From Proteromonas lacertae (Eukaryota > Sar > Bigyra > Opalinata > Proteromonadidae), in contig NGBS01000334.1 of the NCBI GenBank assembly GCA_002245135.1, forward strand, positions 1 to 64,000: a stretch of DNA of 64,000 nt. The letters are read 5' to 3'. This document shows, one piece after another, positions 1-64,000 of this stretch. The position numbers were made by a program, and so were the translations under genes. The notes beneath the pieces are model-generated. The model did no database searches and was not told the origin of the DNA. It worked only from the letters and a program-made list of their open reading frames with translations. The number at the start of each line of letters is the position of its first letter. Within the stretch, counting starts at the first letter, position 1.

Positions 1-1543
1 TATCAATATTATATTATAAATAATATATATTATATACTGCATCAATTGGCAAGATTTTCTCATTATATGTATGAATTGTTAATTCTACTGTTTCTCCAGG
101 TTTGTAATAGTTTTTATCTCCTTTTATATCAATATTTATTGAATGACTTGGATTTACATATATCAATCTTTCAGCTAATGGGATTTCATCTTCAGTATAT
201 AATGTCACTCGAAATACTCCTCCTAAATTTACTTCATTTCGATTTAAACAGAAATTTATCTCACCCAATTGTTTCAAATATTACTTCTCGATAATCCATC
301 TCAATCTCTTTCAAATATAGTCCAATGAAGTATTTATCCTTTATTTTACTTCTTTCTACTTCTATTTCGATTGAATTATTGTTATAACTATTATGAGTTG
401 AATGAATTATTGCTCCTTCTGTTACTCTATATTATATATATATAATATTTATACTCTGGCAAATCTATCATGTTATTTTTACATTTTGGATGAATTACAT
501 GTAAAGCATATTCTATACCACTTTGAGGAATAAATGGAATTGATTTACCTCGACCTTCATGACATGTTTTGATTGGCATTATCTTTATATTATTCGTCTT
601 ATCTATTATTTCACCTTCAAAATCACCTGGATTTCCATTCTTTAATAAACATTCATAATATATCACATTATGAACATTACTGATTAACAGGAACTACTTT
701 CTACATATACTTTTATATTTAATTCATTTTCATTATTCACGATTGGAATTGTTTTAGATGAACTTCCTATCATATCATTATAAAAGATCTTCACTGTTAA
801 TGAAATGTTATTCTCTCTTTTATCTTCTCAGGTAATTGTAATTCAAAGAGTAAACCTTCCAATATTTTACTTTTTCCACTTATTATTACATCATCGATTT
901 GACAACTTATTTCACAACTTTCTACTAATATTTCTCCACTTCCTCTTTCCACAGTTGAAATAATTCCACTCACTAAATCATTCACATTATAACCTTCTTT
1001 ATCAAATTTTATATCAAGTGTGAAATGAGGATCAACATAGTTTTGAATGTTGATTTTTCGACTTTTACATGGATAATTTTCACATTTTATTGTATATTCA
1101 CCTCCACTTTGATTTTCTGGAATATCCCATTTATACATGAAAGTACCTTCTGTCAATGATACTTCACTCTTTAATTCAAATCCACTTTCTGATGATATTA
1201 TCACTGTATCAGTGGTACAATCATCAACAAAGGTAATTCTTTTAACTATCTCACTTCTTCGTTTTATAATTTTATTATTTTCAGGTAATGTAGTTAATGT
1301 ATGAGTAGCATGATCTGTTACATAACCCATTACATAAACAGTTTCTTTTGGTTTATAAAATTGTTTATCAGTAGTGATATGGATGTTCCAATGTCCATTC
1401 TGATAGATCAGCATCTGGTATAATTGTTTTAGATTTATGAGGTGAAGTTGGAAGAGGTGGCAATGTGTTCCTACCAGTGAAATATCCTGGGTTTTAGTTT
1501 CCTTAAATGCTTGAACTGTATAAAATGGATTTATCATCTTCAA
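1..1543 (-). pseudogene. alpha-2-macroglobulin-like protein, N-terminal part, frameshifted and cut by window edge
   Basis: Macroglobulin-type beta-sandwich segments are readable on the minus strand. Segments with YKPKETVYV (about 1340-1360) and YYKPGETVEL (about 90-110) are MG-type domains; DFEGEI...HEGRG (about 540-620) and GGVFRVTLY...AERLIYVNPS (about 150-215) are hallmarks of bacterial-type alpha-2-macroglobulins, which trap proteases through a bait region and, usually, a thioester. The thioester half would lie beyond the left edge. The reading frame must change near 815, 695 and 275 to keep the family similarity; one ordinary intron (GTAT...ATAG) lies at about 426-453. No clear signal peptide was found at the apparent start. 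Either this is a pseudogene or the sequence has three 1-nt errors here. Family assignment is fairly secure; integrity is not. Confidence 0.62.
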
Positions 1544-1742
1544 GAAAAAGTTGAAAATATAGTCGTTTCAAAACGACAAAAATAAAATAAAATTTAAATT
1601 TAAACGAAATTATTAGTCAACTATGAATACACTATTAACTTTATTAATATAGCAACTATTTTCATCTGAATTATTGCATTCTGCCTTTAGAGAAGGGAAT
1701 GGATGGATGATCGTTAAAGAATATTATAGATAAATTGAATAC

Positions 1743-4700
1743 TTATAAAAAAGATATACATCCAACATTTAATGGAATAACTGATATTTTATACTCATAC
1801 ACATTGTCTTTAAAATCATCACATTTTACTAACTTCCTTACAAATCCTTTAACAAGCCAATCGTTTGTTGCTGCTGTAGAAGCTGATGAAGATGTTGTAT
1901 TGAAATCTAGTTGCATATAATCATTATTTGAACTATCTCCATTTCTTTCAACTATAAGAAGAAAATAGATATATGATATATAGAATACTTTTAATATAAA
2001 CATCATAGCTTTTATTTATTTTCATTTTTATATCTGTAGAAACTGTTATTATGTATTATAAATCACTGTATGACTTTAGATTAATATCGTCACTCCATTT
2101 GAACTAAAAATCAATATAAATATGGATATTATACAATTATTTCCTTTGAATTGTGAAGTGAATAATCAGTAATGATCGAATAATTATAATTCTTACTAAC
2201 AACTCTTCAGGAATAATAAACAAATCATAAATAACATTATTCAATTTGATTGGATAATTTGCACTATTTTCAGATTCTATAATATCATTTGATGTTGTGT
2301 GTTTTAATGATAATTTATTGATGTATAATGTCATGTCAGATATGTTGCTCATAATTGTCTAATTAATAATAAACAATTATAAATGTATGAATATATACCT
2401 GTAAATACAATTTCTTATTAAACCAATGAAATGAAGTGTTAAATTCAAATGGTTTTGTACATTTTAATGAATAAAGAATATCAATAATTGAAGGAGATTC
2501 TATTTCTTTACTAATTTTATCATTATTATCACCACTGTTCTTGTTATAAATAAATGTAAATGTTAAATCTGAATTTTCATTTTGTAGTAATAGAAAGTGG
2601 TAAATAAAAGAATACAACACCAGTGGGAAGTACATAATCATCATTATTATATAATATGGTATTATTATAACCAAGATTTGTGGAGGAAAACAATTTGCCT
2701 TTTAAATTGGGAGTATAATAATGTAAAAATTCATTATTATTATTATTATCTATATAATAAGAAGATATTGGTGTTGATCGAATGAGTGTAATATCATTGG
2801 ATTGTCTGATTTTTATTTTGGCATCTTGAATTGGTGAATTGATATTTAACTATATAATAAAAGAGATAATATACAATTACTAAGAGATTTACTATCTCTC
2901 CTATAGAATAAAATGGAGGTGATAATATTTTAAAATCAACTTCTAGGACTGATTTAGTTACTGTCAATGTAGATTCACATTGAATAGATGATGTTATAAA
3001 GATTATATTATTGAAATATATCAAGTAATAAAGTGGTTTATATTTATTGGATTTTGATGGAATTGTAGTTGAATGAAATGTGGTGTTATCTGTTGATGTA
3101 AATATGATTATTTCATTGTTCTATCAAAATATATGTAAGTTATAAATATACAAATATATCAGATTGTTCAAATACTTCAGTTTTTGACATTTTTGATTCA
3201 ATATATTCAAATTGCTTATCTGTTCCATAAACTATTTCATATTTTGTTATAAATGATGAATCTAAAGGAGACACAAATTGAATATTTGGAGTAATATCTA
3301 AAGAATCAGTTGATTGAATTGAATAAGATTTTACTATTAAAAAAATACAATGATATGTATATACATTTTATTGGAATTTTGATTAAATTATTTATATAAC
3401 AATTATATTGTTTAGTGATAATATCTGACTTTGTATTTGGATATATTTCACTTAATAACTTTGGTATTTTATCAACAAAGTGAATATAATACTTATAATA
3501 CGATTGTAATAACAATAACTGGTGAATAATCAAAGATTCAACGTTATTATTGATAAAATATATCTTTATCAATACTTCTAATAAATAATTATAAAATGTA
3601 TAATCCAAATTCATATAACTCATTTTCATTTCATTTAATAATGGAATGGCTAATTCTGATTGGTTATTTATAAGATAATAGGAGGCTAAATAACTATTCA
3701 ACGTATCTATAACATATGTTAATTTAATGGATTTTGTAAAGTCTAAAAGTGTAGTTAGAATGGAAATATAGTCTTTCAATTCAGGAATATAGGAAGGTAA
3801 ATAAAGATCAGTATTGTCTTCAAAAACTTTGCAATTATTTTCATTATTATAATTGAATAAATCCATATAGATTGAAGGTAAATGAAAGTTATATTTATAT
3901 TTCCATATATCACTTAACAAATCGATTAATCCACTAATAATTTGATAAACTGTATTCTATTTAATAATAATTATTTATATGTAAATACAATATTATCAAT
4001 ATGTTTACATTGATTTATAAAATACAATAAAGTCTGTTGAATTATATTATAACTATATATTAAATAATAATAACGATTGGAATCTGTTTGAAAATCCTAT
4101 TTGAATAATAATAATAATATATATACAGTTGTAGTATAAAATAATTGAAAAGAAATTAACATTTTCAATATATTCTGAGAAATCATTTCATTGGATACTT
4201 TCAATTCATAATACAATTGGAATTTACAATAATATAATGACAGTAATAATGATAATATATCAACTTTTGATTTATCAATAATAGTATAATTCAATTGTAT
4301 TATACTACTGATTGTAGTATTCTCATTTGGAAGTGTTACTGGTAAAGGATAAGTTTTTTGATTCTGTAAAATCAAATCAAATAAATCAGTATAAATAGAA
4401 AGTGGTAAAGCAAAAATACCATAGTTTTTATATAAAGAACAGAGTTTAAATCCACTTAACAATGTATCAATCAATAGTTCTTGAACGTAATCAGATTTCA
4501 CACCTTTTTCATTATACTTTTTTAAATGCTCTCTTATACAAAACAATATATCTTTTAATTCTTTTCTTCCATTTCGATATCTCTTTGGAATATTATCGTA
4601 ATAATACTTAAATATCAATTTCATATTTTCAAAGACTTTCACTAAATCACTATAATCATCAGGAATAGAAAATCCACTATTGGAAATTTGAGGTAAAAAT

Positions 4701-6086
4701 TGATTCAAAAATTCAAACAATTTATTCATTCTTCCACTACTTTTCATAGTAGAAAATGAATCAACTTTATGCAATTTTAATTCTTTACTAGTTGTTTCAT
4801 CTAATATTAAATCAGGTGGAAGTTTACTTTCTTCAGCTATTTCATTCAATAATTCACATTGACGATAAAATTCTGATAATACTATATTACTTACTTCACT
4901 AAGGTTTTTATTACTTTTACTATCAGTAGATGATTTACTGGTTGGTGTAAAAACTTCTTCGTTATTTTTATTATCACTGTTTTCATTTAAGAATGAAATT
5001 GGCGAAGATTGGCTTTGACTGATAGATTTAGAAATTGCTTTACTACTTACTGATACTTGTCTATTATTATTATTAATAATAGTAGTAGTATTTAATGGAG
5101 AAGACACTGTATTTGGAGATGATGTTGATGTAGGTAATGAAGTTGGAGTTGAGATGATCTGATCAATATTATAAGAATGTAATATTTCATTCAATTCACT
5201 TGATATTGTTAAAATAAACAATATATTGCCAGGTATATTACGATTTAATAGTATTGGCGATGAATGATAGGAGGGTGATGGTTGGATTGGTGAAGTACTG
5301 GTTATTAATTCAGATGACAAATTTGAATCTCGTAATGGTGATAAAACTGGCGTTAAATGAATTGATAAATCATCAATATTATGATACTTATACAAACATT
5401 GCAAATATTCTGATTTATGTATATTAATTCGAGTATTTAGTGAATCAAAGCATAATTTTAATATTTTGTCATTTATAGTACTCCATTTATCATAATCAGG
5501 TTTTGTAACGTTTGGATAAAATATTTGACATTCTATCCCTTCTAGATTGAATTCATTTCCTAATCTATTATATATTTTACTTTCTTCCTTAGTAAATTTG
5601 TCTGTTAATTTATTCAAAGCATTTGATTGGGGTTGCAGTGAAAAGGGTACAAAAATTATTAAAAGAGTCATATTCAATTCCATACAATTCTCGTACATAT
5701 AATGAAAACCTTCGGCAAGAGTAGAGGTATAATCATTGAAACTATTACATTTGAAAATTATTATTTTAATTATTGGTCTTTCAACTAGATTTAATTCTTT
5801 CTCTTTTTCATAATCTGAAGTAGTATATTCATATTGTACTTTAGGAAATACATGATTCTTATCATCTCTATTAAAGAATATACGATATTTCATACTCTAA
5901 AGGGAATTCTATTTCTTCGTTTGGTATTACATCAAGGCCCGATTCAATTAATGACCACAAGTTGTGTGGATCATAAATAGATATTTTAAACGGATAAGTT
6001 TCCACTTTCTTTAATTCGAAATTTCTATCATAACGAAGCACTTTCTTCAACGGTTCCCATGGTTCATTCTCTTCACAATTGGACAT
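1743..6086 (-). CDS. TRAPPC10/Trs130-like TRAPP II subunit
   Basis: This is a multi-exon gene. The first exon (6086-5884) has the short N-terminal pattern around YDPHNLWSLI seen in Trs130/TRAPPC10 proteins. The long second exon (down to about 4100) is an alpha-helical region with a Ser/Thr/Asn-rich insertion. The exon near 3306-3920 has the LASYYLINNQSELAIPLLNEM helical-repeat signature of the family's middle domain, and the last exon ends in the beta-strand signature VIPLNVG. TRAPPC10 is a TRAPP II subunit acting in Golgi/endosome traffic as a Rab exchange factor. The first intron would be only 16 nt (5868-5883). Exon joins between 1743 and 3300 are not all resolved, and the gene may extend to a stop at 1613. 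Assignment rests on motif memory, so it is moderate. Confidence 0.55.
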
Positions 6087-6140
6087 TTTTGTTGGTAATA
6101 TCTTTTTCTAAGAAGCTGAATGAAAAAAAGATTCTGAATA

Positions 6141-6158
6141 GCTTGATTATAATCAAGC
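6141..6158. promoter_or_regulatory. perfect 18-bp palindrome upstream of the TRAPPC10-like gene
   Basis: GCTTGATTATAATCAAGC is a perfect palindrome 55 bp upstream of the ATG at 6086. Related palindromes with TTGA/TCAA half-sites occur at 11257-11279 and 14277-14298, all in intergenic DNA. It could be a site for a dimeric transcription factor; function is inferred only. Confidence 0.35.
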
Positions 6159-6379
6159 CGACAATCTATTTTTCTTTTAACTTCGATAATATAATAACTA
6201 AAGTGGTTTGATTATAATAATATTGATTAGTATGAAATTATAAATTAATTGTATTATAGTTTATGAATTTTCCTTGTTGAATTAAAAAAGAACAATATAA
6301 CAAAGTATATAACTTATACATAGACAATAATTTAATTACTTATTTACATACGTAATTATGCATTGAATTTACAATTTAT

Positions 6380-7935
6380 TTAAGCTACAGTTGCTAATTG
6401 AGGTACTGTTTCTTCTTTTACAGCTATTGGAGCTGTTGGTAATTCAACTGTAACTGTTGCAGGTTGGCCTTCCTTCTTTAAAGGAGCAGCTTCTACTGGA
6501 ACTGAATTACTTACTTCAGTTTCTTTAACTGTGGTTGTACTACTTTCTGGTAAGAAGAAGAAACAATAAACAGCTGCAAAAGCACAAATTGCCATAAATA
6601 TGAAGAATACTACTTTTGAACCAACTGCTTTTTCTAAGATTGGGAATGTAAATGATATTACAATGTTGGCAAGGTTGTTAACTGTTACAGATACACTTAA
6701 ACCACTACTACGAATGGAAGATGGGAAAGCTTCGCTTGCTACAACCCAAAATAATGGACCTGGTCCCCATTCAAACATGAATAAGAATATGATAATTCCA
6801 ATAATTGATAAAGCTGTTACATTTGTTACAAAACTAATTGCCATCACCAAATTACCAATAGCTAATCCAAAATAAGTACCAATCATCAAAGTTCTCCTTT
6901 TGAATCTGTCAAGGAATGGCATAGCTAAAGCTGTACTAACAAAGTTCCATAAACCAACTACACAAGCTGTTGCAATATAAGGATCACTGATTCCAGCTTT
7001 ATCTAATATTGTATTACTGTAAAACATAATGGCATTAATTCCACATAATTGAGCACAAGCACCAAAGATTACAGCAAATGAATACCATTTTATTTTACCA
7101 GCTGTATCTACTTTTTCATCATCTTTCTTCACTGATACATTTGTTTGATTTACTCTCAGTTTTTTACCATTCTTTTTCTCTTTCTGTAAGTTTAACCATA
7201 CTTCGCTTTCTTTAGTAAAAATTAAGCAAACTAATAACAAGATACCAGCAATTGCACCAATAGCATATTGAATGGACCATTGCCATTTTTCAAATGGTTT
7301 ATATTCATCATAATCATCTTTACCAAAACCTAAATTGATGAAGTAACCAAAGGCCATGCTTAAGGTTACTACTAGCTGCATTAAACTTCCGATTCTTCCT
7401 CGATATTTTGCATCGACCGTCTCTGTGACATACATAGGACCTACACAAGTGCAAAGTCCTACAGCAAATCCAAGAATTATTCTCATTACAAACACTGCCC
7501 AATAGTTCTCGATGATTGCTAAAATTATTGGTATTATTGTCAAAATAACACCACCTAAACCTAAACTCTTACGACGACCAATCTTATCAGCAATCCATAT
7601 ACCTATTGTACTACCAGCAACCATACCGAATAATAATGCTGAAGTGTATAGCCCCTATCATTTTATAAATATATATAGTATATACATAGTACACAGATAA
7701 TAAATTTTCATCCTCTAAATTATCAAAGTAGGTGTACTTGATAATCTGAACTTTCAAACCACTGACAATGGCACTATTATATCCTAATGCTAGACCACAT
7801 AGTGAGTTAACGAGACCTATTTATATGAATATATATTCATTAATTAGATTGTGAGAATTATAAATTAAAGAAATAGATATAATAAACAGGGGTATTTGAT
7901 AGATGTATACCTGGAATTAATAAATCAGATAACAT
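6380..7935 (-). CDS. MFS sugar (hexose) transporter, paralog 1
   Basis: This is a 12-transmembrane major facilitator of the sugar-porter family, which moves hexoses across the plasma membrane. Signatures seen are GRRKSL after TM2, RIILGFAVGL, the PMYVTE motif before the TM6 loop with RGRIGSL, LDRFKRR after TM8 and PESS after TM12, plus QLCGINAIMFYSNTIL in TM7. Exon 1 (ATG at 7935) encodes nine codons. Two introns (about 7822-7911 and 7657-7687) precede the long last exon. The C-terminal tail is Thr/Val/Pro-rich and cytosolic. It is a close paralog of the gene at 14617-16199, with the same exon structure, and most divergence is in the middle loop and tail. A GAATCG-type motif lies 47-65 bp upstream of the start. 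Confidence 0.9.
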
Positions 7936-8305
7936 AATTAACCAAATATTCTAAATTGTTAAGAAATTTGGAAATGAAGAAACAATATCGATTCACAAAA
8001 TTGAAAACGTTTCAAATCTATCCAATAGATTTATTTTATAAAATACAAAATGATTAACAAATATATATGCTTAAATTATTACTGTGAGAAATATTTGCGT
8101 AGTAAAAGTGAGATAAATCAACAAAGTTGTGATTTATTAATTTTAAGTCAATCCTTTATAATTGTGTATATAGAAAAAGACTAAAAGAATAATATATACA
8201 AAACTATCAAAATAGCAGATTAATAGAATTTTTAAGAAATTAATAACATTTGTATAAGAAATAACTAACACCACTAAATTGGAAAGTTTGACTTTAATTT
8301 AAACG
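7936..8305. other. intergenic region, promoter side of transporter 1
   Basis: No coding potential was recognised in this AT-rich stretch. It contains the shared GAATCG motif (7982-8000) that also lies upstream of the other transporter and of the GH3 glucosidase. Confidence 0.5.
7982..8000 (-). promoter_or_regulatory. shared sugar-gene motif (TGAATCGATATTG)
   Basis: Read on the minus strand, TTTTGTGAATCGATATTGT lies about 50 bp upstream of the transporter start at 7935. Near-identical motifs (TTTTGAATCGGTATTTGT) precede the GH3 gene (11532-11549) and transporter 2 (14547-14564) at similar distances. Likely a common activator site; the role is inferred. Confidence 0.45.
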
Positions 8306-8728
8306 TTAATACTCATTTTTAATATTTTTTACGCTATTTTTCTTCTGTTGGTAAATCAGGTTTTTCACAGTAGTATTATCAGCTCTTTCTTTTTCTTTCT
8401 TCAATCCATCAGCTGATATATCATTAGCTGATTTTTGGATTGTCTTTTTCTTGGATGTTAACCTAACCAGTTTTTCATCATTATTACCTTCAAATACTGG
8501 AAAACGATTTGAACCACAATCATCATGACTATTTGATTTAGGATTTATTTTAGATTCATTTTCTATTACAAGCTTATTTGTATCAAGATTGGACCACGAA
8601 ACTAAATTCACCTTTGATGTCTTAAATATTCCACAGCAGCTAAAGGTAGTACCTAAATCTATTCCAATTCTTTCTTTGTTAGTCATAAAAAGAAGAAAAG
8701 AAAAATCAAAAAGAAAGTGAGCTTTCAT
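8306..8728 (-). pseudogene. truncated HSP70-like N-terminal fragment
   Basis: The start carries the diagnostic HSP70 phosphate-loop motif RIGIDLGTTFSCCGIF (residues about 19-34, after MTNKE). The following 105 residues are Lys/Ser/Asn-rich and do not resemble the remaining ATPase domain or a substrate-binding domain. A functional HSP70 is over 600 residues, so this 140-codon ORF cannot be a chaperone. It begins only 3 bp after the stop of the kinase-like relic on the same strand. It is most likely a duplicated, decaying gene end; a small expressed novel protein cannot be excluded. Confidence 0.5.
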
Positions 8729-8731
8729 TTA

Positions 8732-9030
8732 TTAAAACTGGATGGCAAGAGATTCAGTATAACCATTTTCATTCAGTTTACCAACTTTTATATCATCATT
8801 CATTTTACATCTCATTATATTATTCATTGTTTTAAATACATCATTTTCTTTCTTATTCAACATCTCATATAATATACAGCAAAACAATAAAACATTACAC
8901 TCTTATCATTATACTCTCTTCCACTCATTTCTTCTGGACTTCTGTAACATATTTCATCTATTACTATTTCTTCTCATCTTCTTATTTGATTCAAACATAA
9001 ATCAACCAATTTCACTTCATTATTTTCATA
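8732..9030 (-). pseudogene. protein-kinase-like relic
   Basis: On the minus strand, broken frames give the order EVKLVDLCL (DFG-region-like), then CYRSPEEMSGREYNDKSVMF (the APE / subdomain VIII-IX region, with YRSPE and the D-x-W/F position), then EMLNKKENDV and a stop at 8732. The pieces are separated by stops and a frame change near 8868, so the kinase is dead. Degraded material may continue to about 9200, where an HRD-like region would be expected but is not convincing. It is directly upstream of the HSP70 fragment, suggesting both belong to one duplicated, decaying block. Confidence 0.4.
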
Positions 9031-9446
9031 TATTACACTCACATAACATCATTAATATATTACTCAAATATCACTTCAACTCAAATATTTTCTAAATGAC
9101 ATTCGTTATATTATCTTCTACATATTATCATATTTTAAATTCTTTTAATTCTATTTCAACGTTTCAGAAAAGACGCTTATAAAAGCATATACTGCAATCA
9201 AACAAGATAATCCATTTCTAATACCAACTGAAACACAAGTTGTTGTTTGAATATATATATCCTCTAAAAAGATTAGAATTAAAAAGATTTATAATATATA
9301 TTACATGCATGAATATTTATGATTTTTAAAAAACAATATATTTAGCAAATAATGAATTTTTAAGAGTTTTAAAATCAAAAAAAGTTTGACGAGTTTGTCA
9401 TGTTGCTTGGGAAGGCTTGAGTATATTTTTTAAAAATTTTAATAAT

Positions 9447-11029
9447 ATGGCAGAAGTTAGCACAGAATACTATCATTATCCAAGAACATTTAGTCAATAT
9501 ATTAGATTGATAGTCATTATAGTATTATTGAAACAATCTAGTATCTAATAGTTTCTGAGTTTAATACTTTTAATATATGGTATAGAAATGCTAAATAAAT
9601 CTTCATCTATGGGTATAATTAGAATAATTCTTTTTTCATTAGGTTTTAATGTAATCGGTAAATGGTTAGGAATTTATTCCATAATATGTTTTTGTTGTGT
9701 TATAATATCTACCTTAATATATATTTATTTTACAGAATATATTGTAATACATTTTTATAACACAAAAGATTTATTATTGTGTATTCCTTCATTATTTATA
9801 TCAATAACATGTCTAATATTTATTTTAACATCTTATTATTCTATATCTTATGAAAAAATCGAAGAAACAATTAAAAAATGTTGTAAGAATGATACAAGTA
9901 TTAATTTTAGTCAATGTGATTTTATGGAGAAATATGGATGTGAGCCTTATTGTGGTAATATAACACATAGACAATTTGATGGTATTGTAATTAGATGGAT
10001 GTTAATATTTGTTTCTGTAATGTGTATATATGTAATTGCATCAGTATATATATTCATTATTATCATTGTTATTAATATTATTATAAATATCTATAAAAAA
10101 TATAGGGAGAATATTGTCATTACACTTCTAAATTGATTGAAAATGAAGGAAAAATTCCAGAAGAAATGATAAGAAGAAAGAAAATTGAGAAACTAGAGAG
10201 AGACATGAAAAATAATACCACTCCAGAGAAATATATTAAAAAGAGATTGAATGAATATTCGAATATAAATGAATGGAGTTGTTTTACTGAAAGAACAACT
10301 TCATTATCTGTTTATAATAAAAGATTAATTATAACAACAATAATATTAAGTGTATGATTATTGAAATATATGTATAGATAATATCCTGTATCTCAGTTGG
10401 ATTAAGTTTATATGAATTAATATTTACATATAAATTTGGTTTTAATCTAATTTCAAAAGATATATATATATGTAAACTAATCTTATCATCGTTTGTATTA
10501 ATCTATTCAGTCAACTATAAAAGAATATGTATAAAATGTAATGAAAATAGAAACAAAGGTTATGACAATTTAAAGAATCTGATTTTATTGATTTATTTAG
10601 CTGTAGGTATGTGTATATTTGGTTATAATTATATGAATAATTCCAAATATAATTATATGTCAAATTATTCTGAAACCTATGAAAAATGTTGTATAAATCA
10701 TGTTTCATCCAGCAAAGTATCTATCTATAATATAATATAATATAATTATATGTAATTAAAAATAGTGTGATATCTTACCAGAAAACAGTTGTAAAAGTTT
10801 TGGTTATTATGTAAATGTTCTTAGACAAAAGGATAAATTATTCTTAAATAATACAAATGATTTAAGTATTATTTTGGTTGGTATATATTGTGGAGTTATT
10901 ATATTGAAAATTGTATATATGACCAGAGAAGAAGCAAGAGAAGAAAAAATGGAATTTGAGAATTTCTTGGTAGAGCTTGGATATAGTAATATTTTAAATC
11001 AATACAATTTACTTTATCACCACCAGTAA
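9447..11029 (+). CDS. tandem tetraspanin-like membrane protein (8 TM)
   Basis: Five exons can be joined in phase, with introns at about 9540-9584, 10066-10103, 10330-10373 and 10711-10759. The product has two homologous halves, each with four hydrophobic segments and, between the third and fourth, an extracellular loop with a CC...C...C pattern (KKCCKND...QCDF...YGCEPYC and EKCCINH...CDILPENSC). That layout (small loop, CC-containing large loop, 4 TM) is typical of tetraspanins, which organise membrane microdomains. The usual glycine of the CCG motif is missing and overall similarity is weak, so it may be a different four-helix family. Two 4-TM units in one chain would be unusual. It sits between relics and the GH3 gene with no evident functional link. 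Confidence 0.45.
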
Positions 11030-11256
11030 TTTAATTGAAATGAATAAATCAATAGAAATAATCTTTATACTATTTATATTTTATTGTTTTGCAGTATAAT
11101 ATTATTATCTATCGAAAAAGAAATATGATTATTAATTACTATTTAAATCATGAAATAACACATACGATCAGTAGAAGGTATAGTTGTGTTCTTCCAAATT
11201 AACATAGGATGAATAGCTCATACTATGTAGATATCCAATAGAAAATTTATTTCAAA

Positions 11257-11279
11257 AAGCTTGACTATGTCAAACTTTC
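11257..11279. promoter_or_regulatory. imperfect palindrome with TTGAC/GTCAA half-sites
   Basis: AAAGCTTGAC, a 3-nt spacer and GTCAAACTTT pair at 9 of 10 positions. It resembles the palindromes at 6141 and 14277. A protein-binding site is possible; there is no direct evidence. Confidence 0.25.
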
Positions 11280-11531
11280 AATTTTCTTTTTTATTTAATT
11301 TTATTCGATCAAGCCAAATAAATGTGTTTATAATGGTTTTGCACTAATATATACGCTGCAAAACATTAATTGTAGGTTATAAAACATAGATTTTATTCAC
11401 ATATACTTCCTTTGATACTGTTACAGATTATTTTACTAATAACAACAATGTTACTTTAAAAAGCATAGATGATGGGAGGAAGAGAATGTCGATTCATTAT
11501 ATGAAACGAATATATTTTAGAAAACAAAATC

Positions 11532-11549
11532 TTTTGAATCGGTATTTGT
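11532..11549 (+). promoter_or_regulatory. shared sugar-gene motif (TTTTGAATCGGTATTTGT)
   Basis: An 18-bp motif about 65 bp upstream of the GH3 ATG, identical over 18 bases to the one upstream of transporter 2 at 14547-14564. In both promoters a TGTCGATTCATT half-site lies further upstream in inverted orientation. Confidence 0.5.
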
Positions 11550-11613
11550 ATTTTTTATATTTTTCATAGGCAAATTCAAGTAATTATTCAATAATTTCTT
11601 TATTTTCAAGTAC

Positions 11614-13996
11614 ATGAAGCATCAAGATCTGATTAACAAACTCACATTGGAAGAAAAAGTGAAGTTATTATCAGGAGAAGATCTATTTACAACTAAATCA
11701 ATTGAAAAAATCAACTTACCTTCTGTAACATTTGCTGATGGTCCATTTGGTATAAGAAGACTGGCACATAAAAACGCAGTTAATCCTCATGACAGTATTC
11801 CAGCCACTTGTTTCCCCAGTCCAGCATTATTAGCTTGTTCATGGGATCCAGAATTAGTAGAAGAAGTAGGTAAAGCAATTGGTGAAGAAGCTGTTTCAAG
11901 TAAAGTTGCAGTTCATTTAGCTCCTGGTACAAATATCAAAAGATCTCCCTTAAATGGTCGTAATTTCGAGTATATGAGCGAAGATCCTCTTTTAGCTGGT
12001 GAAATAACAGCTGGATATATAAAAGGAGTGCAATCAACAGGAGTTAGTAGTACATTAAAACACTTTGCTGTTAATAATCAAGAAACTCGTCGAATGATAG
12101 TAGATTCAATAGTAGATGAAAGAGCGTTACGTGAAATATATTTACGTCCATTTGAAATTGCAATAAAGAAATCTAATCCTAAAGCATTGATGTGTGCTTA
12201 TAATAAAGTAAATGGAGTCTATTGTTGTGAGAATGAGAAATTATTAAGTGATATATTGCGAAAAGAATGGGGATTTAAAGGAATAGTAATGTCTGATTGG
12301 GGTGCTACAAATGTAAGAAGTGAAGGTATAAAAGCTGGATTAGATTTAGAAATGCCAGGAAATAATGGATTAAGTGATCCTGAAGTAATACAAGCAGTGA
12401 AAGATAAAAAGTTGGATGAATCAATAATCAATCAAAGAGTGGATGATTTATTAGAATTTTTACTAAATGCAAGTAAAGTAATTTGTTCTGATGATAAAGC
12501 TGGAATAAAATTTGATATAACAAATCATAAGAATTTAGCAGTAAAAGCAGTTGAAGAATCTGCCATCTTATTAAAGAATGATGGAAATATCTTACCATTA
12601 AAGAAAGATGAAAAAGTATTAATAATAGGTGAAATGGCAGTAAAACCAAGATATCAAGGAGCTGGTAGTTCATTCGTAAATCCAACCGAACTTAAAACAT
12701 TTATTGAACAAATTAGTGAATGTGGTTATCCATTTGATTATAAACAAGGATATGAATTATCAAAGAGTGAAGCTAATGATAAAATGATAAAAGAATGTAT
12801 AGAAGTTGCTTCTCAATATTCGAAGATTGTAATTGTAGCTGGCTTGCCTAATGATAAAGAAAGTGAAGGATTTGATCGAAGTACTTTAGATTTACCAGAA
12901 TGTGAAACAAAATTGATGAATGAGATAAGTAAAGTGAATAAGAATATAATAGTTGTATTACATGCAGGAAGTGTAGTTACAATGCCATTTATTGATTGTG
13001 TTAAAAGTGTCTTACTAATGTATTTACCAGGTCAAATGGGTAATTTAGGATGTATGAATATTCTATATGGAGATGCAAATCCTTGTGGAAAATTAGCTGA
13101 GACATTCCCAAAAGAATTATGTGATACACCATGTAATAACTATTTTCCAGGTGAAGGAAGAAAAGCAATTTATAGAGAAAGTATTTATGTAGGATATAGA
13201 TATTATGATAGTGTCAAATTACCAGTATTATTCCCATTTGGCTATGGTTTATCTTATTCGAAGTTTAAATATAGTGATTTGAAAGTCTCCTCTGAGAATA
13301 TAACTGATAAAGATACCTTAGAAATTTCATTTAAAGTAGAAAATGAATCAGATATAAAAGGAAATGAAATAACTGAAGTTTATATTCATGATGAAAAATG
13401 CACAATGTTTAGACCAAATAAAGAATTAAAAGCCTTTAAAAAAGTATTAATTGAAGGTAGAGGAAGTATAATAGTGAAATTAACTCTTGATAAATCAGCA
13501 TTTGCCTATTATAATGTAGAAGAAAAAGACTGGATCGTGGAATCAGGAGAATTCACAATATTAGTTGGTTCAAACATTAATGATTTACCTTTAAGTCCAT
13601 AAAATAACAGTTAAATCATCCAAAGAAAGTGATAAAATGAAAGATTTATCTTCTGAATGTAAATGGTATTATCATCCCAGTAAAGATGTTATTCCACTTG
13701 AACAATTTGAGAAATTATTAGGTAAGAAAGTCGAGAAGGAAGTATTTATGAAAGGATGTTTCACTTCAGATAATACACCTGAAGAAGTATCTGAACATTC
13801 AGCAGCTGCTAAACCATTTATAGAATCTATTAAAACCAAGTTACTAGAAGTAATGAAGTGTAATGAAAAAGATGTAGCATTCATGATGATGTATGACAGT
13901 TTAATGAATTGTCCACTGAGGAATTTACCTCGTTCTTTTGATGGTGTGATAAGTGAAGCTAATGTTGATGAAATTTTAAAAATATGTAACAACTAA
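11614..13996 (+). pseudogene. GH3 beta-glucosidase, bacterial type, split by one frameshift
   Basis: This is a glycoside hydrolase family 3 enzyme that releases glucose from the non-reducing end of beta-glucosides. The N-terminal TIM barrel holds FADGPFGIRR, KHFAVNNQE, and VMSDWGA with the expected nucleophile Asp. The alpha/beta sandwich domain (about residues 310-540) carries LLKNDGNILPL and GFDRSTLDLP. A fibronectin-III-like domain ends near 13600. The in-frame stop there (13600-13602) is followed, in another frame, by a segment read from about 13595 through 13637-13996 that matches the C-terminal tail of long Firmicutes-type GH3 enzymes (FEKLLGK..., CPLRNLPRSF...). One 1-nt indel thus splits an enzyme of roughly 795 residues. 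The core is intact and could still act. There are no introns and no signal peptide, unlike neighbouring genes, which fits transfer from bacteria and an intracellular role on imported cellodextrins. Confidence 0.85.
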
Positions 13997-14276
13997 TGTA
14001 TATTTAAAACCCATAAATATTGATATTTCTATTAGACTTCTGACTATTTTGAATTGCTTATTTTTTGTTATCAAAATAAATTCTTTTATGAGCTATTTTA
14101 TTTGAATGTATCAATACTTAAAGGTTATTAGGTTAATAACAGAGGTAGTAAATGAAGATTAACAAAATTTTGAGTTTTATAATTATTAACACTTTTACTT
14201 TATAAACATATATTGCAATATTAAAGTTGGAATCTTATGAAACCTTTCACTGTTAATAGTTTTTTATTTTAAATAG

Positions 14277-14298
14277 AAGCTTGAATTGTATCAAGCTT
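14277..14298. promoter_or_regulatory. inverted repeat AAGCTTGA-N6-TCAAGCTT
   Basis: Perfect 8-bp arms with a 6-bp spacer lie in the intergenic region between the GH3 gene and transporter 2. Half-sites resemble those at 6141-6158 and 11257-11279. Confidence 0.3.
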
Positions 14299-14523
14299 TT
14301 GAATCAGTTACATCACTTATTTCAGTAAATAGAAATAAAAGTGTATTTATTGTGTTACTATATGATTTTATATATAATAATAAATATGTTTAAATACAAA
14401 TATTGGTATTTAAAACAAAATGATTCCTTTATCAAATCTTTCAATAATTTTTATCAGTATAATATTCTAAATGATGAAAACATGTAAAATGTATGTAAAA
14501 AAGTAATTTCTCAATGGATGTCA

Positions 14524-14564
14524 TGTCGATTCATTTTGAACCGACATTTTGAATCGGTATTTGT
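14524..14564 (+). promoter_or_regulatory. paired GAATCG motifs upstream of transporter 2
   Basis: TGTCGATTCATTTTG and TTTTGAATCGGTATTTGT form inverted CGATTC/GAATCG half-sites about 55-90 bp before the ATG at 14617. The same two elements, more widely spaced, precede the GH3 gene. Confidence 0.5.
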
Positions 14565-14616
14565 TTATTTTATTTTATTTCAAGATTTCTTGACATTTTC
14601 AAAAGTATAATCAAAA

Positions 14617-16199
14617 ATGTTAGAAGATTTAGTAATTCCAGGTATATATTAACTTCATTTATAAATTATATTTTTGTTTATATTAAATACAGTTTTAAGT
14701 CTAATATATTCACTTTAAGAATATTTATTTTATTATATAAATAGCTCTTGTCAACTCACTTTGTGGTTTAGCACTAGGATATAACAGTGCTGTTATCAGT
14801 GGTTTTAAAACTAGAGTAATTAAGTTCAACTACTTCGAGAATTTGGATGAAAACAGTGATGAATATACTGTGTACGATGTATATTTCAAAAATATAATTT
14901 AAATGATAGGGACTTTACACATCAGCTGCTTCTTTTGGTAGTATAGCTGGTAGTACATTAGGTATATGGTTAGCTGATAAATTTGGTCGTCGTAAGAGTT
15001 TGATATTAGGAGGGTTTATCTTGACAGCCATTCCAGTAATTTTAGCAATCATCGAGAACTATTGGGCAGCGTTTGTGATGAGAATAATTCTTGGATTTGC
15101 TATAGGTCTGTGTAGTTGTGTTGGTCCAACTTATGTAACAGAGACAGTAGATGCAAAATATCGAGGAAGAATTGGTAGTATGTATCAATTAATTGTAACA
15201 TTCAGTATGGCCCTTGGTTATTTCATTAATTTGGGTTTTGCCAAGAATGATTATGACACAAGTAAGCCTTTTGATAAATGGCAATGGTCAATTCAATATG
15301 CTATTGGTGCTTTTGTTGGATTATTGATATTGATTTGTTGTATGTTTGCAAAAGAAACACCAGTATGGTTAAATAAACAAAAGAATGGAAATTCTGAACA
15401 AAGTCAAACCAAAGTAACAGTAACAGAAACAATAGATACAGCTGGTAAAATAAAATGGTATTCATTTGCTGTAATCTTTGGTGCTTGTGCTCAATTATGT
15501 GGAATTAATGCCATTATGTTTTACAGTAATAAAATCTTAGAAAAAGCAGGTTTAACAAATCCTTATATTGCAACAGCTTGTGTAGTTGGTTTATGGAACT
15601 TTGTTAGTACAGCTTTAGCTATGCCATTCCTTGACAGATTCAAAAGAAGAACTTTGATGATTGGTACTTATTTTGGATTAGCTATTGGTAATTTGGTGAT
15701 GGCAATCAGTTATGTAGCTAATGTAACTGCTTTATCGATAGTTGGATTGGTTATTTTCTTATTCATGTTTGAATGGGGACCAGGTCCATTATTTTGGGTT
15801 ATTGCCAGTGAAGCTTTCCCATCTTCCATTCGTAGTAGTGGTTTAAGTGTATCTGTAACAGTTAACAACCTTGCCAACATTGTAATATCATTTACATTCC
15901 CAATCTTAGAAAAAGCAGTTGGTTCAAAAGTAGTATTCTTCATATTTATGGCAATTTGTGCTTTTGCAGCTGTTTATTGTTTCTTCTTCTTACCAGAAAG
16001 TAGTACAACTGCAATAAAAGAAACTGAAAAATCTAAAGCCACCACTACAACAATAAGTAGTAATGCAGTTCCAACAACAACCGAAGAGAATTATGTAAAG
16101 AAAGAAGGTCAACCATCTGTTACTACAGTTGAATTACCAGCAGCTCCAACAACTGCCACAAAAGAAAATGGTGAATCTAAATTACCAGTTGTTGCTTAA
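14617..16199 (+). CDS. MFS sugar (hexose) transporter, paralog 2
   Basis: Exon 1 (ATG at 14617) is nine codons plus a split codon. Introns at about 14642-14744 and 14879-14909 are in the same positions as in the paralog at 6380-7935. Sugar-porter signatures include FGRRKSL, RIILGFAIGL, GPTYVTE with RGRIGSM, QLCGINAIMF, LDRFKRRTLM and PESS. Twelve hydrophobic segments are visible, with a variable central loop shorter than in the paralog and a Thr/Ala-rich C-terminal tail. Predicted role is plasma-membrane hexose uptake, probably of glucose produced by the adjacent GH3 enzyme or by external digestion. Long runs of near identity with paralog 1 over TM7-12 suggest recent duplication or gene conversion. 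Confidence 0.9.
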
Positions 16200-16305
16200 A
16201 TAATCTCTTTGTGTAAATATAAATAAATACATATACATATATATTAATAAGAAATAATATATTTTTTGTTTTTTGGATTTAATTTAAAACAACAAAATAT
16301 ACACT

Positions 16306-16907
16306 TTAAAACATTATAAAATTACTATCAATATTATTCTTATATCCATGATATCCTTCTTCCAAAATATTAACAACAAAGTCTACATTCTCTACAGCTA
16401 TTTTCTATTCATAATAACAATAATCATTATATTATATACTCTACCAATATTCAAACTTTGTTTTCCATTTTTACATATCAAATAAAATTCATTTATATTA
16501 TTCTTTTTACAATATTCTATTATAGAAAGTGGCTTTATATCTTTTAAACAGATACAACAGTCAAAACCATATATTTCTATCTCTTTTTCACTTCTTATAT
16601 CAAATATTTTCGTTTCTTTTGTTAAAATATCTGAAAAATCATTCCAATTAATAATATGGATATTATTGGCTAAATCATCTGATTCTTTGATTATTTCTTC
16701 TTCTTTTTCTTTTATATTGCTTATTTTATTCTTACATATTTTACATTTTTCGGGTTTTCTTCTAGTTTTGATATTTCTCATTGAATTTGTAAGTGAATTA
16801 TAAAACATTATATTTCCACATAATACATTTGGATGATGAAGTAATACTTTGATTGTTTCAGTAGCTAAAAGTGATCCAAATATTCCAGGAAGTGGAGACA
16901 TTACTGG

Positions 16908-16938
<31 letters not shown>

Positions 16939-17655
16939 TACTGTTATAATTTCTTTGGATTGTGGATGGAACTATACATTCATAACAAGGACCATTCTCA
17001 TAATTATAAACTGTTATTTCACCTTCCCAACCAAATAATGAACCACTCACTAAAGGAATGTTGTTCTTTGAACAGTATTTGTTCATTAATAATCTGGTAT
17101 CGATATTATCTACACAATCAACTACACAATCAATATCTTTTATCATTTCGCTTGCTGTTTCTTCAGTCAGTTTTATTGGCAATGATTTTATGTTTAGATT
17201 ATTATTTATACCTTTCATACGATTAACTAAACAATCACTCTATTATATTATAATTATTACTATATTCATACCTTCTTTCTCTTCTCTTTTGCATCAACTT
17301 CACTAAAACCAATTTGTCGAGGAAGATTAGATATAGAAACTATATCATCATCTATAACTGATATATTTCCAACTCCACTTCCTGCCAAATACAAACCAGT
17401 TGGACAACCTAACCCTCCAGCTCCAACTATTAATATTTTGCATTTTAACAGTATGTCCTATTCATTCTAATTATATTTTTATTATACTTGTTCATTCACT
17501 CCAAAACTATTACAAACCAATTGTCTTCCAAATCTTTCAGCTTTATCTTTTTCATAGCTTATTCGAGGTTTCAAAATATCTGGAATGAATTCAGATAAGA
17601 ATTTATACTTTGCATGTGTTTTAGTTGAATTACAAAAAATATAGTGGTTTCCTAA
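16306..17655 (-). CDS. MOCS3: MOCS3/UBA4-like adenylyltransferase and sulfurtransferase
   Basis: An E1-like ThiF domain is followed by a C-terminal rhodanese domain, the architecture of MOCS3/Uba4. This enzyme activates MoaD/MOCS2A and URM1 for molybdopterin synthesis and tRNA thiolation. Seen on the minus strand: the nucleotide-binding glycine loop [12 protein letters not shown] (near 17430), [20 protein letters not shown], zinc ligands CYEC (near 16990) and CKICKN (near 16730), [15 protein letters not shown], and the rhodanese loop CKNGKQS with the catalytic Cys (near 16480). The last exon ends at 16306 after an intron at about 16402-16436. Several introns are present, one almost pure TA repeat (16916-16942). 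The start is unresolved: coding similarity is readable upstream to about 17650 without an in-frame ATG, so a first exon is missing. It is divergent from PIF1 and very close to it. Confidence 0.8.
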
Positions 17656-17669
17656 TTTAAAAATTCAAA

Positions 17670-19706
17670 ATGAATTGTGATGTAATGATCAACTACTTGA
17701 ACTTACACAATTTTTCAGTTCTGAAATCACGATCAATAAAGAATGCTACAGTATATAATTGATATAATATTTAGATCAGCGTTGGAGTGAAAGAAGTTGA
17801 TAATATTGATATGAAAGGAATATTTATATCATTTGTGAATAAATCTTTATTCTTCAGGTTGGATAACAAATTCTCGTGTATAATATAGTCTTTATTCGTA
17901 ATTATAATCCTTTAGTGTTTGGAAAGTTCCGAAAAGAAGGTAAAGCGACAATAAGATGTGAAAAGGAAGGATATCAAATACTAATATCTCATGGAAATGC
18001 CGAATGTATAGAAGAAATGTTTAATGAAATTCTATTTATGAATAATGTTGATATTGGAAATGATAAAAAGAAGATTGATAAAAAATACAATGAGCAAATG
18101 GAAAATAGAATAAGAAGAATAAGTGGAAATGAAACAAATAATTCCTCAATGAAGAGAAAAAGTTTTGAAAGTCAATCAAATAATATGAAATTGAAACAAG
18201 CAAAAATAAGTAATGAAATATTAGAAAATTTCAATTTATCGAATGAACAAAAAGTATTTGTAATATTAATATAATGTAATAGGAAGTAATAGATGAAATA
18301 AAATGTGGTAATAATGTGTTTATAACAGGTCCAGCAGGAAGTGGCAAATCATATTTATTGAAATACATAATAGAATTATATAAAGATCATAATTTATGTG
18401 TAACTTCAAGTAGTGGTATTAGTGCTTATAATATAAATGGAATGACACTTCATAATTGGTCAGGAATTCCCTATATTGATGTATGAATTATAATGATATA
18501 TATATTTGAATAGACAAAGAATATAAAAGAATGTTATAACTATGTAAAATCACATCAAAATATAGTTTACAGATGGAAGAATACAAGAATATTGATAATT
18601 GATGAAATATCAATGATAAGTGCATCAATGTTTGATAAATTGGAAATACTTACAAGATCATTTTTAAATGAAGAAAAAGCATTTGGTGGAATTCAATTGA
18701 TAATAACTGGTGATTTTCTGCAATTACCTCCAGGTATATTCATCACTTTATTTATTCTATAGTAAATGATGATCATTTCTGTTTTGAAGCAAAAGGCTGG
18801 AATAAATGTATTAAAAAGTCATTTAATGTATAAAATAATGGTTTGATTTATTCTATTTAGTTGAATAAGATATACCGACAGAATGATAGTATTTATAAAA
18901 GAATATTGAATGAAATAAGAATTGGAGAAATAAGTGATGAATCAATTGAGATATTGAATAAAAGAGTGATTTTGAATGAGAATATTGATGAAATCCATTT
19001 ATATACACATAAGAAAGATGTAGAAAGAGTATAATTAATGATGTTATTAATATTGATAGAGAAATAATGATTTATTAAACAAATTAGATACGAAATTAAT
19101 AGAATATAAAGCAAGAGATAGTCACAACAGTTCATCCACAGAAATAATGAATAAATATTGTGCAGCTGTTGAAACACTGAAACTAAAAAGTATAATGAAT
19201 AATATTTATATTTATATGTAATAGTTGGTGCAAAAGTCTTGTTAATAAAGACAATTAATTCCAAAGATGGTTTAGTGAATGGAATGAGAGGAATTGTTAC
19301 AGGATTTTCAAAAACTAATTCTCCAGTGATAAAGTTTGGAAATGGAATAGAAAGAATAATTTCATTAGAAGAATGGGTTTATACAATTAATAATAACATT
19401 TACACAAGAAGACAATATCCTATTGTTTTGGTATTACTGAATATAAATATATTGAATATAGGGATGGGCTATTAGTATTCACAAAAGTCAAGGATTAACA
19501 TTGGATTCTGCAGTTATTGATATCTCGAAAATCTTTGAATATGGTCAAGCCTATGTAGCATTATCGAGAGTTAGAGATTTGAATGGATTATATCTTTCAA
19601 AATCTATAAATAGAGATATTATCAAAGTAAACTCAAAAGTATAATTCCTCTAAATCTATACTTTTAGGCAATTCAGTTTCACAGAACACTAATAGATGAA
19701 AAGTAA
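17670..19706 (+). CDS. PIF1: PIF1-family 5'-3' DNA helicase
   Basis: The N-terminal region resembles the metazoan PIF1 N-terminal domain ([11 protein letters not shown]...EGKATIRC). The helicase core has all expected motifs over several exons: Walker [13 protein letters not shown] (about 18330), motif Ia [25 protein letters not shown] (Walker B), [26 protein letters not shown], and [11 protein letters not shown]...AYVALSRV near 19470-19570. The final exon ends at 19706. PIF1 unwinds G-quadruplexes and acts at telomeres, in mitochondrial DNA and in break-induced replication. Most introns are 24-50 nt. Near 17877-17890 the frame is kept only by an intron of about 11 nt (GTATAATATAG) or by assuming an indel. 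Confidence 0.88.
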
Positions 19707-19809
19707 ATAAGTGTTAATTTAATGTAATTCTTTGTTTTTTGTTGATTTATTCAAAATACATTTTCACAACAAAGCTTGATATCTGTTTGTGTTCGTTATT
19801 CATAATTTT

Positions 19810-21689
19810 ATGAGTGAAGTAGTTCAGGAAGAGTATTTTTCATGTATATAACTTTCAGGTCAATAGAGACTGTGCTGAAGAAGGAGGAGTCAACAATATG
19901 GGATATTTTGAGATGTAACGATTGTTTAGATGAAGTCAAGTTTGAAAACTCAAAACTAATCAACCGATTAGCTACACTAGAATCATTTCGTAAATTAGTT
20001 ATGTACGTTTGAAATCATATATTCTAGTTATTCTATTGGTAAAAGGGAAAAAAGAGAATCATATGATGAGATTGATAAATACAGAGTTCCATTTTATGCA
20101 TCAGAAATACTATGTACAAGAAATAGTCAGTTTATGTCAGTTTATCAAGATAATGGTCAAGAACTTGCTATGAGTCTACTATCTTTGATAGAGGGTGATT
20201 CAAATGATATAGATGAAACGTATAAAATATTTTATATGCCATTTGAATAGAATCAGCGGATATTTTGCCAAAATTCTTGCTTTCTACATCCGTATAATGA
20301 CAAATGATTTAAAAGTTGTACTTAATCCTGATTATTTTACAATGTTTCTAAAACATATATATAGTTATGGTATAATGGATGGATTGAGGATATTATTCGA
20401 TTTGCCTCATGAAGATACACCATTGCGTTGGTGGGGTAAAACTGATGAAGCTACAGCGTTATTATTAAACGCATTATTTATAGATTCGCCAGATGAGTAT
20501 TATTACAGGAATCTAAAGGAATTGTATATTTCATTTATTCAAAGAGGAGCATCAATTATGTATATATTATTAATACTATTTTATTATACGTTCTTGGTCA
20601 TTTTACTTTAATTATCTAATCAATACAAATATATATATATATATATGAATAGTCCAGGACAACAAAACCCACCAACTACCATTCTATTAATTGCATTCTG
20701 TCAAAATAACGTCATTCGAAGAATATTCAAATTAATAGAAAAACCAACATCAAATAATCCAGACCAACAGCTTTGTGCATTAGCAATAATAGAAAAACTA
20801 TACGATCGATTTGTAAATATAGATGCAGTAGATTATGGTGGATATGAACCACAGTACAGCAGTAATAAAAAGAAAGTTGGACCAACTCCGCCGAGTTATG
20901 GTGTTGTACCATTATATTTTTTAGATTCATCAATAAAAGTATATATATATTATTCATATTTATATATATTATTGAAATAGACTGTTATAGATAGTATTAA
21001 TTATTTTAGACATATTTTCAAATATTCTGTGAAAGAAACACAGGAAGCTATAATTGGAAAGAAAGTTAAAGAATTGGTATGAATATAAAATATATTTAAT
21101 TTATTATTTTCATTTAATATATATAGTATAAAACTCCTCCAATTAAATGTTCAAAGATTCTGATGGCACATGTTCACGCATTTGATGCTATTTTAACAAC
21201 TCATATCCCTCAAATATATACAAAAGTAATGGAAACAGGAGTGATGGATGAATATTATAAGATGTTTATATATTTCACACAGAATTCAATCATTCACAGT
21301 AAATTTTGTCAATCAATTCAAAGTATTGTTGATTGTACTGCACATCCACTGTTTAAATGTATATATATTCTATAATATTATATATAGTTTTGGTTGAAAA
21401 TATGAAATTACTAGATAGATTTAATAATTATTATATTGAATGTAAAGAAGGAATGAAAGAGAAAAATTATTTATTATTTCCTCCATTGAGTTATATATAT
21501 AAATTGATTGTTTATATTTTAACTACTGCAGGTGGTGTTATTGATCAGAAAACTGGTATTTATAAAGGTTTTCCAAATCCTAAGCAAAATGAGTTGACTA
21601 TATATCTGAGTAAATCAAAAGAATGGGAAGATTTTGTTCTTACAGATCTTTTCCAAGATGCTTGTTTGAGGATAGGTAGATATTTATAA
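19810..21689 (+). CDS. SAPS-domain regulatory subunit of PP6/Sit4 phosphatase
   Basis: The protein starts MSEVVQEE (ATG at 19810; intron about 19832-19857). It reads into a SAPS-type opening with a Glu/Leu-rich segment (VLKKEESTIWDIL...DCLDEVKFENSKLINRL), then SGYFAKILAFYI, FLKHIYSYGIMDGLRILFDL and NNVIRRIFKLIEK, all helical-repeat signatures of the SAPS family. These subunits target the PP6/Sit4 catalytic subunit. At least eight short introns are visible (for example about 20219-20249 and 20939-20980). The C-terminal exon ends ...DLFQDACLRIGRYL. The protein is shorter (about 500 residues) than animal or yeast members because it lacks the long disordered tail. It starts 104 bp after the PIF1 stop. 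Confidence 0.65.
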
Positions 21690-21961
21690 TTTTAATCATT
21701 TCATTTTCTTAATATTTATGATAATCAATTTGTTTTTATGTTTTATGTTTTGGATTATTAATACTTTTTATGAATGTGTTGTCTTAACAATTACAAAAAA
21801 CATATTTATAAAATTATATTCGTTATTAAAGAAAATGAATTATTGATTTATAAGAGATTTTCATAATTAACAAATACTTATGATTAAAATATAAAACATA
21901 ATTTAATTGAATAAAAAAATTCAGAAAACAAAAAACTTTACGATATTATTAATTCTTTCAT

Positions 21962-24900
21962 CTAATTAGTCTTTTCTTTGGCATATCCTGTGTTAATATT
22001 TGGACCAGATCCTGTAAGAAATGAAACTATTCTATTAATGGACAATGGCTGTACAGTATGAGGAGATACCATTGGTTTTGGTTGTGATTGACTAGATGGA
22101 GTTGTATTTGTATTTACATTACTTGTATTTGTATTTAATTGTGTTTCTTTTGATATATTTTGGTTTATTTTATCCTCAAATATATTCCTTACAAAATCAG
22201 TCTGTTGGAAAAAGTCACTTGTTGTTACTTTACTTTTATTATTATAATTATTATTACTATCAACTGAATTATCATTATTATTATGTTGTTGTTGTTGATT
22301 ATTATCTGTATTTAGTTTATTATTATTATTCTCTTCTTCTTCTTCATTATTTTTTACCATCATCTTTTTTCTTTCTTCCAATTTTCTTTTCATTTCTCTA
22401 TAAATTCTCATTTCTTCTTCTAATTGTGCATTTGATTTTCTACCTCTTCTTCCTTTCTGATATTGAGATGGTTCTTCTAATTCTGTTATTGAATCAATAT
22501 CTATTGTTGCAATAGAATTGCTTGATTCTCCTTTGTTCTCATTCTCTTTTTCATTTTCATTTTGATTTTCATTTGTTGTTGTTTTTGTTGAACGTCTATG
22601 ATATGGCCTTTTAGGAGGTAATTCTTGCAAAAAATTTTCATTTATTTCTTTATGCCGATGATAAGGTCTTTTAGCTGGCAGTTCTTCTGATTTATTCTCA
22701 TTTGTTTGTTTATGTTTGTGATATGGTCTTTTAACTTTTACTTCTTCTTCTTTTAATTTACTACTATTACTTTCTTTAGAATGCTTATGCTTGTGATAAG
22801 GTCGTTTTGATGTTGATTCCTCTTGTTTATTTTCATTTGTTTGATTATGCTTATGGTAGGGCCTTTTAGTGGGTAATTCTACTAATTTACTATTATTACT
22901 ACTATAAGTATGCTTATGGTATGGTCTTTTTGTTTTTGATAATTCTTTTTTAATTTTTAATTTTTCTTGTTTTTCTTCTTCTTCTGTATGTCGATGATAT
23001 GTTTTTGTTTCTTTATAAGATACAACTGGTTTTAATTGTTTTTCATATAGATTTTTTTGATGATGTTTTTTAGATTTCTTTCCATTTTCATATTTTACTG
23101 TTTTACTAGATTCCTTTTCTTCCTTTTTAGTCTTTTTATTAATCTGTGAAGATTTCTTTTTTAATTTTTCTTTTTCTTTTGCTTTTGCCTCTGCTTCAGC
23201 TTCTGCAGCAATTCTTTCTAATTCTTCAGCTAATTTTTCAGCTTTTGATTTTCTACCTCTTTTCTTCTTCACAACAGGTGGTTGTGGTTCTTCTTCTACT
23301 TCTTCTTCTTCATCATCATCATCAGATCCACTCATTTCTATATCTTCTGGTTCTGATTCATACTTTCTATTTCTTTTAGATGCTAATTTAATTGGCTTAT
23401 TCTCTTCAATTATAGATGGTCTTCTTGAATGTGATATTGCTCTTGCTTTCTCAAAATCTGCTGCATTGATAATTACAGTTTCGTGTGTCATTAAAATACC
23501 TCTTCCAGTTTTGACAGTTTTCTTTGTAATTGAGCTTGGTGTTATAGTTAAATCATCATTTATTTTTATTGGTTTAACTTCTATTACTTCTTCTTCTACT
23601 TCTCCTATTTTGGAAGTTCTTCTTCCTCCCCTTTTCAGTTTCTTTGGTTTTCTTCCTGGTTTCTTTCTTACTTTCTTTTCTACTTCATTATTTTCCTCTT
23701 TTTCTTCTTCAACTTCTTCTTCACTTTCTTCCTCTTCCTCTTCCTCTTCATTTTCTTCTTCTTCCTCTTCTTCTTCTTCTTCTTCTGATATAGATTCTGC
23801 TGCTATTGCTCCTGCAACAGTTGCAGTTGAAAATTTAACCACTGGTTTTTTCTTTGGAGTAGTACTAGTTTTCTTTTTATACCATCTCTTATGTTTCTTA
23901 TATGGACCTCTTTTATTGGCTGTTGGCATATATTCTTCATTCTCTTCTTCTTTTTCTTTTTCTTCTTCTTTTTCTTCTATCTTTGTAACTTTTTCATTTT
24001 CCTTTTCTACTACTACCTTTTTCTTATATTCATTACTTTTTGATTCAGAATAATCACTGTCTTCATCTGATCTTTTACTTCTCATTTTAATATGCATAGT
24101 TTCATTCATCTCTTTCGATTTTGATTTTCTTGGACCTTTATAACCAACAGGAACTGTTGTTAATGGCAATGGTGGAACAACTATTGGAGAATTCCTCGTT
24201 TCTTTACCAGTAAGTAATGTTAAAACTATTGGACAATGATCACTTCCAGGTACTTTGTCTCTCATTGTTGAATCATCGACTGTATCGAGTAATTTTTTAC
24301 TTACTACAAAATAATCCAATCTCCAACCTCGATTACTTTCTTTCATATGATGACGATATCCCCAATATGAATATTGAGTTCTGTATGGATACAAAGCACG
24401 GAATACATCAACATATCCTTGTTTTAGTAATTCTGTGAAATTCTCTTTTTCTTCTTTTGTATTACCAGCATACTATTATTTATAAAAATAAAAACATATA
24501 AATATATACTTTATTATATGTTTTTAAACAATCATAAATATCACGATCTTGATGAGCTACATTTAAATCTCCACATAAAATAACTGGCTTTTTAGATTCT
24601 AATGATTTGATATAATTTCTTAATGCTATATCCCATTCTGTTACTCTAAATTCTAACCTTCTTAATCCATCTCCACTGTTTGGAACATAACAACCAACAA
24701 TATAAAATTTTTCATATTCTGCTGTTAATACTCTTCCTTCTTTATCCATCTATTTAGAAAAAATAAGAGAAAATATAAAAATTTGGAATAATCAAAATTT
24801 TGAATTTATATAATTTTATACATCTCGTTTTCCAACTCCATATGTGACTTTAAAAGGGGTTCTTTTAGCAAATAATGCTACTCCACTATATCCTTTCCTA

Positions 24901-25253
24901 TCAGATACTGAACAAGAATTGAAATAAGCTGTATAACCAGAAATCAATTTCGCAAATTGTGAACCATTATCACTTAATTTAGTTTCTTGCATGAATAATG
25001 CGTCTGGTGCTTCTTGTGATATATACGTCTAAAAATATTAATGATAATATACATCTAACAAACCAGGATTATTTATAAGTGATCTCAAGCCATTTACATT
25101 CCATGAAACAATCTTAAAACGCTGTTTTGCTGGTGCAATACCCTACGATATATTTTTATAACAAGTACTTTAAGTAACGTTTCTAATTTCGGTAATTTTT
25201 TGTTCTTTAATCAATAGAAGATAACAATATACAGTTTTTACCGATTCTGTCAT
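21962..25253 (-). CDS. APE1/ExoIII-type AP endonuclease with long repetitive C-terminal extension
   Basis: Exons at 25253-25242, 25143-25054, 25030-24834 and onward join to an ExoIII-family domain of about 300 residues: ISWNVNGLRS-like start (KIVSWNVNGLRSL), FMQETKLSD (metal Glu), YSGVALFAKR, GCYVPNSG, CGDLNVAH (D-x-N), GWRLDYFVVS and GSDHCPI (catalytic Asp-His). All catalytic residues are present, so abasic-site incision in base-excision repair is likely. A roughly 770-residue tail follows. It has Glu-rich acidic runs, AT-hook-like KPGRKPKK and RGRKS motifs, six copies of KRPYH[KR][HR] plus two degenerate ones spaced 20-30 residues apart (22,590-22,940), then an Asn/Gln-rich end. Such a tail is not part of known APE1 proteins and probably mediates DNA or chromatin binding (inference). 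The large last exon is open to the stop at 21962. Confidence 0.85.
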
Positions 25254-25657
25254 AACAAACCTTATTGCACTCGCAGTATTAAAGAAACAATGATTTAAAA
25301 ACAATGTTACTAAATTATTATATGATTCCTATTTAACTCCTGAATTTATGGGGTGCGAAAATTATTCCTTTTTTAAAACAAGTTACATAATCTCATATAG
25401 CTTATAAATGATTAAAATTATCTTATGTTTTTGTTTTTATAATCATTTTCTACACAATAATTATATTGAAATGATTTGTCTTAATGATCTTAAATGTTGT
25501 TTTACGAATTGTTTCACTTCTTATTTTTAAATGAATAACACTTTTCTGAAGTAGTCATCATAATACAGCCAACAACAACACTTATTCATAATTTATAAAT
25601 TAAAAACGACTATATTTTTTGTGAGTTCAATTCTTTTTTATGTTGTAATGAGAAAGA
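25254..25657. promoter_or_regulatory. divergent promoter region between the AP endonuclease and the channel gene
   Basis: No ORF was recognised. The 15-mer AAACGACTATATTTT at 25604-25618 is repeated exactly (minus strand, 1554-1568) just upstream of the alpha-2-macroglobulin-like gene. Confidence 0.35.
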
Positions 25658-28600
25658 ATGAGTAATTCAGTGCATCCTACTAGAGCATTTGTTATTATCG
25701 ATGTGCAAGTATTAAATATATCATATTATTTATAGAACGACTACTTTGCTAATGGAGTTTGTCCAATAGAAGGCGCTGAGGATATTCTGCCGGTCATTAA
25801 TAAATTAAGAAGAAAAGATTTTGATTTCACTATTTTAGTTCAATTATGGCATCCTATAAATCATTGTTCCTTTTCCTCAAATAATCCTGGCTATCCTCCC
25901 ATGAAAGTAAGTCATATACCAGATTTAGGTCCCCAAATGTTATGGCCAGATTACTGTGTTGCTGGAACTTATGGAGCAGAATTTCATCAAGAATTACTTA
26001 TTAGACATTCTGATATAATAATCCAATGTGGAAATAATCCAAATATCGATAATTATTCAGCATTTCGAGAAGTACGAAAAGATAATCAAAGTTGTATGAT
26101 TAACGAAATAATCACCCAAAACAATATAAAAGAAATATATTTCTGCGGATTAGCTGTAGAGTATGGTATACAATTCAATATACTCGATTGTAACATCTTT
26201 GCAACAGGTTGTCAAATATTTTGTATTACTGATGCTTGTAAAGGTTTTAATGAAGAAAAAATGAAAGAAATTCTAACCAAATTAGAATACGAAAAGGTAC
26301 ATACAGTCAATTCAAATGGACCAGAAATGCAATTAATAGCTGATATAGAAACACGTGTGTTAATAACGAATAATATAATAAATATTGTCTCATGTAAAGG
26401 AACAACAAATTATGAATTATCCACTCATCCATTGGAAGTAGGTGATAAATTGTGGTTGGATATGAAGAATAAATGTACAAAAATGAATAGTATGGTTGAA
26501 GGATGTTATTATATAAAAGGAAATAACAGTGATCATACAAATACTTCAGCTGATTTTTTAATTCTTTCACCAAAATCAAAGTGTTTATTATTTATTCTTT
26601 GGCCTGCAAGTAATAAGAAAACTACATGGTTATCGAAGAATTTTGAATTTCAAAACCAATACATTAATACTGATAGTTCCAATATAGTGTTAGAAATATG
26701 GAAAATGAAAGAATCAATTGGAGCTGGTGAAAGAATGTATTTAGGTGGAGCTGAAGGTAATCTAGTTGATAAACAACATTATAATTATATTGTTTGTATA
26801 AAATCCCAACGTATATTTTATATATATATATATATATAAATTTATTTTTATTTTTATTAATATTATATATATATATATATGTATAGCACCTGATGTAAAT
26901 GATGTAGTACATGCAATATACTATGAAACAGATGAAACTCTGAGGACAATAATGAGTAGTTGTGGTGAATTGGATAATCACTTACCTCCATTGAGTAGAA
27001 CACCATTTCATGCAGCTGTAGTAGCCAATAGAATCTTAGCAATTGATATATTATTAGAATGTGGTATAGATATCAATGCTCCTGATATAAATGGAGATAC
27101 TCCTTTAATATTAGCTTGTAGACTGAATAGAATAGAGATAATAGAAAAAATGATTATTGAAAAGACGTTAAGAGTAAATGCAGTTAGTAAATTAGATAAA
27201 GGAAGTGCTTTATTAATAGCTTGTCAAATGGGAAATACGAAAGCTGTTCAATTAATTGCAGATCATGGTGCTTTAGTAAGTGCTACAAATAGATATAATA
27301 CAACTTCATTAACATTTGCATTTTATCACCACGAAGATATAGCTTATAGAATAATTAACATTTTATTTGCACATACGAATAATAATGAAGAAAAATCATT
27401 TCTTTTACAAGAACAAGATAAATTCGGTTGGAATGCAATCACAGTAGCTGCAAGAGTTGGATTTTTACATAAAATCAATTTTTCAAAATTTCCAGGTTTG
27501 ATAGACAAAGTGTCTGTAAATTGTTATACCAAAAGAGGTTTTAGTTTATTACATTATACATCATGGAATTGTAATTTAGATGATATCAATATGTTAATAG
27601 AAAATAGTCATTATTGGAAGGAAGAATTAGAATTAAATACAATTAGTGAAGAAAATGGATATAGTGAATTAGATTTAACTATTTTAAAAGATAATAATGA
27701 ATGTAGTAGAACTTTAGTTTTAGGTGGATCACATGCTACAATTTGTACAGGACAATCCATTCATCGTTTATTATACTATATGATTACAATGGGAGAAAAT
27801 AATGTAGTAGAAGGCTTGTTGAGATTTGATGATAATAAGTTTAATATTGACGAATCATTGATAAAATATACGAAAAGAACGAAATATATTGGCAGTTGTA
27901 CATTTTCATTTGCTAATTTTACTAATCCCATAACACAGCATATGTACAGATGTGTTACTTGTGATACTTTGATATGTAATATTTGTAGATTGAAATGTCA
28001 TAATGGACATGAGATATTATATAAAGGATTAGTAAATGATACTTATTGTTTTTGTCAAAAATCAACTTGTCAAGCTTTGCTTGGTGTAGATAAAAGAGAA
28101 ACGGAAGGTTATAAATACGTTCCAAATCCAATTGATACTTCATCTGTACAAGATAATCCAAACTTGGATAAATTAATTCAATGTTTAGCCATTAATAGTC
28201 ATGAAGTATGGAGTCAAGAACATATTGAAGATGGTTGGAGATATGGTCAACAAAGAGATAATAAAAGACATATTCATCCTTTACTTTTACCATGGAATTT
28301 ACTAACAGATGGTGATAAAAAGTGGGATTTAGAATCTGCTAAACATAATATAAGATTAATTGAATATTTAGGATATGAAATTATATGTGAAAGTGAAGAT
28401 TATTCAAATGCATTTTTAGATGAATGCAGTATGAATTATGAAGGTGGTAAATACAATCCAAGTCCATTAGACACTTCAGAAGTTCAATTGACTGATCAAA
28501 TGTTAGTATTAGTTCAATTATTAGCTAAAAACAGTCATGAAGAATGGGCAAAAAGTAAAATAGACAATGGTTGGAAATATGCCCCAGAAGGTAAAGATAG

Positions 28601-31600
28601 TGAGAAATTATCACCACTTTTAGTTCCATATGAATTATTATCAGATGAAGAGAAATTATCTTCACAATTAAATGGAATTGAAACTATTAAAGGTATTTGT
28701 ATGTTAGGATATAATATTGTTTATAATGGAGATGAAGAAGCTCAACTGACAATGAATTCATTATTCAAAGGTGATGAGTATGCGTCATTAAAAGAGAATA
28801 TGGCAAGAATGGAGGAGGTAAGACATGATTTCTTTAATTTATATTTATTAAGAGCTTGTAGAAATGATCAAGTTGATATTATACCGAATTTGGTTCAAAG
28901 TGAACAGCAAGTAATTGCGAATATAAATATTCAAGATTCTTATGGACAAACTCCGTTATATGTTGCTGTAAAGAGAGGCAATTATTCTACAGTTGAATTA
29001 TTGTTGAAATTACATGCGAATATATTCATAAATGATAAAAATGGAATGACTCCTTTGATGTTAGCTGCATTCTTAGGAAATTATAAAATATGTGAATTGT
29101 TACTTCAAAATAATGCGAAAATATTTGCTAGAGATATAAATGGATTTACTGCAATGTATATATATATATAATTTATATTTTATTTATAATAGTCATCATG
29201 CTTGTGCAAATGGTCATTCAAAAGTATTAGAACTGTTATTATCAGAAAAGTATGTAGATATTAACTACTTATGTACAATCAAAGAAGAAGATAAATGGAA
29301 AGGAAAATTCAAAAAGAAACAGAATATTTCACCTTCCAATTCATCAAAAGTTTTACCCTTAGAGAATGATGAAGATACTTCCAAATTCAACAAAACCATT
29401 AAAAATCAAGAAACAATTGCTGAACTTCCAGTAGATTCTACTCCAGCAACTATTACACCAACATCTACTATAAATAAAGATAAAAATAAAGATAATAAGA
29501 ATAATGAACCATGCTCTACTTCATTTATGCAATCTACATCTCAATACCAATCAACTTTTTCATCTAATCAACCGATTAGTAATAATAAAGTGTCTATAAA
29601 AATAAATAAATCTTTAGATGGTTCTAGACCAAATACTCCTTCAAAATTGAATATTCTAAAGAAATCTAATTTTCCACAATTGCTAATACAAAACCAAACT
29701 AATAATCAAAGCAATCAAAGTAATAACAACAATAATAATCAAATATCTCAATCTTTGACACGTATTCCAGAATTATCATTTCCAGAAACTGATAATCCAG
29801 CAATTGATTCAACAGCAACTCTTAAAAAGAGCCACAAGAGAAGTTTATTAAACAAATTATCAGCAATTGAAGGATTCAAATCAGCAGGAACAGGAGGAGA
29901 TAGTTTGAAAACAACTCGAACAGCAAGATTAAAGCGAAGATCATCAATCATGAATTCACCTTCTTCTCCACAAACCAATTCTCCAGCAAGAATATTGAAA
30001 TCACCAACTGCCGAACTAATGACAAGTAGGAAACTAGCTAATACAAGTGATAATTTATTCTTATCATCCAATCCAGTGATTAATACTCCATTATGTTTAT
30101 ATAACCCACTGAATTTAGCAGTAAAAGCTTCTAGAAGAGAAGTTATAAAAGTATTACTAGATCATGAAGCAAATCCAAATATCAGAGATGGAACAGGCAT
30201 TTCTCCATATAATAGAGCTTTAATGAAAAGAGCAGCAGCTGCAATATATGAAAGAGATAAAATAGAGAATGAAGAAAGACAATTCAGAGAGATGTTGGGA
30301 GATACAAGCAAAGCAACTGCTATAAAGAGATTCTTAAAGAAATATTGTTGTTGTTGTTTTAAACGATGTGTGAATGAATCGAATGAACTTGAAAAGGAAG
30401 AGAAATCGATGAAAGAAAGTTCAAAATCGATTTTACTAGATGAAGAAGCTTCATTAAAAGCACCAAATCCTCAACATAAACAAGAGAGTAAAATGAAAAT
30501 AAGAGATAAGTGGATTTCTACATTATCAAAACCAATTAAAGAAAGAAAAGATGATAGACAGATTGCTAATATGCAATTAGCTTCTAAAGTCGTTGATGAT
30601 TTAGCAACAAGTGAAAATGTACAACAAAGAAGATCTAGATTTGGTTTATGGCAATTCTTTAAAGAAGGTATTATATTTTTAGGACTTTACATTTTGTTAT
30701 TATCATTTACATCAGCATTCTTTGATTATGGAACACAAAATGTATAGTCATTTATTTATTTATTTATTTATTTATTAGGAATTATCATTTGTTCAAATAA
30801 CTGATCAAGATTTAAAAGACAGTGGTTTTACTGATATATTTTCATTTGATGACTATAATAATTGGGTTATTACATATCTTTTTAATCCATCTGGAAATGG
30901 ATTAATACAACCGCCATTATATCCAAGTATTTAATATTATTTATATTTATAATGGAATAGATACAGCAGCTGTTTATCATGAGAATAATTACGTATTTGG
31001 AGCAGCAAGACTATCAACTATTGAATATAAGAAAGTAGTTTGTAAATCAACAGAATATTTAGATTTAAGTAATTTACACTATGCTTGTTACAAAGATAAT
31101 GATGATGAAAGTGCTCCAGTAGATATTCCATTGACTGATCTATCATTAGCAAGAACAAAATATGAATCATTATTGAGTAATGGATTAATCACTCATGACA
31201 CAAAATCAATCTCATTTTATATAAATATGTTCAATCCATCTACTTCAAGGTTATGTATATTAGAAATGACAATTACCAAACTACCAACAGGTGAGTATGA
31301 GAGTAAACATGAAGCAAAGACAACTAGATTTGGTGATGATCGATTTTCTCCATCAAGATCATTTGAAATTGTTATTGGATTAGAAATTGCTGTTGAATTA
31401 TACTTCAAAGTGAAATATATCATCCAGAGTAAAGGAATTGGTGAACAATTCAGTGATAATTGGCTTATATATGAATGGTTATTGTTAATTGGTCTATTTA
31501 TTTTATTATTATTAGATTTGATTGTGTATGCTCAAGTATCAACTGATTCAATTCAATTTACTGCTGATACATACACTGATTTTTCACATTCAATGGATTT

Positions 31601-32554
31601 GATTAAAGGAGAATTAGATTTAACTTCAATTATTACATTTTTATTTGGTTTAAGATTTATTAAATATCTTCGATTAATCCCAGTATGGGGACCTATGGTG
31701 TTGGCTGTGATTCAATCAATTAGTGCAAGAGATGTGCTTTTATATATTTTTGTGTTCTTTTTAATGATGATTATTTTATGCTTTTCTTATGATGTTTCAT
31801 TTGGAGTGGAAGTGGAAGTATTTTCTCAATTAATTACTTCATTCTTTGAACTTTTCTGCTCTTCATTTAATCAAGAATATAGCAGAACTTATGATTTAGA
31901 TAAAAGACCATTATTTACTATATATTTTGTTATTTATGTGTTATTATCATTAATTCTAGTGAACTTATTTGTAGGTATTATTTCAGATGTATATTTATGA
32001 TTTTATTTTATTTTTTTATTTAAAATAGATTTATCCCAAAGTTAGAGAAGAATCTGAAATCACATGGACAATTCTTATGGCAGAGTATATGACAGACAAT
32101 GTCGTTTCAGATCAAAAATTAGAAGGAGGAAATACAATTAGAAGACCATCAATCATATTTGAATTATTAGAGGAAGATCATTGGGGCAATTTGATGGAAG
32201 GAAGAGATGGAATAATCTATTGGACGCCTAATGGACTTTATAGTCCTGAAAAGGAGAAGAAAAAGAGAAAGAAGGTTGAGAATAAAGACAATAAAGATGA
32301 TAATAATGGACCAGAACTGAATGAGACTGCTGATATGATTTTGAAGGAAGTGAATAGATTGAAAGCTAATTTTACTATTCAACATGAAGCTATTGATGGA
32401 TTAAATGATAAAGTATATTACTCTCTGTGTATATTTCAAATAGATTGCGAAAATCTTCGAGTTGCTCCAAGAAGTCAATGAAAATAGTAAGAAATCAAAT
32501 GTGATAGGAGGAAATCAAACATTATTATTGAAGAGAAAGAAAACTAGAGGTTAA
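25658..32554 (+). CDS. nicotinamidase-like / ankyrin / UBR-box / RyR / polycystin-type channel fusion
   Basis: One gene with eight exons joined in phase, about 2,200 residues. Order: (1) residues 1-215, an isochorismatase/nicotinamidase fold (AFVIIDVQNDYF, LWHPINHCSF, MLWPDYC, YSAFRE, CGLAVEYG). (2) A beta-rich segment to about 390. (3) Ankyrin repeats (27,000-27,350, more to 27,700). (4) A UBR-box zinc finger (27,890-28,080; YRCVTCDTLICNICRLKCHNGHE). (5) Two RyR domains (NSHEVWSQEHIEDGWRYG; NSHEEWAKSKIDNGWKYA). (6) Further ankyrin repeats to 29,260 and 30,100-30,240, separated by a Ser/Asn-rich linker. (7) A polycystin/TRPP-type channel: TM1 near 30,660-30,720, a lumenal domain with YVFGAARLSTIEYKKVVC, then five TM segments ending LSLILVNLFVGIISDVY. 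(8) A helical tail. In the enzyme domain the catalytic Asp15 stays, but the Lys position is Cys115, the nucleophile Cys is Gly161 and one metal Asp is Leu54. Likely a non-catalytic ligand sensor gating a cation channel (inference). Confidence 0.8.
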
Positions 32555-32717
32555 AATTGTTGATACTGAATGAATGTTTATTATTTGCAATTTAATTTAT
32601 TTTTTGTTAAACAATTAGTATAATATTATGAAATGTTGAATAATAGTAATAGAAGAAAATATAACATAAAAATAAAAAGATCCGTTACATAAAATATAAA
32701 ATCACTTATAAAATCTT

Positions 32718-35700
32718 CTATATTGGACGATCTGCATTAGGTCCTCTCATTCTATGACGTATTATATCAAATACAGAGTTTCCATCCTTATTTTTCTTTG
32801 ATTTATCTTCTTTCTTTAATTTCTTCATGACTAAAGTAGGAGCAAGTCTAAGAGCTTCTGCAGAATAATGTATTTTAAATGAATGGAACACCCCTGAAAA
32901 TGTTGATAAATTCCTAGACATTGACAATTGGTTCAAATAAGCATTCCAAGAATCTAAACTAAACTTTGAAGTATCAACAGATATTACAGTTTTCAAATCT
33001 CCTATTCTCAAATAATTAATAAACGCCAAATTACCTTCTAACTCAGTATTATCCTTACAAACAGTATGAGCAAAATTACCACAATCACTACACTGCCATT
33101 CAACATTTCTCATACCATTTACTATCTTATTACAAATACAACAGGGAGTTTCAACATTACCAGGATCTTTCTTCAATACAAATGTATGTATATGAGAAGA
33201 TTGTTCAGGTTTTTCATTCTCTATTTCTTTATCATTATCAACAGGGAAAAAATAATCATGTAACAATCTAAATAGATTGGATGTAACGGTAATAAAAATT
33301 CGATTTTCTGAACAAGGAAATACATTTATTTCTATATGGAAATAGATGCTTATTGGCCATTGTTCTACACTTACTGGAGTGGCTGTTTCTGTTCTGATTG
33401 CTAACATTGGTGATTTTAATGCAATTTTATCAACTATTTTTGGAGCTACAATTTTCTTAAAATTTGTATTTTCTTTCACTTTCATTGATAATTCAAATGT
33501 ACTACAGTTGATTGTTGTTAATTGAGTAATATCATTATAAGTAAATCTTGACATTTCCAAATTATTGAATGTGAAAATACCAAATGTTTCACCAGTTGTT
33601 GTATTTTTCATATTCCATTTCCCTCCATTAATAATTATATGCATAATATAAGTGACATATTTCTCATCTCTATATTCTTTCATAATTGAATCTATATTCT
33701 CTAATAAGTGTTGTATGGTTTGTTTTCCTAATCTACTAGCTCCAGGTTTATGTGGTAAAGGTAATGAGGTATTATTGGTGAAAGAAAATAAAATCACATT
33801 CTGTACAGCATCTAATGTTTCTGAGAATTGTAAAGCATTTGCACTGAAATCAATGGAAGGACAATTGGCTGTGAATTTGTTAATTTCATCTGAATCAATG
33901 ATAGGATCCATATGATTGACAGATTGTGGTGGTTTTGGATTAAATATCATTGTAACATCAAATACTGAATGATTTACTAATTGAGCTGGTGTTCCTCTAT
34001 CAGATTCTTTCACCCAAACTATTTTGTTTGTATAGTCATGAGGAAATATGAATAACTGAACATCATCTAAATGTATGGATGTTTTACTGATCTCTTGTTG
34101 TTGTTCACCTAAATGAGAAGATCTTACCATCGTTACTTGATCTCCAGTAATAACAACACTTGTATAATTACTATCCATCGACATACAGTTTAACTGCATT
34201 TGAGTTAATATACAAACCATTGAAATATGTGAAGAAGGTAATTCTAACTTCTTATGTTTCACTCCAATCATTCTAAAGTATGATTCATCTATATCCATCC
34301 ATGGTTCATAATCATCATCATCTTCATGATGGTTATAAGTTGAAGATGACAATATATCTGCTTGATTGGCTAAACTACTTAATAAATGCTGTTGAGTTTG
34401 GAATTTACTGTTTATTAATATTGAATTATCTGTTATTGGATTGGTTGGTGGGAATAATATACTCATTATATCATCTTTTACTTTAAATACAAATCTCTTT
34501 ATTGGAACAGTCCATAAGAATTTCAATTTATCAACTACAACATAAGGTGGATTACTATCAGCCAAAGCTTTTTCTTCTAATTTTACATATCGTATATAAT
34601 CTTGGTACTTTGTTTCTTCTTTTCCCATTAATAATATCAACTTCTCTATTTTACAAATGAATGTATCGTTATTTCTTATAGCTTCAAATGGATGTCTTTT
34701 TATCTTTGGTTTTATCATTCTATTCCATTTGTCAATTCTTATTTCATCAATTTCTAAACATAATGATTGTATTTGATACACACTATCACATCCAAATATT
34801 GGATAAGTTAAATCAGGTGTTAATATTTTCTTATGTGCTAATAATCTCAATTGAAATTTCTTTCCTTCTGGTACACATGCTTCTGTACTATCATTTACTA
34901 GCCACCAAACTAATAATGGATTTTCTGAACCTAATATCACTTCAACATCTGTAGTTAATGTTCCCAATGATATTGAAGTTCCTGGAGTGTTGATAATCTT
35001 CATAATAAATGATTTAATCCACACAACATAATCTATCCATTGTAAATACAACTCTAAACTATGTGTTCTTGATAATGAATCTGGTTTTCTTGAATATATA
35101 TCAATTGACCATTTGATGGCTAAAGATCTGAAATTGTTGAATTTATCTGTACTTTCTGGTAGTTTTAAGAATATATGATGATTCTCTGAATCTCCATAAC
35201 AAGTCCAACCAATTGTTAAAGTAATAGCAACATGTGTTGCTGATAAAAATATCTTTGATTCTCTTTCTAATCCATTAATTGCTGCAATAACACCATCAAA
35301 TTCAATTAAAAAGACTTTTGGTTCTGCACATTCTAATGACATATTTGTTAAGATTATTTTCAAATAATTATCGTCATATGGATTAGCATTATACCAACAG
35401 AATATTAAATTGTTATGTACATTTACTCCCATCTTTCCATGTAGCATATATCTCATTTTATCCCACCAAGGAAGTTTAGGTGACTTTGTATCTAATGAAT
35501 TTGGTGTAAATCTTCCAAATACATCACTTAATACAGCTAATGTTGGAGCTAAACAATTACCATAACTTACATCTAACGTAAAACTATTCAAGTCAAAATC
35601 AAAATACAATTTTGTTGATTCTAATGATCTTAATATTGGAGTTGGGATTCTATTATAATAAATATCACTGGACAAAGCAGATTCACATCTCACAATAGCT

Positions 35701-38700
35701 TCTGGAACAATAGCAACATCACCAATTGAAAAAAATCCAGATATTTCAACATTAGATAATTCTATTAATGGCATTGGAAAATCTCTTAAAAATACAGAGA
35801 ATTGAAAACCAGTTAAAGTTTCAATTGTTATACCATAAACATCACCATAACCTCCATTGTATAAAGGTTTATTTTCTTCAGCACAACTATCTAACTGAGT
35901 AATTCTATCTATTAAATAAACTCGACTATGTTCTTCAGGATTCCAATATGCTAATAAGTATAATGTATCTCCTACAATTGAACATAATCTGTTTGTATTA
36001 TTGATATTTGTAACTGTTGCTTCTTTATCATTGATTATAAATTCAAAATGACCACATGTCATTTCTAAGATATATGATTTTGAATAATCAATTTTATTGA
36101 TCTTTTCCATGTTGTTATGTTCTTCTAAATCATTACCAGCATATTTGAATGTATAAGCTATAAAAAATATAATTAATATATATACGATGGCCTTTCATTA
36201 AAGTTTTAAAACATTTATATTGTTCCAAACAATCTCCAATTATTTCACCAAAATTAGAATCATGTTCATATAAGAAGAACAAATCTCTAGTTGAAACTAT
36301 CACATGTGGAAGTAATAAAAGATTAGTCGTATGAATTGGTATATAATTCACTGGAATTATATATTGAATACTTCCAAATGGTAAAGCAAAGAACGGATAC
36401 TGTTGTCCTGAGATAAAATAAGAAAAGTTTTGCATTTCCAAGTAGAAAACATGATGATTATCTATTATATTGTATTGAATTACTCCATATTCATTCGTAA
36501 AGAAGAAATAAGTATGATCGAAATTTAAAAATAACTGTAATGTGTCTATAGTTAATTGGAAATGATGAAATGGAATAAAACTTAATACTGTTACTCTTGG
36601 CGGTTTGTCATTCTTTGAACTCTCATCATTAACTTTATCTTTATTTGTCTCTTTTGGAACAACTCTTTTAATCATATCAACTAAACTCAAAGCATAATGG
36701 ATTAAAGTGTAAATAATACCAAAATTGATATGTAATTCAGGCTTTTGAATTGCTATAGACAGTTGATCTGTTTTTGTCACATGAATTGTATTAATATAAA
36801 GTATTGGAGGTGAAACATCAATTGCACTATTTACAGTAAGTGTTTGAATATCAACAGATAATGATGAAGAATGTGAGACAATACATTCAATTGATTCAAT
36901 TGAAATAAACATATTATCATTACTAGTATATAAACCATTTAATTGAAGATTTAATGATTGTAAATTCACTGATATACTCAAAGTTAATTTCTTTTTCTTT
37001 GGTTTTGGTGGAGTTGGAGGTGGGATTAAACCATTTGGAGGAGGAATTAATGGATTTTGCATTGAAGGAACTGAAGTTGAATATGATCTATAAGAATTAA
37101 CTTGAGGATGTTGTTGATTAGGTTGCGATTCTTTATTCTTCTTTGGAAAAAGAGATTTTAAATTATTAACAAAATACAATACATCTGAAGTAATATTCAA
37201 TAAATGATCTAATTCAGCTTGATTGAAATAAGAATAAACGGTTCTAAATCCAAATTCAACATCCATTGAATCAGCTATATTCATTATTTGTTTATAACTC
37301 TTTTTATGATGAATATAATTGACATTCAACATAATATCAGGTAAATAAAGTAATCTTCCCATTATATATTTATCTTCATATCCTTCCAACATGCTTGCAG
37401 TTAAAACATCTAAAATTATATATTCACAAGCAACATAACAATTCACATTCAATGTATTTAAACTACTAAAATATAAATTATTTTCGCTATCTTTTGGATC
37501 AGTGGTTTTATCCTCTTCTTTATCACTATCTTCTCCACTACTATTATTGCTATTAATAACAATTACATCACTTTTACTATCTTTTGTTTTATCATCTCCA
37601 TAATAACTAACTGGAGGAATAGATAATGAAACATTTTGAACTTTTAATTTACAATCTGCTACAGTTGAAGTTAAGTCTTTAGCAATATCAATAATCAATG
37701 AACCAAGAGAAAATTGAATAATAAACTTAGTGGAATAAATAATACCAAATATATCTAAATCATTCTTTTGAACAACTTCAACTGATGGTAAAAAAGGAGG
37801 TAATGGAGGTGGAGGAGGTGGAGGTAATGGTGGAAGAGGTAAATTATTGGACGAATTATTCATAAATGGATTTCTTGTTGAATTCATTGGATATTGATTT
37901 GTTACAGCTACAGATCTACGTCTTTCAATCTTCTTTTTCTTATTAAATCTTTTGGCTTGAGCTTGAACCATTTCTATAATATGGCAAACTGTTTCACCAA
38001 ATCTTTTCGTAAAAATACAGTGTATATAATCTAAAGACGCTGTACAAATTGAATTGGTAATAAAATCTTGTAAAAATGTCATTAACAATGGAGGAGGATT
38101 TTCTTGAAACTTCTTTGTTGAAACGAATGAGAATAAATACGAAAACATAAACCCTCGAATTGTGATATTTTGATTTACAACAAATTCATTCAATTGAAAT
38201 TCAATTTTCATCTTTCCATCATCACTTCCATATTCATTATTATAATCTAAATTAGTATATAAAGAACCACGAAATGATATAGGAAATGTAATATTTGGAG
38301 TGACAAAATTGACAGTCAAATTACCAAATGTGATACTAACATCGGGAATTTGTCTAAATATCTTTGAAAAAGTTTCATAAAACTGTGGAGGAGGTGCAAT
38401 TAAATCTTCTTTCTTTGAAATTGATAATTTCTTTAGTTTTTTCATCTTTTTCTATTGTATTAATATCTTCTATTGTATCTTCAACTATTTTCATCAGTTT
38501 CATCAGTTTCATTATATGCATTAGATACAGAAGATAAATCTTTCTTTTGAAACACATAAATTAACCTTAATAGTTGTGAAGAAAATGAAAATTGAAAATC
38601 TTCACCAAAATCTAAAGTAACATATTCAGCAAACCTTCTCAACATATTATACGATGATCCAAGAATGAAATTAATAGATGGAATATATAAATCAGCTTTA

Positions 38701-39398
38701 TTATTAATATTTCCACTATAGATATTCTCTCTACTGTAAACGGAAAACTTGTTCAGTGAAATTTTATAATCAGTATTTCTCCATTTTCTATTCACACTAC
38801 AAATGAATGAAAATGATTCTAATGATAATTTAAATGCTATAATATCACATAGACCATAGAATTCAACTGATACGTTTATTACTTTTAATGAAAAACATCT
38901 TAAGATTGTTTTTATAACTGCAGAAATGAGGTTTGTTTTTAATATTGCTTTGTTTATTTTTTTAACTGCTACATCATCAGACATTACATTTGGTGTGATT
39001 TTATTCTTTTTATTTTGTACGTTTTTTACATAGTGAGGATCTTTTTCATGGATTTCTATATGGATTCCTTCGATTTGAATTGGGATTGGGAATATCTGAT
39101 AATTTGGGAATAAATATATATTATCTATGTGTAAATTAAATAAAAATGATTTTAATGACAGACGAAGGTTTAAGTCTTCCATTGATCTATGCCACAATGA
39201 AATATAACTAATAGTTAAACCAACCTTTTGAAGCATCAATGACAATATTGTTAAGAATATTTTTCTGGTAATCGATAGAGTGAAGAATAGTGAGAAATAT
39301 AGCACATAACCTGGACCAAATATTCTATAAACACATATATTAATGCTTAGTGTCACAAATTGCCTTAAAATCTCCCCTATGATTGTTAAGATCTTCAT
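32718..39398 (-). CDS. giant putative lipid-transfer (Csf1/BLTP-like) protein with C1 zinc finger
   Basis: Three long exons (39398-about 38530, 38450-36213, 36184-32718) join in phase through GTAT...ATAG introns to a protein of about 2,190 residues. The N terminus has hydrophobic membrane-anchor segments (FGPGYVLYFSLFFTL). The rest is dominated by alternating beta strands, as in bridge-like lipid-transfer proteins of the chorein/RBG type that span membrane contact sites. Poly-Pro stretches lie near 37,790-37,840 and 37,000-37,060. Near 33,050-33,190 is a C1-type zinc finger (H-x12-C-x2-C ... C-x2-C-x4-H-x2-C; CCICNK, CSDCGNFAH), usually a diacylglycerol or membrane ligand site. The overall size, N-terminal anchor and beta pattern suggest the Csf1/BLTP group, but no diagnostic motif was matched with certainty. 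It shares a 73-bp intergenic region with the divergent WW-ankyrin gene. Confidence 0.45.
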
Positions 39399-39471
39399 AG
39401 AATCAAAATAAACCCAACAATTCTATTTTAAAAATAAAAATATATTCGTTTCAACCTCATTTTTTTCTTTT
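39399..39471. promoter_or_regulatory. 73-bp bidirectional promoter
   Basis: The ATG of the giant lipid-transfer-like gene (39398, minus) and of the WW-ankyrin gene (39472, plus) face away from each other across only 73 bp of A/T-rich DNA. Both 5' untranslated regions and promoters must fit in or overlap it. Confidence 0.45.
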
Positions 39472-41692
39472 ATGCCTAAAATCTACTCTGTTACTTCAGA
39501 TGAAGGTAATGCAAATGATGATTCAGAACCTGTTGTAGATAAAAAGAAGAATATACCTCCTCCACCACCTTTTCTACAAAACTTTACTCCAAACGTTGTT
39601 AAGCTTAATGAAAGTAATGAAAATAATATAGAAAATAACAATAATGTTGGTGTTTTATCACCGATATATCCGATGACTAATATAACAGAAATTTCACAAT
39701 CTTTTGAAGAACAGCAACCTGAAGTAATTAAAACAATAGAACCAGTTGAAAGTTATTTAGAGAATGATCATAATAATCTAGAATCCCAAAATATATCACA
39801 GAATGAAGAAAATGTCGAAAATCATCTTCCTACTTCATCTGATTCTGTAATTACCATAGAAACTCAACAAATTAGTAATATTTTCAATCAAGTAAATCAA
39901 CAAGAACCACCTCCACCAATTAATAACTCAATAGAAAATCAATCACTAGATTCATCCGATGAAATACCAATGGCTAATAGATCAAATAGTGATGATTTCA
40001 ATAACACCGAATTATTATTTGAATTATATACAACAAAGATAAAAGCGCTATTACAAAAGAAATTTCTAGTTTTAAATTCAATTGATAGTCGAGTAAAAGA
40101 ACTAGAAAAAAGAGAATTGGAATTATCAGAATTAAATGAATTAAAAGAAAAAGTAAACACTCAACAAGATGTCATATTAAAATTAACAGAAGAATTACAA
40201 ATAGAAAAAGAAGAAAGAATAAACTTAGAAAATAAATTTGAAGAGTTGAAACAAAGTATTTCTTTAATAAATGATCATAATAATAATGAAAATGAAATAC
40301 AAAAACCACGACAACAACAGCAACAAATATATTCATCAAATACAAATAATGATAATAATTTCTATTCAAAACTGAATACTCAATGGGTTAAATATTATGA
40401 TGAAGGAGTTCCCTATTATTATAATGTTGTAAATAATAAATCGATGTGGGAAATACCAACTGAAGGATTTATGGAAGAATGGACTTATAATTCGTTGTAT
40501 GAAGAATATGCAAATAATAATAATCATAATAATATTGAAAAAATAAATACAAATAATACGCTTAATTCAAATTCTAAACAATATTACTATAATAATAATA
40601 ATCAACAACAACAAAATCAAATGCAGGCTGAAGAAGAGATAAATAGTATATAATAATTATCTATTATTTTGTTAATTATAAATAGAAAAAGCTGAAAGAG
40701 TGAAAGAAGTATGGACTGAGTTCTTTACAAATGCTCTTCAAACAAAAATGAAACAAAAACTTCAACAATCTCCACCTTCAGTTGAACATAGACAAATTCA
40801 ATCAAATGGAGTTGAAGAACCACTTTTACAAACATATCATGCTTCAATAATAAATGATAATAATAATTCAACAACAACAACTACTACTGCTGCTGCTACA
40901 GATTCAACAAAACAGAATTACACAAAAGAATCATATCCAACTACAAATGAAACTGAAAAAGAAGAAATAGAAAAAGAATCAAAAGAAGCATATCATCATC
41001 AAAATACTTCAAATTATGATAAATCCTCAGCAATGATAATGGCAATAGAGAAAGGAGATGTTAATACAGTAAATGTAATAATTTATTATTTAAATTTATT
41101 TTTTCAATAGAAAATATTAGATAATAATCCCAATCCAGATATTCCAGATTCAAAACAAAGATATCCACTCTACATGGCTGTAAGTAATTGTCAATTAGAA
41201 ATCGTCAAAATATTAGTAAATGCTGGTGCAAATATTGATAGAAAGTGCATTAATGGTAGAACACCACTCCATGTAGCCGTTGGTAATAATGATTACAGTA
41301 TTGTATCATATTTGCTATCAATTGGAACAAAAGTCAATATAACTGATAATAATCAAGATACACCGCTTCACTTAGCTGCTATTAGTGGTAATTTTGAGAT
41401 TACGAAATTATTGATTAGAAAAGGAGCTGATCCAATGAAAACTAACAAATTAGGATTAACTCCATTTGAAGTATTTTTTAATACAATATTTTATGTACTA
41501 TAGTGTGCTGCACAGACAATTAGTTTATATAAGGATGTTCCTCAATCATTATATGATACAATTGACCTTCTGAAGGAAAGAACTCCAGATAAATACGATA
41601 CTGATAATGAAAGTCTTAATACAAGTGATGAAGAATCAGATAATAGTCCAGTTCAATCTCAGAAGCAGTCAAAGTGGTTTAGTTTTTGGTAA
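39472..41692 (+). CDS. WW-domain and ankyrin-repeat protein
   Basis: Exon 1 (39472 to about 40648) encodes a Pro-rich stretch (IPPPPPFLQ), Asn-rich linkers, a coiled coil (about residues 190-265; ELEKRELELSELNELKEK) and one WW domain (WVKYYDEGVPYYYNVVNNKSMWEIP, with two Trp and the Tyr-Tyr-Asn core). After introns at about 40649-40684 and 41074-41110 follow at least three ankyrin repeats (NGRTPLHVAVGNNDYSIVSYLL; QDTPLHLAAISGNFEITKLLI). A further intron near 41488-41503 leads to a short acidic tail ending KWFSFW. WW domains bind Pro-rich ligands and ankyrin repeats are protein-binding, so this is an adaptor. Its partner is unknown; the poly-Pro stretches of the divergent neighbour are a possible but unproven ligand. 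Confidence 0.75.
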
Positions 41693-41821
41693 TTTTATAA
41701 TTATCATTATTTATTTAGTTATTACTCTGTTTTACAAAAAGTGTGAATTTTACAAAAATAAAATAAATAAAAATAAAAAACGGTGTTCGAAAAATCTGTT
41801 TACATTGGACGTATTATTTAA

Positions 41822-42724
41822 ATGTTGAAAAACTCATACGCTGTTGTCTTTTTCTTGCTTATAATACCTTCTATGTGTTCTATTGACTATTATGAAGTGT
41901 TAGGAATTGCAAGAGATGCTGATATTAAAGCAATAAAAAAAGCGTATCATGAGCAAGCTTTAAAGGTATATTTGATTGATTAGTAACATATAGTACCATC
42001 CTGATAAAAATCTAAACAATGAAGTAGAAGCGCAAAAGAAATTTATTGAAATTAATAATGCCTATAATGTATTGTCAGATCCAGAGAAAAGAAGAATGTA
42101 TGATCTAGTATAATTAATAGCGCTTATTATATCATTAAATAGTATGGAGAAGTTGATTTGGAAGAAGTGGAAGAGGAAGAAAATGAAAAAAGTGATAATG
42201 GTAATGATGTTGATAATAGACATAATGCAGATGGCTCATACTCTTATTCATATAACAATGACTTTGGAGATGAAGATAAAGATGATTATAATAGTTATGA
42301 TGGAGATTACTCTTCCTCAGGAAATAGTTATAATGGAAATGGTGGAACAAGGAGAAGAAGAAGTTATTACAAAAGATATTATCAAAATGATGGAAGAAAT
42401 AGTTATGAAAAGAAAGAAAAGGTGTATAACAATGTAAAAAGAAACAGTGGATATTATAATAATTATTATAATAAGTATAATAATTATAAAAATGGTCACA
42501 GTAATAATTATAAGAAGTATAATAATTACAATAATAAATATAATAATTATCAAGATGAGTATTATGCCAAACAGAAAAAATACTATACTAACAAAAACAA
42601 ATATAACAATTTTAAGAAAGGGTATAATAAGAAACAATATGGCTATAATAAGCAATCTTATGGAAATAAAGGAGGCTATAAACAATATCGTAAAACTTAC
42701 AGTAATGGAAGGAGATATTATTAA
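41822..42724 (+). CDS. secretory-pathway DnaJ protein with Asn/Tyr/Lys-rich tail
   Basis: The start [20 protein letters not shown] is a signal peptide. A J domain follows with the HPD motif intact (YHPDKN) across an intron at about 41967-41994, and a second intron at about 42109-42144. Instead of a G/F region and zinc or peptide-binding domains, the rest is an acidic stretch and then about 100 residues made almost only of Tyr, Asn, Lys and Gly (NNYKN, YNNY repeats). The J domain would stimulate an ER HSP70 (BiP). Intron positions and J-domain sequence match the next gene, so the two are tandem duplicates. The function of the tail is unknown; aggregation-prone or structural roles are possible. 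Confidence 0.75.
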
Positions 42725-43012
42725 AATGATCTTCAATGTTTGATAAATAGTAAAATTGTTCGAATTCTTAGTCACTATTACTTGAAGCAATGGAATAAAT
42801 CCAATTCATGTATAGTTCGCTAAAATATTTTGAAAGTAATCGAAATTGTTGTGTTATTACTTATAATAAAAAAATAAGTTATTGGGATGTTCTTTGCATT
42901 ATTAACTTCGCCATTTGTATATTTTGCATTCTAATATTTAAGAAAGTGATGTGTGTCTCAAAAATCGATTTTGATTGGACCACGTTTCAAAGTGTTTTTT
43001 AATCTATATTGA

Positions 43013-44786
<1,774 letters not shown>

Positions 44787-44958
44787 ATGATTATTTAATC
44801 TGTTTTTTTTTCCAAAAATTTTAAGTTTTTTAAGTTTATTATTATAATGTTTTTTTGATATTATAATATAATTCCTAATACATTTTAATATTTAGAATAA
44901 CAAATTAGTTATGTTATACATCCTCGAATGTTTTAACCTGAAATATGAATAAAGAGTC

Positions 44959-45063
44959 ATAATAATAGTAAATAAAGGTTCTGGCACACCGAGCCGCATG
45001 ACTCGGGCTACTGGCACACCAAACCAAACTTTTTAAAAATACGTGACCTATGTCATATTAGGT
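44959..45063 (+). repeat. left terminal inverted repeat of the Polinton element
   Basis: 105 bp matching 58124-58228 in inverted orientation with two mismatches. It contains two direct copies of CTGGCACACC around a GC-rich segment with overlapping hairpin potential (CCGAG/CTCGG), strikingly GC-rich in this genome. Confidence 0.92.
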
Positions 45064-45168
45064 AAATTATTATTTTTATTCTTTTTCATTTTCTTGTTTC
45101 TTTTGATTGAATATAATTAGTTAGAATTATTTGAATTGTTATCCTGATTATAATTTGCAAAAAAAAAA

Positions 45169-45224
45169 AGGGAGGAGACTTTCCCATTCTCAATCTCAAA
45201 TGAGAATGGTAAAGTCTCCTCCCT
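45169..45224. repeat. 24-bp-stem hairpin near left end of the element
   Basis: Arms 45169-45192 and 45201-45224 pair at 23 of 24 positions around an 8-nt loop, flanked by an A-run on the left and TTAAAAAA on the right. It lies downstream of the stop of the minus-strand gene at 45319, so a transcript-end or processing signal is plausible; a replication or packaging signal is also possible. Confidence 0.6.
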
Positions 45225-45318
45225 TAAAAAAGAAGAACATTATGATTCAAACTTATGTAATAAATAAAAAATAAACACCAATTCAATCAATTCAATCAAT
45301 TCATAAGATATTAGTTAA

Positions 45319-46580
45319 TTAACATTCATCATCAGAAATAATGATTAATTCATGAATTATTTGTTCTTTCTTTTTTTTTTCTTCTTCTTCTTGTTTTCTC
45401 CTAATTCTACTAGCTTCTACATCTCTAGTAAAGAAATGTATTCTTTTCTTCTTCATTGTTACACTGATAGGATTATATATACTTTGTTGAACTTTATTAT
45501 ATCTCATTATCATTTTACTAACAATAGAATGTAAAGTATTTGTTTTATCTTTTGTAATAGTGACTTCACATTCGCCATTAATAATTACATTTTTTAATTT
45601 CAAGTTAATTACATGTGGTACTATATCTTCATTCAATTTATAATCAATATTATGGATAAATATATTACAAAATGGATTAACTTCTGTATTATATATTCTA
45701 TCATTGATATCACTTCTGAAATTAAATAAACCTTTATCATCTATATGAAATGTATAATATATTATTTCAAATTTATTATCTTGTAATATTTTGTTGCTAT
45801 AATTTGAATAAATATTTGATATATAATAATTAATTAATCTTATATTGAAATTTAAACTATAACTATAATCATTATATTTATTTATAATAATATCCATTAT
45901 ATCTACTCCTATATTTGAAATAATTGAAAAATATTTCATCTGAATGCATTTCCTGACAGATTTGATATACACCAGATATGGATATATTTTATTAAATACT
46001 ACTTTGCTATATTGAATAGATAAAATGAAATCCTCAATTAAATGCAATATTAACATAAATTTATAATAATTAGCTGATATGCATTCTTTTGTTATTTCTG
46101 TATATGTTGTATTAATAAATGATAAAGTATTACTCTCCATACTATCTGTAATATATATTAATGTTAAATAATTAACTAATTGTTTAATACAATAATTGCA
46201 ATCTTCTTTTATTAGCTCAAAATCTAAATCTTTAATAGGATAAAAGTCATGATCAACTAAAATTATAAATATATATGTAAATTATACTGTGATTGATATT
46301 ACCTTCCCAATTTTCTTCTTGTTCTTCTTCTTCTAATACATTTCTTTTAATATCAACACACTTAGTCCCAATGGGACATTTTGATGGCACATGATCAGGC
46401 TATTAAAATTAAAAAATATAGTAACATATACGTTAGGACCTACTCTTATAGCTGTAACAGTTTTGGAAGGATGTGTTGACATTTTATCTGAATGATTGTA
46501 TTTCTATACAATTAAATTATTAAAAATAATACTTTCCCCATGTTGCATCTTATACAGCAGGTTGGCTTTGTTCTTGCCAT
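45319..46580 (-). CDS. unrecognised element gene with spliceosomal introns
   Basis: Four exons join in phase: ATG at 46580, introns at about 46503-46532, 46400-46430 and 46259-46304, then a long last exon to 45319. The N terminus (ARTKPTCCIRC, then CPIGTKC) has paired cysteines that could bind zinc. The middle is hydrophobic/aromatic and Asn/Ile/Tyr-rich without clear membrane segments. The C terminus is a charged coiled coil (RRKQEEEEKKKKEQ) ending in an acidic ISDDEC. No family was recognised. The introns are of the host type, so the gene was expressed from, or acquired in, a host nucleus. A captured host gene or a structural or regulatory element gene are both possible. Confidence 0.6.
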
Positions 46581-46722
46581 ACTAGTATAGTAAAAAAATG
46601 ATATAAAAATAAAAAAACGTCAATTGGGTTAATTTATTTTTGTTATTTTTTAATAACCCAAATTTTTAAAAACTTTAAATAGCAGTATATAAACAATTTA
46701 ATAACATAGTAACAATATTTAT

Positions 46723-46998
46723 TTAAATAGTTTGTTTATATCTACCTATCTTTGAGTTTATATTTGATTTGCGTTTCAAAATGTCATTAATTTCAATCTG
46801 ACTTTTTAAATTGTTGATAGTTTCTTCATGAGCAAGACCTCTCTCTATAATCTCATTCATATTGACTCTCATATCTGACAGCTCTTGTGAATTAGGTAAG
46901 CAATTGTGAGATTTCATATATTTCCACAATGCCATAGCTATAATATAGAGAATAAAGACTAAGACGCTTAGAAATATGTTAAAATAATCGTTTTCCAT
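46723..46998 (-). CDS. small single-pass membrane protein of the element
   Basis: 91 codons with an N-terminal transmembrane helix (residues about 8-28; IFLSVLVFILYIIAMAL) followed by a soluble helical tail with coiled-coil character. Small membrane proteins of this size are common in Polintons and virophages, but this one has no assignable function. An inverted repeat TTGGGTTA/TAACCCAA lies in its 3' flank (46624-46661). Confidence 0.55.
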   Translation of the reverse strand: MENDYFNIFLSVLVFILYIIAMALWKYMKSHNCLPNSQELSDMRVNMNEIIERGLAHEETINNLKSQIEINDILKRKSNINSKIGRYKQTI

Positions 46999-47082
46999 TC
47001 AAAACAGAGTTTTTTAAAAGTAATTGAACAATTTAATTTAAAAAATTGAACAAAAAAACAAAATAAAACTATAAAAGACATA

Positions 47083-47721
47083 TTAATACATATAACCATT
47101 ATTCAAACTATCATTGAATAGATTGTTGTAACTCATATAACATTCATCACGTGCGATATCATTAATGCTATCAAGAGATAGATTGCTATTACTATTACTT
47201 TCTCTATTATTTAGAGAATAAAGCGTATTATAATTACTATTTATTACTTTTGATGTGTTTTTAATAAGTGTCTCAGATGGGATTATCTTCTTGACTTGTT
47301 CATTTAGATTAATTATCTTCTTTAATTGTTGTTGAATATTTTGTTGGTTTTCTATAATCCTTTTTTGACCCATAGTCCTCTTCTCTTTGTTATTAAAACT
47401 TCTAATGAATGATGATGATGAGAATGGAGGTAAATTGTTCTCATCTATTGCGAATTCTTTACTTAAGTCTCTAAACCATAAGCCTTTTTTAAGCCTTTCT
47501 TCTACATCGCATTGATACTCTGGATCAATGTACTGTAGTATATATCTAATTTCGTTGTATGTGAGTTCAGACTTCATACCAGAGATGTAATTATAAAGTT
47601 TAGTTCTAGTGGGAGATCTAATTTTACCATCATTTCTGAAACATCGCATTATTATATGCTTATCTAAGTTATTCAAACATAGATTAACCTTTTTAGATTG
47701 CTTAGAATTTTCTACGCTCAT
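47083..47721 (-). CDS. unrecognised element protein
   Basis: 212 codons from the ATG at 47721 (MSVENSKQSKKV). The N-terminal half is a compact, charged helical region (LTYNEIRYILQYIDPEYQ...). The C-terminal half is Asn/Ser-rich and probably disordered. No motif of ATPases, proteases or zinc fingers is visible. It is divergent from the minor capsid gene with a gap of about 110 bp that must hold both promoters. It may be a virion or assembly protein. Confidence 0.5.
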   Translation of the reverse strand: MSVENSKQSKKVNLCLNNLDKHIIMRCFRNDGKIRSPTRTKLYNYISGMKSELTYNEIRYILQYIDPEYQCDVEERLKKGLWFRDLSKEFAIDENNLPPFSSSSFIRSFNNKEKRTMGQKRIIENQQNIQQQLKKIINLNEQVKKIIPSETLIKNTSKVINSNYNTLYSLNNRESNSNSNLSLDSINDIARDECYMSYNNLFNDSLNNGYMY

Positions 47722-47830
47722 TGTATAAACAGAAATTAAAAATATTAAATTGTGCAAAAATGCTTATAATATTAATAATGCTTATTATGCTTATTTCTTC
47801 AATTTCGGTTACACATTTATATAAAAACAA

Positions 47831-48820
47831 ATGATTCCTTATGAACATCGTACTTATTACCTTAATTCTGATATGGTATCTTCTGCTAATCAGTTTTCTA
47901 CTAAGTATAAAAAAGTTTTGCATTTACCTGCATTCGATGAAGATTATTCTGACATTTCATTGAAAGACTGTGTTATTCCTAATAGTTTTCCTACTATACA
48001 AGAGGATACTAATGACACTTTCAGTATATTCATAGATTTACAAGTTAATCCATGTTATGGATCTTATAAATTTGATAGAGATGAATTATATAAAGGAGTT
48101 AAAATACCAGAAGGTTTTTATACTCAAGATCAAATACTTAAGATTATTAACAATGTATTCAAAGATATTACATTAAAAGATTTTATGCCTTATAATGAAG
48201 AAGTATTATCAGAGGATGATAAGAATATGCAAATGTTTATAGGTGATGTATTTGAAATAGATGATAAAGATGATTTTCAAACTAATCACTTACAAATAGT
48301 TGGTAAAACAACAGTCTTATATGATCCTGTTAGAAGTAGTGGTAAATATAGTTATCCAATATGTTGGATTAAAACTATTAAAATAGTTACTAAGGATTTA
48401 GCATATAAATATTTTGGTATATCAAAGAAAGGTTATTTTGATTGTTATAATCCAGAAGGTAATATTAAATTTGAACCAGGTATGATTAAAGATAACAAAG
48501 AAAGATATATTGAAAGACAATTACCATTAGTTCAATTACCTTTCAGACCTACTTTAATATGGGTTACTTCCATTACTATTAGAATGGATATAGTAAATAT
48601 AGATCAAGATAGTCATGTTTTAGATAGTATTCCTATAACAAATCCTGAATCAAGTTTTATCACTTATCAGAATTATGATATTTTTAATACTAGTAAAAAG
48701 TTTAATAATACTTATAGTAATGGTCAGATCATTTTGCAGATTACACAGCAAAATGGTTATGAGTTGAATTTAGATAATATAGAGTTTTGTATGAGTATTG
48801 TTGTTTTTAAAAGAACTTAA
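47831..48820 (+). CDS. penton-like minor capsid protein
   Basis: 329 codons, intact. The start (EHRTYYLNSDM...FSTKYKKVLHL) and the following SLKDCVIPNSFPTIQEDTN, then PEGFYTQDQILKIINNVF, match the pattern of Polinton/virophage minor capsid (penton) proteins: an N-terminal strand pair, a 'dc-iPnsfy-i' block and a 'GfYt--ql---iN' block ahead of a single jelly roll. It lies directly upstream of the major capsid gene on the same strand (36-bp gap), as in many Polintons. It would form the fivefold vertices of an icosahedral particle. Assignment is by layout and position rather than strong identity. Confidence 0.7.
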   Translation: MIPYEHRTYYLNSDMVSSANQFSTKYKKVLHLPAFDEDYSDISLKDCVIPNSFPTIQEDTNDTFSIFIDLQVNPCYGSYKFDRDELYKGVKIPEGFYTQDQILKIINNVFKDITLKDFMPYNEEVLSEDDKNMQMFIGDVFEIDDKDDFQTNHLQIVGKTTVLYDPVRSSGKYSYPICWIKTIKIVTKDLAYKYFGISKKGYFDCYNPEGNIKFEPGMIKDNKERYIERQLPLVQLPFRPTLIWVTSITIRMDIVNIDQDSHVLDSIPITNPESSFITYQNYDIFNTSKKFNNTYSNGQIILQITQQNGYELNLDNIEFCMSIVVFKRT

Positions 48821-48856
48821 TTAATTTCTTTTTAATCTATTATTTCTTTGCTTAAT

Positions 48857-50185
48857 ATGTCTTTATCTATTCCTAAAGAACAAAAACATGGTGTAGAGAC
48901 ACCTGTTATGCTTCCTTTTTATCAGTATGTAAAATTAAGTCCAGTTGGCTCAGCAAGTGATTGGACTATAAATGGGGATACATATACTCAAGAAATAAAG
49001 TTTGAATTAAGCGGAGATAACATTATTAACTTGTCTAAGTCTTACATACAGTATGATCATGTTATTAGAACTACGCCAATTAAAAAAAGTGTGCAAGCAT
49101 GGACTGGTGATGCAACTAGTAATATAGATAGTTATCCTAATTGCATAAAAGGATTAAAAGAAGGTTTTGGTATTGCTTCATTCAGAATATGCAATCAGAC
49201 AGGTACAGATTTAGTTAGAGTGGATGATAGTTATGAACCATATCGTATATTTATGGATGAAATTGTTCGTAAGAGACCAGATCAGTATTATCAAGCAAAT
49301 TATTATGATGGTATTAAATTGAAATGGAATGATAAAATTAAAGATAAAGTTATAGAAGATGAAGCTGAGTTTGCAATACCATGGAATAATAATAATAAAA
49401 TAAAAAATTCTGACGGTGATCGTTATACATATGATAATGAGCCAGAATTTAGATTACATGTTAAAATACCTTTAGGAAGATTTTATAATACATTTGCAGC
49501 AATGAAAAGTGATGTATTCTTTGCAGAACGTATGTATATATGTATTAAATTCCAAACTATTGATAAATTTGGTCCATTTAAATCTTATGCTAATAAAGCT
49601 ACTTTTAAAACAGCTGGCGATGCTTTAGATAATGCATGTACTTTTAGAACACCAGAAGTTGTTGAGAATAACATAAAAATAGAAAATATGAGATTTTATG
49701 CATATTATAATAAAGATAGTCAATGCAATAACAATACTAAAAACTATTGTTTATCTAAACCAATACAATTCAATGATTTTAGATGTCATCAAGTTTCTTA
49801 TAGTTCTCCTAATGGAATATTCAATTATAGTTTTACATTGAATAGTTCTAATGGACCATTTTTAAGATTTATTATTTATAGACCATGGGATGAAGACGAT
49901 AGTAAATGGTTACGTATACCAGAAAATGCACAATTTAGATGGATGATAAACGACTTTGTTCATCAACCAGATTATGCTTTAATGCAATATTATGATAGTT
50001 ATATGATGGTACAAGATTATTTTAAAGATTCTTGGTATGATGTTTTCAGACAAGATAAAAGTTTCAATGAGAAATTTTTCGAAATTTTAAACTTTGGTTC
50101 AAGAGATTTAGATAATATTAAGAATCAAGCAGGTAGACCTTTAGCTGCTGATTATAAAATCTTCTGTTTGCTTGATACGCTCTAA
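48857..50185 (+). CDS. major capsid protein, double jelly-roll type
   Basis: 442 codons from the ATG at 48857. The opening (LPFYQYVKLSPVGSASDW...) followed by alternating beta strands, a first jelly roll with LHVKIPLGRFYNT...DVFFAERMYI, and a second with NYSFTLNSSNGPFLRFIIYRPW fits a double jelly-roll hexon of the Polinton/adintovirus type. At about 440 residues it is on the short side for this family. The frame is fully open, unlike the replication genes. Its 3' end overlaps the 3' end of the convergent integrase gene by 68 bp, which suggests the last few codons may have been altered by decay. Confidence 0.78.
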   Translation: MSLSIPKEQKHGVETPVMLPFYQYVKLSPVGSASDWTINGDTYTQEIKFELSGDNIINLSKSYIQYDHVIRTTPIKKSVQAWTGDATSNIDSYPNCIKGLKEGFGIASFRICNQTGTDLVRVDDSYEPYRIFMDEIVRKRPDQYYQANYYDGIKLKWNDKIKDKVIEDEAEFAIPWNNNNKIKNSDGDRYTYDNEPEFRLHVKIPLGRFYNTFAAMKSDVFFAERMYICIKFQTIDKFGPFKSYANKATFKTAGDALDNACTFRTPEVVENNIKIENMRFYAYYNKDSQCNNNTKNYCLSKPIQFNDFRCHQVSYSSPNGIFNYSFTLNSSNGPFLRFIIYRPWDEDDSKWLRIPENAQFRWMINDFVHQPDYALMQYYDSYMMVQDYFKDSWYDVFRQDKSFNEKFFEILNFGSRDLDNIKNQAGRPLAADYKIFCLLDTL

Positions 50186-51460
50186 AATAAGCATTTCTAT
50201 CTTGCGCTCTTTCTACTAATTCTAATTCATAATGCTTAAACCTCTGATTACTAACATTTGGTACAAAGTTACCATTAGTATCACCTATTTGATAAGAAAA
50301 TCTAAACTTATTTATAATCATATAAACATCATCACTCCAAGTAGTTATTTTATCTAATTGTCTTCTTCTTTCTTTAAATCTAACATAGTCACCTACTTTA
50401 AATCGTTGTTTATCTTCTAGTTTAAATTCATTATCTACATTTTTATTTATGCTTTCAACTAATACTCTTTTCTGTAGTAATTCAGAATGATATACTTCAT
50501 TAGGAGTATATCCTTTTAATGCAGGATGAGGTTTATTATTATAATCTTGTACTACTTTATATACTTCATGATTAAAGTTAGTAAGCCACTGATTCATATA
50601 TGCACTAGGTGGAAAGCTTTTAGCATGAGTTTGATTTCTATAACGAAAAGGATCAGGAAAGTCTATTTCAACAAGATGTTTATATAATAATTTTTTAACC
50701 ATAGATACACTTCTATCTAATACACTCATTATTCTATGTTCTGAAGGATTCTTTTGATAAGTATTTATACCTTCTGTATCACAAAATTCTTTTATTTTAT
50801 TAAAACTATCATCTTGATCACTTAATATACTAATAACTCTTCTTTTAGCTACTATCTTAGGTTGATAGTTTGGATTTAAAAAGCTTCTTGATCTTCTTTA
50901 TAATACCAAGAAAAGAAAGCATTTAAACAAGTATTTCCATCTTCTCTTTTCAAAGGTACTACCCATACTTTTCGAGAGTTAGTTTCAATAAAATACAGAT
51001 GATGTGTTTCAGGTAAAAAATAAACTATATCCATCTGGAACCAACCAGGCTTTTTAATACTAACGAAAGGATTATCCTTTTTATACTGAAAGTCTACTAT
51101 TTGATGACCAGGTTGTCTAGCTAAAAATTCTTTTATAGCATCTATAGGTGGTGGTACTTCATTATTATCTGCAGGATTCATTACCATTTTAATAAAATCT
51201 CTATCGCTTAGATAATGATATTTATTATATAGTTGTTGTAAACGATTTTGATATTGAGAATATTCAGGATTAGGATATAATTTATAGTCAGTAGTAGGAG
51301 GTTCTCTAGGTATACCATCTCTACCATAATTCGTATAATATTGCAATGATTCAGGATATTTAGGTTGTTTAGGTAAATGTTGTATATTTTTATCCATTAA
51401 GTTACCTACATCATTCATAGTATTAAAAAATGCTTTAGCAGGATCCCATCCGAAATACAT
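50118..51460 (-). pseudogene. retroviral-type (rve) integrase, one frameshift
   Basis: Two open parts, 51460-50876 and about 50880-50118, are joined by a single -1 shift at a T-run (A-run on plus, 50878-50882). The first part ends in the catalytic strand QMDIVYF (first Asp) and the second opens with VISILSDQD (second Asp). At the third acidic position the reading is LDR where integrases normally have Glu. The C-terminal segment FKVGDYVRFK...WSDDVYMI...Y is the SH3/chromodomain-like tail of Polinton integrases. It would insert the element and make a 5-6-bp target duplication. An HHCC zinc motif was not evident. Ribosomal -1 frameshifting at the T-run is possible but less likely than decay, given the Asp substitution. 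Confidence 0.8.
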
Positions 51461-51532
51461 TATTTTTTATTTTATTTTATAATATAAGAAAACAAAAGAA
51501 ATAATAATAATATAAAAAGAAATATAAAAGTT

Positions 51533-54500
51533 TCAAACATTAGTAGTGTTATTAATAATAGGTGGATAATAATCATTAAAAGGAATACTATGATAAACAT
51601 CTAAATAATACCTTTTAGAATCAAATATGCTGAAAGCCAACTTAATTTGTTCCATAGTATATAAAGTTTGGTTAACACTTCTGAAACTATATTGTTTGAT
51701 TTTATCAAATCTGTAAGACTTTTCATCTTCAGCATCTGTTAATATTTTTCTATAAAAGTCAAAATCACAAGTTTTAATTCTATATCCAGTTGTAACACCT
51801 TTAGCTCTACTATCATGTGTAACAGAATGTATATCATCGTCTACTCTTACTTTTTCATAGGCATACATTTTAGGTTTTAATCCTGCAAATCTAGTAATAG
51901 AGTATAAACCATTCTTAGTTTCTTCTATTTTTAATAAGTTAAGTTCTGAACTTTGATTAACATTTGAATAGTGTATACCTCTAGTTATTAAGTATTGTTT
52001 ATTAAGATTACCAGTATCAACTTTCTTTTCAAAATGTGGATCGTTCATAATATCCATATAGAAATCTCTAGTTTTAACCATAAATATGAAACTATCAGTA
52101 TCACTCATCAATAATCTTAAACTACTCCCATATTTCCTATATAAATGTCCATACCAGAACTGAGCCATTAACCTTTTAGATTCACATAATATACTCATAC
52201 CTATATAAGATGGTTTATCAATAGTGCATTTATATTTTTGAAATTTGCATATACGTAAGTTACTATTATCTATAGCAATAAAACTTCTATAAAATGGATT
52301 GTAAGTACACTGCAAAAAGTCTTCTTCATTATTAACTAATTTGGAAGTACACCTATTCTCAGTATTTTCACATGTCTTTCCATAAGCACTATTTAGAATA
52401 AGCTTAAAAGTATCAGCATCAGCATCCCTTCCTTCTAATTTAGCTTGTCTTCTTAAGTTATGATTCATCATTACAAAGTTATGTGCATAATTAGACTCTT
52501 TAAATCTGATAATTCTATGAATATGATGTATAACATAACCCATTTCACATGCAAATTTCAAATATTGATAGTGAACAACATAGTTGTATTTTGTTGTTAA
52601 ATCACATACTATTTTAGGAACATTTGACTTTAACTTTTTAATTTTATATGGTTTTATCAATATTATTTTTAACTTCTGAAACTAATCCTAAAGACTCTGC
52701 CCATTTCTTTTGTATTTCAGATAAATTATCATAGTCAACTATTTTTCTTTCAGGTAACAAAGGATATTCAGCAAATTTTTTTCTTTCATCACTATTACTA
52801 GGAGGAGAAATATCTACTTCCAGAATATATCCATACATATTTTTATTAATCCATTCTGTATTATAATATTTTTCTCTTTGTTCTTCATAGTAATGTAATG
52901 ATAATATTTTCTTTACATTTTCAGTAGTTGGTTCAATCCATTCAAATCACTATATGGTAACTTCATACTAGCCATAGTACTTGGATATAAAGAATTATAA
53001 TCCATATACATAATATATGTTTGATTATCTGGATCCTGTACTTCCTTTTTATTTTTCTCTTGCCATTGAGGTTGATAATGATTCCAAGACTCTGCATATC
53101 TCATACTACCAACCATAGAAATCCCACCTATTAATCCAGAATGTATAAAGTCATAAATATCAGAGTCACTTATTAAATCAATTTTTACATCACAATTTTT
53201 AAGGAATATACTCCAAGATAAACCAGGTGAACTACAATGCCATAATGGATCTAAAGTAAAATTATTCCATATAACATCTCTAAAATGTTCAAATACACAT
53301 GTTAATGTAAGAACATCTAATCTGAGATAAAATAAATTGTAGTCCATTAAGTTATCACATCTAATAACTTTCCATAAAGCCTGACAACTAGCATATTCAA
53401 CATCTGTTACTGTATTATCATCTTTTAACTTCGAATAGAATGCTTCTTTAGGGAGGTAGTTCAAAAGTATTGAAATATTTAGATAATGAGTCCACATATT
53501 CATATGGAAAATATCCTTTAGATAAACACCATTTATGGATAAAAGCATCAATATTCATATCATGATCCAATTTACCAGGAGCAGAATATTTTTTATAAAT
53601 ATCTTCATATACATAACTGAAATATTTTTGATAATTTCCATTATCTCTTTTTGCTTGAGTATATAATGACTTTGTTAAAGAATCTAAAGAACTTGGTAAG
53701 AATTGATAAGAGTCCATAAAGTATAATTTGTTGAACTTTATTAATAAAAATTTATTATCTGTTTTGGGTAATACTGATAACTGTGATTTATATTGTTTTT
53801 TGTTTTTATATTTTCTTATTTTACCATCTTTACATTTAATAATTCTATAAGCAGATTGTTCATCTATTTCATCTATAACATCTTCTGCATTTCTAGGACT
53901 ATCCTTCTTAACATTTCTTCTAATTCTAACAATGCATTAACTTCTTCATTATTAATTTGGATTACTTCACTTTCAGCTTCTTGAGTTTCCATATCACTTA
54001 AAGAATCATGTAATGGACTCATACTGAAATTATTATTATCATCTTTTTCTTCTTGTTTTTCTTTTCTTAAATTTTTCACATAATCTTTTATTTTATTTGC
54101 TGTTATAAAGCCATTAGTATAAGGAGGTAATGGAGTAAATGTATCACTATCTTGATGTGGAACAGGAATAGAATTAGTATTATCTTCTTCTTCAGTATCA
54201 CTATCAGATTCAGTATCTGAAGCATAATTTACATTAGGATCAATATTATTTTCTTTACAAAATTCATCTCTTAACTTATTATCCCATCTGGACAATCCTC
54301 TAATAATGAAATTATTGTCATAATTTTTGGAATGATGAGCAATACAAGGGATTGGCATATTATTTAAACATACATGGAAGTTGCAATTATTACATATTCT
54401 ACCTATATATTGTCCACTAAAGTGGTCGTGGTGTAAAACAGGTTTCTTATTCTTATTCCTATAATCAAATGGTTCTTTACAGTATATGCAATAATTCAAT

Positions 54501-56399
54501 TTATTTTTAGGATCTTCTCTATTATATCCTATCATTTTTTCAGGATTTTTTAATTTTTCTTCATATAAATCTAATATTTCTTTTTGTATTTCCATAAATT
54601 TAGCTATTAATCTATCCTCTAAATCTGTTTCATTATCTTTAGGTGTTTTAAAATCATACTCAATTTTATTAGGATATATATTAGGATATTTTGATACAAC
54701 ATATAAACACCAACTGGATAATATATGCTTTGATAATATACCTTTCTCATTTAAAATTGGATCTGTTACTTTCTCCTGATAAACTTCAGTATCCCAATAT
54801 ATTACTATAGGTATTAATTGCAGGGAAATTTCTTATAATACCTTTATGTTGTTGACAATTATATTTTTCATGTTGTATTCTTTTTTCATCTGTTGATAAT
54901 AAAGCAAAACAATAATTACATCTAGGATAACCATTTTTACACTTCTTTCCTTTAGGTATTAATATTACATTTAATTTTGTAATAGTAGAATAATGTTTAT
55001 CATTATATAATAAATTCACATGTGGATAATTATTGAATTTATCTATATGTGTTACATATATAGGAACTACTTCTTTATCTGTTATTTTGAATATATTTAA
55101 TGTTATATGATTTATTGTTTCAAATTCATGAATTTGTTTTTTATGTTTTATAGGATCTACTGGGAAATATAACATACTATAATTGTAGTTAACTCTAATA
55201 TATTCTTTATATTGTTCTACTCTATTTAAATTCTTATTATTATTATTACCATGAAAAAATGCTGCTGCTATAGCATATAGAAAACATAATTGATCATTTT
55301 CTCTATTATTATCTATTGATATAACACATTTTCTATTTCTAATCCAATCTGGAAGTTCTTTATTTTTGCCACTACCTGCCATAGCAGTTGCTTTGACTAA
55401 TTGAACTTCAACTTCACCAACATGTCTAAATTTTAAACTTGATTTTTCAGTATGCCATAAAGGTCCCATTTCTGTTCTTATTCTATCTTTTAATATTTTA
55501 TGAGCTACATTCATTTCTGATTCTGTAATAACTACAGGTCTACATTCTAAGAATACCCAATTTGTAATTTTATTACCATTTGGATTATTATAATCTGGAT
55601 CGTCTGCTCCTATATAACCACTTCTAAAACTTAATGTTACTTTTATATATTTAACATCTTCCAAATATTCTCTTATTTTAGTAATTAATGGACTACTAGG
55701 ATCAGTTATAATTTCAACAACAGCATCTGGATCTTTACCATTTACATCATTTAAAAAGTTAATTTGATATGTTCTACTATAATTATCTGTACTTCTCTGA
55801 ATTAAGTCCATATAATATAATCTCTTTTCATATGGTAATTTTAATAATTTAGTAGGATGATTTTCTAATATATCACTTGCTTCTCTTAAATCTCTTTCTT
55901 CTTGATAAGATAAATTTAAATCTGCTACTCTATTACGCTGTTGTGCATTTGGTGGAGGTTGATTAACAACAACAACAGGTTGATTTGGATTAGGATTAGG
56001 ATTAGGCATTTGAACTTGCATACCTCCTTTTCTTTGTATTTTTGGAGGACTTATGTTTTCAAAATCTAATCTTCTCTTGGGAGGTGGTGTTACAAATCCT
56101 GGTTCAGGAATATTAATTTGAGGTGTTGAATCTACTCCTATATTTCCAGGATAATAATTAAAACCAGGATTTGTATTTGTAACTAGATTTCTTGGTGGAA
56201 CATAATTTCTAACTACTGGAATATTTGGAATAGGTGGAGGCGGTTCATACATATTAGGAGGTGCCATACCTGGATATGGCATGGGCATGGGATTAAATCC
56301 ATAATTTTGTGGAGGAGGAATATAAGGTGCTCCAAATGGTGGTGGACTATAATAATTAAAGTTTGAATAATAATAATAAGGAGGGATGAAAGGGTTCAT
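51533..56399 (-). pseudogene. family B DNA polymerase (Polinton pPolB), multiple frameshifts
   Basis: A chain of about 1,600 residues in at least six frame segments. N terminus: Pro/Tyr/Asn-rich leader, then the HINLLYNDKHY-type block and CNYCF...H zinc finger typical of Polinton polymerases. Exonuclease: IYWDTE (Exo I), an inserted endonuclease-VII-like zinc knuckle (LHHDHFSGQYIGRICNNCN), SKNYDNNFII (Exo II) and YLRLDVL (Exo III). Polymerase: MDYNSLYPSTM (motif A), KLILNSAYGKT (motif B) and MSDTDSFIF (motif C). Frame changes are needed near 54800, 53920, 53450, 52943 and 52650. All catalytic motifs are retained, so decay (or error) is recent. This enzyme would replicate the element by protein priming. 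Confidence 0.85.
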
Positions 56400-56459
56400 C
56401 TAGAAAATTAAAAATTAATTTTTTATATTTTTATTATTATTTATTTATTATTTTTATTC

Positions 56460-56477
56460 TTTTAGAAATTTCTAAAA
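56460..56477. promoter_or_regulatory. perfect 18-bp palindrome between divergent element genes
   Basis: TTTTAGAAATTTCTAAAA lies between the polymerase start (56399, minus) and the ORF at 56645 (plus). A shared regulator site is possible; AT-rich palindromes also arise by chance here. Confidence 0.3.
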
Positions 56478-56644
56478 GTTATATATCAATTCTTTTACGA
56501 CTTATATCTATTATTTTATATTATTGCTTTTTATTTCTTTCTTTTACTTGAATTGTATTATATTCTTTGGATCAGATTTGAATTGGAAGAACAATTTCTA
56601 TTAGTAGTATATCTAATTAATTAATTAATTAATACCAAAAAAAT

Positions 56645-57118
56645 ATGAGTAATTTTGCTAGAGTATATGAATTCTATGTATTCTTTGATGTACTTAAAAA
56701 TTATATTAGTAGTTTAAATGATATAAGTAGAAGGGTCTATAAATTAAATCTAAGTGAAAATTTAAGTAGTAAAGATAAAACAGATCTAAGAGATAAAATA
56801 AAGTCTTTTGTAACTTTCATACAAAATATCGAATTGAAATATAACAGAAGTAAAATAGCAACCACATTTAACAAATCTGAATTAACATCTTATAGACTGG
56901 ATATTATAGAAGACTTAGAAAAATTAATTAATAAACTGGACACTTTCTATGTAGAAGATTTTGCATATATTTCTGAAGAAGATTTCAATTTGAATGCAAA
57001 TACTATTAAAAATTTTAGATATATAAAAAATCATTATCTCTATTTAATCGATACAAATTCAGAATTAAATTCTATATATAATATTTTTAAAACCAGATTG
57101 GAAGATGATAAAGACTAA
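56645..57118 (+). CDS. unrecognised helical element protein
   Basis: 157 codons, intact, no introns. Almost entirely charged amphipathic helices (ISSLNDISRRVYKL, DLRDKIKSFVTFIQ, IIEDLEKLINKL), with no Cys, no membrane segment and no catalytic motif. It may be a structural or DNA-binding accessory protein. It ends 9 bp before the stop of the convergent, interrupted gene at 57127-58080. Confidence 0.5.
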   Translation: MSNFARVYEFYVFFDVLKNYISSLNDISRRVYKLNLSENLSSKDKTDLRDKIKSFVTFIQNIELKYNRSKIATTFNKSELTSYRLDIIEDLEKLINKLDTFYVEDFAYISEEDFNLNANTIKNFRYIKNHYLYLIDTNSELNSIYNIFKTRLEDDKD

Positions 57119-57126
57119 TTAATTTT

Positions 57127-58080
57127 TTATTTGATTTTTAACATATTGTTTAAAGTTGGTATTATTTCATTTAATTGTTTTTCTAATTCTTTTTGTAAAT
57201 ATTGACTTGCTTTTTTTTTTCCTTCTAATCTTCCTATTTGATGTAATACCATATCATCTAATCCTAAATTGTTGTTCCCCGTATGGCGGAAATCCCCGTA
57301 TGGCGGAACTCTATATTGCAGAATGATTCAATCAAAACTAATATGATATTCATGATGTTTGGAGTTAGTTATTAACAAATATATAGTTAGTTTGTCATAT
57401 GACCTACATCTGTGATATACTTTTTTATGAACTTCATTATTATCAATATTAAACTAATTTTTGTATATTTTCTATTTTAATGTATCAGTCACTACTACAG
57501 CCTAAAATACATTATCTGATATGAATAGAATACATTATTTTTAATGTTAAGGCGGTTAAAAAAGAAAAAAGAAAAAATAAGTTCAAGCCTCACTCAAGCC
57601 TACTCTTTAATTTCCTTTTTTATTACCTAAACAATAAAAATAATGTATTCTATTCATATCAGATAATGTATTTTAGGCTGTAGTAGTGACTGATACATTA
57701 TAATAGAAAATATACAAAAATTAGTTTAATATTGATAATAATGAAGTTCATAAAAAAGTATATCACAGATGTAGGTCATATGACAAACTAACTATATATT
57801 TGTTAATAACTAACTCCGAACATCATGAATATCATATTAGTTTTGATTGAATCATTCTGCAATATAGATTTCCGCCATACGGGGATTTCCGCCATACGGG
57901 GAACAACACTAAATGATATTCTTCATTTAATTCTTTTAATTTTAATATAATCTCACATGCTATTTTAATTGATGTTTGATAGTCATTGCTCCCATCATCT
58001 TTCTTATTGAGATATACATTACACATTTCATATAAAGAATCAAAACCATTTTCTGCTTCTTCTTTAATTAGATTATCCAT
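57127..58080 (-). pseudogene. small element gene interrupted by fold-back insertion
   Basis: The N-terminal part (58080-57909) and the C-terminal part (57263-57127) are separated by a 639-bp fold-back element. Without the insertion and one copy of the 6-bp duplication the two parts join in frame as 103 codons including the stop, so the gene was intact before insertion. The product is a charged helical protein with a Lys run and a C-terminal amphipathic helix; no family was recognised. Confidence 0.7.
57270..57908. mobile_element. fold-back MITE-like element, 639 bp
   Basis: Two nearly identical inverted arms of about 270 bp (57270-57540 and 57637-57908) surround a spacer of roughly 95 bp. 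Each end begins TGTTGTTCCCCGTATGGCGG and carries a second copy of CCCCGTATGGCGG. A 6-bp direct repeat CTAAAT (57264-57269 and 57909-57914) is the target duplication. It has no coding capacity, so it is non-autonomous and moved by a transposase supplied elsewhere. A 6-bp duplication is compatible with a Polinton-type integrase among others. Confidence 0.9.
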
Positions 58081-58123
58081 ATATGAAATTAGAATATTCT
58101 AGAAAATGCAAAAATAAATTATG

Positions 58124-58228
58124 ACCTAATATGACATAGGTCACGTATTTTTAAAAAGTTTGGTTTGGTGTGCCAGGAGCCCGAGTCATACGGCTCGGTG
58201 TGCCAGAACCTTTATTTACTATTATTAT
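58124..58228 (-). repeat. right terminal inverted repeat of the Polinton element
   Basis: Inverted copy of 44959-45063, with differences only at the CATGAC/TATGAC and CTACTGG/CTCCTGG positions. It has the same GC-rich hairpin core and direct CTGGCACACC repeats. Confidence 0.92.
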
Positions 58229-58248
58229 ATATAATACCAATTTTATAA

Positions 58249-58559
58249 CCTAAATAGATATTGGAATGAGTATGAAAGGATTTAGAATGTTAATAGATAG
58301 ATTAAAGTTTTTTAAACTCATAAGAAATTTGAATATATCAGGAAATGAATTGAATGAAAAAGGATTAAGATTAATGAAAGAAAATGAAAGAATATTTGAT
58401 GGTTTAAGGGAATTATCAATAACTGTAAGAGAAGGTGTAGATAAATTTGAATTAAAATCATTCTTAAAAACATTCTCATCAGTTAATACAATCAAACTAG
58501 ATGGAATTTCAGAAGAAGAAAAGAAAGAACTATCAAAAGCATTCTTCAATATTCAATAA
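58249..58559 (+). pseudogene. 3' fragment of a leucine-rich-repeat gene
   Basis: The frame begins directly after an intron-like end (CCTAAATAG at about 58249-58257) and encodes RNI-type leucine-rich repeats (LIRNLNISGNELNEKGLRLM; GLRELSI) for about 100 residues to a stop at 58559. A complete LRR protein would need upstream repeats, but the Polinton end is only about 20 bp away and no LRR coding was found left of the element. The upstream part therefore seems lost or displaced. A very small independent gene starting at the internal ATG (58266) is the alternative. Confidence 0.5.
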
Positions 58560-58889
58560 TTAATATCTCATTATATTTGTTGTTTGATGGATTAAAAATA
58601 AACGAAAGAAGCTGTTATTGAAAATTCTACAAGGTTATACTTAATATTTCTTCTAATAGAAAATAATATGATGTAAAGGTATTATTTTAAACTATTCTGA
58701 GTATAATTATTCCATAACTGAAGAAGTTTAAGAAGAATTTAAATTATGTGGGGTATGGAAAAAATATCAATCAAATTTGTATTTTGATCAAGCTTTTATC
58801 AATCAAATAAAAATATCATTCAAAAACCGTTTTTTCGTTTTTAATTTTTAGTATGATTAAAGGCTTTATATTTCCTAGATTTTATATAA
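58560..58889. other. intergenic region upstream of CFAP52
   Basis: AT-rich, with no ORF or repeat recognised apart from short T-runs close to the CFAP52 start. Confidence 0.4.
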
Positions 58890-60806
58890 ATGGCTGAAAG
58901 TACAGCAAAGGAAATGAGATTAGCAGGAGTTATTGGTTTAGATGGTATTTTTTGATACTTTTTATATTTGTTAATAGGAACAAATCCCAAAAGCATTTTA
59001 TACCATCCAGATGGTTTACATATTGTTTATTCTTTGGGTTCAACTGTAGTGATTAGAAATATAACTTCAGGAAAGCAAGTATTTTTGACTGGTCATACAG
59101 ATCGTGTATCATGTTTCGATATTAGTAAAGATGGTAAATACATTGCCTCTGGACAAATCACACATATGGGTTTTCTAGCTATTGTTATAGTATGGGATTT
59201 TGAAAAAGCAATACAAAATGGAAATATATACGAAGGACCTCACGAACGAGTATACACATTAGAACTACACAAAGTAAAAGTCCAAGCAGTTGCCTTTTCT
59301 CCATCAGGTGAATTCCTAACTACACTTGGTGGTCAAGATGATAATAATGTTGTCGTATGGGATATGAAGACAGGTGATGCAATCTGTGGTAGTCCATCTG
59401 CACCAGATACAAGTCTCTGTTTAGAATGGTATAACAATAGTGATGCAATATTTGTAACATGTGGACATGGAGGTATAAGAATATGGGAGTTTGATCGTCC
59501 AGGTAGAAAGATACATCCAACTGACTGTATGTTAGGACAATATAAAAGAACATTCTGTTCCTTAGCTATTAGTGAATCAGATGAATCAATCTTTGCAGGT
59601 ACTTTAACAGGTGATATATTAAGAGTAAGTGGTAATACTGCTAGATTAATATGTGCAGGTGATAAACGATATTCATTAGGAGTTACATCATTAAGATCAT
59701 ATACATGTGGTTCAGGTAATAGAGCAATGGATTACTTAATGTTTGGTACAGGAGATGGTATGATTGGTAGATGTAAGAGTTATGATAGAGAAATGAAACA
59801 AGAGTTTGTACAACAAGTAGATGGTGGTGTTACTGCTATTACAATAAGTCCTGATTTCAAGAAAATAATGATTAGTACAAATATGGGTAATAGATATGAA
59901 GCTCCAATAGAGAATATGAAACCAACATTGAAAGAAACATCTCATCATTCTCAAATTAATGATGTTGCATTCCCACAAGGATGTTCTGAATTATTTGCAA
60001 CTTGTAGTAAAGGTGAAATTAGATTATGGAATAGTCGAAATCGTAAGGAGTTATTACGTATTAGAGTTCCAAATCAAGATTGTTTATCTGTATTTATATC
60101 TCCAGATGGTAAATCAATAGTTAGTGGTTGGGATGATGGTAAAATCAGAGCATTTTATCCAGAAAGTGGTAAGTTATTATACGTTATTCATGATGCTCAT
60201 CAAGAGGGTGTTACTGCATTAGATATGACTCAAGATAGCCAGTTTATATTGAGTGGAGGAACAGATGGACAAGTCAGATTATGGAGGTTATTGCCACAGA
60301 AACAAAGAATGGAAGTGTCACTTAAAGAACATAAAGGAGGAGTTAACTTCATAAGAATCAGAAGTGATGGTTTACAAGCAATCTCTGCCTCTAATGATGG
60401 TTCTTGTTTGATATGGGATATGAAAAGATTCATTAGATTAGCTGCAGTATATGCAAGCACTATGTTTAAATGTGCTTTATACCATCCAGATCATAGTCAG
60501 TTCTTAACTTGTGGAAGTGATAGAAAGATTACATATTGGGATGCTGTTGATGCTAATGCAATAAGAATAGTTACACCTAAAGGATGTGATAGTGAGTTGA
60601 CTACTTTAGATATTACAGCAGACGGTGCTCATTTTGTAAGTGGAGGAGGTGATAAAGTGATAAGAATATGGGATTATGATGAAGGTTTTGTGGATATGGA
60701 AGGACATGGACATTCAGGAAGTATAACTAGAGCTGTCTATACACCTGATCAGAAGAATGTAGTATCTGTTGGAGCTGAAGGTGGTATTTTTATATGGAAT
60801 CTTTAA
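58890..60806 (+). CDS. CFAP52: CFAP52/WDR16-like WD40 axonemal protein
   Basis: Exon 1 (ATG at 58890, MAESTAKEMRLAGVIGLDG) joins through a 31-nt intron (about 58945-58975) to a single long exon. The total of about 631 residues is close to the roughly 620 of animal CFAP52. Repeated WD40 units run through the whole protein (GHTDRVSCFDIS...IVWDFEKA; VWDMKTGDA; IRLWNSRN; VRLWRLLP; LIWDMKRF; IRIWDYDE). Family-specific stretches include SGWDDGKIRAFYPESGKL and CGSDRKITYWD. CFAP52 is an inner-junction protein of doublet microtubules, so the organism makes motile cilia or flagella. The gene is intact, with high conservation. Confidence 0.93.
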
Positions 60807-60938
60807 TTATCTTTAATATTATATTCATCATCTTTATTATTTGCTTTTTTTTTTTAATTAAATATATATTTTGTTTGTTAAATATTCAAAATTATATATA
60901 AAGAAACAAATTTTAAATTCAAATTAACTAAATTTACC

Positions 60939-62011
60939 TCAGCATATTAAGCCATCTTCATTAATACTATATGTACAACTCATATTCATATTTGGCCCTT
61001 TTAAAACACTCATTTTAAACAAATTATTATTCAAATTCTCTAACAAATACTCTCTATCACTTACATAACTCCATATAACACCATTACCTACTTTATATTC
61101 GATTCTATTATCATTTGTTATATTACTAGTTGCTGCATTTGTTAATATTATTCCTATATTATACCTCGAACTAATCTCATGAATTAATTGATTAAATACA
61201 ATAATATCTTGTTGAACTAATGAAATAATAATAAATATATAATAATGAAAAAATACTGTTTTTATATTCATTATTTTCATATTGATTTGATAATAACAAA
61301 GGGTTTATACTATCAATTACAATTAATCTTAAACTATTATAAAATATATTATTGTTTCTTTCCATATTGTTTATTACTGAAATTAAGAACAATTTTAATT
61401 CATTTAATCGAAATACTCGTTTTATTCTTATTGCCTCTAATAATTTCATTTTCATATTAATATTCTAAAAAATTAATTAAAAAGTAATTATACTATATTT
61501 GTCCCTATTTGTTTGATTATTTTCAGTATATCAAAATTATTACTAGAATCAATATATATCACATTTCCTTCATTTTTCATTACATTATAACATATCAAAT
61601 GACAGAGACTGCTTTTACCTGTTCCACTTGATCCACTAAACTCATTTACACAATTACTGTATATTCCATTATCTAATAGCATATCAATACTTTCTATATT
61701 CAATGGAAATATCACATTAACACTTTTAGCTTTTTGTAAGTAACTTAATCCACTATTTGCTTTAATACTATACTTTTCTATTACATAACATCTTAAATGG
61801 TTTAACAACTACAATAGAAATATATGATAAACAAAAAATATACATCACAAGATAAACCACTATTTTTACTTAAACTATCAATATTTCTTTCTAAAAACCC
61901 TTCAACTGTTCGAATTGGAGGATCTACATTCGATAAACTATTAATAATTTTATCATCACATCCTATAGACAAAAGAGAAGGCATTTTTATATTTTTAAGA
62001 AATCCCGCCAA
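60939..62011 (-). CDS. RAD51D-like recombinase paralog
   Basis: Four exons join in phase, with introns at about 61809-61843, 61469-61496 and 61220-61259. The N terminus is a short helical domain (MPSLLSIGC...FLERNIDSLSKNSGLS), then IDMLLDNGIYSNCVNEFSGSS running into Walker A GSSGTGKSS, NVIYIDSSNNF, Walker B-like LRLIVIDSINPLLLS and IGIILTNAAT. The order and spacing match RAD51D better than RAD51 or XRCC3. RAD51D is part of the BCDX2 complex that supports RAD51 filaments in homologous recombination. The protein is slightly short (about 320 residues). The start may be the second Met (61984). There are no frame breaks. Confidence 0.72.
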
Positions 62012-62239
62012 AACTCAGATCATGAATGTAATTTACATTCTTTATACTTATTGTTGGTAATTAATTAAATTGAAGTGTATATACCAATTCAGAATACAAA
62101 ATTGGAAGTTCTGAAATTTAAAAAGTAATTAATAAAATTCTACAACAACCTTAATGCATGAATTAGATTTATTAAGTAATCAATACATAAACATTAACCA
62201 AATATTAACAACAACAATAATATAGACTAATTATCTCAT

Positions 62240-64000
62240 TTACTGATTCAACATTCCAACACTTCCATATTCTATTGCCAATAATATATTCTTTTTCATT
62301 GTCTCATAATCACTATAAGGAGGTAAATCCACTAAAAAGAAACAAGTATGAGCTGTTGGTAATTGAGATGGATCTCCAGCTTTTCTAATCTTGAATTTAG
62401 TTGCCCAATTATAAGTACATGGAATTCTTGTTACTCCCCATACAAAATAAATCCAACTACTCTTTTGCTCTTCAGTCAATTCATTCATCACAATCAGAAA
62501 TTGTTTATTACATCATCATCTTCATTATATCCTTCATATTGAGTGTTTCTCTTTAATGCAGATATATCAATTTCTTGACTTCCGCATATGAAATATTCTA
62601 ATTCTGATACACTTAAGAAATATAAAACATTTTCGTGTATAACACTATACAAACCATCTCTCATTGAATCAATTTGTTTATCAAATTCATTTATTCTGAA
62701 TTTATATATTTTATCTAACATTTCATCTCGATTTTCTAATGTTAATGAGATGTTTGATCCACCATCAATAAATTCTTCATATTCACCTATGAAATTAGAT
62801 ACAACACATTTCGTATCTTCATCAACTACATATGGGAAATCTTCATCAGAACATTCTTTAATACTGTTTATATAATTCACTATTATTGGATCAATAAATT
62901 CTAAATCTTTCATTGTTATATCTTCTGTTTTTCCTAACAATTTCTTCCATACTAAAGGTGGGAATGAGAATGGTAATGATAAATCATATCTTAATGATAT
63001 TCCCATCAGTATTCCAATGAATTTATACATATTTAATAAACTTGGACATTTCCATTTAGGATATGGCACAAATGTACCTGTTTTTCCACAATTTAACATT
63101 AATTTCAAATTTGGATTGAATATACTACTTACAATCTGAGTTATTGAATCTCTAAATAAACCACCAGCATCAATTCCTTCTTCACCTTTATACATAACAG
63201 TCATAAAGAATTTATTACATTTAAACAATTCTATAGGTTGATCTTTTAATTGTAAATACGCTTGAATAAACATTGAATGACTATGTAATGGATTATCAAA
63301 TACTACACTCTCTTCTTGTTTTGCAGCTAATGAATCAAATAATACTGGGAACTGGATTAATATCTACTGCATTCTGTTTTAAAATTGTGGATATGAAAGT
63401 AAATTTTTGTAAACGAGGTAATAGATAAAGTGATTCTTTCATTTGATTTCCTAAACAATTTGGATATTTTAATGAGAAATCTACTAATAAATAGAATATT
63501 TCCCATAATTGTATGAATTCATCAATTAATCTAAGTCTAAAATCTCTCAATAATTGTGGATAACTACATAATAATGGATATTTCTTCTCAAATCCTTCTT
63601 CTTGTCGGAAATGAATACCACCTCCTAGTTTATTGGCATTATAATATTTTATAATCTCTAAATCAGCTTCTATTGGCCATTTATGCATTTTTCATATAAA
63701 CTTAATATCTCTTCTTTGTTCTGATTTACAACATTAGATAACTTATCTCTCGGGAATCTACAAATTGAATCTACAATTACTGAAATACCATAGTATTCTT
63801 TATCTGTTGGAAAAACAGCACCTTCTTCTTTTGTTATTGAGAGACTAAATCCACTACATGTAGCTTTTATTATTGGTTGATATGGAGGTTTCACTATATG
63901 TTTTTGTTCTCCAATTTTTATCATTAAATGATATTTGGGTGGTAATCTAAAACGAGGATCAAAGAATATTCTACATTGCTCAGCACCAGGTATTGAATAT
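62240..64000 (-). pseudogene. HECT-domain E3 ubiquitin ligase, C-terminal part, frameshifted, cut by right edge
   Basis: The C-terminal lobe has LPTAHTCFFLVDLPPYSDYE, with the catalytic Cys that accepts ubiquitin. The N lobe has EEGIDAGGLFRDSITQI...LMLNCGKTGTFVPYPKW and FKFIGILMGISLRYDLSL-like segments (KFIGILMGIS). Upstream exons are helical, as in HERC/HECTD-type ligases. Frame changes are needed near 63685, 63345 and 62500 to keep the domain continuous, each fixable by one base. The rest of the gene lies beyond the right edge. Either it is a recent pseudogene or this stretch has sequencing indels; all key residues remain. Confidence 0.75.

Follow-up and report, generated by a model that had tools for sequence, protein, structure and literature searches.

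The closest described relative that we found for the protein analyzed here is PKDRR of oomycetes, which likewise combines a polycystin-type channel with two RyR domains (PMC7399828). Its authors assign PKDRR to the TRP superfamily and give additional domains of some members in their supplement; the main text of that paper mentions neither isochorismatase nor UBR (PMC7399828). A second precedent is human TRPM2, whose NUDT9-H domain is described as catalytically inactive and as the sensor of an NAD metabolite (PMC6461439, PMC11479946, PMC4974056). For tandem RyR domains of the Repeat12 (R12) family, a role in handling ADP-ribose signals has been reported (PMC13232231). Finally, the metal of the nicotinamidase PncA, whose fold normally acts on a form of vitamin B3, is held by Asp, His, and His (Asp54, His56, and His89 in the Acinetobacter enzyme, in which the metal anchors the ligand), and in the Mycobacterium tuberculosis enzyme a single change at the metal Asp, the Lys, or the Cys is reported to leave activity undetectable (PMC3025910).

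Results

A nicotinamidase fold is fused to a polycystin-type channel

In the window (the whole stretch of 64,000 nucleotides that was analyzed), one gene runs from 25658 to 32554 on the plus strand, as do all features below. It encodes 2204 amino acids in eight exons (25658-25708, 25736-26810, 26887-29155, 29193-30741, 30779-30926, 30961-31988, 32029-32412, and 32444-32554) that are open and join in phase. Its seven GTAT..TAG introns (27, 76, 37, 37, 34, 40, and 31 nt) were recovered identically by splice-aware alignment of the protein to the DNA. From N to C terminus, the protein consists of a nicotinamidase fold, ankyrins, a UBR-type finger, a tandem RyR (R12), further ankyrins, and a polycystin-type channel, and Pfam assigns to it Isochorismatase (E 9.2e-11, residues 10-201), RyR (E 5.5e-51, in two stretches), PKD_channel (E 2.5e-11), Ion_trans (E 1.8e-6), and six stretches of Ank_2. 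A single eight-exon gene with these coordinates, phase, and domain order had been proposed in an earlier, sequence-only reading, and ORF joining, Pfam, and splice-aware alignment all agree with it.

That reading suspected a gene boundary at intron 2 (26811..26886, 76 nt), and transcripts ending at 26,810-26,890 were to count against the fusion. Being TA-rich and the longest of the seven, this intron is where neighbouring nicotinamidase-like and channel genes might have been joined on paper. Such a gene-model artefact is barely credible, given that the paralog L028 (locus C1043) and P0003, a relative from a public sequence collection, lack an intron at this junction and cross it within a single open exon, which rules out two separate genes, and that the domain order is common to four copies in the genome and to P0008. 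At the level of sequence, the homologs support the gene model and confirm that the fusion of the nicotinamidase fold with the channel is real.

Paralogs and a distant relative have the same domain order

The genome holds four full-length copies with identical domain order, namely the window copy (C22) and its paralogs L028, L029, and L030, and a genome search with residues 52-373 found four loci, which are the four channel genes. Besides these three paralogs, a match in domain order was found in P0008, an NCBI protein with the source name "Ryanodine receptor 3": like the window protein, it reads isochorismatase, ankyrins, UBR-like finger, RyR-RyR, ankyrins, and channel, at 25% identity. It differs in lacking the domain at residues 216-373 (gapped out in the alignment) and in its active-site replacements, and in Pfam its channel matches Ion_trans with E 1e-7 and PKD_channel with only E 0.69. 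Two other loci of the same genome, C1088 and C227, show the order channel then RyR-RyR across neighbouring ORFs.

A protein search with the full-length alignment mostly returned ankyrin proteins and animal ryanodine-receptor proteins. Because it was swamped in this way and did not return P0006-P0008 either, it is uninformative on the rarity of the fusion. In the literature, we found the fusion described in no publication among the matches listed, judged by titles and the starts of abstracts in a collection that covers few subscription journals.

The sequence-only reading did not mention the stretch that separates the nicotinamidase fold from the first ankyrins, a domain of unassigned family of 158 residues (26330..26803, approximately residues 216-373), which is present in the four paralogs and in P0001-P0003. 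The window copy of this stretch had no match in Pfam at E<=1 or among PDB sequences at E<=10, and four copies searched gave no NCBIfam family; in P0003, the region has a weak, below-cut-off Pfam match to DUF5017 (E 0.0067). A jelly roll and a trefoil were considered as candidate folds.

Ankyrins, UBR-type finger, and channel

The first ankyrin block (27003..27680, approximately residues 415-640; limits approximate, from Ank_2 and alignment) is followed by a UBR-type zinc finger (27873..28091, approximately residues 705-777), in which 10 Cys/His columns are invariant among six aligned proteins. Against Pfam, single finger sequences stay below the cut-offs, with B-box found in four of the six and zf-UBR in three, and the window copy scores better with B-box (E 0.00095) than with zf-UBR (E 0.0099). 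A profile of all six sequences matches UBR4 structures with E 1.3e-9, and this match, along with the Cys/His pattern, upholds the UBR box named in the sequence-only reading. Beyond the RyR domains lie a well-conserved second ankyrin block that crosses intron 3 (28830..29265, approximately residues 1024-1156) and a low-complexity, fast-evolving linker (29305..30087, approximately residues 1170-1430), in which amino acid identity between copies is 0.11-0.32.

Hydropathy of the C-terminal region fits six helices with approximate limits: S1 (30661..30723) near residues 1622-1642, then some 200 residues, then S2-S6. The large S1-S2 loop (30730..31388, residues 1645-1840), into which introns 4 and 5 fall, is at the position of the polycystin/TOP domain, and its match to Polycystin_dom is weak (E 0.012, in one of five alignment members, two rows being the window protein). 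S2-S6 and the pore (31389..31988, residues 1841-2040) are followed by a presumably cytosolic C-terminal tail (32029..32554, residues 2041-2204). The best PDB match of the channel is PKD2L1 (E 1.3e-11), which, together with the PKD_channel match, bears out its proposed polycystin type.

The nicotinamidase-like domain has lost most key residues

By sequence, the domain at the N terminus (25679..26299, approximately residues 8-205, interrupted by intron 1) has the isochorismatase fold with nicotinamidases nearest. Its best PDB match, over residues 8-189, is the Acinetobacter-type PncA 2wt9 (E 1.4e-34), and among the seven distinct sequences matched at E<=0.01, six carry the depositors' name nicotinamidase or pyrazinamidase/nicotinamidase and one is called "alpha/beta-hydrolase-like". 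Neither the Asp-Lys-Cys triad nor the Asp-His-His metal site is intact. The six key residues (D15/D54/H56/H90/K115/C161) are intact in 80 of 80 bacterial relatives examined, and all six are present in a free nicotinamidase of the same genome (C188). The window copy keeps D15 and H56 and has lost the other four, with L54 for the metal Asp, Y90 for the third metal His, C115 for the Lys, and G161 for the Cys. At the same positions, L028 reads D/L/H/Y/C/G like the window copy, L030 N/L/H/F/C/G, and L029 D/masked/masked/F/C/G; P0008 reads N/D/H/V/S/A, and so keeps the metal Asp and His and has lost the third ligand, the Lys, and the Cys. Lys and Cys are thus lost in all four genome copies and in P0008. 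Judged by these residues, the nicotinamidase fold of the window protein is catalytically dead. Recent decay of one copy is ruled out, as the losses are common to the genome copies, which are under constraint. A structure model, made for exon 2 only from six sequences and missing the first strand, was poor (mean pLDDT 50.9) and was set aside.

On individual residues, the sequence-only reading was right about the retained D15 and H56 and about L54, C115, and G161, and wrong in taking His77 for a metal His. The third PncA ligand aligns with Tyr90, so His77 is no ligand and one of the three metal ligands remains. With two of three lost, metal-dependent binding of nicotinamide is unlikely in the window copy, and with the Lys and Cys gone as well, the earlier suggestion that the dead fold binds nicotinamide in the manner of a nicotinamidase is not supported. 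The original proposal of an NAD-metabolite chanzyme, a channel gated by nicotinamide or a close analogue held in the dead fold, would suit the predominance of nicotinamidases among the PDB matches, the retention of H56, H60, and W87 in the dead domain, and the ADP-ribose signals handled by the R12 family (PMC13232231). We nevertheless find it distinctly unlikely in light of the metal-tethered ligand of the Acinetobacter enzyme, two of whose three metal ligands are lost here, and of the inactive single mutants in M. tuberculosis (PMC3025910). Any ligand of the dead domain is probably something other than nicotinamide held in the ancestral manner.

Some isochorismatases function without the Cys, and the domain might be an enzyme of another chemistry, for example with Cys115, which is invariant in the four genome copies, as a relocated nucleophile beside an Asp15 kept in three of them. 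This is very unlikely: L030 and P0008 carry Asn in place of Asp15, position 115 is occupied by Ser in P0008 and by His in P0007 (judged by eye, where that sequence is cut), no fused copy in which the position is readable has the Lys, and the PDB matches are of nicotinamidase type. No fused copy keeps either Lys or Cys where readable, which also answers a concern of the sequence-only reading that homologs with both residues would mark the present copy as a mere error.

The dead domain is well conserved

Across five distant copy pairs, the dead domain shows an identity of 0.58-0.66, S2-S6 one of 0.47-0.51, and the RyR domains one of 0.39-0.49. For the closely related L029/L030, the identity of the dead domain rises to 0.88, with a dN/dS of 0.11; in the distant pairs dS is near saturation, which makes dN/dS ratios rough. 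The dead domain is therefore among the best-conserved parts of the channel protein, which suggests a role in control rather than chemistry. The UBR box and the second ankyrin block are conserved just as much, so its conservation is not unique, and folding or assembly could explain it equally well.

Isochorismatase/nicotinamidase-type folds often self-associate, and the dead fold might be a structural scaffold that takes no small-molecule ligand and is used only for assembly or protein docking in a channel gated through R12, ankyrins, or lipids. We take this to be a possible, if somewhat doubtful, alternative. It would fit the loss of the Lys, the Cys, and most metal ligands, the different replacements in P0008, the N-terminal position of the domain next to ankyrins, and an identity that is high across the whole fold. 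It fits less well with the distribution of conserved positions: among the three clean paralogs, invariant positions are more frequent in the former active-site segments (56/78) than elsewhere in the domain (49/128; Fisher p 3.6e-6, for hand-chosen segments). Moreover, 27 positions of the dead domain are invariant in the genome copies and have the same residue in less than 5% of 82 bacterial rows, and 12 of these 27 fall in hand-chosen active-site segments, where a specific new set of residues is fixed. That P0008 has other residues at 25 of the 27 speaks against a ligand common to all, and since its active-site set also differs from that of the window copy, no such ligand is evident.

A tree of 48 rows, 40 of them from the 80 bacterial loci, unites the five fused domains with support 88/97 (under the starred level) and in 83% of 200 bootstrap trees, a grouping that is tentative, P0008 and C188 being very long branches. 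Derivation from the host's own nicotinamidase C188 is not supported, as C188 is intact and placed elsewhere in the tree.

The RyR tandem is a likely nucleotide-binding module

The two RyR repeats (28116..28382, with H814, W817, R832, H839, and D856; 28452..28718, with H926 and W929) match RyR2 with E 7e-53 over the whole chain, the best stretch covering positions 6-206 of 209 query residues. The spacing of H814/W817/H839/D856 equals that of H75/W78/H100/D117 in phage RyDEP (PMC13232231), and W817, W929, and R832 correspond to W881, W995, and R896 of RyR1 (PMC12627627; numbering via the RyR2 alignment). In RyR3 and RyDEP, the positions kept in repeat 1 are reported as binding sites for adenine nucleotides or for cyclic ADP-ribose signals (PMC12627627, PMC13232231). 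At the phosphate-contact position Lys884/Arg885 of RyR, the window copy has His821, and the Arg phosphate contact of repeat 2 is seemingly lost (by eye). Binding cannot be alike in every copy, since two of the four RyDEP-type positions are gone from L028 and the Asp is replaced by Asn in P0006-P0008. Alignment and residue spacing favor the earlier suggestion of a nucleotide sensor in the RyR region, as a likely nucleotide-binding module, and R12 appears to be a better-supported nucleotide sensor than the dead nicotinamidase fold.

Discussion

With a probability of roughly 0.5, we read the window protein as a cousin of oomycete PKDRR, a putative polycystin-type channel that is regulated by nucleotides and carries a pseudoenzyme as a regulatory domain. 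The N-terminal half of some 1600 residues, presumably cytosolic, would form a sensor tower on a cation channel assumed to be a tetramer. R12 would bind ATP/ADP or an ADP-ribose as its adenine nucleotide, and the ankyrins would relay the closure of R12 to the pore. By analogy with NUDT9-H, the dead nicotinamidase domain, with a presumably rebuilt pocket, may act as a non-catalytic regulator, either a sensor or an allosteric dock.

NAD-cleaving enzymes release nicotinamide and ADP-ribose (linear or cyclic), and one tower here joins the descendant of a nicotinamide-binding enzyme with an R12 of a family that binds signals of the cyclic ADP-ribose type. From this combination arises the idea, unlikely in our estimate, of a coincidence detector of NAD+ breakdown, whose pore would open on both products or on a joint NAD-derived signal; if true, an NADase alarm would be converted directly into a calcium signal.

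Comparison with known systems

Relative to the ryanodine receptor and phage RyDEP, the window protein shares the positions of the adenine-stacking Trp and the ligand His. Its R12 lies between the ankyrin blocks of a polycystin-type channel that lacks the remaining RyR/ITPR domains; a Pfam scan at E<=1 gave no match to MIR, RIH, or RIH-associated domains (domain list from PMC7399828). What R12 does in ryanodine receptors is a matter of ongoing work, and here the module is placed in a smaller channel of another family, which would allow its influence on gating to be examined. PKDRR carries its RyR domains after the channel (PMC7399828), whereas in the window protein they (28116-28718) precede it (31389-31988), so that the oomycete order has a counterpart with the RyR pair ahead of the pore. 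Acinetobacter-type PncA (2wt9) is a free enzyme with triad and metal site intact, in contrast to the fused domain described here, which has lost four of six key residues.

The parallel with TRPM2 drawn in the sequence-only reading serves as a working analogy, in that both are channels of the TRP superfamily with an enzyme-derived domain; TRPM2 belongs to another channel subfamily, and its domain is of the Nudix fold, C-terminal, and of known ligand (PMC6461439, PMC11479946, PMC4974056). The window protein would thus add, beside TRPM2, a further TRP-superfamily channel with a disabled metabolic enzyme, in this case a nicotinamidase on a polycystin-type channel.

Gene structure and domain order

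The channel gene (25658-32554, forward strand) lies in a window of 24-29% G+C (4-kb steps), within an assembly of 50.2 Mb in 1181 contigs. Its eight exons join in phase up to an encoded stop, giving 2204 aa, and its seven introns (27-76 nt) are all of the form GTAT..TAG. Pfam places Isochorismatase (residues 10-201), ankyrins, two RyR stretches, ankyrins and PKD_channel/Ion_trans in that order. Hydropathy of the channel part fits S1, a long loop and then S2-S6, and the top PDB match of its profile is PKD2L1 (E 1.3e-11), followed by TRPC3 (E 6.7e-7). Between ankyrins and RyR lies a finger that we take for a UBR box: six aligned proteins share ten unvarying Cys/His columns, and a profile of these six matches UBR4 structures (E 1.3e-9); as single sequences the fingers score weakly, some better as B-box. 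The exon structure, Pfam layout and UBR4 match agree with the order proposed by the sequence-only reading. The region of residues 216-373 (26330-26803, forward strand), common to the genome's four paralogs and to three ORFs from public collections (P0001-P0003) and absent from the NCBI protein P0008, had no match among PDB sequences or NCBIfam; DUF5017 gave one weak match, in P0003.

That reading had also named a suspected boundary at which the fold and the channel could separate into two neighbouring genes. In the paralog L028 (C1043), a single exon spans from within the nicotinamidase fold across the 216-373 region into the ankyrins, with one tblastn piece covering query residues 18-598; in P0003 the crossing is likewise unbroken, within 535 aa; and P0008, a prediction named by others, has the same domain order. 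At the level of sequence, the nicotinamidase fold and the channel are therefore one gene.

Tail to tail with the channel gene, the reverse-strand gene at 32718-36194 is a match to the Hobbit/FMP27 family; its C1 (diacylglycerol-type) match falls under the cut-off. Elsewhere in the window, a family 3 glycoside hydrolase lies between two sugar transporters on opposite strands (6380-16199), possibly a sugar-use cluster, and a WD40 protein (58956-60806) matches several propeller families, EML (microtubule-associated) being among those above cut-off.

Paralogs and relatives

The genome holds RyR doublets at no fewer than six loci (at least 12 matches). At four of six (C22, which is the contig of the window, C1043, C377 and C396) the domain order is the same and full-length (2061-2204 modelled residues), which for the three paralogs rests on alignment to the window protein from residue 6 or 9 to at least residue 2200; of these three, the family-level search matched Isochorismatase only at C1043, and PKD_channel only at the other two, C377 and C396. 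On C1088 (L033, about 1-4716) and C227 (L031, about 666-4171), a polycystin-type channel ORF is followed by RyR-RyR, both seen as ORFs. A genome search with residues 52-373 returned four loci, the four channel genes; the wider Isochorismatase family additionally occurs on C85 and C188.

The search for full-length relatives in public collections was limited in reach by shared words and by ankyrins. P0001, a 93% relative, has the nicotinamidase fold alone, its ORF ending near the suspected gene boundary. The more distant ORFs P0002 and P0003, as well as P0008, have all or part of the fold with ankyrins or more; P0007, its N-terminus cut, has ankyrins or more alongside an Isochorismatase match below cut-off (24.4 bits). 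P0006 has RyR, ankyrins and channel, with no isochorismatase match at E <=1. P0008 forms a very long branch in the tree, and by domain content its NCBI name, 'Ryanodine receptor 3', is a misnomer.

Loss of the active site and constraint on the domain

We aligned the four own copies and P0008 with a free nicotinamidase of the same genome (C188, about 7000-6010, reverse strand; exons joined by hand) and with 80 bacterial relatives, the best 80 among 537 or more loci. The search patterns behind these loci cover positions 15 and 90 but admit other residues at both. The catalytic Asp, metal Asp-His-His, Lys and Cys are all present in 80/80 bacterial relatives and in C188, the in-genome control, where a long insertion separates the Lys and Cys segments. 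None of the five fused copies retains either Lys or Cys: these positions hold Cys and Gly in all four own copies and Ser and Ala in P0008, and G161 recurs in P0001, P0002 and P0003. At the metal Asp position, the three readable own copies have Leu, the fourth has a frame break and P0008 retains Asp; the third metal His is Tyr (C22, L028), Phe (L029, L030) or Val (P0008), and Asn replaces the catalytic Asp in both L030 and P0008. Single mutants of the M. tuberculosis enzyme at Lys, Cys or metal Asp are described as having undetectable activity (PMC3025910). Judged by its residues, the nicotinamidase domain is catalytically dead, as first claimed. The frame break in L029 (C377), in the segment of the first metal ligands, is either an assembly error or a real lesion.

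Across five distant pairs of own copies, the dead domain shares 58-66% identity, similar to the UBR box (65-73%) and second ankyrin block (58-63%), with S2-S6 at 47-51%, RyR at 39-49%, the 216-373 region at 31-40% and the S1-S2 loop at 27-35%. Crude NG86 dN/dS for the close pair L029/L030 was 0.11 for the dead domain, 0.13 for S2-S6, 0.15 for the second ankyrin block, 0.30 for RyR and 0.49 for 216-373, dS being near saturation in other pairs and undefined in some. In the three clean own copies, 56/78 positions are unvarying in hand-picked former active-site segments vs 49/128 elsewhere in the domain. Against 82 bacterial rows (80 loci plus P0004 and P0005), 28 of the 49 positions conserved in at least 95% of rows are altered in at least one own copy, and 27 positions are unvarying in own copies yet rare in bacteria, 12 of them within active-site segments; P0008 has the own-copy residue at 2 of these 27. 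Since the domain is conserved and new residues are fixed in the own copies, its sequence is that of a domain rebuilt and fixed in this clade, rather than one in decay.

A candidate nucleotide-sensing channel

The tandem RyR domain aligns with R12 of RyR2 over residues 6-206 of 209 (stretch E 1.1e-29; whole chain 7e-53). R12 of ryanodine receptors is reported to bind AMP-PCP and ADP with dantrolene or azumolene present, binding of nucleotides alone being undetectable by calorimetry; adenine sits on Trp880 (881 in RyR1), alongside Trp994 (995), the second key Trp, and Arg895 (896) (PMC12627627). The window protein retains both Trp (817, 929) and Arg832. In addition, phage RyR-domain proteins are reported to bind or cleave 2'/3'cADPR, which RyDEP contacts by H75, W78, H100 and D117 (PMC13232231, preprint). 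By residue spacing, on which our comparison with RyDEP rests, repeat 1 retains His, Trp, His and Asp at 0/+3/+25/+42 in 3/4 own copies; in L028 the third and fourth of these are Asp and Tyr, and P0006-P0008 have His, Trp, His, Asn.

We propose a polycystin-type cation channel in which R12, in the N-terminal tower, would sense adenine nucleotide or ADP-ribose, the pseudo-nicotinamidase would act as a non-catalytic regulator and the ankyrins would pass the signal on. Homology with measured binding makes such sensing by R12 the most likely reading, and conservation points to non-catalytic regulation as the most likely role of the pseudo-nicotinamidase, for which service as a scaffold is the main rival. 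The earlier suggestion that the dead fold binds nicotinamide fares less well: binding in the ancestral style is unlikely, because in the Acinetobacter enzyme, as described, the ligand is attached to the metal (PMC3025910).

Comparison with known channels

Among the papers listed by literature searches, none describes a nicotinamidase-channel fusion. The nearest described channel found is oomycete PKDRR, defined by its authors by a PKD domain and two R domains toward the C-terminus, with additional domains in some members, and described as restricted to oomycetes (PMC7399828). The order on C1088 and C227, channel then RyR-RyR, is that of PKDRR as reported there. For the channel described here, the nearest functional analogue is TRPM2.
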